This document shows, piece after piece, positions 1 to 64,000 of a stretch of DNA of 64,000 bases. The stretch's first letter is position 1. Each line of letters starts with the position of its first letter. Position numbers and translations under genes: made by a program. The notes under the pieces are model-generated. The model was not told where the DNA came from, ran no database searches, and saw nothing but the letters and a program-made list of their open reading frames with translations. This stretch comes from Dysidea avara. Lineage: Eukaryota > Porifera > Demospongiae > Dictyoceratida > Dysideidae. The stretch lies in contig NC_089273.1 in the NCBI RefSeq assembly GCF_963678975.1, positions 23,082,356 to 23,146,355 on the forward strand, given 5' to 3'.

Positions 1-560
1 CAAACTCTCTGCAGGGTGATTTTTTTGTAGCTGAACTCCCTACAGGATGGTCTTTGTAGCTGATGTCTCTACAGGTGACTTGTTTCTAGCTGATTTCTCT
101 ACAGGATGATTTCTTTGTACTTGAACTCTCTACAGGGTGATATTTTTCTAGTTGAACTCTCCACAGGGTGATCACTTCACAGTTGAACCCTCTACAAGGT
201 GGCATCTTCTCTCTGATCTTTCTACAGTGTGATTTATTTGTAGCTGAACTCTCTACAAGGTGAAGTTTTCTAGTTGAGCTCTCTTTTGTTTCTAGCTGAT
301 CTCTCTACAGAGTAACTTGTTAGTAAAGCTGAAGTGAAGTCTTTACATGGTGGATTTTGGTTGTTAAACTCTCTGCATAAAGACTTGTTTGTAGAAGAAC
401 TTCTACAGAGTGAATTGTTTGTGGCTGAACTCTCAACAGGGTGCATATATTGTTTATAGCTGAACTCTCTATAGGGTGACTTACTTCTTGCTGAACTGTC
501 TGTAAGATTAACTGTTTGCAGCTGAACTCCCTACAGAATAACTTGTAATGCAATAGAATT
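1..560 (+). repeat. 30-31-bp satellite array, right arm of FB1 copy a
   Basis: Degenerate tandem repeat with the recurring core tagctgaactctctacag followed by gtgatttgttt-like spacers, about 30-31 bp per unit. It is truncated by the window edge. The same units occur at 13130-14960 and 16976-17885 in this orientation and at 10920-12855 in the opposite orientation. The short open frames crossing it are not genes. Confidence 0.85.
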
Positions 561-1910
561 CTATGATGGAGTAAATAAATTAGCTGAATACTCTATTAGG
601 GTAACTGTTCTATTGGAGTAATCTCACATTTGCTACACGGAGTTGACTTTCGAATCATAACTCAGTGGTTTGTAATACAATTATTCTGTACTACTGCAAG
701 TACTTCTAAGAAGATTATACCAGCTATACAACGATTTTCAGCTCATTGCTCTAAGCGGTTTGCTTAATAGGCGTAAAAACTAATACTTTTTATTCATAAA
801 AATCAATCGCGTAATTGTGACACAGGTTGGGTTCAGCGTTGAAACCCGGTCGGGTCATCCGGGTCACATTTTCTCCGGGTCATCCGGGTCTGACACCGTT
901 TACAATTTATCCGGGTCTGACCCGGATTGGATCACGTGAGAAACGAAATTGTTAGTTTGACGACGTGGAACTTATAAACGCGATAGCTCTTTCGTGAGCC
1001 ACGCCCACTTATCGCATTACCAACATATGCTCAGCCACGCCTATTTGTTAGTAAGTGCAGTATGTAGCACGAAACTGAGGGTATCTATGGTGAGGGATAG
1101 CTATTGTCAGTAGGTGAAGAACGTTCTCTTTTTTTTGGTCTTCAACCTTTTCTTTTGGTCTTCAACCTACAGCTAGGCTGAAGTTGCAATATTTACTCAA
1201 CACGAATGGAACGCTCAAAATGTAGACTAGTTCTCTCGCCCGAGACTAGCCGAAACACGTCGCGGGTTTAATTAATCCGGGTCACATCCGGGTGTGACCC
1301 GGATTGCTTTCCGGGTCAGTGGGTCATCCGGGTCAGCAGTAGTGACCCGGTTTCAACGTTGGTTGGGTTTTATGTCATATCTCCATAGTCATTATCTGGA
1401 TTCGTTTCAAACCACAAAAAGTCACTCCTACGATGGTTGCTCCATCTACATAGCAATTTTCAACTCATTCCATGAAGCGGTTTACCCTGTAGGCGTGACA
1501 ACAAATCGATCTTGTTTTACGCAAATAATCGATCATAACTCCTGAACCATTCATCGGATTTGCACCAAATGTGATGCTAGGATTCGCCTTTGGACTCTTT
1601 TTCTGCGTACCGAAATTCAAGGCGATCGCAGTACGTATTTGCGTTTATAGCAATTTTTGCAAGTGTGCGAAAACACGAAGAAAGAAATTGAAACTATGGC
1701 AGCTCGTATGTCGGATATGGCTGGAGTGATTTCCTTCAAATTTGGTATGTAGACATATCTGGCTTACGGACAACTCGGTAGCAAATTTGGTTCCAATCGG
1801 AAAAGGAATCACCGGGATACAAAGGTGTGAAAATGACTTTTTCTTCCTGTCAATATACCCACGGTGTGGCTCGCCGGATTTTTGGGCCGCACGATACATA
1901 TCGTGTGTCT
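561..1910 (+). repeat. Conserved non-coding tail of FB1 copy a
   Basis: After the satellite comes a conserved tail that recurs at 14961-15740 and 17886-19093 in the same orientation, and as the reverse complement at 5259-5661 plus 10499-10920. Landmarks in order are a CTCTATTAGGG motif, a cgtgcgtaattgtgacac-like block, a block with ggttccaatcgg, and a terminal block ttgggccgcacgata followed by a short palindrome ending in tcgtgtgtct. No open frame is conserved between copies, so it is treated as non-coding. A hAT-like MITE interrupts it at 834-1361. Confidence 0.8.
834..1361. mobile_element. hAT-like MITE with 8-bp target duplication
   Basis: The 528-bp insert begins CAGCGTTGAAACCCGG and ends in the near-perfect inverse CCGGTTTCAACGTTG. 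Direct copies of gttgggtt flank it at 826-833 and 1362-1369. Inside are several copies of the word ccgggtcatccgggtc in both orientations. There is no coding potential. The 8-bp duplication and the CA start fit the hAT superfamily; the assignment is an inference. A decayed relative lies near 31298-31475. Confidence 0.8.
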
Positions 1911-2149
1911 TATTATCGTCTTTTCTACACGGCTATTTCTAACTAGCTTAGTTTCACCTAACATTTAATCATTGTACATCAACAGAATCACCTACTAACG
2001 GCGATCAAAATGGCCTTTATTTAAAGCCTATGACTTCTACTACTGTGAAAATATAGCTAGTTGTTTATTGCCTATTCACCTGGACGTACATATAATGATG
2101 GCTGGCTTTTGTGTAAGGACCTACATGTATTACGCTGGTCTCCAAAGGG
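1911..2149. other. Low-copy sequence, nothing recognised
   Basis: AT-rich sequence between the end of FB1 copy a and a MITE fragment. No convincing frame, RNA gene or repeat was seen. Confidence 0.4.
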
Positions 2150-2251
2150 TTAATCAGTATAAGGAGTGAAATGTTACATCATTTGTTTGCTGGTATGTAA
2201 CATGTGTGGAAAAGTACCTTTATCAAGTTTATGCAAATCTGGTCGCATATA
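2150..2251. mobile_element. Fragment of the TGTGACC-type hairpin MITE
   Basis: This matches the right-hand part of the MITEs at 32440-32690 and 49065-49315: a gtataaggagt block, then tttgctggtatgt, then gtgtggaaaag and a degraded terminal repeat ending in the equivalent of GGTCACATA. The left terminal repeat is missing. Confidence 0.6.
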
Positions 2252-2641
2252 TAGTGTAAGCCACCAATGCTCGACCACCATAGGTTCGGACGCGACTTTT
2301 CTTTTAACCTGCAAAGACAATATCTGCTTTTACTTTGTCTTTGGAGAGGTCTAGGCCATAAACTCTTGCATGCAAAATTTCAAACCTGCAGCTTTCTTCG
2401 TCTGGCTGTAGGAGCTGCAAAAGTGTCTTGTCCGAATGTTCTCAATTCTCGGACAAAAATATGTATTAGCGGTCGAGTGGCACTGCTCGTAATGCTTGAA
2501 GCTGATCGAGTCTTTCTGTGCTTGATATGAAAGAGCAACTCTTACACTCTCCAAATATATGCAGATATTTGGCTTAGTCATTATTGGCTGTGAATTACAA
2601 AGCTCGAAAGTCACCTCTGTCGTGCAATCTTAAATTCGGCC

Positions 2642-3090
2642 ATATTATTATTATTTGGGGGAAAAGGACAGACAGCAAAGCTGATTAAGCACAAACAATT
2701 ACAAAATATAAGTGCTAGAGTGTTCAGTTCAATTAGGTGCAATGGCAGTGAATTCCATTCCCGAATGGTTCTTGGAAAGTAGCTTGTCATGTAGGTGGTG
2801 GTGTTTGTTGGTGGTACAATCAAGTGAAACGGATGATGATGTCTAGTGTGTCTGGTGGTGAAATGAATGTATTCTGGTAAAGATAAGCCAATTCCTCCAT
2901 GCATTATTTAATAGAACAAATTAAGCCTCTGTTGCTTCCTTCTCTTCACTAGGGGTAACCAGTTGAGCTGTTCCAGCATGGCACTAACACTACTGTGATA
3001 ACTATAGTCAGATAGAACCCATCTAGCTGCACAACTCTGAACCTTTTCTAAGACTGATATCTGAGTCTGATAGTATGTGAAGATTGTGCA
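2642..3090 (-). mobile_element. 3' fragment of a CR1/L2-like LINE
   Basis: On the minus strand this encodes the C-terminal end of a LINE reverse-transcriptase protein. One frame (2908-3096) holds the usual segment before the end, with AARWVLSDYS and LNWLPLVKRRK. A second frame (2611-2904) holds the terminal FPRTIREWNSLPLHLIE motif, so the coding region is frameshifted near 2905. The 3' end is a TAA-type microsatellite (2645-2655), as in the other LINEs here. The 5' truncation is at about 3090. Insertion into the left FB2 arm is shown by the uninterrupted right arm near 3850-3890. Confidence 0.8.
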
Positions 3091-4090
3091 AATCAAATAG
3101 TAATCTATATGGAATGCAAAGCTATTTTTAAGAGAACTGAGAGCATCAGCTACCGTTCAATAGTAAATAGACACATGTACGATGACCGCATATTGATTTT
3201 TGCCCAAATAGCTACATAACGTTTAGGCTTCTCTGACAGTAGCAGCCTAGCTATTGCACCTAGTACACATATACAGAATCCAAATGCACTTAAAAGGGGT
3301 TTGGAATATGCCACGTCTTAAAAATATCAAAAGTTTCTCTACAAAATGTTCAGGACATTTGCCAGATCGAAACACTCTAATAGAGCAGTCATCTATTAAA
3401 AAATTGGAAAAGTCAGAATGTCTGACTGCCATACCCAGGAATATTCAGTTCAGTAAGACTGTTAATGCATGTGTGAATTTGGTGATTGAAACATTCCATT
3501 ACTGATTATATGTGATAATGCATTGGCTGATCGTTATATAGGAGTAATTGAGTGCTCTATTAGAGTATTTCGATCAGGGTAATGTCCTGGACATTTTGGA
3601 GAGAACCTTTTGACATTTTTAAGACGTGGGATAGTCCAAATCCCATTTAAGTGCATTTCGATTCTATATATGTGTGCTGGGTACAATAGCTAGGCTGCTA
3701 CTGTAAGAGTATCCTAAATACAATACAGCAATTTGGGAAAAAAATCAAGGTGTGGTGATTGTGCATGTGTTTATTTACTATTGAACGATAGCTGATGCTC
3801 TCAGTTCTCATAAAATAGCTTTGCATTCCATATAGATTGCTATTTGATTTGCACAAGCTTCACATATGGCTGAATTTAAGATTGCACCAGAGAGGTTAAT
3901 TTGGAGCTTTGTAATTCACAGCCAATAAGAACTAAGCTAAATGTCTGCATATATTTGGAGAGTGTAAGAGTTGCTCTTTTATATCAAGCACAGAAAGACT
4001 CGATCAGCGTCAAGCATTACGAGCAGTGCCACTCGATCGATAATACATATTTTGTCCGATAACTGAGAACATTCGGACAGGCCATTTTTT

Positions 4091-4179
4091 TTAACCCGGG
4101 CTTGATGGACTGCCCTTGCCTACCACCCCCAGCACATAAATGGCCTATGCTGGACAAACCGGGACTTTCTTAGTCCATG
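4091..4179 (-). mobile_element. Short poly(A)-tailed retroposed fragment in FB2
   Basis: This is 88 bp ending (read on the minus strand) in an A-run after cccgggtt. It is flanked by direct repeats gacaggccattttt (about 4076-4089 and 4179-4192). The left FB2 arm lacks it, giving an empty-site comparison inside the window. The same joined sequence recurs at about 10275-10498, including the junction with FB2 DNA. Confidence 0.7.
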
Positions 4180-4408
4180 ACAGGCCATTTTTGCAGCTCC
4201 TGCAGCCAGACGAAGAAAGCTGCAGGTTTGAAATTTTGTATGCAAGAGTTTATGGCCTAGACCTCTCCAAAGTAATAGCAAGAGCAGAAATTTTCTTTGC
4301 AGGTTTAAAGAAAAACTGCGTGCGAACCTATGGTGTTCGAACATTGGTGGCTTAATCTTATATAGTGCTGTTGACAACAGAATAGACTTCAAAATATATC
4401 TAAATACT

Positions 4409-5094
4409 CTATCTAATTAAAAACAGCTAAGCTGTAAAAAAAGGTGCGGCCCCAAAACGGCCATGGTGAAAAAAGATGTGAAATCCAAGGTGGTGGCCAA
4501 GAAATGGCTGTGATGGTAGCAGCGGCGGAGGAAGTAGTTGATATGAGTAGGGGCTCCGCTGGGCTGACCCAGACTTATTTCTATAGTTTGGTAAGGTGAG
4601 ACCAAAAAGAAAAGGTCACAACCAACTAACAAGAGTTTTCCACCGCACCAGCTACCATTTCTAGCTGATAAACTACATAAAAATCCTTACATAGCTCGCT
4701 GCACACTAACTACTTTATTAGAGTGACTGCTCTATTAGAGATCTCGATCTTTATCACGGTCTTCAAGAAAGATAATTTCGGTGTGATATCATTCTGAGGG
4801 GGGCTAAGCCCCCCCTCAGCAGACCGAAGGGGTGCTTTAGTCCCCTAGCCCCCCCCTTCCGCCGCCTATGGATGGTAGGTTAGTGGTAAAAATTTTAATA
4901 ACGACAATCCAGGTGAATTTGGTGCCGCTTGATCTTAGCACAAAGTTCACCTGAATTGTTGTTATTAAAATTTTTACCATTAACCTACCATCACAGCCAT
5001 TTCTTGGCCGCCAACTTGGACTTCACATCTTTTTTCACCATTGCCTTTTTGGGGCCGCACCTTGTTTTACAGCTTGGCTGTTTTTGATTAGATT
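4409..5094. repeat. Hairpin element H, copy 1
   Basis: The inverted repeats start tctaattaaaaacagctaag and end in the complement near 5070-5094. The arms contain the shared words gctgtaaaaaaaggtgcggcc and ccaagaaatggctgtgatgg, and the centre is a short loop around 4920-4950. A second copy lies at 16483-16815 and half a copy at 12962-13125. A hAT-like MITE is inserted at 4520-4870. No coding potential. Confidence 0.8.
4520..4870. mobile_element. hAT-like MITE inserted in hairpin H
   Basis: This 351-bp insert is flanked by gatggtag at 4512-4519 and 4871-4878. The ends are CAGCGGCGGAGG and the inverse of CATAGGCGGCGGA, imperfect but alike. A CTCTATTAGAG motif and a C-rich tract near the right end (about 4795-4860) lie inside. 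The 8-bp duplication and CAGNGGCGGA-like ends are typical of hAT. The related element at 46410-46704 has a CCGCCTATG end too. Confidence 0.75.
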
Positions 5095-5258
5095 TCACTT
5101 CTTTTTGTATTTGTATACCCCAAATCCGGTCATAGGCCGGCTTTGGGGATTTTCTTTTCTTTACCACAGGAAGAAAAGATGAAGCAAATGTTACATACTT
5201 TAAATATTTCTGATTTATCAGTAAATGTACAAATTATATATATATATAATACATATCA
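5095..5258. repeat. Linker that accompanies hairpin H
   Basis: This contains a small hairpin (cggtcataggccggctttgggg) and an AT-rich stretch with a TA microsatellite near 5228-5250. The first part recurs, reversed, at 12885-12960 and in weak form at 16816-16860. It joins H to FB1. Confidence 0.55.
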
Positions 5259-5667
5259 AGACACACGATAGTGTGTCGTGCGGCCCAAGAAGCCGGCGCG
5301 CCACACCGTGAGTATATTAACAGGAAGAAAGAAAACGCAATTTTCACACCTATGTAGCTCTGTGATCCCTTATCAGATTGGAACCAAATTTGCTAGAGAC
5401 GTGCCGCCCAGTTAGGGGAGTCTACATTCCAAATTTGAAGAAAATCGCTCCAGCCATTTCCGAGATACGAGCGAACACAATTTCGTTTGAATTTCTTCTT
5501 CATTTTGTACACTCCGCAAAATTCGCCATGAAACACGAATTCGTACTCGGATTGGGCTGAAATTTGGCACACTTAAAGGGCTCATTAAGGCGGATCTCCG
5601 TACCAACTTTGGTAGGAATCCGATGAACATTAACGGAGTTATGACCGATTATTTGCGTAAACTTCCT

Positions 5668-6202
5668 TTTCAGTGGAACATGCTTTATCCTGTCCCAAGA
5701 GTGGCTTACCTTCTATCCGACACAATGAGATCAGTGATCTAACTGCTACCCTGTTGACTGAAGTATGCTCTTAGGTAGCTGTTGAACCAGACCTCCAGCT
5801 GGTTTCACAGCAGGACTACCCTGCTTCTGCCAATATCCAAGATAGTGCCCGTCTTGACATCGCCATGAATGGTTTTTTGGGGTGGAAGAAGTGAAAGATG
5901 TTTTGTGGATGTGCGGGTGTTCAATCCTCTGGCTGCTTCTAATGCGTCCTCATCACTGGCCTCCTGTTATCGGAGGCACGAGAACATTAAGATACGTGCG
6001 TATGCTCAGAGAATTCGTGAGAAGGAGCATGCCTCTTTTACCCCCCTGGTAATGTCTGCCTCTGGTGGTCTGGCTCATGAGGCTTCTGTTTTTTATCAAC
6101 GCTTGGCTCATCAACTTTCAAACAAGTGGGGCGATGATTACTCTGTTGTCATGGGGTGGTTGAGGTGCTGTCTATCTTTTTCTCTCTTGCAGTCCTCCAT
6201 AC
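5668..6202 (+). pseudogene. C-terminal domain of a LINE R reverse-transcriptase protein, first part
   Basis: Read in order, the translation gives FSVEHALSCPKSGLPSIRHN, then ARLDIAMNG, then FVDVRVFNPLAA, CYRRHE, HASFTPLVMSASGG and WLRCCLSFSLLQSSI. From memory, such a block follows the reverse transcriptase in a widespread family of metazoan retroelement proteins. The H-x3-C piece and the later D...DVR spacing resemble the Cys-His motif and restriction-like endonuclease core of R2-type LINEs; that reading is an inference. An in-frame stop lies near 5774 and the frame shifts near 5870, so the copy is dead. The last codons continue after the nested element at 10150-10254. Confidence 0.7.
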
Positions 6203-6543
6203 ACTGTTAAAAAAGGTTCTTTATTAAACACCTCTTGGGGTGTTATATCTACAATTGTTGTCAGGCTCCCCCTTAGGGTGTCCCAGTACACCCTTAAAGG
6301 AGTTTCAGTAACACTCACCAACGGTGTTCCAATAAACTTTAAGGTGGTATACATAACACCCCTAGGTGTTTCAATAATGTCTTTAGCAGTGTTCAGTAGT
6401 CTTACAATTTTATTAGGGTGATATTAAAAGTACAAGCATTGAAAACTGCTATACATAATGTATAAACTTAATTTCATAAGAGTTTATTGTTCTATACACA
6501 TTATCTCCAGATTGGAATAACAGTCTCCAGTTGCAACAGCTAC

Positions 6544-6681
6544 TCATCTTCTTAGTACTGGAATGGAACTAGTGATGGAAGACTCAGCTACCCTCATCTT
6601 CAGGATCGCGTCCGGTAATAACCAGAAATGGTTCTGACTGACAATTTGAAACTGCACAGAGTCTACATCGACATCACGTCA
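6544..6681 (-). pseudogene. Possible last exon of an unrecognised gene in the 6203-10149 element
   Basis: On the minus strand a good acceptor (tttttatttgcag) precedes an open stretch of about 45 codons. It contains VDVDSVQFQIVSQNHFWLLP and SSIPVLRR and ends at a TGA (6544-6546). It lies downstream of the other minus-strand exon-like pieces at 7078-7166, 7221-7305, 7463-7690 and 8132-8211. No family was recognised. The frame is assumed from openness only. Confidence 0.35.
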
Positions 6682-6756
6682 CTGCAAATAAAAGAATAAA
6701 AATATATAACATATAACAAGCATGACAATAGGTACATATTTCAAGGAACTATAGTC

Positions 6757-6905
6757 TTGGCCGTATACCGCACATTACAAAATTTTGGTGATTTTACTCG
6801 AGAAGGAATTGGTGGATAATAATTGGTGAATAGTTGTGTCATATTGCATTTTTGGTGAATCAAAATCATTTTGCCAAATTAGCCAAAATTTTCTCCCACC
6901 GTACA
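6757..6905. mobile_element. Short inverted-repeat MITE-like sequence
   Basis: The sequence gtataccgcacattacaaaa on the left and the complement of accgtacag with ccaaaattttctccc on the right form weak inverted ends around an AT-rich core with repeated ttttggtga words. No clear target duplication. Confidence 0.35.
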
Positions 6906-7077
6906 GTAAGTAGTACTGGACTATTATTGATTTTGGATGCCAAGAAGCACTACAGCCTATCTAGAGTTGTAAATTTATATGCTAATACGTAATTAATGCT
7001 TCATGCAGTGAAACTATTAGAGGTTTTATATGTCAACCAAACATAACTTTGTGAATGTACACTACAGGTAAACATAC

Positions 7078-7166
7078 CTCAAAATTCTTAAGAAAACACT
7101 ATCTTTGCAAACCATCTTGGATGTAACAGATGACAAATCAGCTTCCAAGTACACAATCAGTAACAT
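7078..7166 (-). pseudogene. Exon-like segment of the minus-strand gene in the 6203-10149 element
   Basis: This 89-bp segment lies between an acceptor (ttattttctcag) and a GTATGT donor after AATTTTGAG. It reads MLLIVYLEADLSSVTSK then MVCKDSVFLRIL. It follows the segment 7221-7305 after a short intron-sized gap of about 54 bp. The junction phase with that segment is not clean, so either the boundaries are misread or the gene has decayed. Confidence 0.35.
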
Positions 7167-7220
7167 CTGAGAAAAATAAGACCTTCTTACATACATTCAG
7201 TATTCTTAATTGTTACTTAC

Positions 7221-7305
7221 CATCTGGGTGGACAAAAATCATTAGCTACATTCACCAAGAAGTTCCAATAGCTTCTTAAATTATGGCCTGGTCTTACACT
7301 AAAAT
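7221..7305 (-). pseudogene. Exon-like segment of the minus-strand gene in the 6203-10149 element
   Basis: On the minus strand the acceptor gtcaacattttag is followed by an open stretch reading VRPGHNLRSYWNFLVNVAND then FCPPRW, ending at a GTAAGT donor (complement at 7215-7220). No family recognised. Confidence 0.35.
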
Positions 7306-7462
7306 GTTGACATCAATTTTGTTCTCCACATAGGCCAGTTGATAAAAATGAAGTCCTTTATACTGTCGTCAATTGGAACAGTTGCTTTAACCTTGTTTTG
7401 TATCTATATACCAAAAGAAAACATAATTTTAAAACTATAACAAACTATTATGGTACACTTAC

Positions 7463-7690
7463 CCAAGTACTTGAGTGCAAAGAGGGGAATTTTGATCGAC
7501 GACCTCTGACAAAAGTGGACATTCAGTCACTATTAAAGCCAGGCGTTCAGTAGGGTTAAATCCACTTATCTTCGAATTGTACAGTTTCTTTGCCACCCTC
7601 TTTTAATAGTCACCCTTCATGGACTGAATAGCGTTATCATACTCAGCCATCAGAAATTTCCAATCCATTGTTGTTGGACTCCATTCTCAA
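7463..7690 (-). pseudogene. Exon-like segment of the minus-strand gene in the 6203-10149 element
   Basis: The minus-strand translation contains KFLMAEYDNAIQSMKGDY, VAKKLYNSKISGFNPTERLA and LIVTECPLLSEVVDQNS, and ends CTQVLG at a GTAAGT donor (complement at 7457-7462). One in-frame stop (after GDY) interrupts it. The composition looks protein-like, with amphipathic helices, but no domain was recognised. Further upstream, about 7810-7910 also reads openly (MPRTCIIAHPKSEAYNVVCQ). Confidence 0.4.
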
Positions 7691-8131
7691 GTTTTTTAGT
7701 TGGTTCATTACTGATACTTTGATCAATTTGTTTGCTACACCCTCCTCTGAATTCTTAATTTCTAAAATAAACCAGTATATCAAGGTTTTACACTTAACAA
7801 CATACTGACACAAGTCCACTGTCCATTGTCATCCAGGACCTAGCTGGGTGCCACTTTTGAACCAGCTTCTGGCACACCACATTGTAAGCCTCTGACTTTG
7901 GATGTGCAATGATGCATGTTCTTGGCATCTGAGCTATCTCCTGTCTGCCCTGCCAGTTGTCAAACCAGTGGAAATGGCCTCTAATATTGTCACGAGAATG
8001 TATAAAGTTCTACTGAAGACACCAGTCTCATTACGCTGTTCAGAAGTGAACACTTCTAATCGTCACCAGTTCTTTCTTCACAGCTATAGATCATGTATTA
8101 TTCACGTCAAAGTTGCCTGGCCGTTACTCAC

Positions 8132-8211
8132 CTTTTCCCACTCTGGGCGCCCAAGCACTGACAGCCGCTGCAGCCGGGTACAAATCGTCTTCCACATTCC
8201 CACCGTCGATG
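8132..8211 (-). pseudogene. Exon-like segment of the minus-strand gene in the 6203-10149 element
   Basis: This 80-bp minus-strand segment reads SIDGGNVEDDLYPAAAAVSA then WAPRVGKG between an AAATTTAACAG acceptor and an AAAG/GTGAGT donor (complement 8126-8131). It is the most upstream piece seen. The plus-strand frame 7902-8480 covering it is treated as a shadow. Confidence 0.3.
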
Positions 8212-9055
8212 CTGTTAAATTTTGGTACATTTCTTTACTATCGAAAGCTGCTCGCACGTTATCGTCTCAACTGCTTCTTTCGGTGGCCATATTACTGATA
8301 TTGTGCACCTGGTCTCGCACCTGGTCTCGCACCTGGTACACGCTATATAGTGCGCACTGCTGTTCAAAAGCTGGGCATTCAATGGAATACAATTGGATCA
8401 TCAAGTCATCACTTATTTCTTGGTATATTTTGACGTTCTGGAAGGTATGCGTGCATATAAATGCCAACACACGGGCCTAGGACTGCAGGGAGTGTAGCTC
8501 AGTATCCGCTTAAATTGTTCATTGGCCTTGTCACAATCAACTTTCATTAGTGAACATGTGTTGACATCTATTAGTTCTTGTAATTTTAAAGGTCGGATCA
8601 AGTGTATGAAAAATCTTGATAGCTAAGCTTGATGTATAAATCGGACTCACAAACTGGCGTTTTGAATCACGTCACAGTGTATGATGATGACCACAAGGCT
8701 ACCCGCCGGCATCACAAAGGAAAATTGCCTTCCATTTTGAACATGATATGGAGTCTCTTAATGATATTATTACATGACCAGCTGACGACTGGAGTGATTG
8801 AAAAGATGTTGGATTATGAAGTAGCATTTAATGTGTAGCCTTGTATCAACACTGACATTACCATGCTTATATAATGGATTGCAATCCTATGGCTGACAAA
8901 GCAGTACGGCACACAGAATTATTTACTTTATCAACTGCACGTACATTCATGCTCATATCTGTGACCTCTGCCTTTTGCACAGTGTACAATTTATATTTTA
9001 GATGTCTATAATTGTACGGAATTGAATTATTATTAATGCATACTAAAATCAAATA

Positions 9056-9703
9056 TGTGACCAGATTTTACAGAACCGATCCAAATCGCACATCAGGCAA
9101 AATCAAACTAACACCACCAGTGGATAGCTACACTATCGTACTACAAGTTTTGACCCTCAGCACTACTCAAACTACACGAGGCTGGTTTTTACACACGTCT
9201 TTTCTGGGTGGTGTGGAGTGCTCAAATGGCGGTTTCAGGCCTTGTGAAGGACCTGGCTTGGCAAGAGTCAGTGGTATACTGGTGGACAGCCTTATAATGT
9301 TGGCCAGACGTGTTCTCTGTTGATTTTGCTACATATCAGCCACTAGGGAGCCAGCACAGCCCTGTAATCTCGTGTCTGGACTCCAATAATGGTCTGCCTC
9401 CATTTTGAGGTATAACTTTTGCCCTCCCCGCCACCCCCCAGCCTCCACCCCTTTGTGAGCACTCGTGATACTACTTCGCTCGTCCAACTGCTCAGATTTT
9501 CTATCTTATTTGGCGGGAAACTGTACAAGCAGCTACAAGTACTGGAAGTGGCTTGAAAGGTAACAGATTGATGCATCTTTTGTGTAAATTTCATACGCGT
9601 GCTTGCTATCCTTGGAGAGTTATGCTGGCTTCAATTCTTTAAAACCGTTTATCTCGGAACTTCTAATGTGCGATTTGGATCGCTTTTCCAAAATCCAGTC
9701 ACA
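9056..9703. mobile_element. TGTGAC-type MITE, TA-flanked, 648 bp
   Basis: The terminal repeats begin TGTGACCAGATTTT and end with the near inverse AAAATCCAGTCACA. Subterminal blocks gatccaaatcgcacat and atgtgcgatttggatc are exact inverses. TA flanks both ends, as expected for Tc1/mariner-type non-autonomous elements. The interior is not shared with the 15783 family. No credible gene. Confidence 0.75.
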
Positions 9704-10149
9704 TATACAGAATGTACAAACACTATTAGTACTTGTAAAAGCAGTTATTGACGTACAATCTAGCAAGCTACAGTACGTTGATGGATTGAGTGTGGATATA
9801 GTATTTCTGATCTGTTCGTCTGCATGCTGAGCTCAGTGTAACATTGTTTGGGCTTCACTGTTGCACTTAACTAAATCAGCAACACTGCATGAGTTTATAA
9901 TCCTATAGCATCACTGTATGGTGTGTAGACTCATTCCTACATTAAAAGAAATTCATTTCAAATGTATCAGTATAGAGTGTACAATAACACCTTTAATACA
10001 CCCCAAAGGTGCTTCACTACACCTATTACAATCCAATAACATTATAGGCGTAATATAACACCCCTGGGTGTAAATGTACACTTGTAAAGGTGTAGGTGTT
10101 CCATAAACACCTTTGTCAGGGTGTAACTGAACACCTCTGTTTTAACAGT

Positions 10150-10254
10150 ATACAATGCATCCGCGGAGCCCGCTCATCCATCGGTCACTATGTTAAGACT
10201 GCCCCAATTGTGGAGCTGATTAGGGCAGAGTCTCAGTTTCAAGAAAATTTCTGA
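10150..10254 (+). pseudogene. C-terminal domain of LINE R, last codons
   Basis: This continues the frame broken by the 6203-10149 element: IQCIRGARSSIGHYVKTAPI, then VELIRAESQFQENF and TGA at 10252-10254. The CIRGARS motif is the usual end of this domain and is also seen, as CIRGSRSRSK, in the minus-strand copy at 18294-18470. Confidence 0.65.
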
Positions 10255-10257
10255 TTA

Positions 10258-10498
10258 GGGCAGAGTCTGATTAGGGCAGAGTCTCAAGGTTTCTGCTCTT
10301 GCTATTACTTTGGAGAGGTCTAGGCCATAAACTCTTGCATACAAAATTTCAAACTTGCAGCTTTCTTCGTCTGGCTGCAGGAGCTGCAAAAATGGCCTGT
10401 CGTGGACTAAGAAAGTCCCGGTTTGTCCAGCACAGGCCATTTATGTGCTGGGGTGGTAGGCAAGGGCAGTCCATCAAGCCCGGGTAAAAAAAAAAAAA
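10258..10498 (+). repeat. FB2-derived 3' segment with poly(A) in the retroposed insert
   Basis: From about 10285 to the A-run the sequence is the reverse complement of 4090-4310. It spans both the FB2 arm (ggagaggtctaggccataaa) and the 88-bp fragment, junction included. Two other LINE R 3' ends in the window (18124 and 34641) have a different tail (gggagtgccattagggccg), so this tail is not the usual one. Confidence 0.7.
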
Positions 10499-10919
10499 TT
10501 ATTTGCGTAAAATAAGGTCGAAGGTCTGTCACGCCTACAGGGTAAACCTCTTGGAGGAATCAGTTGCAAATTGATATGTAGATGGAGCAACCATCGTAGG
10601 AGTGCCTTTTTTTGTGGTTTGAAAGGAATCGAGATAAAGACCATGGAGATATGACACAAAACCCAACCTGTGTCAAAATTACGCGATCGATTTTTATGAA
10701 TAAAAAATTATTAGTTTTCGTGTCTACCAGACAAACCGCTTAGAGCAACGAGCTGAAAATCTGTATGTAGGTGGAATAATCATCATAGAAAGTTCTTGCA
10801 GTGTACAGAAGAATCAGATTACAAATCACTGAGTTATGATTCGAAAGGCAACTACGTGCAGCAAATGCGAGATCGAGATACTCTAATAGAACAGTCACCC
10901 TAATAAAGCATTCAGTTAC

Positions 10920-12855
10920 ACGTATAATTTACTCAGTTATATTACATTGCAAGTTATTCTGTAGGGAATTCAGCTACAAACAAGTCACCCTGTAGTCAGA
11001 TCAGCTAGAAGAAGGTACCTAATAGAGAGTTCATCTACAAAGAAGCCATCATGTAGAGAGTTCAGCTCAAATAAATCACCCTGTAGAGAATTCAGCTACA
11101 AACAAATTGCCATGTAGAGAGATCAGCTAGAAGAAGTTACCTTGTAGAGAGTTCAGTTACAAAGAAACAATCATGAAAAGAGTTTAGCTGCAAACAAATC
11201 ACCCAGTAGAAAGTTCCGCTATGAACAGATCACACTGTAGAGAGTTCAGTTAGAAACAAGTCATCCAATAGAGAGATCAGCTAGAAGAAGTTACCTTGTA
11301 GAGAGTTCAGTTACAAAGAAACAATCATGCAAAGAGTTTAGCTGCAAACAAATCACCCAGTAGAAAGTTCACGCTATGAACAGATCACACTGTAAAGAGT
11401 TCAGTTAGAAACAAGTCATCCTGTAGAGAGTTCAGCTAGAAGAAGTTACATTGTAGACAGTTCAGCTACAAAGAAACCACCATGTAAGAGAGTTCAGCTG
11501 CAAACAAATCACCTGTAGAGAGTTCAGCTAAGAACAAGTTACACTGTAGAGAGATCAGCTAGAAACAAGTCATCCTGTAGAGAGTTCAGCTAGAAGAAGT
11601 TATATTGTAGAAAGTTCAGCTACAAAGAAACTACCATGTAGAGAGTTCAGCTGCAAACAAATCGCCCTGTAGAGAATTCACTACAAACAAATCACCCAGT
11701 AGAAAGAAGAAGTTACCTTGTAGAGAGTTCAGCTACAAACAAATCACCCTGTAGAGAGTTCAGCTAGAAACATGTCACCCTGTAGAGAGATCAGCTAGAA
11801 ACAAGTCACCTGTAGAGAGTTCAGCTAGAAGAAATTACATTGTAGAGAGTTCAGCTACAAAGAAACTACCATGTAGAGAGTTCAGCTGCAAACAACTTTC
11901 CCTGTAGAGAATTCAGCTACAAACAAATCACCCTGTAGAAAGTTCAGCTAGAAACAAGTCACCCTGTAGAGAGTTCAGCTAGAAGAAGTTACATTGTAGA
12001 GAGTTCAGCTACTAAGAAACTACCATGTAGAGAGTTCAGCTGCAAACAAATTGCCCTGTAGAGAATTCAGCTACAAACAAATCACCCTGTAGAAAGATCA
12101 GCTATAATAAGTTACCTTGTAGAGAATTCAGCTACAAACAAATCACCCTGTAGAGTGTTCAGCTAGAAACAAGTTACACTGTAGAGAGATCAGCTAGAAA
12201 CAAGTCACCCTGTAGAGAGTTCAGCTAGAAGAAGTTACATTGTAGAGAGTTCAGCTACAAAGAAACTACCATGTAGAGAGTTCAGCTGCAAAGAAATTAC
12301 CCTGTAGAGAATTCAGCTACAAACAAATCACCCTGTAGAAAGATCAGCTAGAAGAAGTTACCTTGTAGAGAATTCAGCTACAAACAAATCACCCTGTAGA
12401 GAGTTCAGCTAGAAACAAGTCACCCTGTAGAGAGATCAGCTAGAAACAAGTCACCCTGTAGAGAGTTCAGCTAGAAGAAGTTACATTGTAGAGAGTTCAG
12501 CTACAAAGAAACTACCATGTAGAGAGTTCAGCTGCAAAGAAATTACCCTGTAGAGAATTCAGCTACAAACAAATCACCCTGTAGAAAGATCAGCTAGAAG
12601 AAGTTACCTTGTAGAGAATTCAGCTACAAACAAATCACCCTGTAGAGAGTTCAGCTAGAAACAAGTCACCCTGTAGAGAGATCAGCTAGAAACAAGCCAC
12701 CCTTAGAGAGTTCAGCTAGAAGAAGTTACATTGTAGAGAGTTCAGCTACAAACAAATCACCCTGTAGAGAGTTCAGCTACAAACAAGTCATCCAGTAGAG
12801 AGATCAGCTAGAAGGATCACCTTGCAGAGAGGTCAGCTACAAAGAAATCACCCTG
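10920..12855 (-). repeat. 30-31-bp satellite array, left arm of FB1 copy b
   Basis: Tandem units of the type gtagagagttcagctacaaa plus caaatcaccct, with variants gatcagctagaag and ttcagctgcaaac. A higher-order period of 246 bp (eight units) is visible: the variant ttcagctgca recurs at 12035, 12281 and 12527. This is the reverse complement of the array at 13130-14960. Confidence 0.9.
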
Positions 12856-13129
12856 CTTCATCTTTTCTTCTTCCTGTAGTAAAGAAAAATGACAGGTTAA
12901 AAATCCCTAAAGCCGGCCATAGGCCGGCTTTGGGGTATACAAATACATAAAGAAGTGTAATCTAAAGCGGCACAAAATTCACCTGATTTGTAATTATTAA
13001 AATTTTTACCATTAACCTACCATCACAGCCATTTCTTGGCCGCCAACTTGGATTTCACATCTTTTTTCACCATAGCCTTTCTCAGGGCCGCACTCTTTTT
13101 TTACAGCTTGGCTGTTTTGGATTAGATAT
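12856..13129. repeat. Core of FB1 copy b: linker and partial hairpin H
   Basis: The linker with aagccggccataggccggct (near 12911) is followed by the loop and right arm of hairpin H (about 12962-13125, ending in acagcttggctg). The left arm of H is missing here. It separates the two inverted satellite arrays. Confidence 0.7.
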
Positions 13130-14960
13130 TTATTACAGAACACTCTACACGGTGGTTTCTTTATAACTGAACACTCTACAAAATGACTTCTTCTAGCTGA
13201 TATTTCTACAGGGTGATTTGTTTGTAGCTGAATTCTCTACATGATGGTTTCTTCGCAGCTGAACTCTCTACAAGGTAACTTCTTCATGCTGATGTCTCTA
13301 CAGAGTCACTTGTTTGTAGTTGAACTCTCTACATGATGGTTTCTTTGTAGCTGAACTCTCTACAAAGTAGCTTCTTCTAGTTGATGTCTCTGCAGTGCCA
13401 GCTGAACTCTCTACATGGTGGTTTCTTTGCAACTGAACTCTCTACAAGGTGGCTTCTTCTAGCTGATATTTCTACAGGATTTGTTTGTACTGTAGCTGAA
13501 CTCTCTACATGATGGTTTCTTTGCAGCTGAACTCTGTACAAGGTAACTTTTTCAAGCTGATGTCTCTACAGGGTCACTAGTTCGTAGCTAAACTCTGTAC
13601 ATGGTGGTTTCTTTGTAACTGAACTCTCCACAAGGTAATTTCTTCTATCTCATTTCTGTACAGGGTGAATTGTTTGCAGCTGAACTCTCTACAAGGTAAC
13701 TTCTTCTAGCTGATCTCTCTATACAGGGTAATTTGTTTGTAGCTGAACTCTCTACATGGTGGTTTCTTTGTAACTGAACTCTCTACAAGGTGACTTCTTT
13801 TAGCTGATCTTTCTACAGGGTGATTTGTTTGTAGCTGAACTCTCTACAAGGTAACTTCTTCTAGCTGATCTTTCTACAGGGCGATTTGTTTGTAGCTGAA
13901 TTCTCCACTATGTAATTTGGTTGCAGCTGAACTCTCTACATGGTGATTTCTTGTAGCTGAGCTCTCTACAAGGTGACTTCTTCTAGCTGAACTCTCTACA
14001 GAGTGATCTTTTCGTAGCTGAAACTCTCTACAGGGCGATTTGTTTGCAGCTGAACTCTCTACATGATGGATTCTTTGTAGCTTAACTCTCTAAAAGGTGA
14101 CTTCTTCTTGCTGAACTATCTACAGGATGAATTGTTTATAGCTGATCTCTCTGCATGACAGTTTCTTTGTAGCTGAACTCTCTACAAGGTAACTTCTTCT
14201 AGCTGATCTTTCTACAGATCAATTTGTTTGTAGCTGATTTCTCTACAGGATGATCAGTTTGCAGCTGAACTCTATACATGGTGGTTTCTTTGTAGTTGAA
14301 CTTTCTACAATGTGACTTCTTCTAGCTGAACTCTCTACAATGTGATCGCTTTGTAGATGATCTCTCTACAGAGTGATTTGTTTGCAGCTGACCTCTCTAC
14401 ATGATGGTTTCTTTGTAGCTGAACGTTCTACAAGGTAACTTCTTCTAGCTGATCTCTCTACAGGGTGAAATGTTTGCAGCCAAACTCTCTGCAGGGTGAT
14501 TTAAATGCTCTACAGGGTGATTTCCTTGCAGCTGAACTCTCTACATGATGGTTTATTTGTAACTGAACTCTCTACAAGGTAACTTCTCCTAGCTGATCTT
14601 TCTACAGGGTGGTTTGTTTGTAGCTGAATTCTCTACAGGGTGATTTATTTGCAGCTGAACTCTCTACAGGCTGATCTTTTCGTAGCTGAACTCTCTCAAG
14701 GGTGATTTTTTCAGCTGAACTCTACATGATGGTTTCTTTGTAGCTGAACTCTCTACAAGGTGACTTCTTCTAGCTAATCTCTCTACAGGTTGATTTGTTC
14801 GCCATTGAACTCTCTACATGGTGCATAGTTTCTTTGTAACAGAACTCTCTACAAGGTGACTTCTTCTCTACAGGATGATTTGTTTCTAGGTGAACTCTCT
14901 ACAGGGTGCTTTCCTGTAGCTGAATTGTCTAACAGATTAACTAGTTGTAGCTGAATTCCC
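13130..14960 (+). repeat. 30-31-bp satellite array, right arm of FB1 copy b
   Basis: Tandem units around gtagctgaactctctaca with spacers such as tggtggtttcttt, aggtaacttcttcta and gggtgatttgttt, which alternate. It is less regular than the left arm; a strict higher-order period is not obvious by eye. Confidence 0.9.
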
Positions 14961-15740
14961 TACAGAATAACTTGTAATGTATTATAATTCTTTAATGGAG
15001 TAAGTTATAAACGTATCAGAATGCTCTATTAGGGTGACTGTTCTATTAGAGTATCTCGATCTCGCATTTGCAAAACTTAGTAGGCTTTCGAATCATGACA
15101 CTGTGGTTTGTAATCCGATTCTTCTGTACTACTGTAAGGACTTTCTATGATGATTATTCCAGCTACACACCGATTTCAGCTCATTGCTCTAAGCGATTTG
15201 CCTGGTAGGCGTGAAAACTAACAGTTTTTTATTCATAAAAATCGATTGTGTAATTGTGACACAGTTTGGGTTTTGTGGCATATCTCCATGGTCTTTATCT
15301 CGATTATTTTAAAACTACAAAAAGGCACTCCTACGATGGTTACTCCATATACAAAGCAATTTTCATTCCTTCAAGGAGTTTACCCTGTGGGCGTGACAGA
15401 CCTTCGACCTTATTTTACGCGAATAATCGATCATAACTCCGTGAATGTCCATCGGATTCCTACCAAAGTTGGTACTGAGATCCGCCTTAATGAGCCCTTC
15501 AAGTGTGTCAAAGTTCAGCCCGATTGGAGCACGTCTTCGTATCTCGGAAATGGCTGGACCGATTGTCTTCAAATTTGGTATGTAGACTCCCGTAACTGGT
15601 CTGTAGTAAATTTGGTTCCAATCGGATAAGGGATCAAAAACCTACATAGGTGTGAAAATTACGTTTTCTTTCTTACTGTTAATATATTCACGGTGTGGCG
15701 TGCCGGCTTCTTGGGCCGCACGACACACTATCGTGTGTCT
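14961..15740 (+). repeat. Right tail of FB1 copy b
   Basis: Conserved tail as described for copy a, uninterrupted here and so the best reference for insertion sites in the other copies. The short frames through it, for example 15246-15629, are not conserved between copies. Confidence 0.8.
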
Positions 15741-15782
15741 TTATAGCATTTCAAGGTATTTATTTTTTGTTCTACTCTTAAA

Positions 15783-16408
15783 TGTGACCGTCTCAGCAAA
15801 AACCCGACTTTTTCGCACAATTAAAAATTTTTATTCACTAAGCATTATTAGCGGTGTCCAAGGAATGGATTACCTAAATTTCAGCATTCTGTGGTGTGTA
15901 GTTTTGAAATTATAGCACTAGCCAGTAGGAAGAGTAAGATGATCGATTTGTACAGCGACTACACTGAAAATAGATTACAGGCGCTTACATTCGCAGTCAT
16001 AACTTCCGTTTGGATTAGTCTACAATGTTGCAATTTGGCTTGAAATGTTCATCATGGATCAGCGCATTAGCCAAGGTATAGTGTTAGTCCTGTAGACAAT
16101 TGCTCATATGGATATGAAAGCGGTTTGGTAGAAGAAACGATGACGATCTTGTTTACGTTTACCGCATCGTAAACAAACGCACGTGACACGAATACTGTTG
16201 AAGCTACAGAAACGAAACAAGAAGTTTCGAACTGTCCATTAGCAGGCGAATAAGATGGCATATAGTTTTAATCGATTGGAGTCTTTCTTTTCCAAATACT
16301 GGCCCGATAATAACTTGCGTATTTTTACGAATTATTTTGAAATTTAGTTTTTCTCAATACGCATAGCTACATGTGCGAACAAGTCGGGATTATGCTGTGA
16401 CGGTCACA
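15783..16408. mobile_element. TGTGACCGTCTC-type MITE, copy 1
   Basis: The inverted ends are TGTGACCGTCTCAGC and the inverse of TGTGACCGTCACAGC, continuing into a shared cccgactt. It is 626 bp. Related copies with the same internal landmarks (acaggcgcttacat, then cataactt) are at 30013-30651 and 39876-40520. Non-coding. Confidence 0.8.
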
Positions 16409-16482
16409 AATGTAGAAATTCAATTTAAACTAATTATTAATGTGTGACTTATTTACAACATTTGCTGAAAATGATTTGTACC

Positions 16483-16975
16483 TAATACAAAACAGCAAAG
16501 CTGTAAATAAAGCGTGCGGCCCTCAAAAAGGCTATAGTGAAGAAAGATGTGGAACCCAAGGTGGCGGCCAAGAAATGGCTGTGATGGTAGGTTAATGTCA
16601 AAAATTTAAGTTATGACAATTAAGGTGAATTTGCGTTGCCTCCTCCACTAGGATTCGGCACCAAATTCACCTGCATTGTCGTAATTTAAAATTTTGCCAT
16701 TAACCTACCATCACAGCCATTTCTTAGCAGCCACCTTGAATTTCACATCTTTTTTCACTATTGTCTTTTTGGGGGCTGCACTTTTTATTTTACAGCTTGG
16801 CTATTTGGATTAGATTTCACTTCTTTATGTATTTGTGTACACCAAACTTTAAGGCTTCCTTCTAACTTGTTTTTTTTCTGCAGGAATTGCGAACAAAGGA
16901 AGAAATGTTGTGTACAGTTTTTTGTCTCATTAAAAATATTTGTATATTTAACAATGAAAGATAATTATACTGTAG
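16483..16975. repeat. Hairpin H copy 2 with following linker
   Basis: The hairpin 16483-16815 has arms starting aaacagcaaagctgtaaa and ending tttacagcttggct, with a loop near 16635-16665. The linker to 16975 is AT-rich with a T-run and ctgcag. It precedes the satellite of FB1 copy c, the same order as in copy b. Confidence 0.75.
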
Positions 16976-19093
16976 GTAAAAGGTGACTTCTTATACATAA
17001 CTGAACTGTAGCTGTAACTCCCATTGTTTGTAGCTGAACTCTTTTCAGAGTGACTTGTTTCTAGCTGAACTGTCTACATGGTGATTTGTTTCCAACACAT
17101 ATTTCTACAGGATGATTTGTTTGTAGCTAAACTCTCTACAGGATAGTTATTTTGTTGCTGAACTCTGCAAGGTAATTTCTTCTAGCTGATCTCTATACAA
17201 TGTAACTTCTTGTAGCTTATCTGTCTACTCGGTGACTCGTGTCTAGTTGTACACTCTACAAGGTGATTTGTTTGTAGCTGAATACTCTACAGGGTGATTT
17301 GTTTGTAGCTGAACTCTCTACAGGATGGTTTCTTTGTTGTTGATGTCACTACAGGTGACTTCTTTCTAGCTGATCTCTCTACAGGATGGTTTCTTTGTAG
17401 CTGAACTCTCTACAGGGAGATTTTTTTCTAGCTGAACTCTCTTTAGGGTGATTACTTCACAGCTGAACCCTCTACAAGGTGGCTTCTTCTATCTGATCTC
17501 TGTACAGTGTGATTTGTTTGTCTACAAAGTGATGTTTTCTAGCTGAGCTGCATCTTATTTCTAACTGATCTCTCTACAGAGTAACTTGTTAGTCTAGCTG
17601 AAGTCTATACATAGTGGATTTTAGTTGTTAAACTCTCTGAATGAAGACTTGTTTGTAGCAGAACTTCTACAAAGTAATTATTGTTTGTAGCTGAACTCTC
17701 TATAGGGTGCACGACTTATTTATAGCTGAACTCTCTTCATTGTGACTTGTAATGCTCTGAATAACTACAGCAATATATTTGTAGCTGAACTCTACATAGG
17801 GAAACTTGCTTCTTGTTAAACTGTCTATAAGATTAACTGTTTGCAGCTGAACTCCCTAAAGAATAAATTGTAATGTAATAGAATGCTATAATTGAGTAAA
17901 TAAATTAGCTGAATGCTCTATTAGGGTGACTGTTCTATTAGAGTATCTCGATCTCGCATTTGCTACACGGAGTTGGCTTTCGAATCATATCTCAGTGGTT
18001 TGTAATCCAAGTATTCTGTACTACTGTAAGGACCTTCTATGAAGATTATTCCAGCTATACACCGATTTTCAGCTCATTGCTCTAAGCGGTTTGCCTAGTA
18101 GGCGTAAAAACTAATACTTTTTTCCCCTGCGGCCCTAATGGCACTCCCTTCCTCCCACACATCTCTATAGAATCAGAATGCTAAGAAAAAATATTTGAAA
18201 AATTTATTGTAATTTACAGAAAAGGACCTACATAGAACCTACAGCATGCCCAGGGTTCAATGGGCTGGCAAGTTCTCCTCAGCAACAGCAAGATCAACTG
18301 CTGGAGACACACGGACACTTGGATCTTGAGCGTGATCCCCTGATGCATATAACTGAAGAACGGAGCACTGAAAACCCCAAACTACAACGGAGCCAGCCCA
18401 ACACCACAGAATATGGGAATTTCCACTTCTCGCTCAGCAGGTGGGCAAGATGTTTATAAGTGGTGGTAGCAGCCCTTCCCATACCACCTGTAAACTGATA
18501 CTTCTTTATCCATAAAAATCGATCGCATAATTGTGACACAGATTGGGTTTTGTGTAATATCTCCATGGTCTTTATTTCGATTTCTTTGAAACCACCAAAA
18601 GGCACACCTACGATGGTTACTCCATCTACATAGCAATTTTTAACTCATTTCATGATGCGGTTTACCCTGTAGGCGTGACAACAAATCGATCTTGTTTTAC
18701 GCGAATAATCGACCATAACTCCTGAACCATTCATAGGATTTGCACCAAATGTGATGTTAGGATTCGCCTTTGGACTCCCTTTCTGCGTACCGAAATTCAA
18801 GGTGATCGGAGTACGCATTTGCGTATTATAGCAATTTTTGCAAGTGTGCGATAGCACTAAGAAAAAAAATCCAAACTTTGGAAGCTCGTATCTCAGATAT
18901 GGCTAGAGTGATTTCCTTCATATTTAGTATGTAGACTTCTCTGGCTGGCAGTCAACTCTGTAGCAAATTTGGTTCCAATCGGATAAGAGATCACCGAGAT
19001 ACCAAAGTGTGAAAGTGACGTTTTCTTTCTTCCTGTCAATATACCCAGGGTGTGGCGCGGCTTCTTGGGCTACACGACACACTATCTTGTGTC
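16976..19093 (+). repeat. FB1 copy c, right arm
   Basis: Satellite units run 16976-17885, then the conserved tail to the terminus cacactatcttgtgtc at about 19093. A LINE R fragment interrupts the tail at 18124-18491. No matching left arm is seen upstream of the hairpin, so the copy looks one-sided or truncated. Confidence 0.75.
18124..18491 (-). mobile_element. LINE R 3' fragment inserted in FB1 copy c
   Basis: On the minus strand it encodes GGMGRAATTTYKHLAHLLSE, then KWKFPYSVVLGWLRCSLGFS, VLRSSVICIRGSRSRSK, then a 3' UTR ending gggagtgccattagggccg and an A-run (T-run at 18118-18123). Flanks aaactaatacttttttt-like (18108-18123) and aaactgatacttcttt (18492-18507) form a slightly diverged 14-16-bp target duplication. 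It is severely 5'-truncated. Confidence 0.8.
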
Positions 19094-19454
19094 CGAGGGT
19101 TCCGTCACGACCCTAGAATCCTGTACGAGTTTCCGAATCCCACGAAATTCCAGGCAAGATTCCAGATTCCAACCCAAGATTCCAGATTCCAAGTAAAATT
19201 CCATATTCCATATATCCAGTTACAGCTAGCTACGGAACTAGCTGTGAAAAGCTCAATAATACTCTAGAAAGCAAGATAAAAGGTTTTCTGAGCGTAAGGA
19301 TGATCCAGAAAGCTGCTTTTTATCTTGCAACAAGAAAGTAAATATATAGATCTAATGTTTACAAACTTTGTATACAATCAATTTAATTTAAAACAGATTA
19401 TTAAAATTCAATTATCATAATATAAGCACAATGACAATTAGCTACCACAACAAT

Positions 19455-20862
19455 TACTGACTAAAAGCTAATATATGTCCTGTACATAAAAAGGGTAGTC
19501 GTAGTAATGTTGCTAATTATCATCCTATTTCATTAACCTCCATTTGTGCTAAAGTCATGGAGCATATCATATATCACTCTATTATGAACCACCTAAATCA
19601 GAACAACATATTAATTGAATGGATTCAGAGCTAACCATTCATGTGTAACCCAACTCATCACACTATCTGAAGATATCTCCTTTGCTTTAGACCACCAAAA
19701 ACAAATAGACATCATCCTATTAGACTTTTCCAAAGCATTTGACACAGTACCACACCAGCAACTACTAACCAAATTAAGATTCTATGGAATTAATGGTAAT
19801 AGTTACAATTGGATCCAAACTTGGCTTACTCACCGCTCCCAGTGTGTTGTGTTAGATAGCGAATCATCAAGTCCAGTACCGGTGCTTTCTGGAGTACCAC
19901 AAGGCACAGTGCTCGGACCATTAATGTTTCTGTTGTACATTAATGACATTACTAAAGATATCAACTCACCACTCCGCTTGTTTGCTGATGATTGTCTACT
20001 TTACAGAGTTATTAACAGTGCAGAAGACGCCAACATGTTTCAAGAAGACCTGAATAGGTTATCAGAATGGGAAAACACCTGGCAGCTTAGATTCAATGTT
20101 AGTAAATGTACTGTCATACGTTGTACAAGATCCTTGACACCATTCAATCACGTCTATACCCTCAATAATCACATCTTAAATCTATCTGATCAACATACTT
20201 ACTTGGGAGTAATCCTTAATACATCACTATCTTGGTCACCACACATTTCTAGTATTATTACTAAAGCATCTAAAACACTTGATTTCCTGAAACGTAACTT
20301 AAACAAATGTTCAGAACAAGTTAAAGAATCTGCTTATCTAACAATTGTCAGGCCACAACTAGAATATGCATCTGACGTCTGGGACCCTCACCAAACTGGA
20401 GATATTGTAGAGCTAGAAAAAATACAACGAAGAGCAGCACGCTGGGTAATGAATGATTATGGTAGACTTAGTTCTGTCACCTCAATGTTAAATCAGCTTT
20501 CATGGCCAACTCTCGAGACTCGTTGCAAATTATCTCGACTACAAACTTCACACAAATTTTTTTACCAACAAATATCACTTACAATTCCTCCATACTACCT
20601 ACCAACATCACGATCCACGAGACAGTACCATCCACTGCACTACATCTTACCACATGTATCTACCACAGCACACCAAAATAGTTATTTTTCAAGAATAATT
20701 AATGATTGGAACTCCTTACCAGTAGATCTTGTTGAAGTTGCAGATGCTGAAATTTTTAGAACTGGACTACAATCATTATTGTAATTGTGTTACATGTATT
20801 CAGGCAAATCTGAGCACACCAGCAGGGCTGACTGCTAAGTAATAATAATAATCAATAATACT
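19455..20862 (+). mobile_element. 5'-truncated CR1/L2-like LINE
   Basis: The frame 19615-20784 encodes the reverse-transcriptase palm and thumb and the C-terminal region. It has LLDFSKAFDTVPH (motif A), SGVPQGTVLGPL (motif B), LFADDCLLY (catalytic motif C), then YLGVIL, ARWVMNDYG and the terminal INDWNSLPVDL. An upstream remnant in another frame (19480-19615) continues the fingers domain, so a small deletion near 19617 breaks the frame relative to the copy at 34945. The endonuclease is missing. The 3' end has gagcacaccagcagggctga and a TAA microsatellite (20840-20855). Similar throughout to the LINE at 34707-36806, so the same family. Confidence 0.85.
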
Positions 20863-20926
20863 AATCATTACAAATACATGATGTGTCATACAATAATGTA
20901 AACACGTAGCTATAAGTGTTAGCTAC

Positions 20927-21081
20927 CTATAGATTCCACTCCTTAAATTTGCTGCATTCAACACAGTACCACAATCTTATATCATCACAGTAGTCCGCAC
21001 AATCAGCATGAAACCATTTATTACATATATCGTAGCATACCATCTTGCAACCACCATCTGACATTTGACATATGCAGTGAA
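20927..21081 (-). pseudogene. PHD-finger exon of an unidentified gene
   Basis: On the minus strand this reads VHCICQMSDGGCKMVCYDIC, then NKWFHADCADYCDDIRLWYC, then VECSKFKEWNL and TAG (20927-20929). The spacing C-x-C, C-x3-C, x4-H-x2-C, C-x2-C with W-F-H and W-Y-C is that of a PHD zinc finger, which binds histone tails in chromatin proteins and is also found at the end of some transposon proteins. The exon would start after tttaag at 21082, a weak acceptor. Because it sits inside a stack of transposons it is probably transposon-derived, but a host gene end cannot be excluded. The finger itself looks intact. Confidence 0.6.
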
Positions 21082-21189
21082 CTTAAATTACTTCAGTGCT
21101 TCAAATCCTAGACTTATGCTTGCGACGCTGTGCGGAGGGGAATTCTTTTATCTGGTAAGCTTCTTTTTATTTTTCTGGTAAGTTTCTAG

Positions 21190-21541
21190 AATCTACTGTG
21201 GATGTGATCGCAAATGTAGAAGTGAATGCTTGGTATTATATTTCTTCAAGATCAAAACTTTTTGACCTGGAGGAAATTCCAACGAGGACCCAGAACTAGT
21301 AGGTAAGAACTTGCTGTGCATGTTAGGATCATGTGAAAATTGTTTCTCTACAAATGTTGCAATTGTTTAACAGAATCTGCATCCATGTAAGCAATAGATT
21401 CTTTCATGTCAAATCCTAATTCAAGAAAACATTTCTGTACATATCCTGGTAACCTTTCTTTCATCAATAATAACAAGTCTGGTGAAGAAACATCCAGCGA
21501 GGCAAAATTCGAGGTAAAATCAGAATCACTGCGAACAAAAG
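21190..21541 (-). pseudogene. Upstream exon of the PHD-finger gene remnant
   Basis: On the minus strand, after the acceptor tttttatttag (21542-21549 complement), the sequence reads FVRSDSDFTSNFASLDVSSP, LMKERLPGYVQKCFLELGFD and MKESIAYMDADSVKQLQH. It continues in another frame with EKQFSHDPNMHSKFLPTSSG and SSLEFPPGQKVLILKKYNTK. A frameshift near 21358 separates the two parts. The composition is clearly protein-like, but the family was not recognised. It lies about 110 bp upstream of the PHD exon on the same strand. Confidence 0.5.
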
Positions 21542-21596
21542 CTAAATAAAAAAGGCATCACAAATAAATTTTAAAAATGCTTACCATCACTACATG

Positions 21597-23104
21597 GCTA
21601 CTGAGCTAGTCTCAAGGCACCCGACCCTAAAAAGTGGGTCTGGTGAAACTGTGTACAAAAAGTTTGAGCTCTGGAATGTTTATTGGATGACGTTTTACCT
21701 GTTACGTAAGTGCACTGTTTACGTCCCAACATCCATTCAACCAGATACGCTTGTTGTAGAAACTTTTGGTGTTTGGTAACCATTTTCGCTTCAAACCCTT
21801 CGTACCATAGATGAACGCACCACAGCCAGAAGTGGTGCATCAACCAAACAGCATGGCTTGTAAACATTAAATTTTGTTACAACAAATTTCAGTTTCTTTA
21901 TGGACGAACAATGCCCATATGATTTTACGGTACTGGGCTTTGCAGTGTGAGGACTATGATTTTCCTTTCCTCAAAACCCTGTTGTAATTAATTGTGTTTG
22001 TATTTTAGTTGTAGAGTAATTTGTACTAAAAAACCAGATCCAGGGACGTAGGGAGGGGGTTCCGGGGGGTTCAGGAACCCCCTGTAAAATTTAGACTTCT
22101 GCAAGCAGGATCCTAACACACCATTTAGTGTGGCAGGACAAAATGAGTGAGTAATATAGTGTAATGGCACAGCATAACAATTGATAAAACTTACATTCAT
22201 CTCTCAGGGAAGGATTTACAGAGGTAACATGAGCCCTCTTCAAAACTTGTTAAAAGATCGATATGCTCTAATAGAGCAGTCAGGTATATACTCTAATAGA
22301 GCAGTCAGGTATACTCTAATAGAACATGCATGTAAATATCCATGTCCATATGGAGTTTTTCAGACATTCCAACATTAAATGCAAAACTTAGCATGACCTT
22401 ATACTGCTATATCTTTGGTGTGCAGTGTTTAAAGATATACAGCTCCAGTAATTTATCACTTGTGTTATGCAAAATTAATTCATGCTATGCATATTTGTAT
22501 AGTTATATTGTTTTGATTGTCATTTGTATCAGTGGATTCATGGCTCCTATACCACAGTGAGATATAACCATCACTTACAGATTACCATATGTGTCTCTAT
22601 GTGTTATGCTGTCCGTTTCCACTAGGTGACTTTATCTAGTGCTACTTTCATCCCAGGGGCACTTAATGCATCATAATTAATGTACTTTTTGCATAAAATA
22701 TAGCAATTTACTGAGTTTTGATTTATTAAAATATTGAAAGTCTCTCAGCGGCTGGGGGCACAACACTGGTGCTGGAACCCCCCTTCAAAAAATCCTGGCT
22801 AAGCCCCTGAGATCCGCTTACAGCATCACCAAACTAATAGCGCTACTTTATTTATTCAAAATTAAAACGAACCGAACAGAATTGTATGGCTGTTTTATCA
22901 ATGAGTTTAAGCGACAGAGTCACCGGATGTAATTAACCATAAGCCTCGAATCGTTTGAAATGTACGCATTACATAATCAATTTGAAATGGAGCGATCTGA
23001 TTGGATCTTCCAACATTCCGGAAGCGCCAAACTTTTGTACACAGTTTCACCAGACCCACTTTTAGGGTCGGACTCCGCGAGACTACCACTTAGCTGGCAA
23101 GGGG
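21597..23104. mobile_element. Inverted-repeat element, non-autonomous
   Basis: Left and right ends share, in inverse orientation, ccgaccctaaaaagtgggtc followed by tggtgaaactgtgtacaaaa and a ggaatgtt block, about 70-80 bp in all. The interior lacks a recognisable transposase and is interrupted by a hAT-like element (22041-22809). The element ends next to a LINE that starts near 23107. Confidence 0.65.
22041..22809. mobile_element. hAT-like non-autonomous element
   Basis: It starts CAGGGACGTAGGGAGGGGGT and ends with the inverse of CAGGGGCTTAGCCAGGAT, both with ggggttcc a little inside. CAGGGGCGTAGCCAGG-type ends are common in hAT-like elements of invertebrates (from memory). Only agatc is shared at the flanks, so the target duplication is imperfect. 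It contains three CTCTAATAGAG motif copies at 22263-22325. Confidence 0.55.
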
Positions 23105-23106
23105 CG

Positions 23107-24735
23107 AGGCTCTGGGTTAGCTATCGCACTATTGCTCACTGACCTAAGTGGTGAAACATTATCTAGTATTCCACAGATTGTAGTGCATTCAGATGGTGTA
23201 GCCCAGCTATTATCTAACATCAAAGTGAACAAAGCACCTGGACCTGATAACCTTCAAACATGTTTCCTACAAGAAGTTGCATATGAGATTGCACCAATCC
23301 TTACTGTTATCTTTCAAGCATCATTAGACCAAGGTGTTTTACCAAGCATTTGGAAAACAGCAGCAGTTGTCCCAATTTTTAAAAAAGGTGCCAGATCCGA
23401 TCCAGGCAATTATAGGCCAGTATCCTTAACTTGTATTTGCTGTAAAATCTTAGAACATATTGTATATTCCAGCATTACCAAACACTTACAGTACCATGAA
23501 GTTTTATGTGATGGGCAACATGGATTTCGACAGAAACGAAGCTGTGAATCACAACTGATCACAACCATTAATGATTTTGCCAAGTGCCTTAATGAGAAGA
23601 GTCAATGTGATGTCCTCCTGTTAGACTTTCGTAAGGCCTTTGACAAGGTACCTCATGCATGCCTTTTCCAAAAACTTCACCATTATGGAATTCATGGAGC
23701 ACTACTACTTTGGCTTAAATCTTTCTTAACCGATAGATCACAATATGTCATACTAGATAACCAAAAAAGCCATCCAACCCCAGTATCATCGGGAGTTCCT
23801 CAAGGCACAGTGCTAGCCCCACTTCTCTTTCTATTGTATATAAATGATTTACCTTCTCGAGTACGCTCTAAAGTAAAGTTGTATGCCGATGATGTATTAC
23901 TCTACTCCTACATTAAATCTGAATCTGATTGTCATGCATTACAAGAAGACCTAGATGCTCTCGCACAATAGGCACGTATTTGGCAGGTGGAGTTTAACCC
24001 CAGCAAATGTGAATTCTTGAGAGTTACCAATAAGAAAAACCCCATTGTCTTTAATTACTGCATTGAAGCTGTACCTATTGCCCAAGTTGCTCATACCAAA
24101 TACCTTGGCGTAACAATTTCAAGCAACCTTTCATGGAATGAACATGTCCAAAGGATTACTAACAAGGCCAAACAAGTAAACAACTTTTTGTATCGTAACT
24201 TACGTGAATGTCCTACTCACATTAAATGTAATTGTTTCAAGATTATGGTTCGTCCAATCATTGAATATGCTGCGTCTGCTTGGGATCCCCACACCTTGTT
24301 GAATATAAACAAGCTAGAATCAATCCAGAGAACTGCTGCTAGATTTTGCTTTAATGACTTTTCAAGATATTCAAGTGTTACTAACATGTTGTCTTCTCTT
24401 AATCTACCATTGTTACAGGTAAGAAGAACCCAAGCTAAATTAAGTACTTTTTACAAAATAATTAACGGATATTTGATTGTGCCTACAGATGATCTTACCC
24501 CTAAACTTTCAAGTTTAAGGAGTGGCTACTATCACCAACCAATGACTCTAATTGATGCTTACAAATTTTCCTTTTTCCCATCAACCATCAAATTATGGAA
24601 CCAACTCCCTGCTGATGTAATTAATTCCTCTACCCCTAATAAGTTTTGTAATAACTTAAGTAAGTTTTATGATCACACCTGTGCGTTATAATCTTTTGAT
24701 TGCTGCACAGTAATAAATATAAATAAATATAAACT
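23107..24735 (+). mobile_element. 5'-truncated LINE, second family
   Basis: Frame 23132-24691 encodes a LINE reverse transcriptase from the fingers to the C terminus. It has KAPGPDNLQTCFLQEV, VPIFKKGARSDPGNYRPVSL, LLDFRKAFDKVPHACL (motif A), SGVPQGTVLAPLLF (motif B), LYADDVLLYSY (motif C) and ARFCFNDFSRYSSV. A single in-frame TAG at 23969-23971 splits the frame; no other break was seen. The endonuclease domain is absent. The 3' end is a taaatataaa-type microsatellite (24708-24733), unlike the TAA tails of the first family. Confidence 0.85.
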
Positions 24736-25067
24736 GCTCGCTAAGCTACTGGTATCTCAAGTTGGACGAAGCTACGCAATCAACCACGTCGCGGTCCACG
24801 TTTCATCTCTCCTGAATCCGTAAAAAGTCAGCTCAAACATTTTGAAGTAACGTTTAAAGTTAGGTTCAAAGAACAGCTCGGGTAAAACAGGCCCAGCGAG
24901 GAACGAACGTAGGCGCACACAATTAAAATATTCGGAATTCTCCTAAAATAAAACGACATCTATCGAGCCAACGATTCCAGATTCTAAGGCAAGATTCCTA
25001 ATTCCATGTGGGATTCTAAACGAGTTGTACGGGATTCCAGCTCGTGCATGACGGACCAATGCTTGTT

Positions 25068-25130
25068 ATTTATTTATTTATTGTTAATCATCAGGACCCT
25101 CCAGGGGCATAATGCTGATGTGCAATTACA
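25068..25130 (-). mobile_element. 3' tail of another LINE
   Basis: On the minus strand this is gcccctggagggtcctgatg followed by a TAAATAAATA tail (T-rich on plus, 25071-25082). It looks like a very short 5'-truncated LINE end. The plus-strand LINE fragment starts directly after it. Confidence 0.5.
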
Positions 25131-25720
25131 TGGAGTCACCATAGACCAAAACTGAACTGGCATGAACACATCAACAATGTTGTCAAGAAGGGAAATTCTG
25201 TGCTTGGTTTTTTGCGACGAAACTTAAAAAAACTGCTCCATTGCTGTAAAATCATCATGCTATTAAACTTATTTACGACCAGTTCTAGAGTATGCATCAG
25301 TGGTATGATCACCACATTACCAGACAGACATCGACAGACTAGAGATGGTGCAAAGACGATCAGCAAGATTTGTTTTAAATAAGAAAGACAGATACGCTAG
25401 TGTGACTAAAATGATGGAATCTTTGGGATGGCCTAGTTTGCAAAAAAGAAGAACAAATGCAAAACTGATAATGTTTTACAAAATAATTAACGATATTGTT
25501 GATGTTGACACTGATGACAACATATTAGTACCAGTAACATGTCACTATACACGTGGTCACCTCATGCAGCCTTACACAAGAGTGGACGCATACAAATTTC
25601 ATATATGCCATCATCGATTAAACTTTGGAATACCTTACCAGGAGATGTTATCAATCAAAACTCAGTAGAAATTTTCAAGCCAACTTGCACACACACACAC
25701 TTGTAATTAACTGACAACAA
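25131..25720 (+). mobile_element. LINE C-terminal fragment
   Basis: The plus-strand frames are broken. VGFLRRNLKKL-like and LEYASVVW-like segments lie near 25200-25320. Frame 25345-25668 reads MVQRRSARFVLNKKDRYASV, MESLGWPSLQKRRTNAKLIM and RVDAYKFH, the usual end of the thumb and C-terminal region. The end motif is frameshifted near 25600. No reverse-transcriptase core remains. Confidence 0.7.
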
Positions 25721-25924
25721 ATGATTTTAATATGCATTCACACACAATCATAATTGTGATTCAGATATGTACGATTATACTCCACTTATGGAGGTACGTA
25801 CATTAAATCTATATTATATTATTATGTGTACAATTTCAGTTAGTTACTTAACTATATAAGTATGTACAATTACGACAAGTTACTTAATTATTTACATATG
25901 TACAATTGTAAATGAATCATGTTC

Positions 25925-26610
25925 TACATGGTTATCAGTAAAATCAGGAGTACCTCAAGGGACAGTCTTGGGACCACTTTTATTTCTTGTATATATTAAC
26001 GATATTGCAAAAGGTTTATCTTCAAGTTTAAGACTGTTTGCTGTTGATTGTCTATTGTATCGTGTGATCTCATGTGAAGAGGACATTGCTGAACTCCAAC
26101 GTGATCTTAATACCATGTTCAAATGGTCACAATTGTGGCAAATGAATTTTAATGTTTCAAAATGTGTTACCTTGAAGTGTTATAGGATACGGGATCCAAT
26201 ACTAACAGACTATTTCATCAACACCCAAAAACTACAAAGTGTCAAGCAGCATCCATATCTGGGTATAGTATTTGACCAAACAATGTCTTTTATTCCACAT
26301 ATTAACAGCATCACATCCAAAGCAACCAGACCTTTGAATTTTGTTAAACGTAACTTGTGTAATTGCTCCCAGCAAACTAAATCTAGAGCCTACACTAGCC
26401 TCGTCAGACCAACACTTGAATATGCTAGTTCTGTGTGGGATCCCCACCATAATAATCACATTGCCTCCATAGAAAAAAATCAAAGGAGAGCTCTAAGATG
26501 GATATTTAATGATTATAATTTCAGTCACAGTGTTACCACCATGCTACAAAGTCTCAATTGGCCTACATTACAACACCGTCGTAAAAGAATGCGTCTTACC
26601 TTGCTGTACA
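25925..26610 (+). mobile_element. LINE fragment, left part, split by another LINE
   Basis: The frame 25968-26648 starts in the middle of the reverse transcriptase at SGVPQGTVLGPLLFLVYIND. It goes through LRLFAVDCLLYRV, LKCYRIRDPI, FVKRNLCNCSQQTKSRAY, LEYASSVWDPHH and LQSLNWPTLQHRRKRMRL to LLYKSI. The catalytic motif reads F-A-V-D instead of F-A-D-D, so the second aspartate pair is lost. Its missing C terminus continues at 28318-28680, after the minus-strand LINE. Confidence 0.8.
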
Positions 26611-28317
26611 AATCTATTATGATTATGATTATGATTAAATACGGGTAAAGGCACAGCCTGCATATCCGATCAATGCAGTAATTATACAAAAATAACTCTT
26701 GAATCAATTAAATGACTGATACAAAAATAGATCTTGAATCAATTAAATGACTATCTAATAATGATTTAAAAGTGTTAATCGAAGAACTATTTACAACATA
26801 GTCTAATTAGGCAAACTATTCCAATTGTTGGTGATTCTATTGATAAAGTAATTAGATCTACACAATAGTCTTGAGCGTTCCTTAAACAATTTGAATTGAT
26901 GCCCCCTGGTAATAGATGTTGAGTACGTATATATATATCAGTAAAATCGGTGGTGAAATAATTGTTAAGAATTTTAAAAAGAAATATTAGATCACCTCTC
27001 AATCATCTATAATGAAAAGATGGCAAATCTAGTTGTGTCAACCTCTCAGAGTAAGATTTGTCTTGAAGTTGTGGGATGAGACGAGTAGCCCTTCATTGTA
27101 TCTTCTCTACCTTTCTGTTGTCTAGAATGTAATGAGGCCCCCAAATAGGATTATTGCATTCCAAGATAGGTCGAACTAATGTATTGAACAAACAAGTTAG
27201 CATGGTAGAGTCAAGGTATTCAAATGATTTCTTAATCAAACCAAGTACTCAGTTAGCTTTGGTAGTAGCTTGAGGGTGTGATGGTGGAATTAGAGCTGAT
27301 CGTCAAAAACAATACCGAGGTCGCTGTACGTTGCATTGATGTCAATAAATATTCCATTGAGACAGTAAGGACCATAGTGGTGGGCTGGGCCGAAGTGAAG
27401 GTGTTTGCACTTGGAAATATTAAAATTCAAAAGCCACTGCTGTGACCATCTTTGAAGTAAGTCTAAGTCACTCTGTAACGCAGTATAGTCTTCTCTATTT
27501 CTAATGACTCGAAAGATTTTTGTATCATCAGCAAACAATAGCACCGGACTTGATACAATTGATGGTATCTCATTTACAAACATCGTGAATAGTAGGGGAC
27601 CCAGCACAGAACCCTGGGAACACCACTAGTAACTGGAATGGTGGAAGATTTATGGCCATTAAGTACAACTTGTTGCACTCTGTTAGATAAAAAGCTTTCA
27701 ATCCATTTTAGCACATTTCCATGAATACCAAACGATGTTAACTTTTGCAATAAACGTCGGTGTGAAACAGTATCGAAAGCTTTTTGGAAATCTAAGTAGA
27801 TTACGTCAATAGAATAGCCCTCATCAAGATGATGAGTTAAATAATCCAGCATCAGAAGCAATTGAGTGGAACACGATCTTCCTGGTATAAAGCCAAATTG
27901 ATAGGGAGACAGTAAGTTGTTTGTGGATAGGTGGTTCAGTATATGATCTTTGACAATGGATTCCATTAACTTGCTGAAAATAGAAGTGAGGCTGACTGGT
28001 CTATAATTGCAGGCCAGATCCGTGCACCTTTTTTGTGAATAGGTGTTACATTGGCACACTTCCAATCTGAAGGTAAAGTGCCACTATTTAGCGATTTATT
28101 AAACAGGATAGACAATGGTACAGAAATAAATTCACTTACAGATTTGATAATAGTTATAGGCCATCCGTCTGGTCCAAAGGATTTAATACTTTGTAGAGCT
28201 ATTAGCTTGCTAAAAACAGTTGCAGGAGTGATTTCAATGGAGTCATCAAGGAGAGGAGAACTAGTTGAATCAACTGTTGGAATACTTGCGGTGTCCTCGC
28301 AGGTAAATACACTAGAA
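26611..28317 (-). mobile_element. LINE inserted in reverse into another LINE
   Basis: Read on the minus strand from 28317: TPATVFSKLIALQSIKSFGP and NSGTLPSDWKCANVTPIHKK, then NYRPVSLTSIFSKLMESIVK, LLLMLDYLTHHLDEGYSIDV, FQKAFDTVSHRRL and SGVP. It continues in other frames with LLFADDTKIFRVI (27290-27607) and IESPTIGIVC-type C-terminal sequence to about 26787. At least two frameshifts (near 28025 and 27605) break the protein. The 3' tail is an AATCAT-type microsatellite (26614-26640) after cctttacccgtatttaatc. It is 5'-truncated in the fingers domain. Confidence 0.8.
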
Positions 28318-28680
28318 AAATATTTGTTAATTATTAATGGCCTTTTAGCTCTAAAAATTCCTAATTATTTCACTGCGATTTCCACAAACACAAGAATTCA
28401 TCATCATCAATCCTACTATTTTACACATATCAGAACAGACGCCTACATGAACAGTTTCTTCCATAGAACAATAAGAGAATGGAATGATCTCCCTCAACAT
28501 GTTATTGATTCTAACTCACTAGATTTATTTCAGGAACAATTAAATACTTATCTTAATACTGCTTTATTGTAATTATTGATTTTTTTGTAATTGTTTGGGA
28601 CAGACCTTGTCCTCTGGGCACAATCAGCTGGTGCTGTCTGCCCAGTATAATTACATAACCAAGTAATAATAATAATAAGT
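28318..28680 (+). mobile_element. LINE fragment, right part of the split element
   Basis: This reads INGLLALKIPNYFTAI, then FTHIRTDAYMNSFFHRTIRE and WNDLPQHVIDSNSLDLFQEQ. It ends at TAA (28570-28572), followed by a 3' UTR with acagaccttgtcctctgggc and a TAA microsatellite (28664-28677). It supplies the end missing from 25925-26610. Confidence 0.75.
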
Positions 28681-29189
28681 GACGTCATAAATAAATAAAT
28701 AATTAATTAAGTAATTAATGTACAGCGAAACTACTTAGCAGACACACAAATGCTCACCGGGATTGTGTTAGACGATAGTAAAACAGGAAAAATAAAAAGG
28801 GATTTTTTCTTCCGTGCCTTCGTTATGGAATAGAGTTTTCCATATAACGCCATCCTTTTCAGTTCCTGACAACCAGTAACTCGTTAGTTACCACCCGTAA
28901 AACTTGTTAGCGTGCCCCAGTAACTAGTAAGGCCGGTTTGTAGCTCATAGCAACCAATTTAAATGCGCTGCGCCGCCTGCGCGTTAAACCAGGAACTTGT
29001 CTCCTATGAGGGAAAGAACTATTATTGGTGGAAACAACGACGTTTTCTTACTTGGAGGTTAGTTCTGTATAATGTACTCCAACTATTACTTTACTGCAGA
29101 TAGTTTTTAGGGTCTTACATTTGAGTATTAAAATGCGCAAAAGCATTAGAATACACTTACGAGATTTTAGCCTATAGTCAGTAGAGGCA
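28681..29189. other. GC-richer low-copy stretch, possible promoter or CpG-rich region
   Basis: This starts with gtgacgtcata (a CRE-like TGACGTCA). Around 28860-29010 it has several CG dinucleotides (atgcgctgcgccgcctgcgc), unusual for the window. No first exon could be assigned. Confidence 0.25.
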
Positions 29190-29232
29190 TAGATAATAGA
29201 CACCCCATATGTAGGGGTGTCTATTATCTATG
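29190..29232. mobile_element. 43-bp micro-palindrome flanked by 9-bp direct repeats
   Basis: The arms tagataatagacacccc and its inverse surround a 7-9-bp centre. gtagaggca occurs at 29181-29189 and 29233-29241. The layout is that of a minimal MITE: inverted repeats with a target duplication. A sister of 25 bp lies at 37470-37494. Confidence 0.6.
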
Positions 29233-30012
29233 GTAGAGGCAAGTCTTATTATTGGACCATATTTACAAGTCTGTGCTATTGTCCACTGATACTACGCTGT
29301 GTGGTCTGTTATTTAGTGACTAGTCCGTAAGTGGCGACTTACTATTTATTGCTACTGTACAAGCATTGTTTTGCTAAAAGGTAGCAAAACAAAATTTCTA
29401 TGGTTAAAGACTCTGTTTACTGTGCTCAGGATTGAGTAAGGGGCACCAAGAAATAGTTTATTATAGAGCAGTTGTTCTCATAAGACTTATTTGTGTTTCA
29501 TGTTCTGTAGACATGTCAGTACTGTGCATATTGTACACTAATGATGCAGTCACATGTGTCATAAGATAAATAATATGCTTTGAACATTAATTTTGCTTTT
29601 ACCATACCTTTGCAGCACTGGATGTGCAACTATTGTACATAACATGGCTTATAGCTATTATAGCAATCAAACCAAGCACTGTAATACTGTTAACACTGAG
29701 TAATAATGATTACAATAGCAGTGCAAATGTAAGCTATTCAATTTGTGGATGGTAGCAGTGTTAGTGGAGTATGTACTAAGATTCTGTCTTATAACAGTGC
29801 TGCCTGTTCACGTCTCGAAACAATCCCAAAGATTCATTTGCAAACAACTATAAACTTGTTACTAACTACTCACGTAACACTACTCTATATATCGCATACA
29901 TACAGTATGCTATAGGATACTAATATAGTTATGTTCTGGTTAAATGTCTGTTGTTGCATATAGCTTGTAATGTATGACTGTGTACAGTGCGTATGTATGA
30001 TAACTTACAATA

Positions 30013-30651
30013 TGTGACCGTCTCAGCGAAAACCTGTCTAGTTTGCACAAGCATGTGCATTGAGAAAATTGAAACTTAAAAAATATTTTTCGTTACATTA
30101 TGCATGCTACAAGAAAAAATATACAAGTTTTTATCGGGCCAGTACACGAAGAAGGAAGATTTAAATCGATTAAACTATGCACCATCTTACTCATGGAGAG
30201 TTCAAAAATCTTTGTTTCATTTCTGTAGCCCCAATGGTTTGCGTGTCACGTGAGTTTGTTTACGAAGTGGTAGACGCAAACAAAATTATTGCTATTCTTC
30301 AACAAAGCCGCCTTCATACGCCTACACAAAAATGAATGCAAGGCTAAAACTATACCTTGGTTGATCTGCCAATCCATGATGAACATTGTAAGCCAAATGT
30401 CAACTTTGTAGACTAATCCAAGCGGAAGTTATGGCTTCGAATGCAAGTGCCTGTAGTTTATTTTTAGTAGTCACTGTACAAATCGATTTCCTTGTTCTTC
30501 CTACTTTCTAGCACTGTAATTCCAAAACTACTCACCACAGAAAGCTGAAACTTTGGTGAATCATGCCTTGGACAATGCAGATAATGCTGAGAAATTAAAA
30601 GGATATTCAGAGGTTGTGCGAACTAGATGGGTTTTCGCTGAGATGGTCACA
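30013..30651. mobile_element. TGTGACCGTCTC-type MITE, copy 2
   Basis: The ends TGTGACCGTCTCAGCGAAAA and the near inverse TTTTCGCTGAGATGGTCACA are flanked by TA. They pair over about 38 bp. The interior resembles 15783-16408 in the same relative orientation at landmarks such as cgtgtcacgtgagtttgttt. Confidence 0.85.
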
Positions 30652-31297
30652 TATGTGACTATTGTATGTACATTCAGTGAAATCAAGTAATGGATAACTC
30701 TCAATCTTTCTTTAATATTGCTGCTTCTGTGTTGTGTTGGCTGGTCCATCTGTAATTCTATAATTTTTATAGCATACTGTAGCATTGTTACAAAGTTGTA
30801 CTGAGAATAAAGTAGATGGGGTTGATGATGGTCCTATTTAGTGTCACACATGGTACTGGGGACATTAGCTTTATATAAGTTGACCATATAATATTATTAT
30901 GTATGTACACTGTGCAGGGTTGACGCTTGTTATCTGTATAGTAGTGTTGTAAACTGGTATGGAAAAACTGATTATAACTGGTATTGTCTTTTGCCCACTC
31001 ACTTGGTAAACTTCTGCTGACAAGTGATAATGTCATAGCATAACCTCAAAGCATGTGTAAATGTCGTGTAACAACAAAATAATATTTAGGAAATTTGTAG
31101 TTGGCAAAATTTTAATTTGGCGACATACGCACTATTTAATTTTTATTAAATTTACTGATAAATTGGCACTACACTGTTGCACATGTTGTAGGCTGACAGA
31201 AGGATGAATTTGTATCCTGAACGTTTCTTGTGCTGAAATGTCTGCCTTGTAAATTTAGTGCTCAGTCACAGTAGGCTGTCCACTGATAGCTTTCACA

Positions 31298-31475
31298 GGG
31301 TTAGATCATCCGACACGTGATCAAATATCTGAGTCTGACCTGGATTGGATCACGTGTGCAATGGATCAATTAGTTCACGTTGAAGTGTTTTAACCTAGTC
31401 CTGCCACAACCTAGTTTTTTTTGTGAGCCACAACTACTTATCATGATCATGTATCTAAGTAATACAGTAAACCTT
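31298..31475. mobile_element. Decayed relative of the 834-1361 MITE
   Basis: This shares the words gtctgacctggattggatca and cacgtg, and a tgagccacaactacttatc block like tgagccacgcccacttatcg near 996. The ends are eroded. Confidence 0.45.
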
Positions 31476-32439
31476 TGATTTCTTTAGGATGTCATGTCAA
31501 GTTACATATACAGTGTTAAGGAGTGTTGACAATGTCATCAGTGGACTGTTTATTGAAGCCAATCTACAAGGGTCATTGAAGCTTACTACTGAGTAGAGAC
31601 CTGACCAACTAACACATTGCAAGTGACTATAGGTATCGTATCATAACTTTGAGATATGCATTTGTACAGGCTATACTGAAGTAGGACACTCTCCTCTCTT
31701 TTTATATTATGAACTCTTGCTAGTGAGCTTGGCTCCATGTAAGCTTACAGACAGCATCAAACATAAGATTCATGCAGACTGTAATACTCTAATTGATAAA
31801 TGAGCACAAGCAGAGTTTTATAATTAGAGCGAATTTGCTAGTTAGTGCATAGAATCACTGATATGAGCAGTTGTTCTTATAGATAAGACTTGTTCGTGTT
31901 TTATGTATACAGCTTCCCTAGACATATCAGTACTATCCATTTGGTGCATATAGACACACATGTCAGAGAATAATAGTATAGCTTTGATCATCTTATTTAA
32001 AGATCACTTTCACCATACCTTGCAGCAGTTTGGATGTGTGACTACTGGTTAAGACAAATCTATTGTAGGTACACTTCTGTACACCTCGTAGAATGAAATT
32101 TGTGTGTATATACATGGCTTATAGCAACCATAGCAATTAAACCAAGCACTTTATAATTAAATCAGAGTACTGATGACTACAATAGCAGTGCTAATATAAA
32201 TGTAATGAGCTAGTCATTTTGGGAGTGGGTAGCCATGTTAGTAATGTGCATACTAAGATTCTGTCATATAAACCATTGGCATATAGCTTATAAAGTATGC
32301 GAACGGTATAGATCCTTGCTAATCCAAACTCCAATAATCTGAACACTTGCTAATCCCAACAGTAGAAATGACTGTTCTATTAGGGTATTTTGTGAACAAG
32401 TGTTTGTTCTATTAGAGTATTTGAATAGGGTTCTGTATA

Positions 32440-32690
32440 TGTGACCAGATTTGCGAAAAGGTACCTTTTTCACACACAAAATTTGACCCATTTTTTGGAT
32501 TTCAAAGCTTCATAACTTTTTGATCATTGCATATAATTGCTTGAAATTTTCAATGAATGTAGCCACAGTATTTGGCTACATTTGGATACTAAGAGCAAGT
32601 TAATTGGTATAAGGAGTCAAGTATTACATTATTTTGTTTGCTGGTATGTCAAATGTGTGGAAAAGGTACCTTTTCGCAAATCCGGTCACA
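32440..32690. mobile_element. TGTGACC-type hairpin MITE, copy 1
   Basis: TGTGACCAGATTTGCGAAAA and the inverse TTTTCGCAAATCCGGTCACA form the termini, with a ggtacc just inside each. It is 251 bp, flanked by TA. Sisters at 49065-49315 and 51912-52153, and a fragment at 2150-2251. Confidence 0.85.
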
Positions 32691-33065
32691 TATAGTCAAT
32701 CATCTGAACAATTTCACTACATTGAGAACAGAGCTGTTCAGATTATTGAGGATCCACTGTTTAATAAATTGGTATAATATCCATTTTATTGTATTATTAG
32801 CTTACAGTGTGTGACTGTTGTGCACACGTACAATGAAATTAAGTGATGGATAAATCTTAATCTTTCTATGATAGTTCTTCTCTGTGTTGGCTGGTCCATC
32901 TGTTGCCCTATAATTTTGATAGCATACTTTAACATTGTTACGAAGTTGTACTGAGCTTTCATGTCTTTGTATTGGTTGGTACTGGTGACATCAGCTTTAT
33001 AATATTACCATGTATTTTGTGTATGTATACTGTGCACATGGCTTTCCCCTTGTTATCATTTAAAC

Positions 33066-33499
33066 TGGAAAGTTAAAACCCATTGATTTATCTGAATTCC
33101 ATTCAAATGCTCTAATAGAACATACACACTTAAACAAAATAATCTAATAGAACTGTCACTTTAGTTTGAATAATAGAACATTTGTGTATCGATAGCTGAA
33201 CATTAAAGGGACCACTGTACTAGGGTATGTGTGACCTATTAGAGTATTTTGTTATTACATGAACATTGTATTATAGTAAGTATATGTTCTATTAGAGTAG
33301 TTGAACGTAACTCTATTATAAACAAATGGGCTTCATTTATTTGAACAAATGCACTTAACTGAACACTTTTAAGATTGAATTGAAACAGATGTTCAGATAG
33401 TGGAGGTCCTACTATACTTATTATACATCACAGTTAGACAAAGCAAATACAAATTGTTTTACACGTTAACAAATTTACTTGGTTATGTGTGACCCGGTC
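33066..33499. other. Low-copy sequence with several degenerate CTCTAATAGA motifs
   Basis: No frame or known repeat. Motif-like words occur near 33110, 33150, 33240 and 33290 (gctctaatagaac, taatctaatagaac, tctattagagta). Confidence 0.35.
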
Positions 33500-34025
33500 C
33501 TAGTAATAATAATAATAATAATTACAATAATAAACTATAAAAATATATACAATTACGATAAGTTACTTAACTATATACATAGAAGGGGCTAATTTTTGCT
33601 TAAATTCTTCAACACAGTCAGTCTCAATAATCTCATCATCTAATCTATTCCATTCTGGTACAGTTCTTGGGAGGAAGGAATATTTATATACATCAATTCT
33701 TGGTTGGTAAGGTACTAGTTTAAAGTTGTGTGAGTGTCGGGTCCGTAATACAGTAGATTTAAATGGGAGATAACAGTTTGGTATACTTAATAAATCATGT
33801 AGTACTTTATATAGTAAAACTAGTCTAGCTGATTTGCGACGTTCTTGTAGTGTAGGCCATTGCAAGTTTTCAAGGATGTTAGTGATGCTGTCTCTATTAT
33901 TTCGTCTCCATGGTTGACCTGTGACAAAACGAGCAGCTCTACGTTGGACCATCTCTACTTGATTTATGTTTGTTTGGTGATATGGATCCCATATTGGGGA
34001 ACAATACTCTAAAATAGGCAAGACA
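33500..34025 (-). mobile_element. LINE C-terminal fragment
   Basis: The minus-strand frame 33563-34021 reads LEYCSPIWDPYHQTNINQVE, MVQRRAARFV, LENLQWPTLQERRKSARLVL and FLPRTVPEWNRLDDEII. This is the conserved tail after the reverse transcriptase. It is intact over 152 codons but lacks the catalytic core. The 3' end is a TAA microsatellite near 33505-33530 (TTA/TAA type). It is 5'-truncated at about 34025. Confidence 0.8.
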
Positions 34026-34640
34026 AATTAATTATATGCTAGCTCACGTAGATGGCTAGGACAATGCTGAAGATTTCGCTTGTGTCTTGGTCAATCAATT
34101 TTTGTCTATCACACTACACAAAAATTTAATGACATAAGCATTGATGAATCACACAACCAAGAATTTACACAGTTTTTATGAATGTTTCATTATCAAGACT
34201 CACGGTAGTGAGACGCGTGGCCAGTAAAGCAGAAACGCGCGACGCAGACAATGAATGACGCGACCACCAACGTAAGGATTTCACAGGAACGAACGTTGTC
34301 AAATTTAGCTTGTCTATACTCACCCGTCATTTACGTTATCGCTATGAAACTCTAGAGTTAAACTCATCGTGTCACAAGTAACTACCACACAAGTAATGAA
34401 GAAAATCCATGCCGACTATTTCGTGATCGACATTGCCGACATGAAAGGGGATGTTTCGATTTTTTTTTTCACATGCGGTTAGACGCAACCGCAGGTGCAT
34501 GCATTGCATTCTTTTTTTGCATTCCGAACATTGATTGCCCTACTATCGCTTCAGTACCATCTCGATCGCCTCAAGATTCACAACATAGATTTCACCATAC
34601 ATCATTACTCTACCGTCGTAATTTCAGCACCTAACGAAGT
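34026..34640. other. Low-copy sequence with a possible minus-strand first exon
   Basis: CG dinucleotides are common between 34200 and 34490. On the minus strand ATG at 34365-34367 opens a 44-bp stretch (MSLTLEFHSDNVNDG) that runs into a strong GTGAGTA donor (complement 34317-34323). No downstream exon was linked. It could equally be chance. Confidence 0.2.
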
Positions 34641-34706
34641 TTCAGTTTTTTTTTTGTTTTTTTTGATTTTTTTATTCCGGCCCTAATGGCACTCCCATCC
34701 TCCTGC
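34641..34706 (-). mobile_element. LINE R 3' end with long A-tail
   Basis: On the minus strand gggagtgccattagggccg is followed by an A-rich tail (T-rich on plus 34646-34676). This is the same 3' end as the LINE R copy at 18124-18491. Only about 30 bp of element precede the tail. Confidence 0.65.
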
Positions 34707-36806
34707 TCAGTAACCCTCAGTCTAGATCTGTTGATCAGCTATGGCAAGAGTTTAAGCAAACAGTTCACAAGGCTGTTCTTGATCATGTTCCACACAAAGT
34801 AAATAAATCAAGTAATAGACTGCCATGGATAAATAGACAAATGAAAAAGGATATGAAAGTTCGAAAACGTTTGTACAACAAAGCTAAAAGAACCGCTTAC
34901 AATCTGAATGGGATGCTTATCGTAAATTAAAGAATTCTATAAATTTGAAAGTGAGAGCAGCACACAATAACTATTATAGCAGATTATTTAATTACTCCTT
35001 CAGTGGAAATCGTCGACAATTTTGGAAATACATCAGAGCCAAAAAACAAGATAAACATGATATTCCGGCATTACTTATAGGTGACCAAACAATCCATCAT
35101 GCAAAAGACAAAGCAAATGCTTTGAATAATCACTTTAAATCTGTGTTTACAAAGGAAAACTTGTTAACAATGCCTACTATGGATAGTAATACTGAAGTAC
35201 CCAACATGACTGATATATCTATCTCACAATCTGGAATACATAAGTTATTTATAACACTTGATACAAATAAAGCTAGTGGTCCAGACCGTATATCCCCTTA
35301 CATCTTGAAGCATTGCGCAGATGAAATAACACCAATATTACACATAATTTTCAATCATTCTCTGTCAACTAACTCATTGCCATCTGATTGGTTAAAAGCC
35401 AATATATGTCCAGTATTCAAGAAAGGTAACCACAGTAGTGTTAGTAATTATCGCCCCATATCTTTGACCTCCATTTGTGCAAAGGTTATGGAACACATTA
35501 TATATCATTCCACCATCAACCATCTAAACGAAAACAACATATTAATTGAAAATCAACATGGGTTCAGATCTAATCATTCATGCATAACTCAACTAATTAC
35601 TCTTACAGAAGACATATCCTTTGCTCTAGACCATCAGAAACAAATAGATATCATCCTATTGGATTTTTCTAAAGCATTCGATACAGTACCACACCAATGC
35701 TTAATGACCAAACTAAGATATTATGGAATTAATGGCAGTACTTATAACTGGATCCAAACTTGGCTTACCCAACGTACTCAGTGTGTTGTTTTAAATAGTG
35801 AATCCTCTAGTCCAGTGTCGGTAATGTCTGGGGTACCACAAGGCACAGTTCTTGGACCTCTAATGTTCTTATTGTATATAAATGACATAACTAAAGACAT
35901 CAACTCACCACTCCGCCTGTTCGCTGATGATTGCTTGCTTTATAGAGTTATCAATAGTGTAGAAGACATCAACAGACTTCAAGAAGATTTAAATAAACTG
36001 TCAGAATGGGCCGATACTTGGCAACTTAAGTTCAATATTAGTAAATGTACAGTTATACGTTGCACGAGATCCTTATCACCACTCACTTACGACTACACAC
36101 TTCACAGTCACATACTAGATATATCTGATCAACATATGTACCTAGGAGTCTTAATTCATAAATCACTGTCTTGGTCACCTCACATATCAAATGTTGTCAA
36201 TAAAGCATCTAGAACACTCAATTTCTTAAAACGCAATCTAAACAAATGTTCAAAACAAGTTAAAGAATCAGCTTACCTAACAATGGTGAGACCACAACTA
36301 GAGTATGCATCTGCTGTCTGGGATCCCTACCACATTGGAGATATTTCAGAGTTAGAGAAAGTACAACGAAGAGCAGCGCGCTGGGTGTTGAATGACTATG
36401 GCAGATTCAGTTCAGTTTCTCTAATGTTGGATCAGCTGAAATGGCCTACATTACAAATTCGTCGGAAATTATCTAGGTTACAAATATTGCATAAGATACA
36501 CTACCAACAGTTATCACTCCAAATTCCTCATTATTACTTACCAAAAACACGACCAACAAGACAATACCACCATCTTCACTATATTTTACCTACCTCATCC
36601 ACCACGGCATACCGAAACAGCTATATCTCAAGAACAATAAACGAGTGGAACATACTACCAACTGACACAATTGAAATTGCAGATACTGATCTATTTACAG
36701 CTAGACTCCAATCATATTATTGTACCTAATGTATTTGTTTATGTGATTCCTGAGCACACCAGCAGGGCTGACTGCTCAGTAAACAATAATAATAATAATA
36801 ATAATC
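34707..36806 (+). mobile_element. 5'-truncated CR1/L2-like LINE with a long open pol frame
   Basis: Coding sequence starts upstream of the long frame at about 34712 (SVDQLWQEFKQTVHKAVLDH, LPWINRQMKKDMKVRKRLYN), the linker between endonuclease and reverse transcriptase. It shifts frame near 34897. The 3' UTR carries gagcacaccagcagggctga and the element ends in a TAA microsatellite at 36783-36806. The apurinic-like endonuclease is missing, so it cannot be autonomous. Closely related to the LINE at 19455-20862. Confidence 0.85.
34945..36729 (+). CDS. LINE reverse transcriptase (endonuclease missing)
   Basis: This 594-residue frame copies RNA into DNA at the insertion site in its family. Visible parts: a Lys/Arg-rich start with FWKYIRAKKQ (about residue 30), NKASGPDRISPYILKHCADE (about 110), VFKKGNHSSVSNYRPISLTS (about 155), FRSNHSCITQL (about 210), motif A LLDFSKAFDTVPH (about 237), motif B SGVPQGTVLGPL (about 294), motif C LRLFADDCLLY with both aspartates (about 325), then the thumb YLGVLI, RNLNKCSKQVKESAY, ARWVLNDYGRFSSV and terminal INEWNILPTDTIE. 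The catalytic residues look intact. The first Met is only the first ATG in the open stretch, not a proven start. Confidence 0.8.
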   Translation: MKVRAAHNNYYSRLFNYSFSGNRRQFWKYIRAKKQDKHDIPALLIGDQTIHHAKDKANALNNHFKSVFTKENLLTMPTMDSNTEVPNMTDISISQSGIHKLFITLDTNKASGPDRISPYILKHCADEITPILHIIFNHSLSTNSLPSDWLKANICPVFKKGNHSSVSNYRPISLTSICAKVMEHIIYHSTINHLNENNILIENQHGFRSNHSCITQLITLTEDISFALDHQKQIDIILLDFSKAFDTVPHQCLMTKLRYYGINGSTYNWIQTWLTQRTQCVVLNSESSSPVSVMSGVPQGTVLGPLMFLLYINDITKDINSPLRLFADDCLLYRVINSVEDINRLQEDLNKLSEWADTWQLKFNISKCTVIRCTRSLSPLTYDYTLHSHILDISDQHMYLGVLIHKSLSWSPHISNVVNKASRTLNFLKRNLNKCSKQVKESAYLTMVRPQLEYASAVWDPYHIGDISELEKVQRRAARWVLNDYGRFSSVSLMLDQLKWPTLQIRRKLSRLQILHKIHYQQLSLQIPHYYLPKTRPTRQYHHLHYILPTSSTTAYRNSYISRTINEWNILPTDTIEIADTDLFTARLQSYYCT

Positions 36807-37304
36807 CTCCCCGATCTCTAGCTAGAAGTTAAACCTGATTTAATTTATAAATGACAAAAAGCAGAAAAAAGAAAAATCAGCTAAACCTACAGAGCCTACA
36901 CAGGCCTACAAAAACACCGCATGGACCGCCAGCATACACACAGCAAAACCCCCGGACAGGGGCCTTAACAAGAAAGCCCTGCAGTCTACTGGCCAAACTG
37001 CAGGGGGTGGGAGCATGAAACAGAGTTCAACTCCCACAAAGGACTGCCAGGCAACAGGCTAAATAGATGTAAAAATGTCCGGGAATTGTGGCGCCACAGA
37101 CAAACAGAGAGTTGCTCTAGCAGATGGCGGTATGCTAGGCCACGAGAAATTCCAAAGTTTCAGTCATCCCCAGTCGACCTAGAGGCCAAATACAAACGCC
37201 ATATTGTTGTTTTCCGCAATACCTGCTTGGCATGTAGGGCAATGTGTCTTTAAACTGTTCTAAAAAATTCGTTGAGATTGAAACATATGTTTTCGAGAAC
37301 GGCT

Positions 37305-37660
37305 AGTTTGAAATTTGAATTTAGTCGCCCCCACATAATTTGCTCTCTGCAAGAATTTAACTCAGAATTTAAGGAATGACGTAGAGCACAACTGTGGTCA
37401 CTGGTTATTGATGAACTGGTGCTGTGTGTAGTTAATCAGTGCATGTAGCCACAAAGAGAAGTGTGCTGCCATAGATTATAGTCTATAATCTATGGTGCTG
37501 CATACCATCGTTCGATTTTGAAATTAGTCGCCCCCACGCAATTTGCTCTCTAAGAGCGCGGTTTAAAGAATGGCACAGAGCACAACTGCGGTTATATACC
37601 TGTTTTTGACACAAGCTGTAAGTAATTAGCACATGTAGCTGAAGGAAGTGTGCAAAACCA
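37305..37660 (+). repeat. Diverged two-copy tandem duplication
   Basis: The two blocks share tttgaatttagtcgccccca with tttgaaattagtcgccccca, caatttgctctct and agagcacaactg, then tgcatgtagc. A 25-bp palindrome sits between them at 37470-37494. Confidence 0.6.
37470..37494. mobile_element. 25-bp micro-palindrome flanked by 7-bp direct repeats
   Basis: catagattata and its inverse surround a 3-bp centre. gtgctgc lies on both sides (37463-37469 and 37495-37501). It shares the catagatwatag end with the micro-palindrome at 29190. Confidence 0.5.
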
Positions 37661-38570
37661 CCTGAAAATTTTACAATTGTCACTATGCATTTTATAGCAC
37701 CCCCACACAAAATTACACATGAAATTACAACATACAGCGGACACATGAACACTAAATAGTTTTCACAACAATAGTACAACAATGACTGTGATATAACTGC
37801 TATGAAATTCTTCTCCAGTGGCCTGCTATGGTAGCAAGTCTCACACGACGGCATGTATATTCATCCAAACACAATGGGAGTAACGAGTAAGTGCAGTCAC
37901 AAGTTGGTATGACTTCATTTGTAGAATACAGATGAGTGGGTGTGGCTCCAGTATGTCTAAACAGTTAATAAACATTCCTGTTATAAATATGTGCTAAAGT
38001 TGCAATATAATAGTATAGTATTTAAATACAACAATACATAGTCTCCATTGTATCACTGTCAAATGACACTAAGTGGAGGATATTGTTGCATCTCTAGTAT
38101 GTACACTCCATGAATACAACCTGTCTTAATGGGCCACCAGTATAGAAATACAACTTCTCTTGAATGGCCAAATCCAAATTGAGAATTTATACACTGCTAC
38201 CTGCTTATTGAGTGAAGGTGGCAATAAACAAGTTCCAATGTAATTTATGCAAGTGATCTGACCTTGTATATCCTGTCAGTGGTTGAGATCCACTTGGCCA
38301 GGACAAAACGTGACCCAAATGTCCTGGATGATCCATATTCAACCAACTTATGACCCAGTGGCACAATGGAACTGAGTATTTATAGAGAATACAGTTATAA
38401 TTATTTCTAAGATGTGTGGACACATTACAACTCATTACAACATGTGCATACAAGTACCGTTTTAGCATTTCAAGTCACCACATTATGTACAGACCAGTCA
38501 ACAATGCTTCATAGTGCCCATCAGTAAACCTGAAGAAGAAAAGTTACAAAAAATAAAAATACATATAAAT

Positions 38571-39405
38571 ACAGTGAAACCTCATTTATAGGGCCAGCTC
38601 TGGGACCAAAAAAATTGGCCTGAATAACAAGGTGGCCTTATTAATGAGGTCATAAACTACTGTTTATCTATATTTTGAACCTTCTATAGGTGGCCAATAT
38701 AATGAGGTGGTCTTATTAAAGAGGTGGACACTAAGTGAGGTTTCACTATACATATGGTTAACAATGGTGAACAATATTAATGGTTAACAATAATATGCTG
38801 AAACCTTACTCAGGTCACTTCTTGTGGCAGATTGCTCTGTACAACTACTGTTTATCTATATTTAGAACCTTCTATAGGTGGCCAATATAATGAGGTGGTC
38901 TTAAAGAGGTGGACACTAAGTGAGGTTTCACTATACATATGGTTAACAATGGTGAACAATATTAATGGTTAACAATAATACGCTGAAACCTTACTCAGGT
39001 CACTTCTTGTGGCAGATTGCTCTGTACAACTACTGTTTATCTATATTTAGAACCTTCTATAGGTGGCCAATATAATGAGGTGGTCTTATTAAAGAGGTGG
39101 ACACTAAGTGAGGTTTCACTATACATATGGTTAACAATGGTGAACAATATTAATGGTTAACAATAATACGCTGAAACCTTACTCAGGTCACTTCTTGTGG
39201 CAGATTGCTCTGTACAACTACTGTTTATCTATATTTAGAACCTTCTATAGGTGGCCAATATAATGAGGTGGTCTTATTAAAGAGGTGGACACTAAGTGAG
39301 GTTTCACTATACATATGGTTAACAATGGTGAACAATATTAATGGTTAACAATAATAAGCTGAAACCTTACTCAGGTCACTTCTTGTGGCAGATTGCTCTG
39401 TATAC
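38571..39405 (+). repeat. 188-bp tandem repeat seeded by a MITE-like sequence
   Basis: Four copies start with ctactgtttatctat at 38657, 38845, 39030 and 39218 (spacings 188, 185, 188). Copies 2-4 are almost identical. Each contains ggacactaagtgaggtttca, the right end of an inverted-repeat element whose left end cagtgaaacctcatttatag is at 38573. The sequence before copy 1 therefore looks like the original MITE. Confidence 0.85.
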
Positions 39406-39875
39406 AAAATGACACATTCAGGGATTGTATTTAGATGGATGTTAAAGTAACGCATTATGACTTAAATACCCATGATGTGTCACTGCTAGGCAGTATCTGA
39501 TATGGCTACCATATACATGGCACTGCCAAAGCACAACATCACACTCGCTTGCACGCACAATCTTGCTCAAAATTAAAAAAAAATTATAATTAAGGGGTAT
39601 GGCAACTGTTTCGCTCGCAAGACTGTGTGGCAGCTGTTCCCCTTCTGTACAAGTGGCCACCAAGACAGGTCCACTGTGGATGAAAGCCAGGCATTAGATA
39701 TTTGGTATTTCATGCGTTCAAGGCATTCCAGGGCTTCTGGTAGTCTCAAATCTCACCACAGTTTAACTCATGCAGTGTTGTGGTCACCACTAAACCACTG
39801 GAATGCTGTGTTATGTTCATCTTATGCTTGGATACTATATAGTAGAACTGAAGGGATACTCTGAAAAATATAATA
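39406..39875. other. Low-copy sequence, no gene recognised
   Basis: Two overlapping short frames on opposite strands (39442-39663 and 39625-39864) show no recognisable motif. Confidence 0.35.
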
Positions 39876-40520
39876 TGTGACCTAATTTTAGAAAACCGTC
39901 GATATTCGCACAATTTCAAAATGCATTTTATTTGTTCTTTGTTTTCTACAGGGACAGAGGAATGGACTAGCCAAGTTTCAGCTTCCTAAGTAAAGCAGTA
40001 TTGGAAATACAGTACTAGACAACCGGAGGAGCAAATAATTTGATATGTACAGAAGCTATCGAGAAAAGAATCTACAGGCGCTTACATAAACCATCATAAC
40101 TTACTGATACAACGACGTACGGAATTGAATCTTGGCTCATTGTGTTCGCTATGAATTTGTACATCCACCAAGGTATATTTTCCCCAGGCATGCTGCTTTG
40201 TTCGAGAAGGAAGGCAAATTCACTGAAAAACGGTCGTCGGTAAATTCTTTCATAATCGTAACGCAAACAAACGTCTGTAACTTTGGAATCGTTTCGTGTA
40301 TGGAGATGAAACAAAGAGTTTTGTACTCCCTATGGACAGGCGAACATGATGATTCTCAGGATTTATCAATTGGCGGCTTAATTCGCCCACCAGCGAGGCG
40401 ATAAAAACTTGCGTATTTTTTTATTCTGGAGCTTGCGTTTTTTACCCATAGTTTTTAAATGCGTTTTATTACAAAAGTACTGTTGTGCATATATCGATGG
40501 TTTTCCAAAATTTGGTCACA
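39876..40520. mobile_element. TGTGACC-type MITE, copy 3 with altered termini
   Basis: The ends TGTGACCTAATTTTAGAAAA and the near inverse TTTTCCAAAATTTGGTCACA are flanked by TA. Internal landmarks (acaggcgcttacat, cataactta, caaacaaacgt, ggacaggcgaa) match 15783-16408. The terminal repeats differ from that copy beyond the first seven bases. The short frames inside are not conserved. Confidence 0.75.
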
Positions 40521-42286
40521 TATAATATCCTATGGATAATGACTTAATCAATTTCACTTATAAGGACCAAAAGTGTAAATTTTTACACGTTGGGCTGACA
40601 GCCAACTGCCTATGTCTGAAGCAGTGCATTTGGTGCTCTAACAGATTGGCTGCCACCTTGCTGCCGGTACTCACTGTCTCATATGCTGTTCACACTAAAT
40701 CCATCTCTATAGCCAGTTAGAACAGCATGCTTCTTACCATTTTAAGGCCGCAAAATGCAGCCACCTCCTTAACAAGCTAGGTCAGAAATTTTGTCTGTAC
40801 CTGAATAATGACCAGTTTTCACTGTACTATTAGTGATTAGTGATCATGGAGGATTATTTATTAAGATACTAAGATATACAAATGCTATAACCTCTAAATA
40901 TAGCAGTAAAATTTTTACCATGGTCCAATAGAGCGATAACTTTTAGGCCACAAAATTATGTTAAAATGTCCGCAACTTCCGCGGGGCAACAAGTGGGCAA
41001 ATTCAATGGCGGAGCACCTTCAAGAGGCTGCAACTTGGCTTCTGGTGCTCCATTCGGCATGAAACTTACTCAGGACATAGATCAGAAGTTGGGAAACATG
41101 ATGAAAAACATCACTTGGACATCAGGTTGGTTTAAAAGGTAGCTAGTAGCTTTGATAATAATATAAATCAATACTAAATGCTCACAGTGGGCATAGAGAC
41201 AAACTCTGCCCAATCTTGTTGTCAGGTTGGTTTTACCCAGGTTAAAAAGATAAAACGGCTTCCCACGCAATTATTAGCCATAACTCGCCTAGCACGGATC
41301 AAACTAACCTGCACTACTTAAATATCTGTTATACTATTCTCTTCCTTGTTCCTGACAACGTGATTTCATTTAGAAAGACAGTCTCAACAAACCTCAGGCA
41401 AAGTAAACTCATGCCCCAAAGGCATGCGTACATTTTCTGCCCCAGGGAAGTGATTATGTAACGACTGTGACGTCAGGTGTTACCACTCTATCTCTAATAA
41501 TCGTGAGAGACTCTACTGTACAAACTGAGGTACAAACACATGTTTTATGTGCTAATCGTCTTTTTACAATTAAGTTATACAACACAAATACATGTATAGT
41601 TAGACTCACCAATTGTGTCTCAGTAGCACTAAATCCCTTCTACATGAAAAGACAAGCAATGAGACAACAGCCTCTCAAAGATCACAGCCTATTCTGGTGC
41701 GCTTGTTTAGTAGTAATATAAATTTTAACAGCGTTTATTCACTACAGGACATAATTACGTGCCCCTCTATTGTCTCTGTACATACTTGCCATTTCTCTAC
41801 TATTCTTATTTCATTTCACAAGAGTTCCTATTGATATGGGCAAAGGCGTGGTTTCTCCGCTTGAATTAGTCCATGCTTGAAGTAGATCGAGATACTCTAA
41901 CAGAGCAGTCAATCACTATAACAGAACAGTCACATTTCTACAAGTGCTGTATTTTATATTGTAAAGTCTGTAAGTAGCTAGTGATTTAAATTATATAATT
42001 CAGTGTTAGGCAGAAGTTGAAAATATGCTGTAATATTGATTGCTGTGTTACAGCTGTTTTGTGACTGCTCTATTAGAATATCTAGATGCAGTACAAGATG
42101 AAAGGCGAAGTGTTACTAAGTGTTTACTAATTAATATGGGTGTTAGTTGACTGCAGTTGCATGTCACTAAAATTACAGTTGTATTTTAATATTCTATCAC
42201 TGTAATCTGGAGTTTCTTTCAAAACCATGGAAACTCACCTATTGTTTTCAACAGTGTATGCTTACTCTAACAAAAATTATTGAAAT
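40521..42286. other. Low-copy region
   Basis: No gene was supported. 40730-40830 contains a decayed end like the gtgaaacctc MITE (cagttttcactgtact). CTCTAACAGAGCAGTCA-type motifs occur at 41892 and 42066. Confidence 0.35.
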
Positions 42287-42910
42287 CCCATCCAAAAACA
42301 GCTTGTAGCTGTAAAAAAGTGCATGTCCAAGTAAAGCAGAATTAACTGCGACAAAAAGTAATGATATCATAATGCAGCCATGTGTGAGGTGTGCAAGTTG
42401 TAAAATTAATATTAGCTAATCAGATAATACAATATTATTGTTAAAGTGTTAATGAGAACTATGTGATGCTGCTAGTTTTTAGTGTGCGAGCATCTTCATA
42501 AATGCCACATAAATTTGATTCTCAATAAAGCAATGTGTATAGATTCTCTGATAGCAATAAAATAGTTTGAGTTTGGCCGCCTTTCCTGTGTATGGCAATG
42601 CTACGAACAAAGGAAAGGCAACCAAACTCAAACTATTTATTGCTATCAGTGAATCTATCATTGCTTTTTTGAGAATCAAATTTATGTGGCATTTATGAAA
42701 ATGCTCATGCACTTAAAAACTAGCAGCATCACATAGTTCTCATTAACACTTTAATAATAATATTGTATTATCTGATTAGCTAATATTGATTTTACAACTT
42801 GCACACCTCGCACATGGCTGCATTAGGATATCATTACTTTTTGTTGCAGTTAACTCTGCTTTACTTAGACGTGCACTTTTTTTTACAGCTACAAGCTGTT
42901 TTTGGATGGG
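42287..42910. repeat. Foldback element FB3, about 300-bp arms
   Basis: The left half 42287-42590 is the inverse of 42610-42910, with outer words cccatccaaaaacagcttgt and acaagctgtttttggatggg. The centre is tggcaatgctacg flanked by ggccgccttt and aaaggcaacc. The arms contain the agctgtaaaaaagtgc word, similar to hairpin H. Non-coding. Confidence 0.85.
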
Positions 42911-44227
42911 TTTACAATACAGAGTTGTGTATACACAGGTACATTGCACAGCTGCAAATGTAATAAGTTAAGATAGTATGCCTAAAGTAGTACAAGTGTA
43001 ATTTAATGTATCCAGTGGCAAGGTGTCCCCAAGCGGGCTTCCAGGAGTTTCAGGGAACCACTTTAGATTTTACACACTTCTTGGAACATGTACTGCAGAT
43101 TTCAAATATTTTGAATTCATCATGAAAAGGACTCTTTACACAAGTTTAGTGATAAGGGTTGATATACTCTAACAAAGCAGTCAGGAAATATTAATTAATC
43201 AACATGTGATAAAACAGTCATTTAACTGCAGTGGAAACCCATTTTCAAAATTCCTGTGTACTATCCTGAGTGGGAAATAGTGAATAGTATGTATGTGTAC
43301 TTGGACATATTTTAACAAACTTGCATTGTAGCACAAGTAGCAGTACTGTAGAACTACTACAGATTAGCAAGTCATAGTAAATTATTGTTATGCTGAGTGA
43401 ACTGGTTCATGTGTGTATGCTAACATTAACAAATTCATACACTTTTATTTCATAATTTTCATACATAGCACTGTGATAGTGATGACTGCATTGACTGTTG
43501 TTGAGTTATTGTTGTATTGATTTGTCTTCTGAAATCTGAAACGAATGCTGCCAAGATTGCTACTATGACATTTGCTGCTGTTATTTATGTTGCTAAAAAA
43601 AACAACTATCTATTAAGATAAATACTATATAATACAACAGTGAATATATTATAACATTGACACTTTTAAAATGTATGCACATATACACACACATACACAC
43701 AATTATGCCTTCATGTATCAATAAATATACCAAAATCTTTATTATGATCATAATTATGTTGTTTACAATATGTGACTGGATCTACAAAAACTGTTCCTAT
43801 CGCCGAGACAGGAAGTTTGATTTTTTCTTACAAACACAAAGCTTAATGAATGCACTATGAAGTTTCACTGCCACAGTCGACCAAGGTAAAGTGGTCTGCT
43901 TTTGCTGGTTGTTTTTTAAGCACAGTGGCGATCCGTATGAGTGGTCTGGGTTTTTGATGGGACCCTGGCCAACCAGGAGATGGCTGTATGTGGTTGTATA
44001 GCTCCATGGTGCTGGACAATGACCTGTGCTATAATTCCTTTCATTTTAGCAGTAGTGGCTCAATAATGTGAAATTAAATACACAATTTATTTGGTGAGAA
44101 TTCACCAGTAACCAGTTACATAGGTTACAAAGTTACACAACACTATTAATGAAATATCACTTTTAAATAGGTGATTAAATTAATGTGAACTTTAATTATA
44201 GTACCACATTATCTTCAGTAAGTATTA
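42911..44227. other. Low-copy region
   Basis: Includes a one-sided TGTGACTGGATCTAC MITE-like end at 43771, a CA-rich microsatellite at 43678-43701 and a degenerate motif at 43154. No gene seen. Confidence 0.35.
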
Positions 44228-45044
44228 CACCCCAAAATCACCTTTGCTGTAAAAAAAGGCGCGTCCATGAAACTACAAGTACTTGTAAAACAGCTCAGTA
44301 ATTGTAGAGAAAGACCTCATGAGAGTAAAAACAACTGGCAACTCAAAGAGCTAATATCTGGAGTGGCCAAGAATAAATCTTATCATACAACTAACTACCA
44401 TGCATTGGCTGTAAAATAGGTGTACCCATCAAAGTGAAAGTAACTGGCAACTGAAGCGGCAGATATCTGAAGCAGCCAAGAATGAATGTTGACATACAAT
44501 CAATTGCGATTAACAAAAATTTAACATTGAACCTTTATCATTCAGCTGTGTTCTATATTCACTGTATATAGCTGCATCCTAAATTTATTTCTTTTAGCTC
44601 TAATTGGCTGGTAATTTGGCCGCCTTTTGTAATAGTGTACAGAGCAAAAAAGGCAGCCAAATTACCAGCCAATAAGAGCTAAAAGAAATTAAGTTAGGAT
44701 GCAGCTATATACAGTGAATATAGAACACAGCTGAATGATAAAGGTTCAATGTTAGATTTTTGTTAATTGCAATTCATTGTATGTCAACATTCATTCTTGG
44801 CTGCTTCAGATATCTGCTGCTTCAATTGCCAGTTACTTTCACTTTGATGGGTGCATCTATTTTACAGCCAATGCATGGTAGTTAGTTATATAAGATTTAT
44901 TCTTGGCTGCTCCAGATATCAGCTCTTTGAGTTGCCAGTTGTTTTTACTCTTATGAGGTCTTTTTCTACAATTACTGAGCTGTTTTACAAGTACTTGTAG
45001 TTTCATGGACGCGCCTTTTTTACAGCAAAGGTGATTTTGGGGTG
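44228..45044. repeat. Foldback element FB4, about 390-bp arms
   Basis: Nearly perfect palindrome with outer words accccaaaatcacctttgct and the inverse agcaaaggtgattttggggt. The centre is near 44632 (taatagtgtacagag). Each arm is itself two related modules of about 155 bp, both starting gctgtaaaa(t/a)a and containing agtaactggcaact-like and ggccaagaat-like words. Non-coding. It shares the ggccgccttt centre and the gctgtaaaa word with FB3. Confidence 0.9.
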
Positions 45045-46409
45045 GATATCACTTATTTTGTCAGTGATAGGCTCAATGATGGAACAGCAAATTGGTACAA
45101 ATTGATATTTGGAAATGAGCAAGTAAAATGTATAATAAAAAATATCTTGGGATGCACCTGTTGATTATTTTCATCTTTTTGTACAGTGTTATAAAAGGCA
45201 TGGATAACTATTGACTGTTTTATTACACCAGAAGTATGAATTTGAATATACTGACTTTTCTAAAGAGTAGATCTATCTTTAGAATGTGATATCCTTTTAC
45301 TACAGTATTTACAATATCTCATATCTGCGTGTGGTAAATGCTTCAGACACCTTATGCTCAAATGTTTGTATAATTGTCAAGTGCCAAATCAAACAGTTCA
45401 AAGTTACTATTTTGACTGTTCTATTAGAGTAGATTTATCTTTATTGTGGCATTCAATATAGTATCTCACATTTGTAGTAAATTAATCATACTTCAGGCAT
45501 CTTATGAATGCTCAAAATTAAGCTAGCATAATTAAAAAGTCATAGGTGTCTAAATAGTTCATGGTGTTCTTATTTTGTGTTGCTGGATTCACAATTACTG
45601 AAGGATTGTGGATTTCCTAGGTCACATTATAGAAGATGTAGAGGCTGAAAGTAAAGCAATAAGGCATCAGATAATTCAGCAATAAAACTTAGCTATAGAG
45701 CTACCTCATGCACATTTCTCATAGTACTTGGATGTATATATCGAATGAACAAATGTAATAATATAGATTGCATGGATACACAACTTGAATGATAGCTAAA
45801 ATAATATTTATTTTTACTATAGAGAGTCCTTAAATAATTAAGTAGTTTATTATTTTCATATAACCATTTGTAACATTGCAGTCACAGCTTCAGGATTGGA
45901 GTAGCAGAGAAAGGATTAGAGGACTCATGATCGATCAACAAGACCTTGGGAGATGGAAACAGTACTGCACCACCAAAAGGACATCAGTGTATAGTATATG
46001 CAACCAGTGCATGAGACCACAGCTTTGATCACCAATGAAATTAAACAAACATTCAAACTAACAATCAACTTAAAACTAAAAGTTGCAGTACTTATGCTTT
46101 GCTGAGGGTACATGCCCCCATGCAGACTCCCTTGCCCATTCAGCAGAATAATAAGCCACCTTATCATAATTGCATGCTTATATTTATATCAAATACTGTG
46201 CGAACCTCCCAAAATGGAGTATCTATATGCACAAATACAAACAATTACACAAAATGTATACAGCAGCTTGGTTAATACAAAAATATTTCAATACTCTTGT
46301 CTTAAAATGTTCTACATTTGTTGCTTCATGATCAATAACTGTAACTGGTAACCTGTTCCACATTTTAAGAGTTGAGGAGAAAAGGATAAACATCAAGGTG
46401 AGCTTGCAA
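45045..46409. other. Low-copy region, possible gene end on the minus strand
   Basis: On the minus strand 46085-46165 reads VAYYSAEWARESAWGHVPSA then KHKYCNF and a stop. It could be a terminal exon of the candidate at 46786-46926, but the acceptor is weak. Otherwise AT-rich with a CTATTAGAG motif at 45420. Confidence 0.2.
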
Positions 46410-46704
46410 CAGGGGTGGTGGAGCAGGCCAAAGAGTGAGGGGGCCAGGCCAACTGTAAATTAAAGACCAGAAAAAAAAGGTCACAGCCTGCTGACAATAG
46501 CTGCTCTCCACCAATTATATCTCCTTTTTTATAACTATACACATACGTAGCTAAGTAGCTTGCTGCACTACTTCTCTGGATGGTGTGACTGCTCTATTAG
46601 AGTATCCATTCCTGACTGTTCTATTAGAGTATTTCTATCTTTTCTTGCAAACAGTATCCCATAAAAGTGGGGGACCATATGGGATACTGTGCTCCACCGC
46701 CTAT
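46410..46704. mobile_element. hAT-like MITE with gcttgcaa duplication
   Basis: It starts CAGGGGTGGTGGAGC and ends GCTCCACCGCCTAT. gcttgcaa occurs at 46402-46409 and 46705-46712. It shares aaggtcacagcctgctgaca-like and ccaccgcctatg words with the MITE at 4520-4870. It contains two CTCTATTAGAG motifs. Confidence 0.75.
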
Positions 46705-46785
46705 GCTTGCAATCAGCATTGGAATCTTTGTGAATGCAACTATCCTGGCCTCTATATCAGTAGGGACCTTAGCTACCACTTTTAC

Positions 46786-46926
46786 CTTTGCTCTGGTGCC
46801 CCTGATGTGTCAGCAACATACAGTAGCTGTAAGATAAAGCTAGTTAATGTCCCTATACATATAGGCACAGCTAGGGTGGGACTGACTATCACAGTTCCTC
46901 TCGAATTCTTTGCCCCACAATAACTG
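46786..46926 (-). other. Candidate exon, strand uncertain
   Basis: On the minus strand the acceptor ttttgtttgacag precedes 141 bp that read SYCGAKNSRGTVIVSPTLAV, PICIGTLTSFILQLLYVADT and SGAPEQR up to an AAAG/GTAAAAG donor. The P-I-x-I-G-T turn recalls arrestin-domain proteins. However, the plus strand is also open and reads VPIHIGTARVG because the codons are near-palindromic, so the resemblance may be accidental. No neighbouring exons could be joined with confidence. Confidence 0.2.
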
Positions 46927-47221
46927 CTGTCAAACAAAATGGTCAAACCATCACACCAATGTAGCCGGCAGCGCACAAACAATTCTTGACATCTTATAAT
47001 AATAATAGTATTATTAAAGTACACGTACCGCATTGTGACAATTCAAGTATCACGTGGCCTATTTAGGGGAAGTCTCTTGGAAAGTCCCTGTAGCACCTCA
47101 AGCGGAAACACGTGATGCGCGATTACAATTGAATGTTTAAGGTTACGGTATACTGGAAACTTAGCTAATTGGAAAGTGGCATTACAGACAGGATGTTATC
47201 CGTAACACGGAACTAATATAC

Positions 47222-48871
47222 TACTAGAAACGGAAATTAACCTGTCTATACAGTCTATAGTGACTAACCTGTCTATACAGTCTAAAGTGACTAAGCTGTC
47301 TATACAGTCTATAGTGACTAACCTGTCTATACGGTCTATAGTGACTAACCTGTCTATACCGTCTATAGTGACTAACCTGTCTATACAGTCTATTGTGACT
47401 AACCTGTCTATACCGTCTATATAGTGACTAACCTGTCTATACAGTCTATATAGTGACTAACCTGTCTATACAGTCTATAGTGACTAACCTGGCTATACAG
47501 TCTATATATTGACTAACCTGTCTATACAGTCTATAGTGACTAACCTGTCTATACAGTCTATAGTGACTAACCTGTCTATACAGTCTATAGTGACTAACCT
47601 GTCTATACAGTCTATATAGTGACTAACATGTCTATACAGTCTATAGTGACTAACCTGTCTATACAGTCTATAGTGACTAACCTGGCTATACAGTCTATAT
47701 ATTGACTAACCTGTCTATACAGTCTATAGTGACTAACCTGGCTATACAGTCTATATATTGACTAACCTGTCTATACAGTCTATAGTGACTAACCTGTCTA
47801 TACAGTCTATAGGGACTAAACTGTCTATACAGTCTATATAGTGACTAACCTGTCTATACAGTCTATATTGACTAACCTGTCTATACAGTCTATAGTGACT
47901 AACCTGTCTATACAGTCTATCACTACCAGAGAAGTATGCCATGAAACATCTATGGTTTTTTCATGAAATGTTAAATCTCCCCTATGAAATGTACCATGAA
48001 AGTCAATTCATGGTATACAATGGGTTGTTTCATGGGCCATGAAATGCGTTTCCAGATCAGATTATCATGGTACTTTCATGGCATTGCAGAGATTTCATGG
48101 GTGCAGTACCCATGAAATGTTAAAATTCATGGGATAAACCATAGGTATTTTCATGGGTATTTCATGGTTATTTTCATGGCAATTTCATGTACTGTATCTG
48201 GTAGTGTATAGTGACTAACCTGTCTATACAGTCTATAGTGACTAACCTGTCTAAACAGTCTATAGTGACTATCCTGTCTATACAGTCTATTGTGACTAAC
48301 CTGTCTATACAGTGTATATAGTGACTAACCTGTCTATACAGTCTATATAGTGACTAACCTGTCTATACAGTCTATTGTGACTAACCTGTCTATACAGTCT
48401 ATATATTGACTAACCTGTCTATATTGTCGATAGTGATTAACCTGTCTATACGGTCTATAGTGACTAACCTGTCTATACAGTCTATTGTGACTAACCTGTC
48501 TATACAGTCTATATATTGACTAACCGGTCTATATTGTCGATAGTGATTAACCTGTCTATACGGTCTATATTGACTAACCTGTCTATACAGTCTATTGTGA
48601 CTAACCTGTCTTTACAGTCTATATATTGACTAACCTGTCTATACTGTCTATAGTGATTAACCTGTCTATACAGTCTATAGTGACTAACCTGTCTATACAG
48701 TCTATAGTGACTAACCTGTCTATACAGTCTATATAGTGGCTAACCTGTCTATACAGTCTATATTGACTAACCTGTCTATACAGTCTTTAGTGACTAACCT
48801 GTCTATACAGTCTATAGTGACTAACCTGTCTATACAGTCTATAGTGACTGACCTGTCTATACAGTCTATAG
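47222..48871 (+). repeat. 27/29-bp satellite array, first block
   Basis: Units are ctatagtgactaacctgtct plus atacagt (27 bp) or the same with an extra TA (29 bp). Interrupted by a MITE at 47921-48206. The frame 47751-47942 is simply the repeat read in one phase, since 27 is divisible by three. Confidence 0.95.
47921..48206. mobile_element. MITE with CACTACCAGA ends inside the satellite
   Basis: The ends CACTACCAGA and the inverse TCTGGTAGTG are flanked by TAT on each side (47918-47920, 48207-48209), a 3-bp duplication as in PIF/Harbinger-type elements. The interior repeats catgaaa and ttcatgg words in both orientations. Confidence 0.8.
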
Positions 48872-49064
48872 TAGGGCTGGGCGGTTTCTCGGTATTATAG
48901 TAATACCGCGGTATTGCAATGAAATGATATCTGTATCGCGTAGATTTCGGTGAAACGATAATATCACGATATCGATATTATTACGATTTTTAGTGTTTGT
49001 TACAGCTTATTAAGCCCTTAAGGTTGTTATAATGTACCTCAAATAATCACGTGATACTTTTCTA

Positions 49065-49315
49065 TGTGACCGGATTTGCGAAAAGGTACCTTTTCCACAC
49101 ATTTGACATACCAGCAAACAAAATGATGTAACACTTGACTCCTTATACTGTTTAACTTGCTCTAAGCATCAAAATGTAGCTAGATACTGTAGCTACATTC
49201 ACTGAAACTTTCAAGCAATTATATGTCATGATTAAAAAGTTATGAAGCTTTAAAGTTCAAAAAATGGGTCAAATTTTGTGTGTGAAAAAGGTACCTTTTC
49301 GCAAATCCGGTAACA
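49065..49315. mobile_element. TGTGACC-type hairpin MITE, copy 2
   Basis: TGTGACCGGATTTGCGAAAA and the inverse TTTTCGCAAATCCGGTAACA, with ggtacc words inside. Flanked by TA. 251 bp, the same length as copy 1. Confidence 0.85.
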
Positions 49316-49412
49316 TATGCGTATTTTGTACCGTACGCGTACGGTACGATTTTCCGTACCATACGCGTACGGTATGGACATACGCGTATGGTACGTACCA
49401 TATGCGTATTAT
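49316..49412. repeat. Palindrome cluster, left
   Basis: Consecutive words around GTACCGTACGCGTACGGTAC (a perfect 20-bp palindrome at about 49328-49347), then accatacgcgtacggta and tacgcgtatggtac. The first 35 bp are the inverse of 58658-58692 with about two differences, so the cluster may be a terminal inverted repeat of an element spanning 49316-58692. Confidence 0.65.
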
Positions 49413-49663
49413 GCCTTTTCTCAGCGTCTTCTAGTCTTGCCATCACCTAGCTACAATGGGCTGTCTTTACAAGCATTTCTAGCTGAGTAAACTTATAGAA
49501 CACAACATAATAATCTGCTTACTACTGAGCTGTAGCTAACTATGTAGATTTATTCATCAGCACACACATGCATTTTATCCTTGCCATGCCCATACATTTC
49601 CCACTATCGGTCCTACACTGATGTACCTAAATCTTATGTACATGATCTCGCTTTGTCTGCAGA

Positions 49664-49781
49664 ACTTCACATGAATGGTACTGTGTATGTATGCTACTTT
49701 ATAGCTATCAGAAATATGCAGATGGTCTCATACTCAATTATAAATGTGGATAACTGCATGGCAATTTACAACACAATTAGG
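49664..49781 (+). other. Candidate exon of an unrecognised gene
   Basis: After tttgtctgcag the open stretch reads ELHMNGTVYVCYFIAIRNMQ then MVSYSIINVDNCMAIYNTIR, ending at AG/GTAAATAAG. The frame is also open upstream to 49581. Splice signals are reasonable. No family recognised. Confidence 0.25.
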
Positions 49782-50058
49782 TAAATAAGCGAGGAGAGCA
49801 ATTACAACGTGCATGATAGCTAGTAGGTTCTAACTGAATTATATGCATATACTGCTTGTGCAAAGCTAATAACTTGAAAAATGAACTTCGGAAGTGTCAT
49901 CAGTTGTGCAACATGCCATGCATGGCTCCTCACTGTATTTGCATTTTGATATACTTTGTATACACTCTTCTTTTGAGGATCCAATTTCTTGTTTACGTAC
50001 TTTTCTTGATTATACATACTGTAAATAGTACCACTGCTCACATTCATCACACTGGACC

Positions 50059-50152
50059 TACAGCAAAAATTAATGTGGATGTTAAGGAGTACATTCAGAT
50101 AAGAGTAGCTAAACACACTGTCTTAATTCCCATCCACAAGCATGACAGTAAG
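50059..50152 (+). other. Candidate exon of an unrecognised gene
   Basis: After ctggacctacag the sequence reads KINVDVKEYIQIRVAKHTVL then IPIHKHDS, up to a GTAAGT donor at 50151. It has alternating hydrophobic residues as in beta strands. It may follow 49664-49781 after an intron of about 280 bp. No domain name can be given. Confidence 0.25.
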
Positions 50153-51359
50153 TAGTGAGTAGCTATACAACACACTTATAACAATTAAACAATGCTAGAT
50201 AATATACATTCATTACTGAATTATTCATTAGAACCCATAAACTCACCATAAAATCTCTGCCATGTTATGTTTTCCTACTTCATCTCATTGTGCATGCCTC
50301 ATTCAATAGCAAAGATTCAGCAAACTGCAGTTTTAAAAAAAATATTGTACAATTAATTACTATGCACATCAGTCTTAGAGTATAGTATGTCTAATATTGC
50401 TATAAGTTACAGCCATGTAGGTTTACATTAATTTGCAAAATGAAACATTACTTTCTCTACAGTTATATCTCTTTCCTACCTCCCTCAATGTTATTGTATC
50501 AGCATTCTCCAGGTCTTCCTAGCTCTGTTTGATCAATCATTACAATGTACTTCTTTAGCTCATCTGTTGTAATTGTCTGCTCAACACTACTTTAGTGCCA
50601 CCAGGCATAAATATCCATTTTTAAGTAACAAATTAAAGGTAAACAATAGATTATATGTAGCAACAATAAAATAAAATATTTAATGGAATAATATACATAT
50701 ATATATATGCCCTGAAAAAATTGGTTTGATTTGCCAATGGATGTAAATTATTTAATATGGTTGCTATATTTTAACCAATCAGAATGCAGTATTTTAATGT
50801 GTATTTATATGGATAATTATATCAAAATCTTATGTTTACATTTAGCTACAATGCTACCTCTACTGCAGGCTTAGTGTATATCACCATGCATTCCTGTTAT
50901 ATTCATTGAAAAATCGTGAATACCAATATGCTGGCACAATTCTAAAGCATAACAGAAATCAATGTCTTTTGTCCTAAATAATACTTTAGAAGATCAAACT
51001 TCAAATTTCAGTTTCTGAGTAAGGCAAGGAGCATGCTGCTCTTGTTTTATGTTGAAAGGATAATTGGGCACCTTTAAACCCAAACACATTTACAAAGTTC
51101 ATATATACAAGTAGAGAAGCCCCTAGTAGAGTTTTTTGGGTAATATCGCTCTATAGCCTTTACGTATTGTACTAATCTTTGACTATCTTCAGGTGTATTT
51201 GTAAACACATATTATGTGTGGGTATTGTTCTAATTGTAGAGAAGCATAGGCTCTTGGGCAGACCGTTTATAGTCAAAACAGACCACTGTATATAATATTA
51301 TTAATCAATAACTGAAAGTACACAATAACAACTAACTCTTACAACTACAGTACACAATA

Positions 51360-51614
51360 TGTGACTGGGCCTGCAATAATAGGGCATGTGGGCACAGACT
51401 ACACCCTGTCACACAACGGATCATATCTCAGTGATGAAGTAGAATATCTGCATTCTATAACTTGCATTATAAGGCCAATTTAATGCATAAAAGATGCTGA
51501 AAATTTCATGGCCATACTTTAATGGTATCAAATGTTATGAGCCATGAAAGCATAATTGAAAAATTAGGCAAATTTTATGTGCCCACATGTCCTATTTTCG
51601 CAGGCCTAGTCACA
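51360..51614. mobile_element. TGTGACTGGGCC-type MITE
   Basis: TGTGACTGGGCCTGCAATAA with gggcatgtgggcaca pairs with the right end tgtgcccacatgtcctattt then tcgcaggcctagtcaca. Flanked by TA. 255 bp. A third sequence family within the TGTGAC group. Confidence 0.8.
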
Positions 51615-51911
51615 TAATTATTAATATTACAGGTATATATGCATAAATTACATTATATTACATCATGTCACATCATTACATTACATCATTAATTCTATTA
51701 CAGATATGAAGGAGCCATAGCATTATGTAATAATGGCCTAGTTTTTGAATTTTCATTATATCAATTAAACAATGGACCACGAATCCAATAGGAAGCAACA
51801 TATGTGTAGCAATTGCAGCCACAATGTACTGTGTGGAAGAAACAAAAATTAAAATTTACCATAATATTATGTTGTCAGTGTGTGCAGTTGCTATGCAACA
51901 GCTAGACAATT

Positions 51912-52153
51912 TGTGACCGGATTTGCAAAAATGTACCTTTCCACACACAAAATTTAACCCATGAACTTCGGGGTTTCATAAGTTTATGAACGTATACCTT
52001 ATAATTATCCATGTGTGTACAGTAGCTACTATAGTATCTAGCAGCATTGTGATACTAAGAGTAAGTTTATCAGTGTAAGGAGTCAAGCGTTACACCATTT
52101 TGTTTGCTGGTATGTAAAATGTGTGGAAAAGCCTTTTCACAAATCTGGTAATT
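51912..52153. mobile_element. TGTGACC-type hairpin MITE, copy 3 (decayed)
   Basis: TGTGACCGGATTTGCAAAAA at the left and a degraded inverse (cttttcacaaatctggta) at the right. Internal words tttgctggtatgt and aaggagtcaag as in copies 1 and 2. Confidence 0.75.
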
Positions 52154-52596
52154 TTAACTCAACTATTCTAAAGAACGTATAGTATGCCAGCTTGTGTATT
52201 TTCAAATCAATAGCATTTCCACTATGGAGAAATGAAGTCATTTGTTATAAAAATGTGAGATGAAAATCCATGACAAATAAGGCAGTAGACAGCTGGACGA
52301 GCCAATAGATCAATATGTACAAAAGTCAGAAGACATCAAGAAAATAATCTACACACTGTAAAAAAGGATTTTTCATTTTAACAAAGAACTTGTTATCCCT
52401 GCTGCAAAAAACAGCAAACACTTCATTTATTAAAATATCTCGGACTTCACTGAACAGAAACCGCTAAGCGAGACTAGTGCCTCCCCCTCCCTCTTCCCCG
52501 AAAAGAAATGAAATCAGAGTTCCATCCGGCGTAGTCAATAGGTACGGCAGTGCAAAAACCTTCTGCTTGATGTAATACGCATACCAGGTTAGCTAT

Positions 52597-52649
52597 ACTC
52601 AGATGGCACGATTTTCCGTACCATACGCGTATGGTTGTACCGTACGCGT
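52597..52649. repeat. Palindrome cluster, right (part before the LTR element)
   Basis: cacgattttccgtaccatac followed by gcgtatggttgtaccgtacgcgt. It continues after the LTR element at 58634-58692 (gtaccatacgcgtatggtac and flanks). The LTR element therefore landed inside this cluster. Confidence 0.65.
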
Positions 52650-52909
52650 TGTCGCGGAGGATGAACTGTAGAACACACACACACACCTATTATGTATGTA
52701 ACACTATTATGTTGTGTGCGCATGTCTGTACACGTGATAAGAACTGGTTCAATTGTGGTATTAACACGAGGGGCTTGCTTCGTGAGTAGTCTTGAATCCT
52801 CCCCTATTCCGCCAATCGTAAGTGGAACCTCGGCGTACTGTAATTCTACCAACGACATTTTTGGTGCTGTGACAGGTACGCCGACTATATTGTCATAACC
52901 CCCGCTACA
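52650..52909 (+). repeat. 5' LTR of the BEL/Pao element
   Basis: Starts tgtcgcggaggatgaactgt, has a CA microsatellite near its start and ends cccgctaca. The last 51 bp are duplicated directly after it (52910-52960), so the leader begins with an extra copy of the LTR end. A third partial copy, tttttggtgctgtg, adjoins the start of the coding frame. Confidence 0.85.
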
Positions 52910-52978
52910 TTTTTGGTGCTGTGACAGGTACGCCGACTATATTGTCATAACCCCGCTACATTTTTGGTGCTGTGGTCA

Positions 52979-55900
52979 ATGGCGGAACTCAAGAGACTGG
53001 TTTCATCTAGACGAGGATTCAGAGCGCATCTCACAAAGCTACTACAGAGTTTACCCCGGATTCTAATTAATGCACAGGATCTTACTGACGATAGCGTCGC
53101 AACCTTGAAGGATCTCCACGAGCAACTCCAGCGAAAACAAGAATTAATCTCAGGGTTAGATGCGAAGATACTGGAGGCTACAACAGACGAGGAGGAGATC
53201 GAAGCAGAGGTACTACAGACGGAAGAAATAAACTCTTCCATATCTACAGCCAAGGCGAAAATTACTCAACGCCTTAGGTCCACAATATCTACAACTACAG
53301 AAGTCCGCACGTCACGTGATCACACATCACCTCCATCTGCTGTTCTACCACAAGTAACTCGCCTCCCCAAACTAGAATTACCGCAGTTCAATGGTGACCC
53401 CCTAGTCTGGCAGACTTTTTGGGACTGTTTTGAGGCAGCAGTCCACAGTAACACTTCATTGACAGGCGTGCAAAAGCTCAGTTATCTTCGAGCACAGCTC
53501 CATGGTGATGCTGCCCGAGTTATTGCTGGTTTCCAGTTAACTAATGACAACTATGGACATTCCGTCACTCTGCTGAAGGACAGATTTGGACAGGTGTACA
53601 AACAAGTTGAAGCACACATGCAAGCCTTTGTTGATTTGCCCAACCCGAGTAACTCTCTCTCCAGTTTGCGACAATTCTATGACACCACTGAAGGGCACAT
53701 TCGCAGCTTAGCAACACTAGGTGAACCGGAGGATTCCTATGGCAGTCTACTTGTAACGATCCTTCTTGGAAAGCTGCCAGCCAAGACCAAGCAGAACTTA
53801 GTCAGAGCCCATGGCAACAAGAAATGGACCATCACAGAATTGCAAGCCGCTGTTCTCAACGAAATTCATATTCTGGAAATGGGATCATCAACAGAATCAC
53901 GTACCTCCCCGATCCCACCAACTGCTTCATTTCTTACCAGTGCTAAGAAATCTATAACAGCAGGCAAGAGCAAACCACGATGTCCATTTTGTGCAGGTTG
54001 TCACTTTCCCTCCATGTGTGAATCGGTTCAGGACCCACGACAGCGGTGTGAGATTGTACGTCAGAATAAACTCTGCTTCAATTGTTTAGGGCACCACAAG
54101 GTGTCTCAATGTAACTCGAGACATCGCTGCCATACCTGCCAACGAAAGCATCACACCAGCCTATGTACTAATGGACAGCACAGTGACAACACTTCTGAGA
54201 CATCTGTCCGCTCCACTAACACCGGACAGCCAGCCAACCCAGTACATGGTCAACCTGCTATCCCCACAACCTCTAATTCAACTGACACTGCCTCTCTTTC
54301 AGTAACTGTTCCAATGCCACAGAACACTGTTTGTCTTCTCAAAACTGCGATAACAACTGTCAGAAATGGTACAAACTCTACAAAAGCTAATGTCTTATTC
54401 GATGAAGGCTCCCAGAGATCATTCATTACTGAAGAACTTGCTAACACCTTAGCTGTGCAGTCCTACCGCAAGGAAGACATCACAGTATCATCCTTTGGGG
54501 CACAGTGTCAGTTGAATCGTCAGGTAAATGTTGCTGTCATAAATCTAATTACTATGACCGGTCAATCCATACCACTAACCGTGCTTGTAGTACCCCAGAT
54601 TGCCACACCATTACAGAACACAGTGACATTTAATGTTGCCCACCTCCCACACCTTCATAACCTCCCCCTAGCCCACCCACTCAGTGCAGATAAGGAGTTT
54701 GATGTTTCCCTCCTTGTGGGTGCGGACCACTATTGGGACATTGTTGGTGATGCTATTGTACGAGGTGATGGACCAACAGCAGTGGAATCCAAAGTAGGTT
54801 ACCTACTCTCAGGACCAACTCCAACAACAACTGGTCAATTCCTAATCAGCGCTACCAGTGTCATGATGCTGGCTCTTACACAACGTGAGTTCAACCTAGA
54901 ACGTTTCTGGGACCTAGAATCTGTGGGAGTGACCCCTGTTGACAACTTGAGTGACAACGTGCTAGACCAGTACACATCATCTTGTGTTACTAGAGATCTG
55001 GACGGAGCATACGTGGCTAGATTCCCTTGGAAACCAGACCATCCTGACCTACCAAGTAACTTTACCATAGCTAAACAGAGAACACGTCAACTAGTCAAGC
55101 GTTTGTCCAAAACCCCTGATCTGCTGAAAATCTATCACCAGATCATCAGTGAACAGGAAGCTAGGGGCTTTATCGAGCATGTTGATGATCAGTCCGGCCC
55201 ACAACCAGGCGTCCATTACATCCCACATCATGGTATAGAGAAAGATTCTACAACAACACCACTACGGATTGTCTTTGACTGCAGTTGCCGTCAATCGTCT
55301 CACAGTCCTTGTCTTAATGATTGTCTACTCATAGGCTCACCATGTGATAATGACTTATGTGCTGTTCTTGTCCGTTTCAGATCACACTGCTTTGGAATAT
55401 CCACGGACATCGAGAAGGCTTTCCTTCACATACGGCTACACCCTGATGACAGGAACTACACCCGATTTTTCTGGTTGTCCGATCCAACAGACCCTTCAAG
55501 TGAGTTCTGTGTGTACCGTTTTAAGGTTGTACCCTTCGGAGCCACCAGCTCGCCGTTCATGCTTAATGCTGTATTGCGTTATCACCTTGAGCAGTACAAG
55601 TCGATGGTCTCACATGATATGCTTTCCAACCTTTACGTGGACAACATTATAACCGGCTGTGATTCAGAGCAAGTGTCACTGGACTATTACCGACAAGCTA
55701 GAGCCATTATGGGTGATGCAAGACTCAACTTGCGTAGCTGGTCCTCTAACAGCACTGAACTCACTGCTGCAGCTGTCAAGGACAACACAGCCGAGAATGC
55801 ACTGTCAGTCAATGTTTTGGGACTTCGCTGGACTCCCGAGTCAGACAATCTTTATCTGGCTACAAAACCATCTATCCTTACTTATAATCATCTTATAACC

Positions 55901-58396
55901 AAGAGAGAAGTTCTACAAAACCTGTCAAAGATGTTCGACCCACTGGGATTTGTTGCACCTGTAGTTGTACGAGCTAAGATGTTAATGCAGAAGCTGTGGC
56001 AATGCAAGATCACGTGGGATGAGCCTTTAGATGAGGATTTGCAAGCTCAATGGAGAGATATTGCCAATGACCTTAACAGCACAGCACGATTTTCTGTAAG
56101 TCGGTGTTATTTTGATGCATGTATGACACACCCAGTTGTTCATTGTTTTGCTGATGCAAGCCAACATGCATATGGAGCCGTAGTGTTCCTCACTGAAGGC
56201 AATTTAGTGTCATTTGTTACAGCAAAGACCCGTGTAGCACCTCTGAAGGCACTCACGATTCCACGACTAGAGCTCATGGCAGCATTGGTGGCCACTCGTT
56301 TAACATGTTTTGTGATGAAGGCGGTCCCTGACCTTAACCTGTCAGTTTTTATGTGGTCTGATAGCCAGATAGTGCTCCACTGGCTCAAGAGCCAGAAGCC
56401 ACTTCCAACATTCATAAGAAACCGAATCACTGAGATGAATACTTCATTGCCACAGGCCACTTGGAACTATTGTCCTACCGCTGATAACCCAGCTGACCTG
56501 CTTTCAAGGGGTACCACCACCGAATCTCTATTGTCCTTTTCCCTGTGGCAACATGGCCCCAAGTGGCTCACTACCCCAAGTCAGTGGCCATCATTCCAGC
56601 CACCACCCTTACCACCACTTGTTTTGGCAGCAGCAGTAGCGACAGAATTTGTTCCCATGGAACAGACACCACCAATTTTAGGCATACACTGTGTTATTTC
56701 CATCGACCAATACAGCTCACTTAACAAGTTGTTGTCCGTCAGTGCGTATGTTGTTCGTTTTGTAGACAATCTCAAGATTCAGCCCCAGCAACGACAATTT
56801 GGTCCCATCGCTGCTGACGAACTTCACAAGGTGAACCTCAAGTGGGTAAAGGATATACAACACACAGTATACTGGAAGGAAGTCAACAATCTACAGCTGT
56901 TAATGAAGCAACCCAGAAGCCCCAGGGTGTTACTTGTTAGACAACTCCGACTCTTCCTAGACACAGATGGCATGCTGCGTTGTGGTGGACGCATTCACAA
57001 TGCTCCAGTAAGTGAGGTGACCAAATTCCCGTATTTACTACCACCAAGACATTCACTATCCAAGTTGGTTATTGTGGACATACACATCAGACTTTGTCAC
57101 TCAGGTACCACTGCAACATTGACCGCTCTACGACAGTGTTACTGGATCCCGACTGCGCGACAATACATTAAATCAATTCTGCGCCATTGTGTTATCTGTC
57201 GCAAGGTATCTGGAAAATCCTATGCTGCTCCAGATCCTCCTCCCCTACCTCGATTACGAACACAGGATGTGTACCCATTCACGTTCACGGGAGTTGATTT
57301 CACAGGCGCCCTGTATGTACAGCAAGGCAAGCAAGAGGTGAAAGTGTACCTGTGTCTCTTCACTTGTGCTACTACTCGTGCGATCCATCTGGAGATAGTG
57401 CAGGACCTGTCAGCTCAAACCTTCCTATTAGCATTTCGCAAGTTTGCAGCACGGCGATCCCTCCCAAGCATAATGATCTCTGACAATGGTTCAACCTACT
57501 TGTCAGCAGCAGAAGAGTTGCATTCCTTAATGCAATTGCCAGAAGTCAAGGAGGAGCTAGGCAGGAGGGGAGTTTCATGGAGATTTATACCCAAGAGGGC
57601 CCCTTGGTATGGGGGGTTCTGGGAACGCTTAATTGGGCTCACCAAGACTGCTATCAAGAAAGTGCTGGGAAGGCGCCATGTCTCACTACCAACATTAGAG
57701 ACCATCACTGTGGAGATTGAGGCAATACTCAACGACCGCCCACTGACATTTGTCTCATCTGATCTAGGCGACCCAGAGCCCTTGACACCTTCACATCTCC
57801 TGCATGGACGTAGAATCACATGCCTCCCACACCAGGACACAGACATTGATGAACTTGTAGACCCAACTTACAGAGAGGCAAGCCAGATACGTAAGAGAGC
57901 TAGAGTGCAGGCAGTCATACTTGGTGACTTTAAGAAGAGGTGGTGTCATGAATATCTTACTTCACTACGGGAGTACCATAAAGCATCAGGGAACAACCAG
58001 CGACGTGTGAAGAAGGGTGATGTGGTCATCGTCCATGATGACACCCCACGAGCAACCTGGAAAATGGCCGTAGTCGAAGACTTGATTGTTGGTAAAGACA
58101 GTCTTGTGCGAGCAGCTACTATACGGACCGCAAATGGAACTACAACCAGACCAATCACTAAGTTGTATCCCATGGAACTGAATGAAACAGATGAGAAGAA
58201 AGTTGGAGTGGAGAAGAGTCCCACTATCACTGATCCAGATGATGCCAGAGATGAGCAGGCGACTGATCCAGACAATTCCAGGGATGAGCACAGCCGCCCA
58301 CAACGAGCTTCTGCAAGGAAAGCTACAGACCGAGTCAAAGAGTGGATCAGATCTCTTTCTGCCCCCCCGGAGGATGTCGCGGAGGATGAACTGTAG
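52979..58396 (+). CDS. BEL/Pao gag-pol polyprotein
   Basis: One frame of about 1,805 residues from the first ATG at 52979 (the open stretch begins a little earlier). Parts in order, numbered from 52964: coiled-coil-rich Gag start; a Gag-like segment typical of Pao elements (about 134-300); Cys/His zinc knuckles (about 340-400); aspartic protease (about 470-600); Pao-type reverse transcriptase (about 740-960); RNase H (about 1055-1180); integrase zinc-binding region (about 1370-1415) and integrase core (about 1435-1560); a conserved C-terminal region (about 1600-1740). A single fused frame and this order are normal for BEL/Pao. The frame overlaps the first bases of the 3' LTR. Confidence 0.9.
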   Translation: MAELKRLVSSRRGFRAHLTKLLQSLPRILINAQDLTDDSVATLKDLHEQLQRKQELISGLDAKILEATTDEEEIEAEVLQTEEINSSISTAKAKITQRLRSTISTTTEVRTSRDHTSPPSAVLPQVTRLPKLELPQFNGDPLVWQTFWDCFEAAVHSNTSLTGVQKLSYLRAQLHGDAARVIAGFQLTNDNYGHSVTLLKDRFGQVYKQVEAHMQAFVDLPNPSNSLSSLRQFYDTTEGHIRSLATLGEPEDSYGSLLVTILLGKLPAKTKQNLVRAHGNKKWTITELQAAVLNEIHILEMGSSTESRTSPIPPTASFLTSAKKSITAGKSKPRCPFCAGCHFPSMCESVQDPRQRCEIVRQNKLCFNCLGHHKVSQCNSRHRCHTCQRKHHTSLCTNGQHSDNTSETSVRSTNTGQPANPVHGQPAIPTTSNSTDTASLSVTVPMPQNTVCLLKTAITTVRNGTNSTKANVLFDEGSQRSFITEELANTLAVQSYRKEDITVSSFGAQCQLNRQVNVAVINLITMTGQSIPLTVLVVPQIATPLQNTVTFNVAHLPHLHNLPLAHPLSADKEFDVSLLVGADHYWDIVGDAIVRGDGPTAVESKVGYLLSGPTPTTTGQFLISATSVMMLALTQREFNLERFWDLESVGVTPVDNLSDNVLDQYTSSCVTRDLDGAYVARFPWKPDHPDLPSNFTIAKQRTRQLVKRLSKTPDLLKIYHQIISEQEARGFIEHVDDQSGPQPGVHYIPHHGIEKDSTTTPLRIVFDCSCRQSSHSPCLNDCLLIGSPCDNDLCAVLVRFRSHCFGISTDIEKAFLHIRLHPDDRNYTRFFWLSDPTDPSSEFCVYRFKVVPFGATSSPFMLNAVLRYHLEQYKSMVSHDMLSNLYVDNIITGCDSEQVSLDYYRQARAIMGDARLNLRSWSSNSTELTAAAVKDNTAENALSVNVLGLRWTPESDNLYLATKPSILTYNHLITKREVLQNLSKMFDPLGFVAPVVVRAKMLMQKLWQCKITWDEPLDEDLQAQWRDIANDLNSTARFSVSRCYFDACMTHPVVHCFADASQHAYGAVVFLTEGNLVSFVTAKTRVAPLKALTIPRLELMAALVATRLTCFVMKAVPDLNLSVFMWSDSQIVLHWLKSQKPLPTFIRNRITEMNTSLPQATWNYCPTADNPADLLSRGTTTESLLSFSLWQHGPKWLTTPSQWPSFQPPPLPPLVLAAAVATEFVPMEQTPPILGIHCVISIDQYSSLNKLLSVSAYVVRFVDNLKIQPQQRQFGPIAADELHKVNLKWVKDIQHTVYWKEVNNLQLLMKQPRSPRVLLVRQLRLFLDTDGMLRCGGRIHNAPVSEVTKFPYLLPPRHSLSKLVIVDIHIRLCHSGTTATLTALRQCYWIPTARQYIKSILRHCVICRKVSGKSYAAPDPPPLPRLRTQDVYPFTFTGVDFTGALYVQQGKQEVKVYLCLFTCATTRAIHLEIVQDLSAQTFLLAFRKFAARRSLPSIMISDNGSTYLSAAEELHSLMQLPEVKEELGRRGVSWRFIPKRAPWYGGFWERLIGLTKTAIKKVLGRRHVSLPTLETITVEIEAILNDRPLTFVSSDLGDPEPLTPSHLLHGRRITCLPHQDTDIDELVDPTYREASQIRKRARVQAVILGDFKKRWCHEYLTSLREYHKASGNNQRRVKKGDVVIVHDDTPRATWKMAVVEDLIVGKDSLVRAATIRTANGTTTRPITKLYPMELNETDEKKVGVEKSPTITDPDDARDEQATDPDNSRDEHSRPQRASARKATDRVKEWIRSLSAPPEDVAEDEL

Positions 58397-58633
58397 AACA
58401 CACACACACACCTATTATGTATGTAGCACTATTATGTTGTGTGCGCATGTCTGTACACGTGATAAGAACTGGTTCAATTGTGGTATTAACACGAGGGGCT
58501 TGCTTCGTGAGTAGTCTTGAATCCTCCCCTATTCCGCCAATCGTAAGTGGAACCTCGGCGTACTGTAATTCTACCAACGACATTTTTGGTGCTGTGACAG
58601 GTACGCCGACTATATTGTCATAACCCCGCTACA
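58375..58633 (+). repeat. 3' LTR of the BEL/Pao element
   Basis: Almost identical to 52650-52909. It contains the end of the coding frame (stop near 58394). Confidence 0.9.
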
Positions 58634-58692
58634 CGCGTATACGCATATGGTATGTACCATACGCGTATGGTACAAAATACGCATATGGTATA
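58634..58692. repeat. Palindrome cluster, right (part after the LTR element)
   Basis: Contains gtaccatacgcgtatggtac (58655-58674 approximately) and aaaatacgcatatggtat, the inverse of the start of the left cluster at 49316. Followed by 58693-58915, the right end of the hAT-like element with three CTCTAATAGAACAGTCA-type motifs. Confidence 0.65.
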
Positions 58693-58915
58693 GAACAATA
58701 CTACTGCAAACAAGGACCTAGTACTAGCTAGTCAATTTTTTTTACAAAGATCGAGATACTCTAATAGAACAGTCAGCTAGGATCGAGATACCCTAATAAA
58801 GCAGTCAGCTACTCTAATATAGCAGTCATCTTTAATAACCGCGATAAATAGTAATATCGTGATATATTTCTGCACGATATATCGTGAAGTGAAACTCCAA
58901 TACCGCCCAGCCCTA

Positions 58916-61370
58916 GTCTATAGTGACTAACCTGTCTATACAGTCTATATAGTGACTAACCTGTCTATACAGTCTATATTGACTAACCTGTCTATACAGT
59001 CTATAGTGACTAACCTGTGTATACAGTCTATATAGTGACTAACCTGTCTATACAGTCTATATAGTGACTAACCTGTCTGTACAGTCTATATAGTGACTAA
59101 CCTGTCTATACAGTCTATATTGACTAACCTGTATATACAGTCTATAGTGACTAACCTATCTATACAGTCTATATAGTGACTAACCTGTCTATACAGTCTA
59201 TATAGTGACTAACCTGTCTGTACAGTCTATATAGTGACTAACCTGTCTATACAGTCTATATTGACTAACCTGTCTATACAGTCTATAGTGACTAACCTGT
59301 CTATACAGTCTATATAGTGACTAACCTGTCTGTACAGTCTATATAGTGACTAACCTGTCTATACAGTCTATATAGTGACTAACCTGTCTATACAGTCTAT
59401 ATAGTGACTAACCTGTCTGTACAGTCTATATAGTGACTAACCTGTCTATACAGTCTATATTGACTAACCTGTCTATACAGTCTATAGTGACTAACCTGTC
59501 TATACAGTCTATATAGTGACTAACCTGTCTATACAGTCTATAGTGACTAACCTGTCTATACAGTTTATAGTGACTAACCTGTCTATACAGTATATAGTGA
59601 CTAACCTGTCTATGCAGTCTATATATTGACTAACCTGTCTATACAGTCTATAGTGATTAACCTGTCTATACGGTCTATAGTGACTAACCTGTCTATAAAG
59701 TCTATATAGTGACTAACCTGTCTATACAGTCTATATTGACTAACCTGTCTATACAGTCTATAGTGACTAACCTGTCTATACAGTCTATATAGTGACTAAC
59801 CTGTCTGTACAGTCTATATAGTGACTAACCTGTCTATACAGTCTATAGTGACTAACCTGTCTATACAGTCTATATAGTGACTAACCTGTCTATACAGTCT
59901 ATATAGTGACTAACCTGTCTATACAGTCTGTATTGACTAACCTGTCTATACAGTCTATAGTGACTAACCTGTCTATACAGTCTATATAGTGACTAACCTG
60001 TCTATACAGTCTATATAGTGACTAACCTGTCTGTACAGTCTATATAGTGACTAACCTGTCTATACAGTCTATATTGACTAACCTGTCTATACAGTCTATA
60101 GTGACTAACCTGTCTATACAGTCTATATAGTGACTAACCTGTCTATACAGTCTATATAGTGACTAACCTGTCTGTACAGTCTATATAGTGACTAACCTGT
60201 CTATACAGTCTATATTGACTAACCTGTCTATACAGTCTATAGTGACTAACCTGTCTATACAGTCTATATAGTGACTAACCTGTCTATACAGTCTATAGTG
60301 ACTAACCTGTCTATACAGTTTATAGTGACTAACCTGTCTATACAGTATATAGTGACTAACCTGTCTATGCAGTCTATATATTGACTAACCTGTCTATACA
60401 GTCTATAGTGATTAACCTATCTATACGGTCTATAGTGACTAACCTGTCTATAAAGTCTATATAGTGACTAACCTGTCTATACAGTCTATATTGACTAACC
60501 TGTCTATACAGTCTATAGTGACTAACCTGTCTATACAGTCTATATAGTGACTAACCTGTCTGTACAGTCTATATAGTGACTAACCTGTCTATACAGTCTA
60601 TATTGACTAACCTGTCTATACAGTCTATAGTGACTAACCTGTCTATACAGTCTATATAGTGACTAACCTGTCTATACAGTCTATATAGTGACTAACCTGT
60701 CTGTACAGTCTATATAGTGACTAACCTGTCTGTACAGTCTATATAGTGACTAACCTGTCTATACAGTCTATATTGACTAACCTGTCTATATAGTCTATAG
60801 TGACTAACCTGTCTATACAGTCTATATAGTGACTAACCTGTCTATACAGTCTATAGTGACTAACCTGTCTATACAGTTTATAGTGACTAACCTGTCTATA
60901 CAGTCTATATAGTGACTAACCTGTCTATAAAGTCTATATAGTGACTAACCTGTCTATACAGTCTATATTGACTAACCTGTCTATACAGTCTATAGTGACT
61001 AACCTGTCTATACAGTCTATATAGTGACTAACCTGTCTATACAGTCTATAGTGACTAACCTGTCTATACAGTTTATAGTGACTAACCTGTCTATACAGTA
61101 TATAGTGACTAACCTGTCTATGCAGTCTATATATTGACTAACCTGTCTATACAGTCTATAGTGATTAACCTGTCTATACGGTCTATAGTGACTAACTTGT
61201 CTATAAAGTCTATATATAGTGACTAACCTGTCTATACAGTCTATAGTGACTAACCTGTCTATAGAGTCTATAGTGACTAACCTGTCTACAGTCTATAGTG
61301 ACTAATCTGTCTATGCAGTCTATAGTGACTAACCTGTCTATGCAGTCTATAGTGACTAACCTGCAGTCTA
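58916..61370 (+). repeat. 27/29-bp satellite array, second block
   Basis: Roughly 85-90 units with 27- and 29-bp forms interspersed. A higher-order pattern of about 754 bp is visible: the variant series cagtttatag, cagtatatag, tgcagtctatatatt recurs from 59561, 60314 and 61069. The array is in the same orientation as the first block. Confidence 0.95.
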
Positions 61371-62687
61371 TCATTATGTACGGTAGTACTTAATGGTAGG
61401 GATCATCAAGGTTCATCATTTCCCGCCAAAAAAATCGCACGAAAAGCAGACTTTCTAAGCTATAACGGCGATTCGTCGTCATTGTACTATGAAAACAAAA
61501 CATACCTATGCTTTCAAAACAGCTCGAAACGCATCCAATGGATTTCTACGAATTAAAAAAAAAAAAATTATCTGAGCGAATTTTCTACTGACTGACTGAC
61601 TGCCTGACTGACTGACGCGTTCAGTCAAGCGCATCGGAGAACTGGGTACTGCTACAGTCCTAATTCTTTCACAGAAACGCTCAAAATTTCTGCAAGAAGA
61701 AACCTTTGACATAGCGCTAAAGATACAATGTGTGCGCTATTGTCTTACCGTTTATCCTTCTTTACTGCGGCCATCAGCCTTGGTAATCACCAGCATGGTA
61801 GGGCTTCACCACCCGGCTTACGCTAGCGCGGGGCCCAAACACTAGCCGGCCAGAAAGGTTGTCGTACTAAATTATTTGAATACACGTGTTGTTTAGAAGT
61901 AGACTTTGAGAAATAGCGAGTTGTTCAACGGAGAAGAAGGGGGCGTGGAAACAAAGAAAGCGATGGTGGAGGCAGCCAATCTGGGACAGAAGTTAAAGTT
62001 ACACCACCAGTGACTCAGGAGCATGACACAGGACAGAACATAGCAACACAAGGTTGCAGTATTTTTGTTTATAATTATAAATAGTTGTGTATCAAGAGTA
62101 ATTTGGATGAGGGACATGCAGTGTCTATCTGCACTACAGGCACAACTCTAAGTATCACCTCTGGCTTCCCTAAATAATTAGCCTAACCTCATCATCAACA
62201 CCGATCATCGCCTATCAACAAATCAGGGTAGATGTGTGGTGATGTGTTAATGCTTTGATGAATCTTAAGCTATAACTGGTAGCTATTATAACAATGCATG
62301 GTACTTCTATACACAATTTACTTCAGCAAAATTAGTACCATGATAAAATTAATTTGCAATTGCATCCTTATGAACTTAGCATTTGTAATAGATTTTGTTG
62401 TAGAAATGAGCAGTGCACAGATGGTAGATGAGAATCGCATATTAAGATTTCTCAAATTACACAAGAAAAAAATAAATAAATTACATTTCAATAAAACAGT
62501 CAACAATTTCTGGTAATGAAAATATAAGACAACTATTTCTGCTGAGAAAGATTTCATTCTACATCACACCTCGCTGTATGGTCTGTATAAAAGTCCATTG
62601 TACCATGTTACTAGCATTTACATTGAGAACTTGCATGTGATCCTGGAGATTCTGCTAATATGCTGCAGGTGAATAAAAAGTACACAA
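61371..62687. other. Single-copy-looking island between satellite blocks
   Basis: Contains an A-run (about 61555-61568), a CTGA microsatellite (about 61588-61616), a CG-richer stretch (61760-61860) and AT-rich DNA to 62687. Short frames on both strands (for example 61506-61712, 62298-62516) lack recognisable motifs. No gene is claimed. Confidence 0.4.
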
Positions 62688-63115
62688 ACAAGTGTAACAA
62701 AAAATTTGGAATTTTCAATATGAGTAGGGATCAAAGTAATAAAAAGTACTGAAACAAGTGAGATTTACCACCTGATGCCTTACTACTACACACATATCTT
62801 ACTAGAACTGCAGAGGGTCTTGAAATGCTGAAACAAGTGACATTATCTACCACCTGAAGTCTTGCTAGTACACACAATCCCTACTTCAGTGCCACTGTCT
62901 ATAACTTCTCAGGAACTGAAATAGGGATTGTGTGTACTAGCAAGACTTCAGGTGGTAGATAATGTCACTTGTTTCAGCATTTCAAGACCCTCTGCAGCTC
63001 TAGTAAGATATGTGTGTAGTAGTAAGGCATCAGGTGGTAAATCTCACTTGTTTCGGTACTTTATATTACTTTGATCCCTACTCATATTGAAAATTCCAAA
63101 TTTTTGTTACACTTG
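62688..63115. repeat. Foldback element FB5, about 200-bp arms
   Basis: acaagtgtaacaaaaaattt at the left pairs with aaatttttgttacacttgt at the right. Inner words cacacaatccctacttcagt and the inverse near 62915 pair too, with the loop at about 62890-62915. It abuts the third satellite block. Near-perfect arms suggest a recent origin. Confidence 0.85.
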
Positions 63116-64000
63116 TACAGTCTATAGTGACTAACCTGTCTATACAGTCTGTAGTCACTAACCTGTCTATATAGTGACTAACCTGTCTATATAGTCTATA
63201 GTGACTAACCTGTCTATACAGTCTATAGTGACTAACCTGTCTATACAGTCTATAGTGACTAACCTGTCTATACGGTCTATAGTGACTAACCTGTCTATAC
63301 GGTCTATAGTCACTAACCTGTCTATATAGTGACTATCCTGTCTATATATAGTTTATAGTGACTAACCTGTCTATACGGTCTATAGTGACTAACCTGTGTA
63401 TACGGTCTACAGTCACTAACCTGTCTATATAGTGACTAATCTGTCTATATATAATCTATAGTGACTAACCTGTCTATATAGTCTATAGTGACTAACATGT
63501 CTATATAGTCTATAGTAACTAACCTGTCAATCTATAGTGACTAACCTGTCTATATAGAGTCTATAGTGACTAACCTGTCTATATAGTCTATAGCCTGTCT
63601 GTACAGACTATAGTGACTAACCTGTCTATACAGGCTATAGTGACTAACCTGTCTATACAGTATACAGTCACTAACCTGTCTATATAGTGACTAACCTGTC
63701 TATATATAGTCTATAGTGACTAACCTGTCTATATAGTCTATAGTGACTAACATGTCTATATAGTCTATAGTAACTAACCTGTCTATATAGTGACTAACCT
63801 GTCTATATATAGTCTATAGTGACTAACCTGTCTATATAGTCTATAGTGACTAACATGTCTATATAGTCTATAGTAACTAACCTGTCAATCTATAGTGACT
63901 AACCTGTCTATATATAGTCTATAGTGACTAACCTGTCTATATAGTCTATAACCTGTCTATATAGTCTATAGTGACTAACCTGTCTATACGGGCTATAGTG
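63116..64000 (+). repeat. 27/29-bp satellite array, third block
   Basis: Continues to the window edge. Here a shorter variant, ctgtctatatagtgactaac (20 bp), is interspersed, and a block of about 180-220 bp with ctatatatagtctatagtga repeats two or three times (63440, 63700, 63800). More variable than the other two blocks. Confidence 0.9.

Follow-up and report, generated by a model that had tools for sequence, protein, structure and literature searches.

Positions 5,259 to 15,740 of the 64,000-nucleotide stretch of Dysidea avara DNA analysed here (the window) contain a tail sequence and a 30-31-bp satellite in inverted arrangement, which raises the question of whether the satellite is spread through the genome by a mobile unit and, if so, by which kind. 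An earlier note on this DNA had read the region as a giant foldback element, i.e., two inverted satellite arms and a core forming one mobile unit. The inverted likeness itself is far above chance, as the comparison of the window with itself pairs 10498-12829 with 13143-15427 (78% alike) and 5254-5470 with 15537-15745 (89% alike), in both cases in opposite orientations. In all likelihood, the region consists of copies of a non-autonomous rolling-circle (Helitron-type) element that is very abundant and has a 31-bp satellite as its interior. Each unit of this element is asymmetric, with a 5' end lying in a palindrome of about 320 bp, the 31-bp satellite and a tail of about 0.9 kb, and the units U1 to U4 are laid out in the window as follows:

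1-1911, plus strand: U1, with satellite at 3-284, tail and a diverged 3' terminus; its 5' side is lost at the window edge
4412-5255, plus strand: 5' part of U2, the host of the nested insertion, with the 5' terminus TCTAATTAAAAACAGC, the 5' palindrome and the start of the satellite region
about 4520-4870: insertion of about 350 bp that breaks the U2 5' palindrome
5256-13126, minus strand: U3, lying in reverse orientation within U2, where it separates A from T, and composed of 3' terminus (5256), tail, satellite, half palindrome and 5' terminus (13126)
5649-5661 and 10499-10511: 13-bp duplication TTATTTGCGTAAA bordering the insertion in the U3 tail
5662-10498, plus strand: insertion of 4.8 kb within the U3 tail, with a run of 13 A at its end
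10959-12855, minus strand: 31-bp satellite array belonging to U3, for which a 123-bp period was also obtained
12965-13127, minus strand: single surviving arm of the U3 5' palindrome, the "hairpin core" of the earlier note
13127-15743, plus strand: remainder of U2, with the 31-bp satellite and then the tail up to the 3' hairpin terminus
13138-14866, plus strand: 31-bp satellite array of U2
16480-19095, plus strand: U4, a more diverged copy with a diverged 3' terminus, composed of palindrome (16482-16818), satellite (17024-17750) and tail (17780-19095)

Insertion of U3, in reverse, into U2 accounts for every base of the window palindrome. U3 is bounded on both sides by standard termini, and its removal restores an intact unit, so that U2 consists of 4412-5255 together with 13127-15743. 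The joined flanks of U3 align without a break to three of the 20 genomic loci sampled below, namely L013 (94% over 781 columns), L011 (90% over 752) and L014 (87% over 747). Removal of U3 leaves AATACATA directly followed by TATTTATTACAG; an exact copy of these 20 nt is present in 12 of the 20 loci (L010, L011, L012, L013, L014, L017, L018, L021, L022, L024, L025 and L027); the restored site was also aligned in L010, L011, L013 and L014. Since relatives carry the restored 20-mer exactly, U3 was inserted between A and T with neither loss nor duplication of bases. The insertion that later split the U3 tail is, by its poly-A run and the 13-bp duplication at its borders, a retrotransposed sequence; the frame at 7896-8480 inside it had no Pfam match. 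Several details of the earlier note thus have to be revised. The inverted satellite and tail arms exist, but the hairpin core at which they were said to meet is a lone palindrome arm of U3; the left arm, taken as continuous, is interrupted at 5662-10498, and the unit of the right arm is not contained in 5259-15740, as the other end of U2 lies outside, at 4412-5255. The stretches 1-1911 and 16976-19093 each contain a single unit and no foldback; the former is truncated at the window edge, and the latter starts at about 16480 rather than at 16976. The association noted at these three places was nevertheless correct, the same tail being found beside the 30-31-bp satellite in each.

The tail at 15000-15740 was used as a genome-wide query, as the earlier note had proposed in the expectation of copies with shared termini, and gave 5659 first-look candidates. 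Forty of these were scored and yielded 76 matches, two of which span the whole query, while 38 end at query position 534-543 and the other 36 cover the remainder of the query, from 537-540 onward. Palindrome, satellite and tail probes were then used to map twenty 10-kb loci, each surrounding a high-ranking tail match. Since they were picked via tails, these loci represent well-kept tails and not all copies; two of them (L019 and L020) are not independent because their flanks are common to both. At least one unit with the order palindrome, satellite, tail in one orientation was present in all 20 loci, the palindrome being matched only to about half in L024 and L028. In the 16 units measured, the two ends lie 1.5 to 6.8 kb apart (a 17th, in L026, was left out as its 3' end was not recognised), and the longest satellite array, in L012, comprises 118 copies over 3.6 kb. 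The only frame of at least 130 aa in the unit sequences of the window (15222-15629, 135 aa) had no Pfam match; the element is non-autonomous and has no coding frame of known domain.

A lone asymmetric unit is found in 12 of the 20 loci (L009, L010, L011, L013, L014, L016, L018, L019, L022, L023, L024 and L026), with small tail fragments or extra termini nearby in L010, L016, L022 and L026. Two loci (L025 and L028) contain a second unit in the same direction, and six (L012, L015, L017, L020, L021 and L027) contain a second unit head-to-head, L012 and L020 having a further same-direction unit besides; these head-to-head counts depend on how the loci were cut, as they reach about 7 kb in the 5' direction and about 2 kb in the 3' direction. 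The six head-to-head loci and the presence of inverted arms are what the foldback explanation has in its favour, but it appears exceedingly improbable in view of the lone units, of the nested window pair with its uninterrupted U2 and of the unequal head-to-head gaps, which, measured between 5' ends, amount to 46 bp (L012), 0.6 kb (L017), 0.8 kb (L021) and 1.8 kb (both L020 and L027), being measurable in five loci as one 5' end is absent in L015. Moreover, among 100 of the 1443 exact 3' termini of the genome, all of them on contig 1, 16 neighbouring pairs lie within 15 kb of each other, compared with 5.0 expected under uniform placement and a maximum of 13 in 2000 random sets, and these are oriented in the same direction (10), tail-to-tail (5) and head-to-head (1). 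Units therefore cluster, though not as foldbacks. The idea that the element itself favours head-to-head placement, suggested by the six loci, was dropped as the terminus list has no such bias. In raw sequence, a nested insertion of such elements mimics a giant foldback.

In all 20 tail-selected loci, the satellite lies inward of the tail and is, therefore, carried as cargo; with constant ends and many copies, this bears out the proposal that the satellite travels within a mobile unit. It could alternatively be imagined that an independent satellite array was later invaded by tails and palindromes, which would make the association secondary. The satellite is indeed abundant, with 18,006 exact 26-mers genome-wide, and free arrays may exist since the sampling was tail-selected. 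Such a history is nonetheless extremely unlikely, considering that in the same loci the satellite is held between palindrome and tail in fixed orientation and that unrelated host DNA starts at both ends of the unit.

The termini are well defined. The 5' end reads (A)TCTAATCAAAAACAGC, also given as (A)TCTAATCAAAAACAGCTAAGCTGTAAAAAAAGGTGCGGCC, and a script found A immediately 5' of TC in 23 of 24 5' ends, including two (both in L027) in which the match begins a few bases inward of the start, with A still preceding the aligned start; the remaining one is that of U4, which reads ACC. The 3' end reads TTGGGCCGCAC GACACACTATCGTGTGTC TTGA(T), i.e., a hairpin followed by four bases. Among 21 3' ends recognised by a strict motif, which missed, among others, those of U1, U4, L009, L018, L021, one end of L020 and one of L022, the next bases are TGAT in 19, TCAT in one and TTAT in one; in L023, the 3' hairpin is lost. 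When folded, the 3' end of L013 gave a z of -2.5, with 4 of 200 shuffles equally good. A subterminal inverted repeat, exact over 9 nt, joins the two ends, with GTGCGGCCC on the 5' side and GGGCCGCAC on the 3' side, directly before GACACACTATCGTGTGTC. The match is a short one. Genome-wide, the 27-mer of the 3' end occurs 1443 times exactly and 12,231 times with up to three mismatches, in agreement with many copies sharing termini, and the 25-mer of the 5' end occurs 311 times exactly and 22,116 times with up to three mismatches; reversed-pattern controls gave 0 in all four counts. That 5' matches outnumber 3' matches by about 1.8 to 1 fits a palindrome that displays the 5' end twice, though the two patterns are perhaps unequal in sensitivity.

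The constant target duplication anticipated by the earlier note did not materialise. There is none at the restored U2/U3 site, the single verified empty site, which lies inside the element itself, and a script count found no flanking repeat of at least 3 nt in 12 of 16 units. The other four have a 9-bp direct repeat resembling a target duplication (ACCCCAGTA, L013), a 7-nt repeat (L010) and a 6-nt repeat (first unit of L025), both within TA runs, and a 3-nt repeat (L009). Around L014, a second empty site inferred from the reading frame would be one base shorter than predicted by insertion between A and T, a model that leaves both this one-base ambiguity and the 9-bp repeat of L013 unexplained. 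When the joined flanks of the 16 units were searched in the fetched sequence, no further empty site was found. These observations also bear on whether the unit could be an ordinary terminal-inverted-repeat (DDE) transposon or a MITE with an internal satellite. Besides the 9-bp repeat in one of 16 units, the MITE-like symmetry of the 5' palindrome points in that direction, as do two families of stand-alone palindromes with similar end motifs in the same window:

42278-42919: stand-alone palindrome family, with an end motif close to GCTGTAAAAAAAGGYGCGKCC
44228-45044: stand-alone palindrome family, with an end motif close to GCTGTAAAAAAAGGYGCGKCC

The two ends of the unit, however, differ in sequence apart from the 9-nt subterminal match, and with no duplication at the restored site and most units lacking a flanking repeat, such a transposon is a very unlikely explanation.

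The 5' palindrome is an unusual part of the Helitron-type element. In 14 copies, its two arms share 89 to 98% identity across 147 to 162 columns, and the palindrome of L013, folded as single-stranded DNA, reaches -181.6 kcal/mol compared with a shuffled mean of -39 (z -41). A longer pattern, in which one arm runs on into conserved sequence of the unit interior, is found exactly 119 times; as about 155 would be expected, i.e., half of the 311 exact arms if these are assumed to be inner arms, the palindrome is largely part of units. It shows an outward-facing 5' terminus on either side. The stand-alone palindromes could in turn be two opposed Helitron-type starts, i.e., true foldbacks moved by the rolling-circle route, one of which would have replaced or captured the 5' end of a Helitron and given rise to the satellite carrier. 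This is a rather doubtful scenario; if true, the satellite carrier would have two possible copying directions via the captured palindrome. A palindromic 5' end of about 320 bp is uncommonly long for known Helitron-type elements, and among the open-access papers surveyed, no title or abstract opening was seen to describe a long palindromic 5' end for a Helitron. If needed for mobility, this 5' end would depart from the usual anatomy of Helitrons in a way that can be tested.

The Helitron-type reading is founded on the asymmetric ends, the insertion between A and T, the absence of a duplication at the restored site, the 3' hairpin and the subterminal repeat. The genome also encodes rolling-circle machinery, as judged from 150 scored matches to the Helitron Rep domain (Helitron_like_N), all above the cut-off and many of them lying in open frames longer than 1000 codons; both Rep frames tested were confirmed, and one (L029) additionally has the start of a PIF1 helicase. 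When the 3.5-kb loci of 20 Rep matches were probed with the tail and the 5' end, no autonomous copy with the ends of the element was found. The Rep match L043, the only one of the 20 with a tail nearby, was considered as a partner and rejected, being a truncated Rep fragment separated by unrelated DNA from the neighbouring tail copy, and apparent 5' boundaries among the Rep loci were read as coding tandem repeats. In the proposed mechanism, a Rep-helicase acting in trans would nick the 5' end, and one strand would be peeled off and copied through the satellite until the process stops at the 3' hairpin; such copying of a single strand is suggested by the kinship with rolling-circle transposons. 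Every transposition would then seed a new satellite array, and the arrays may afterwards lengthen, shorten and homogenise by slippage or unequal exchange, in keeping with the range of unit lengths given above.

Compared with known systems, the sponge element combines features of several groups. It resembles the canonical Helitron1 type, as described for this group and for Helraiser (PMC4067079; PMC4778049), in its 5' TC, its insertion between A and T, its 3' hairpin and the absence of a target duplication, the latter based on one verified site and accompanied by a 9-bp flanking repeat in one of 16 units. Instead of a 3' CTRR preceded at about 11 nt by a hairpin, the sponge element has a hairpin that lies 4 nt from the end and is followed by TTGA, and the subterminal inverted repeat and the palindromic 5' end set the sponge element further apart from this type. 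Asymmetric inverted ends with hairpins are also described for the Helitron2-type FoHeli of Fusarium oxysporum (PMC5148889), one group of which inserts between T and A, so that a start at TC or TTC is ambiguous, as in the sponge element. FoHeli is fungal, includes coding elements and has a short 5' hairpin, and a satellite is not mentioned in the passages concerned (PMC5148889).

DINE-1/HINE elements and Helentrons, as portrayed in PMC4067079, likewise possess subterminal inverted repeats near both ends and a short stem-loop after the 3' one, and DINE-1/HINE are non-coding and high in copy number, with tandem repeats in some copies. In the sponge element, a palindrome follows the 3' subterminal repeat, which is exact over 9 nt, shorter than the 11 bp with which families were defined (PMC4067079), and coding capacity is lacking as far as frames of at least 130 aa are concerned. 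The palindromic subterminal repeats of mite HINEs measure 12-15 bp (PMC4067079), compared with about 320 bp for the sponge palindrome. DINE-1/HINE elements and Helentrons are reported to use a TT target with variable T runs, and the autonomous Helentron to carry an endonuclease (PMC4067079); insertion into TT was not seen in the sponge element, which has an A-T target with no duplication at the restored site. Because Helitron1 features (A-T target, TC) are mixed with those of Helitron2/HINE (subterminal repeat, hairpins), without CTRR or TT, the element is termed Helitron-type and not HINE.

A close parallel in terms of the satellite is Cg_HINE of the Pacific oyster, in which satellite-like arrays form the central repeats and are described as being propagated by the elements (PMC7492417). 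According to the same account, Cg_HINE is, like the sponge element, a non-autonomous rolling-circle element with subterminal inverted repeats and a 3' palindrome, has no target duplication and contains genome-spread satellite-like arrays at the same position (PMC7492417). Its monomers are mostly 140-180 bp long in arrays mostly of up to five copies (29 in the longest), its targets are T-rich or TT, and its subterminal repeats of 11-12 bp are accompanied by a short complementary inverted repeat (PMC7492417), whereas the sponge element has a 31-bp monomer in up to 118 copies, an A-T target and the 5' palindrome of about 320 bp. The spread of satellites by Helentrons has thus already been published for the oyster, and the sponge, whose 551-Mb assembly contains in the order of ten thousand copies, represents a further genome in which satellite dispersal is explained by riding in rolling-circle-type elements, here with a variant anatomy.

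Unusual copies of the Helitron-type satellite carrier were found outside the window. In one genomic locus (L016, 750-1111) the element's 3' terminus stands three times in tandem at a spacing of 74-75 bp, perhaps because termination was repeated or skipped, and in another (L013) the unit is flanked by a 9-bp direct repeat, ACCCCAGTA, at locus positions 4510-4518 and 7919-7927, in which it is unlike the other 15 of the 16 units measured. Within the window lie the following features:

4520-4870, insertion of about 350 bp within the 5' palindrome of the carrier unit U2
38655-39402, 188-bp unit, four tandem copies, 98% alike
42278-42919, stand-alone palindrome, 642 bp
44228-45044, stand-alone palindrome, 817 bp
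47238-48872, 27-bp satellite array
52650-58633, BEL/Pao-type LTR retrotransposon, recognized by direct repeats and the domains of its open frame
58915-61363, 27-bp satellite array
62688-63116, palindrome of about 430 bp, 94% (self-comparison)
63119-64000, 27-bp satellite array directly adjoining the preceding palindrome

The insertion in U2 has ends resembling CAGCGGCGG/CCGCCGCC and is flanked on either side by an 8-bp duplication, GATGGTAG. The retrotransposon, with direct repeats of 260 bp at 99.2% identity in self-comparison and an open frame of 1823 codons between them (Peptidase_A17, RVT_1 and integrase domains), was probably active recently.

The stretch 62688-64000 is possibly a second satellite carrier, sharing the palindrome-satellite design of the 31-bp one. 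The other 27-bp arrays look as if they abut a terminal-inverted-repeat element; TAGGGCTGGGCGG starts where the first ends, and its reverse complement finishes where the second starts.

Genome searches showed both stand-alone palindromes to be repeated, as distinct families. For the longer, 40 of 1315 first-look candidates were scored; its ends carry GCTGTAAAAAAAGGCGCGTCC, similar to the satellite carrier's 5' end motif. For the shorter, whose end motif also resembles the carrier's 5' end, 40 of 897 were scored, matching on both strands. The genome does hold foldback-type elements.
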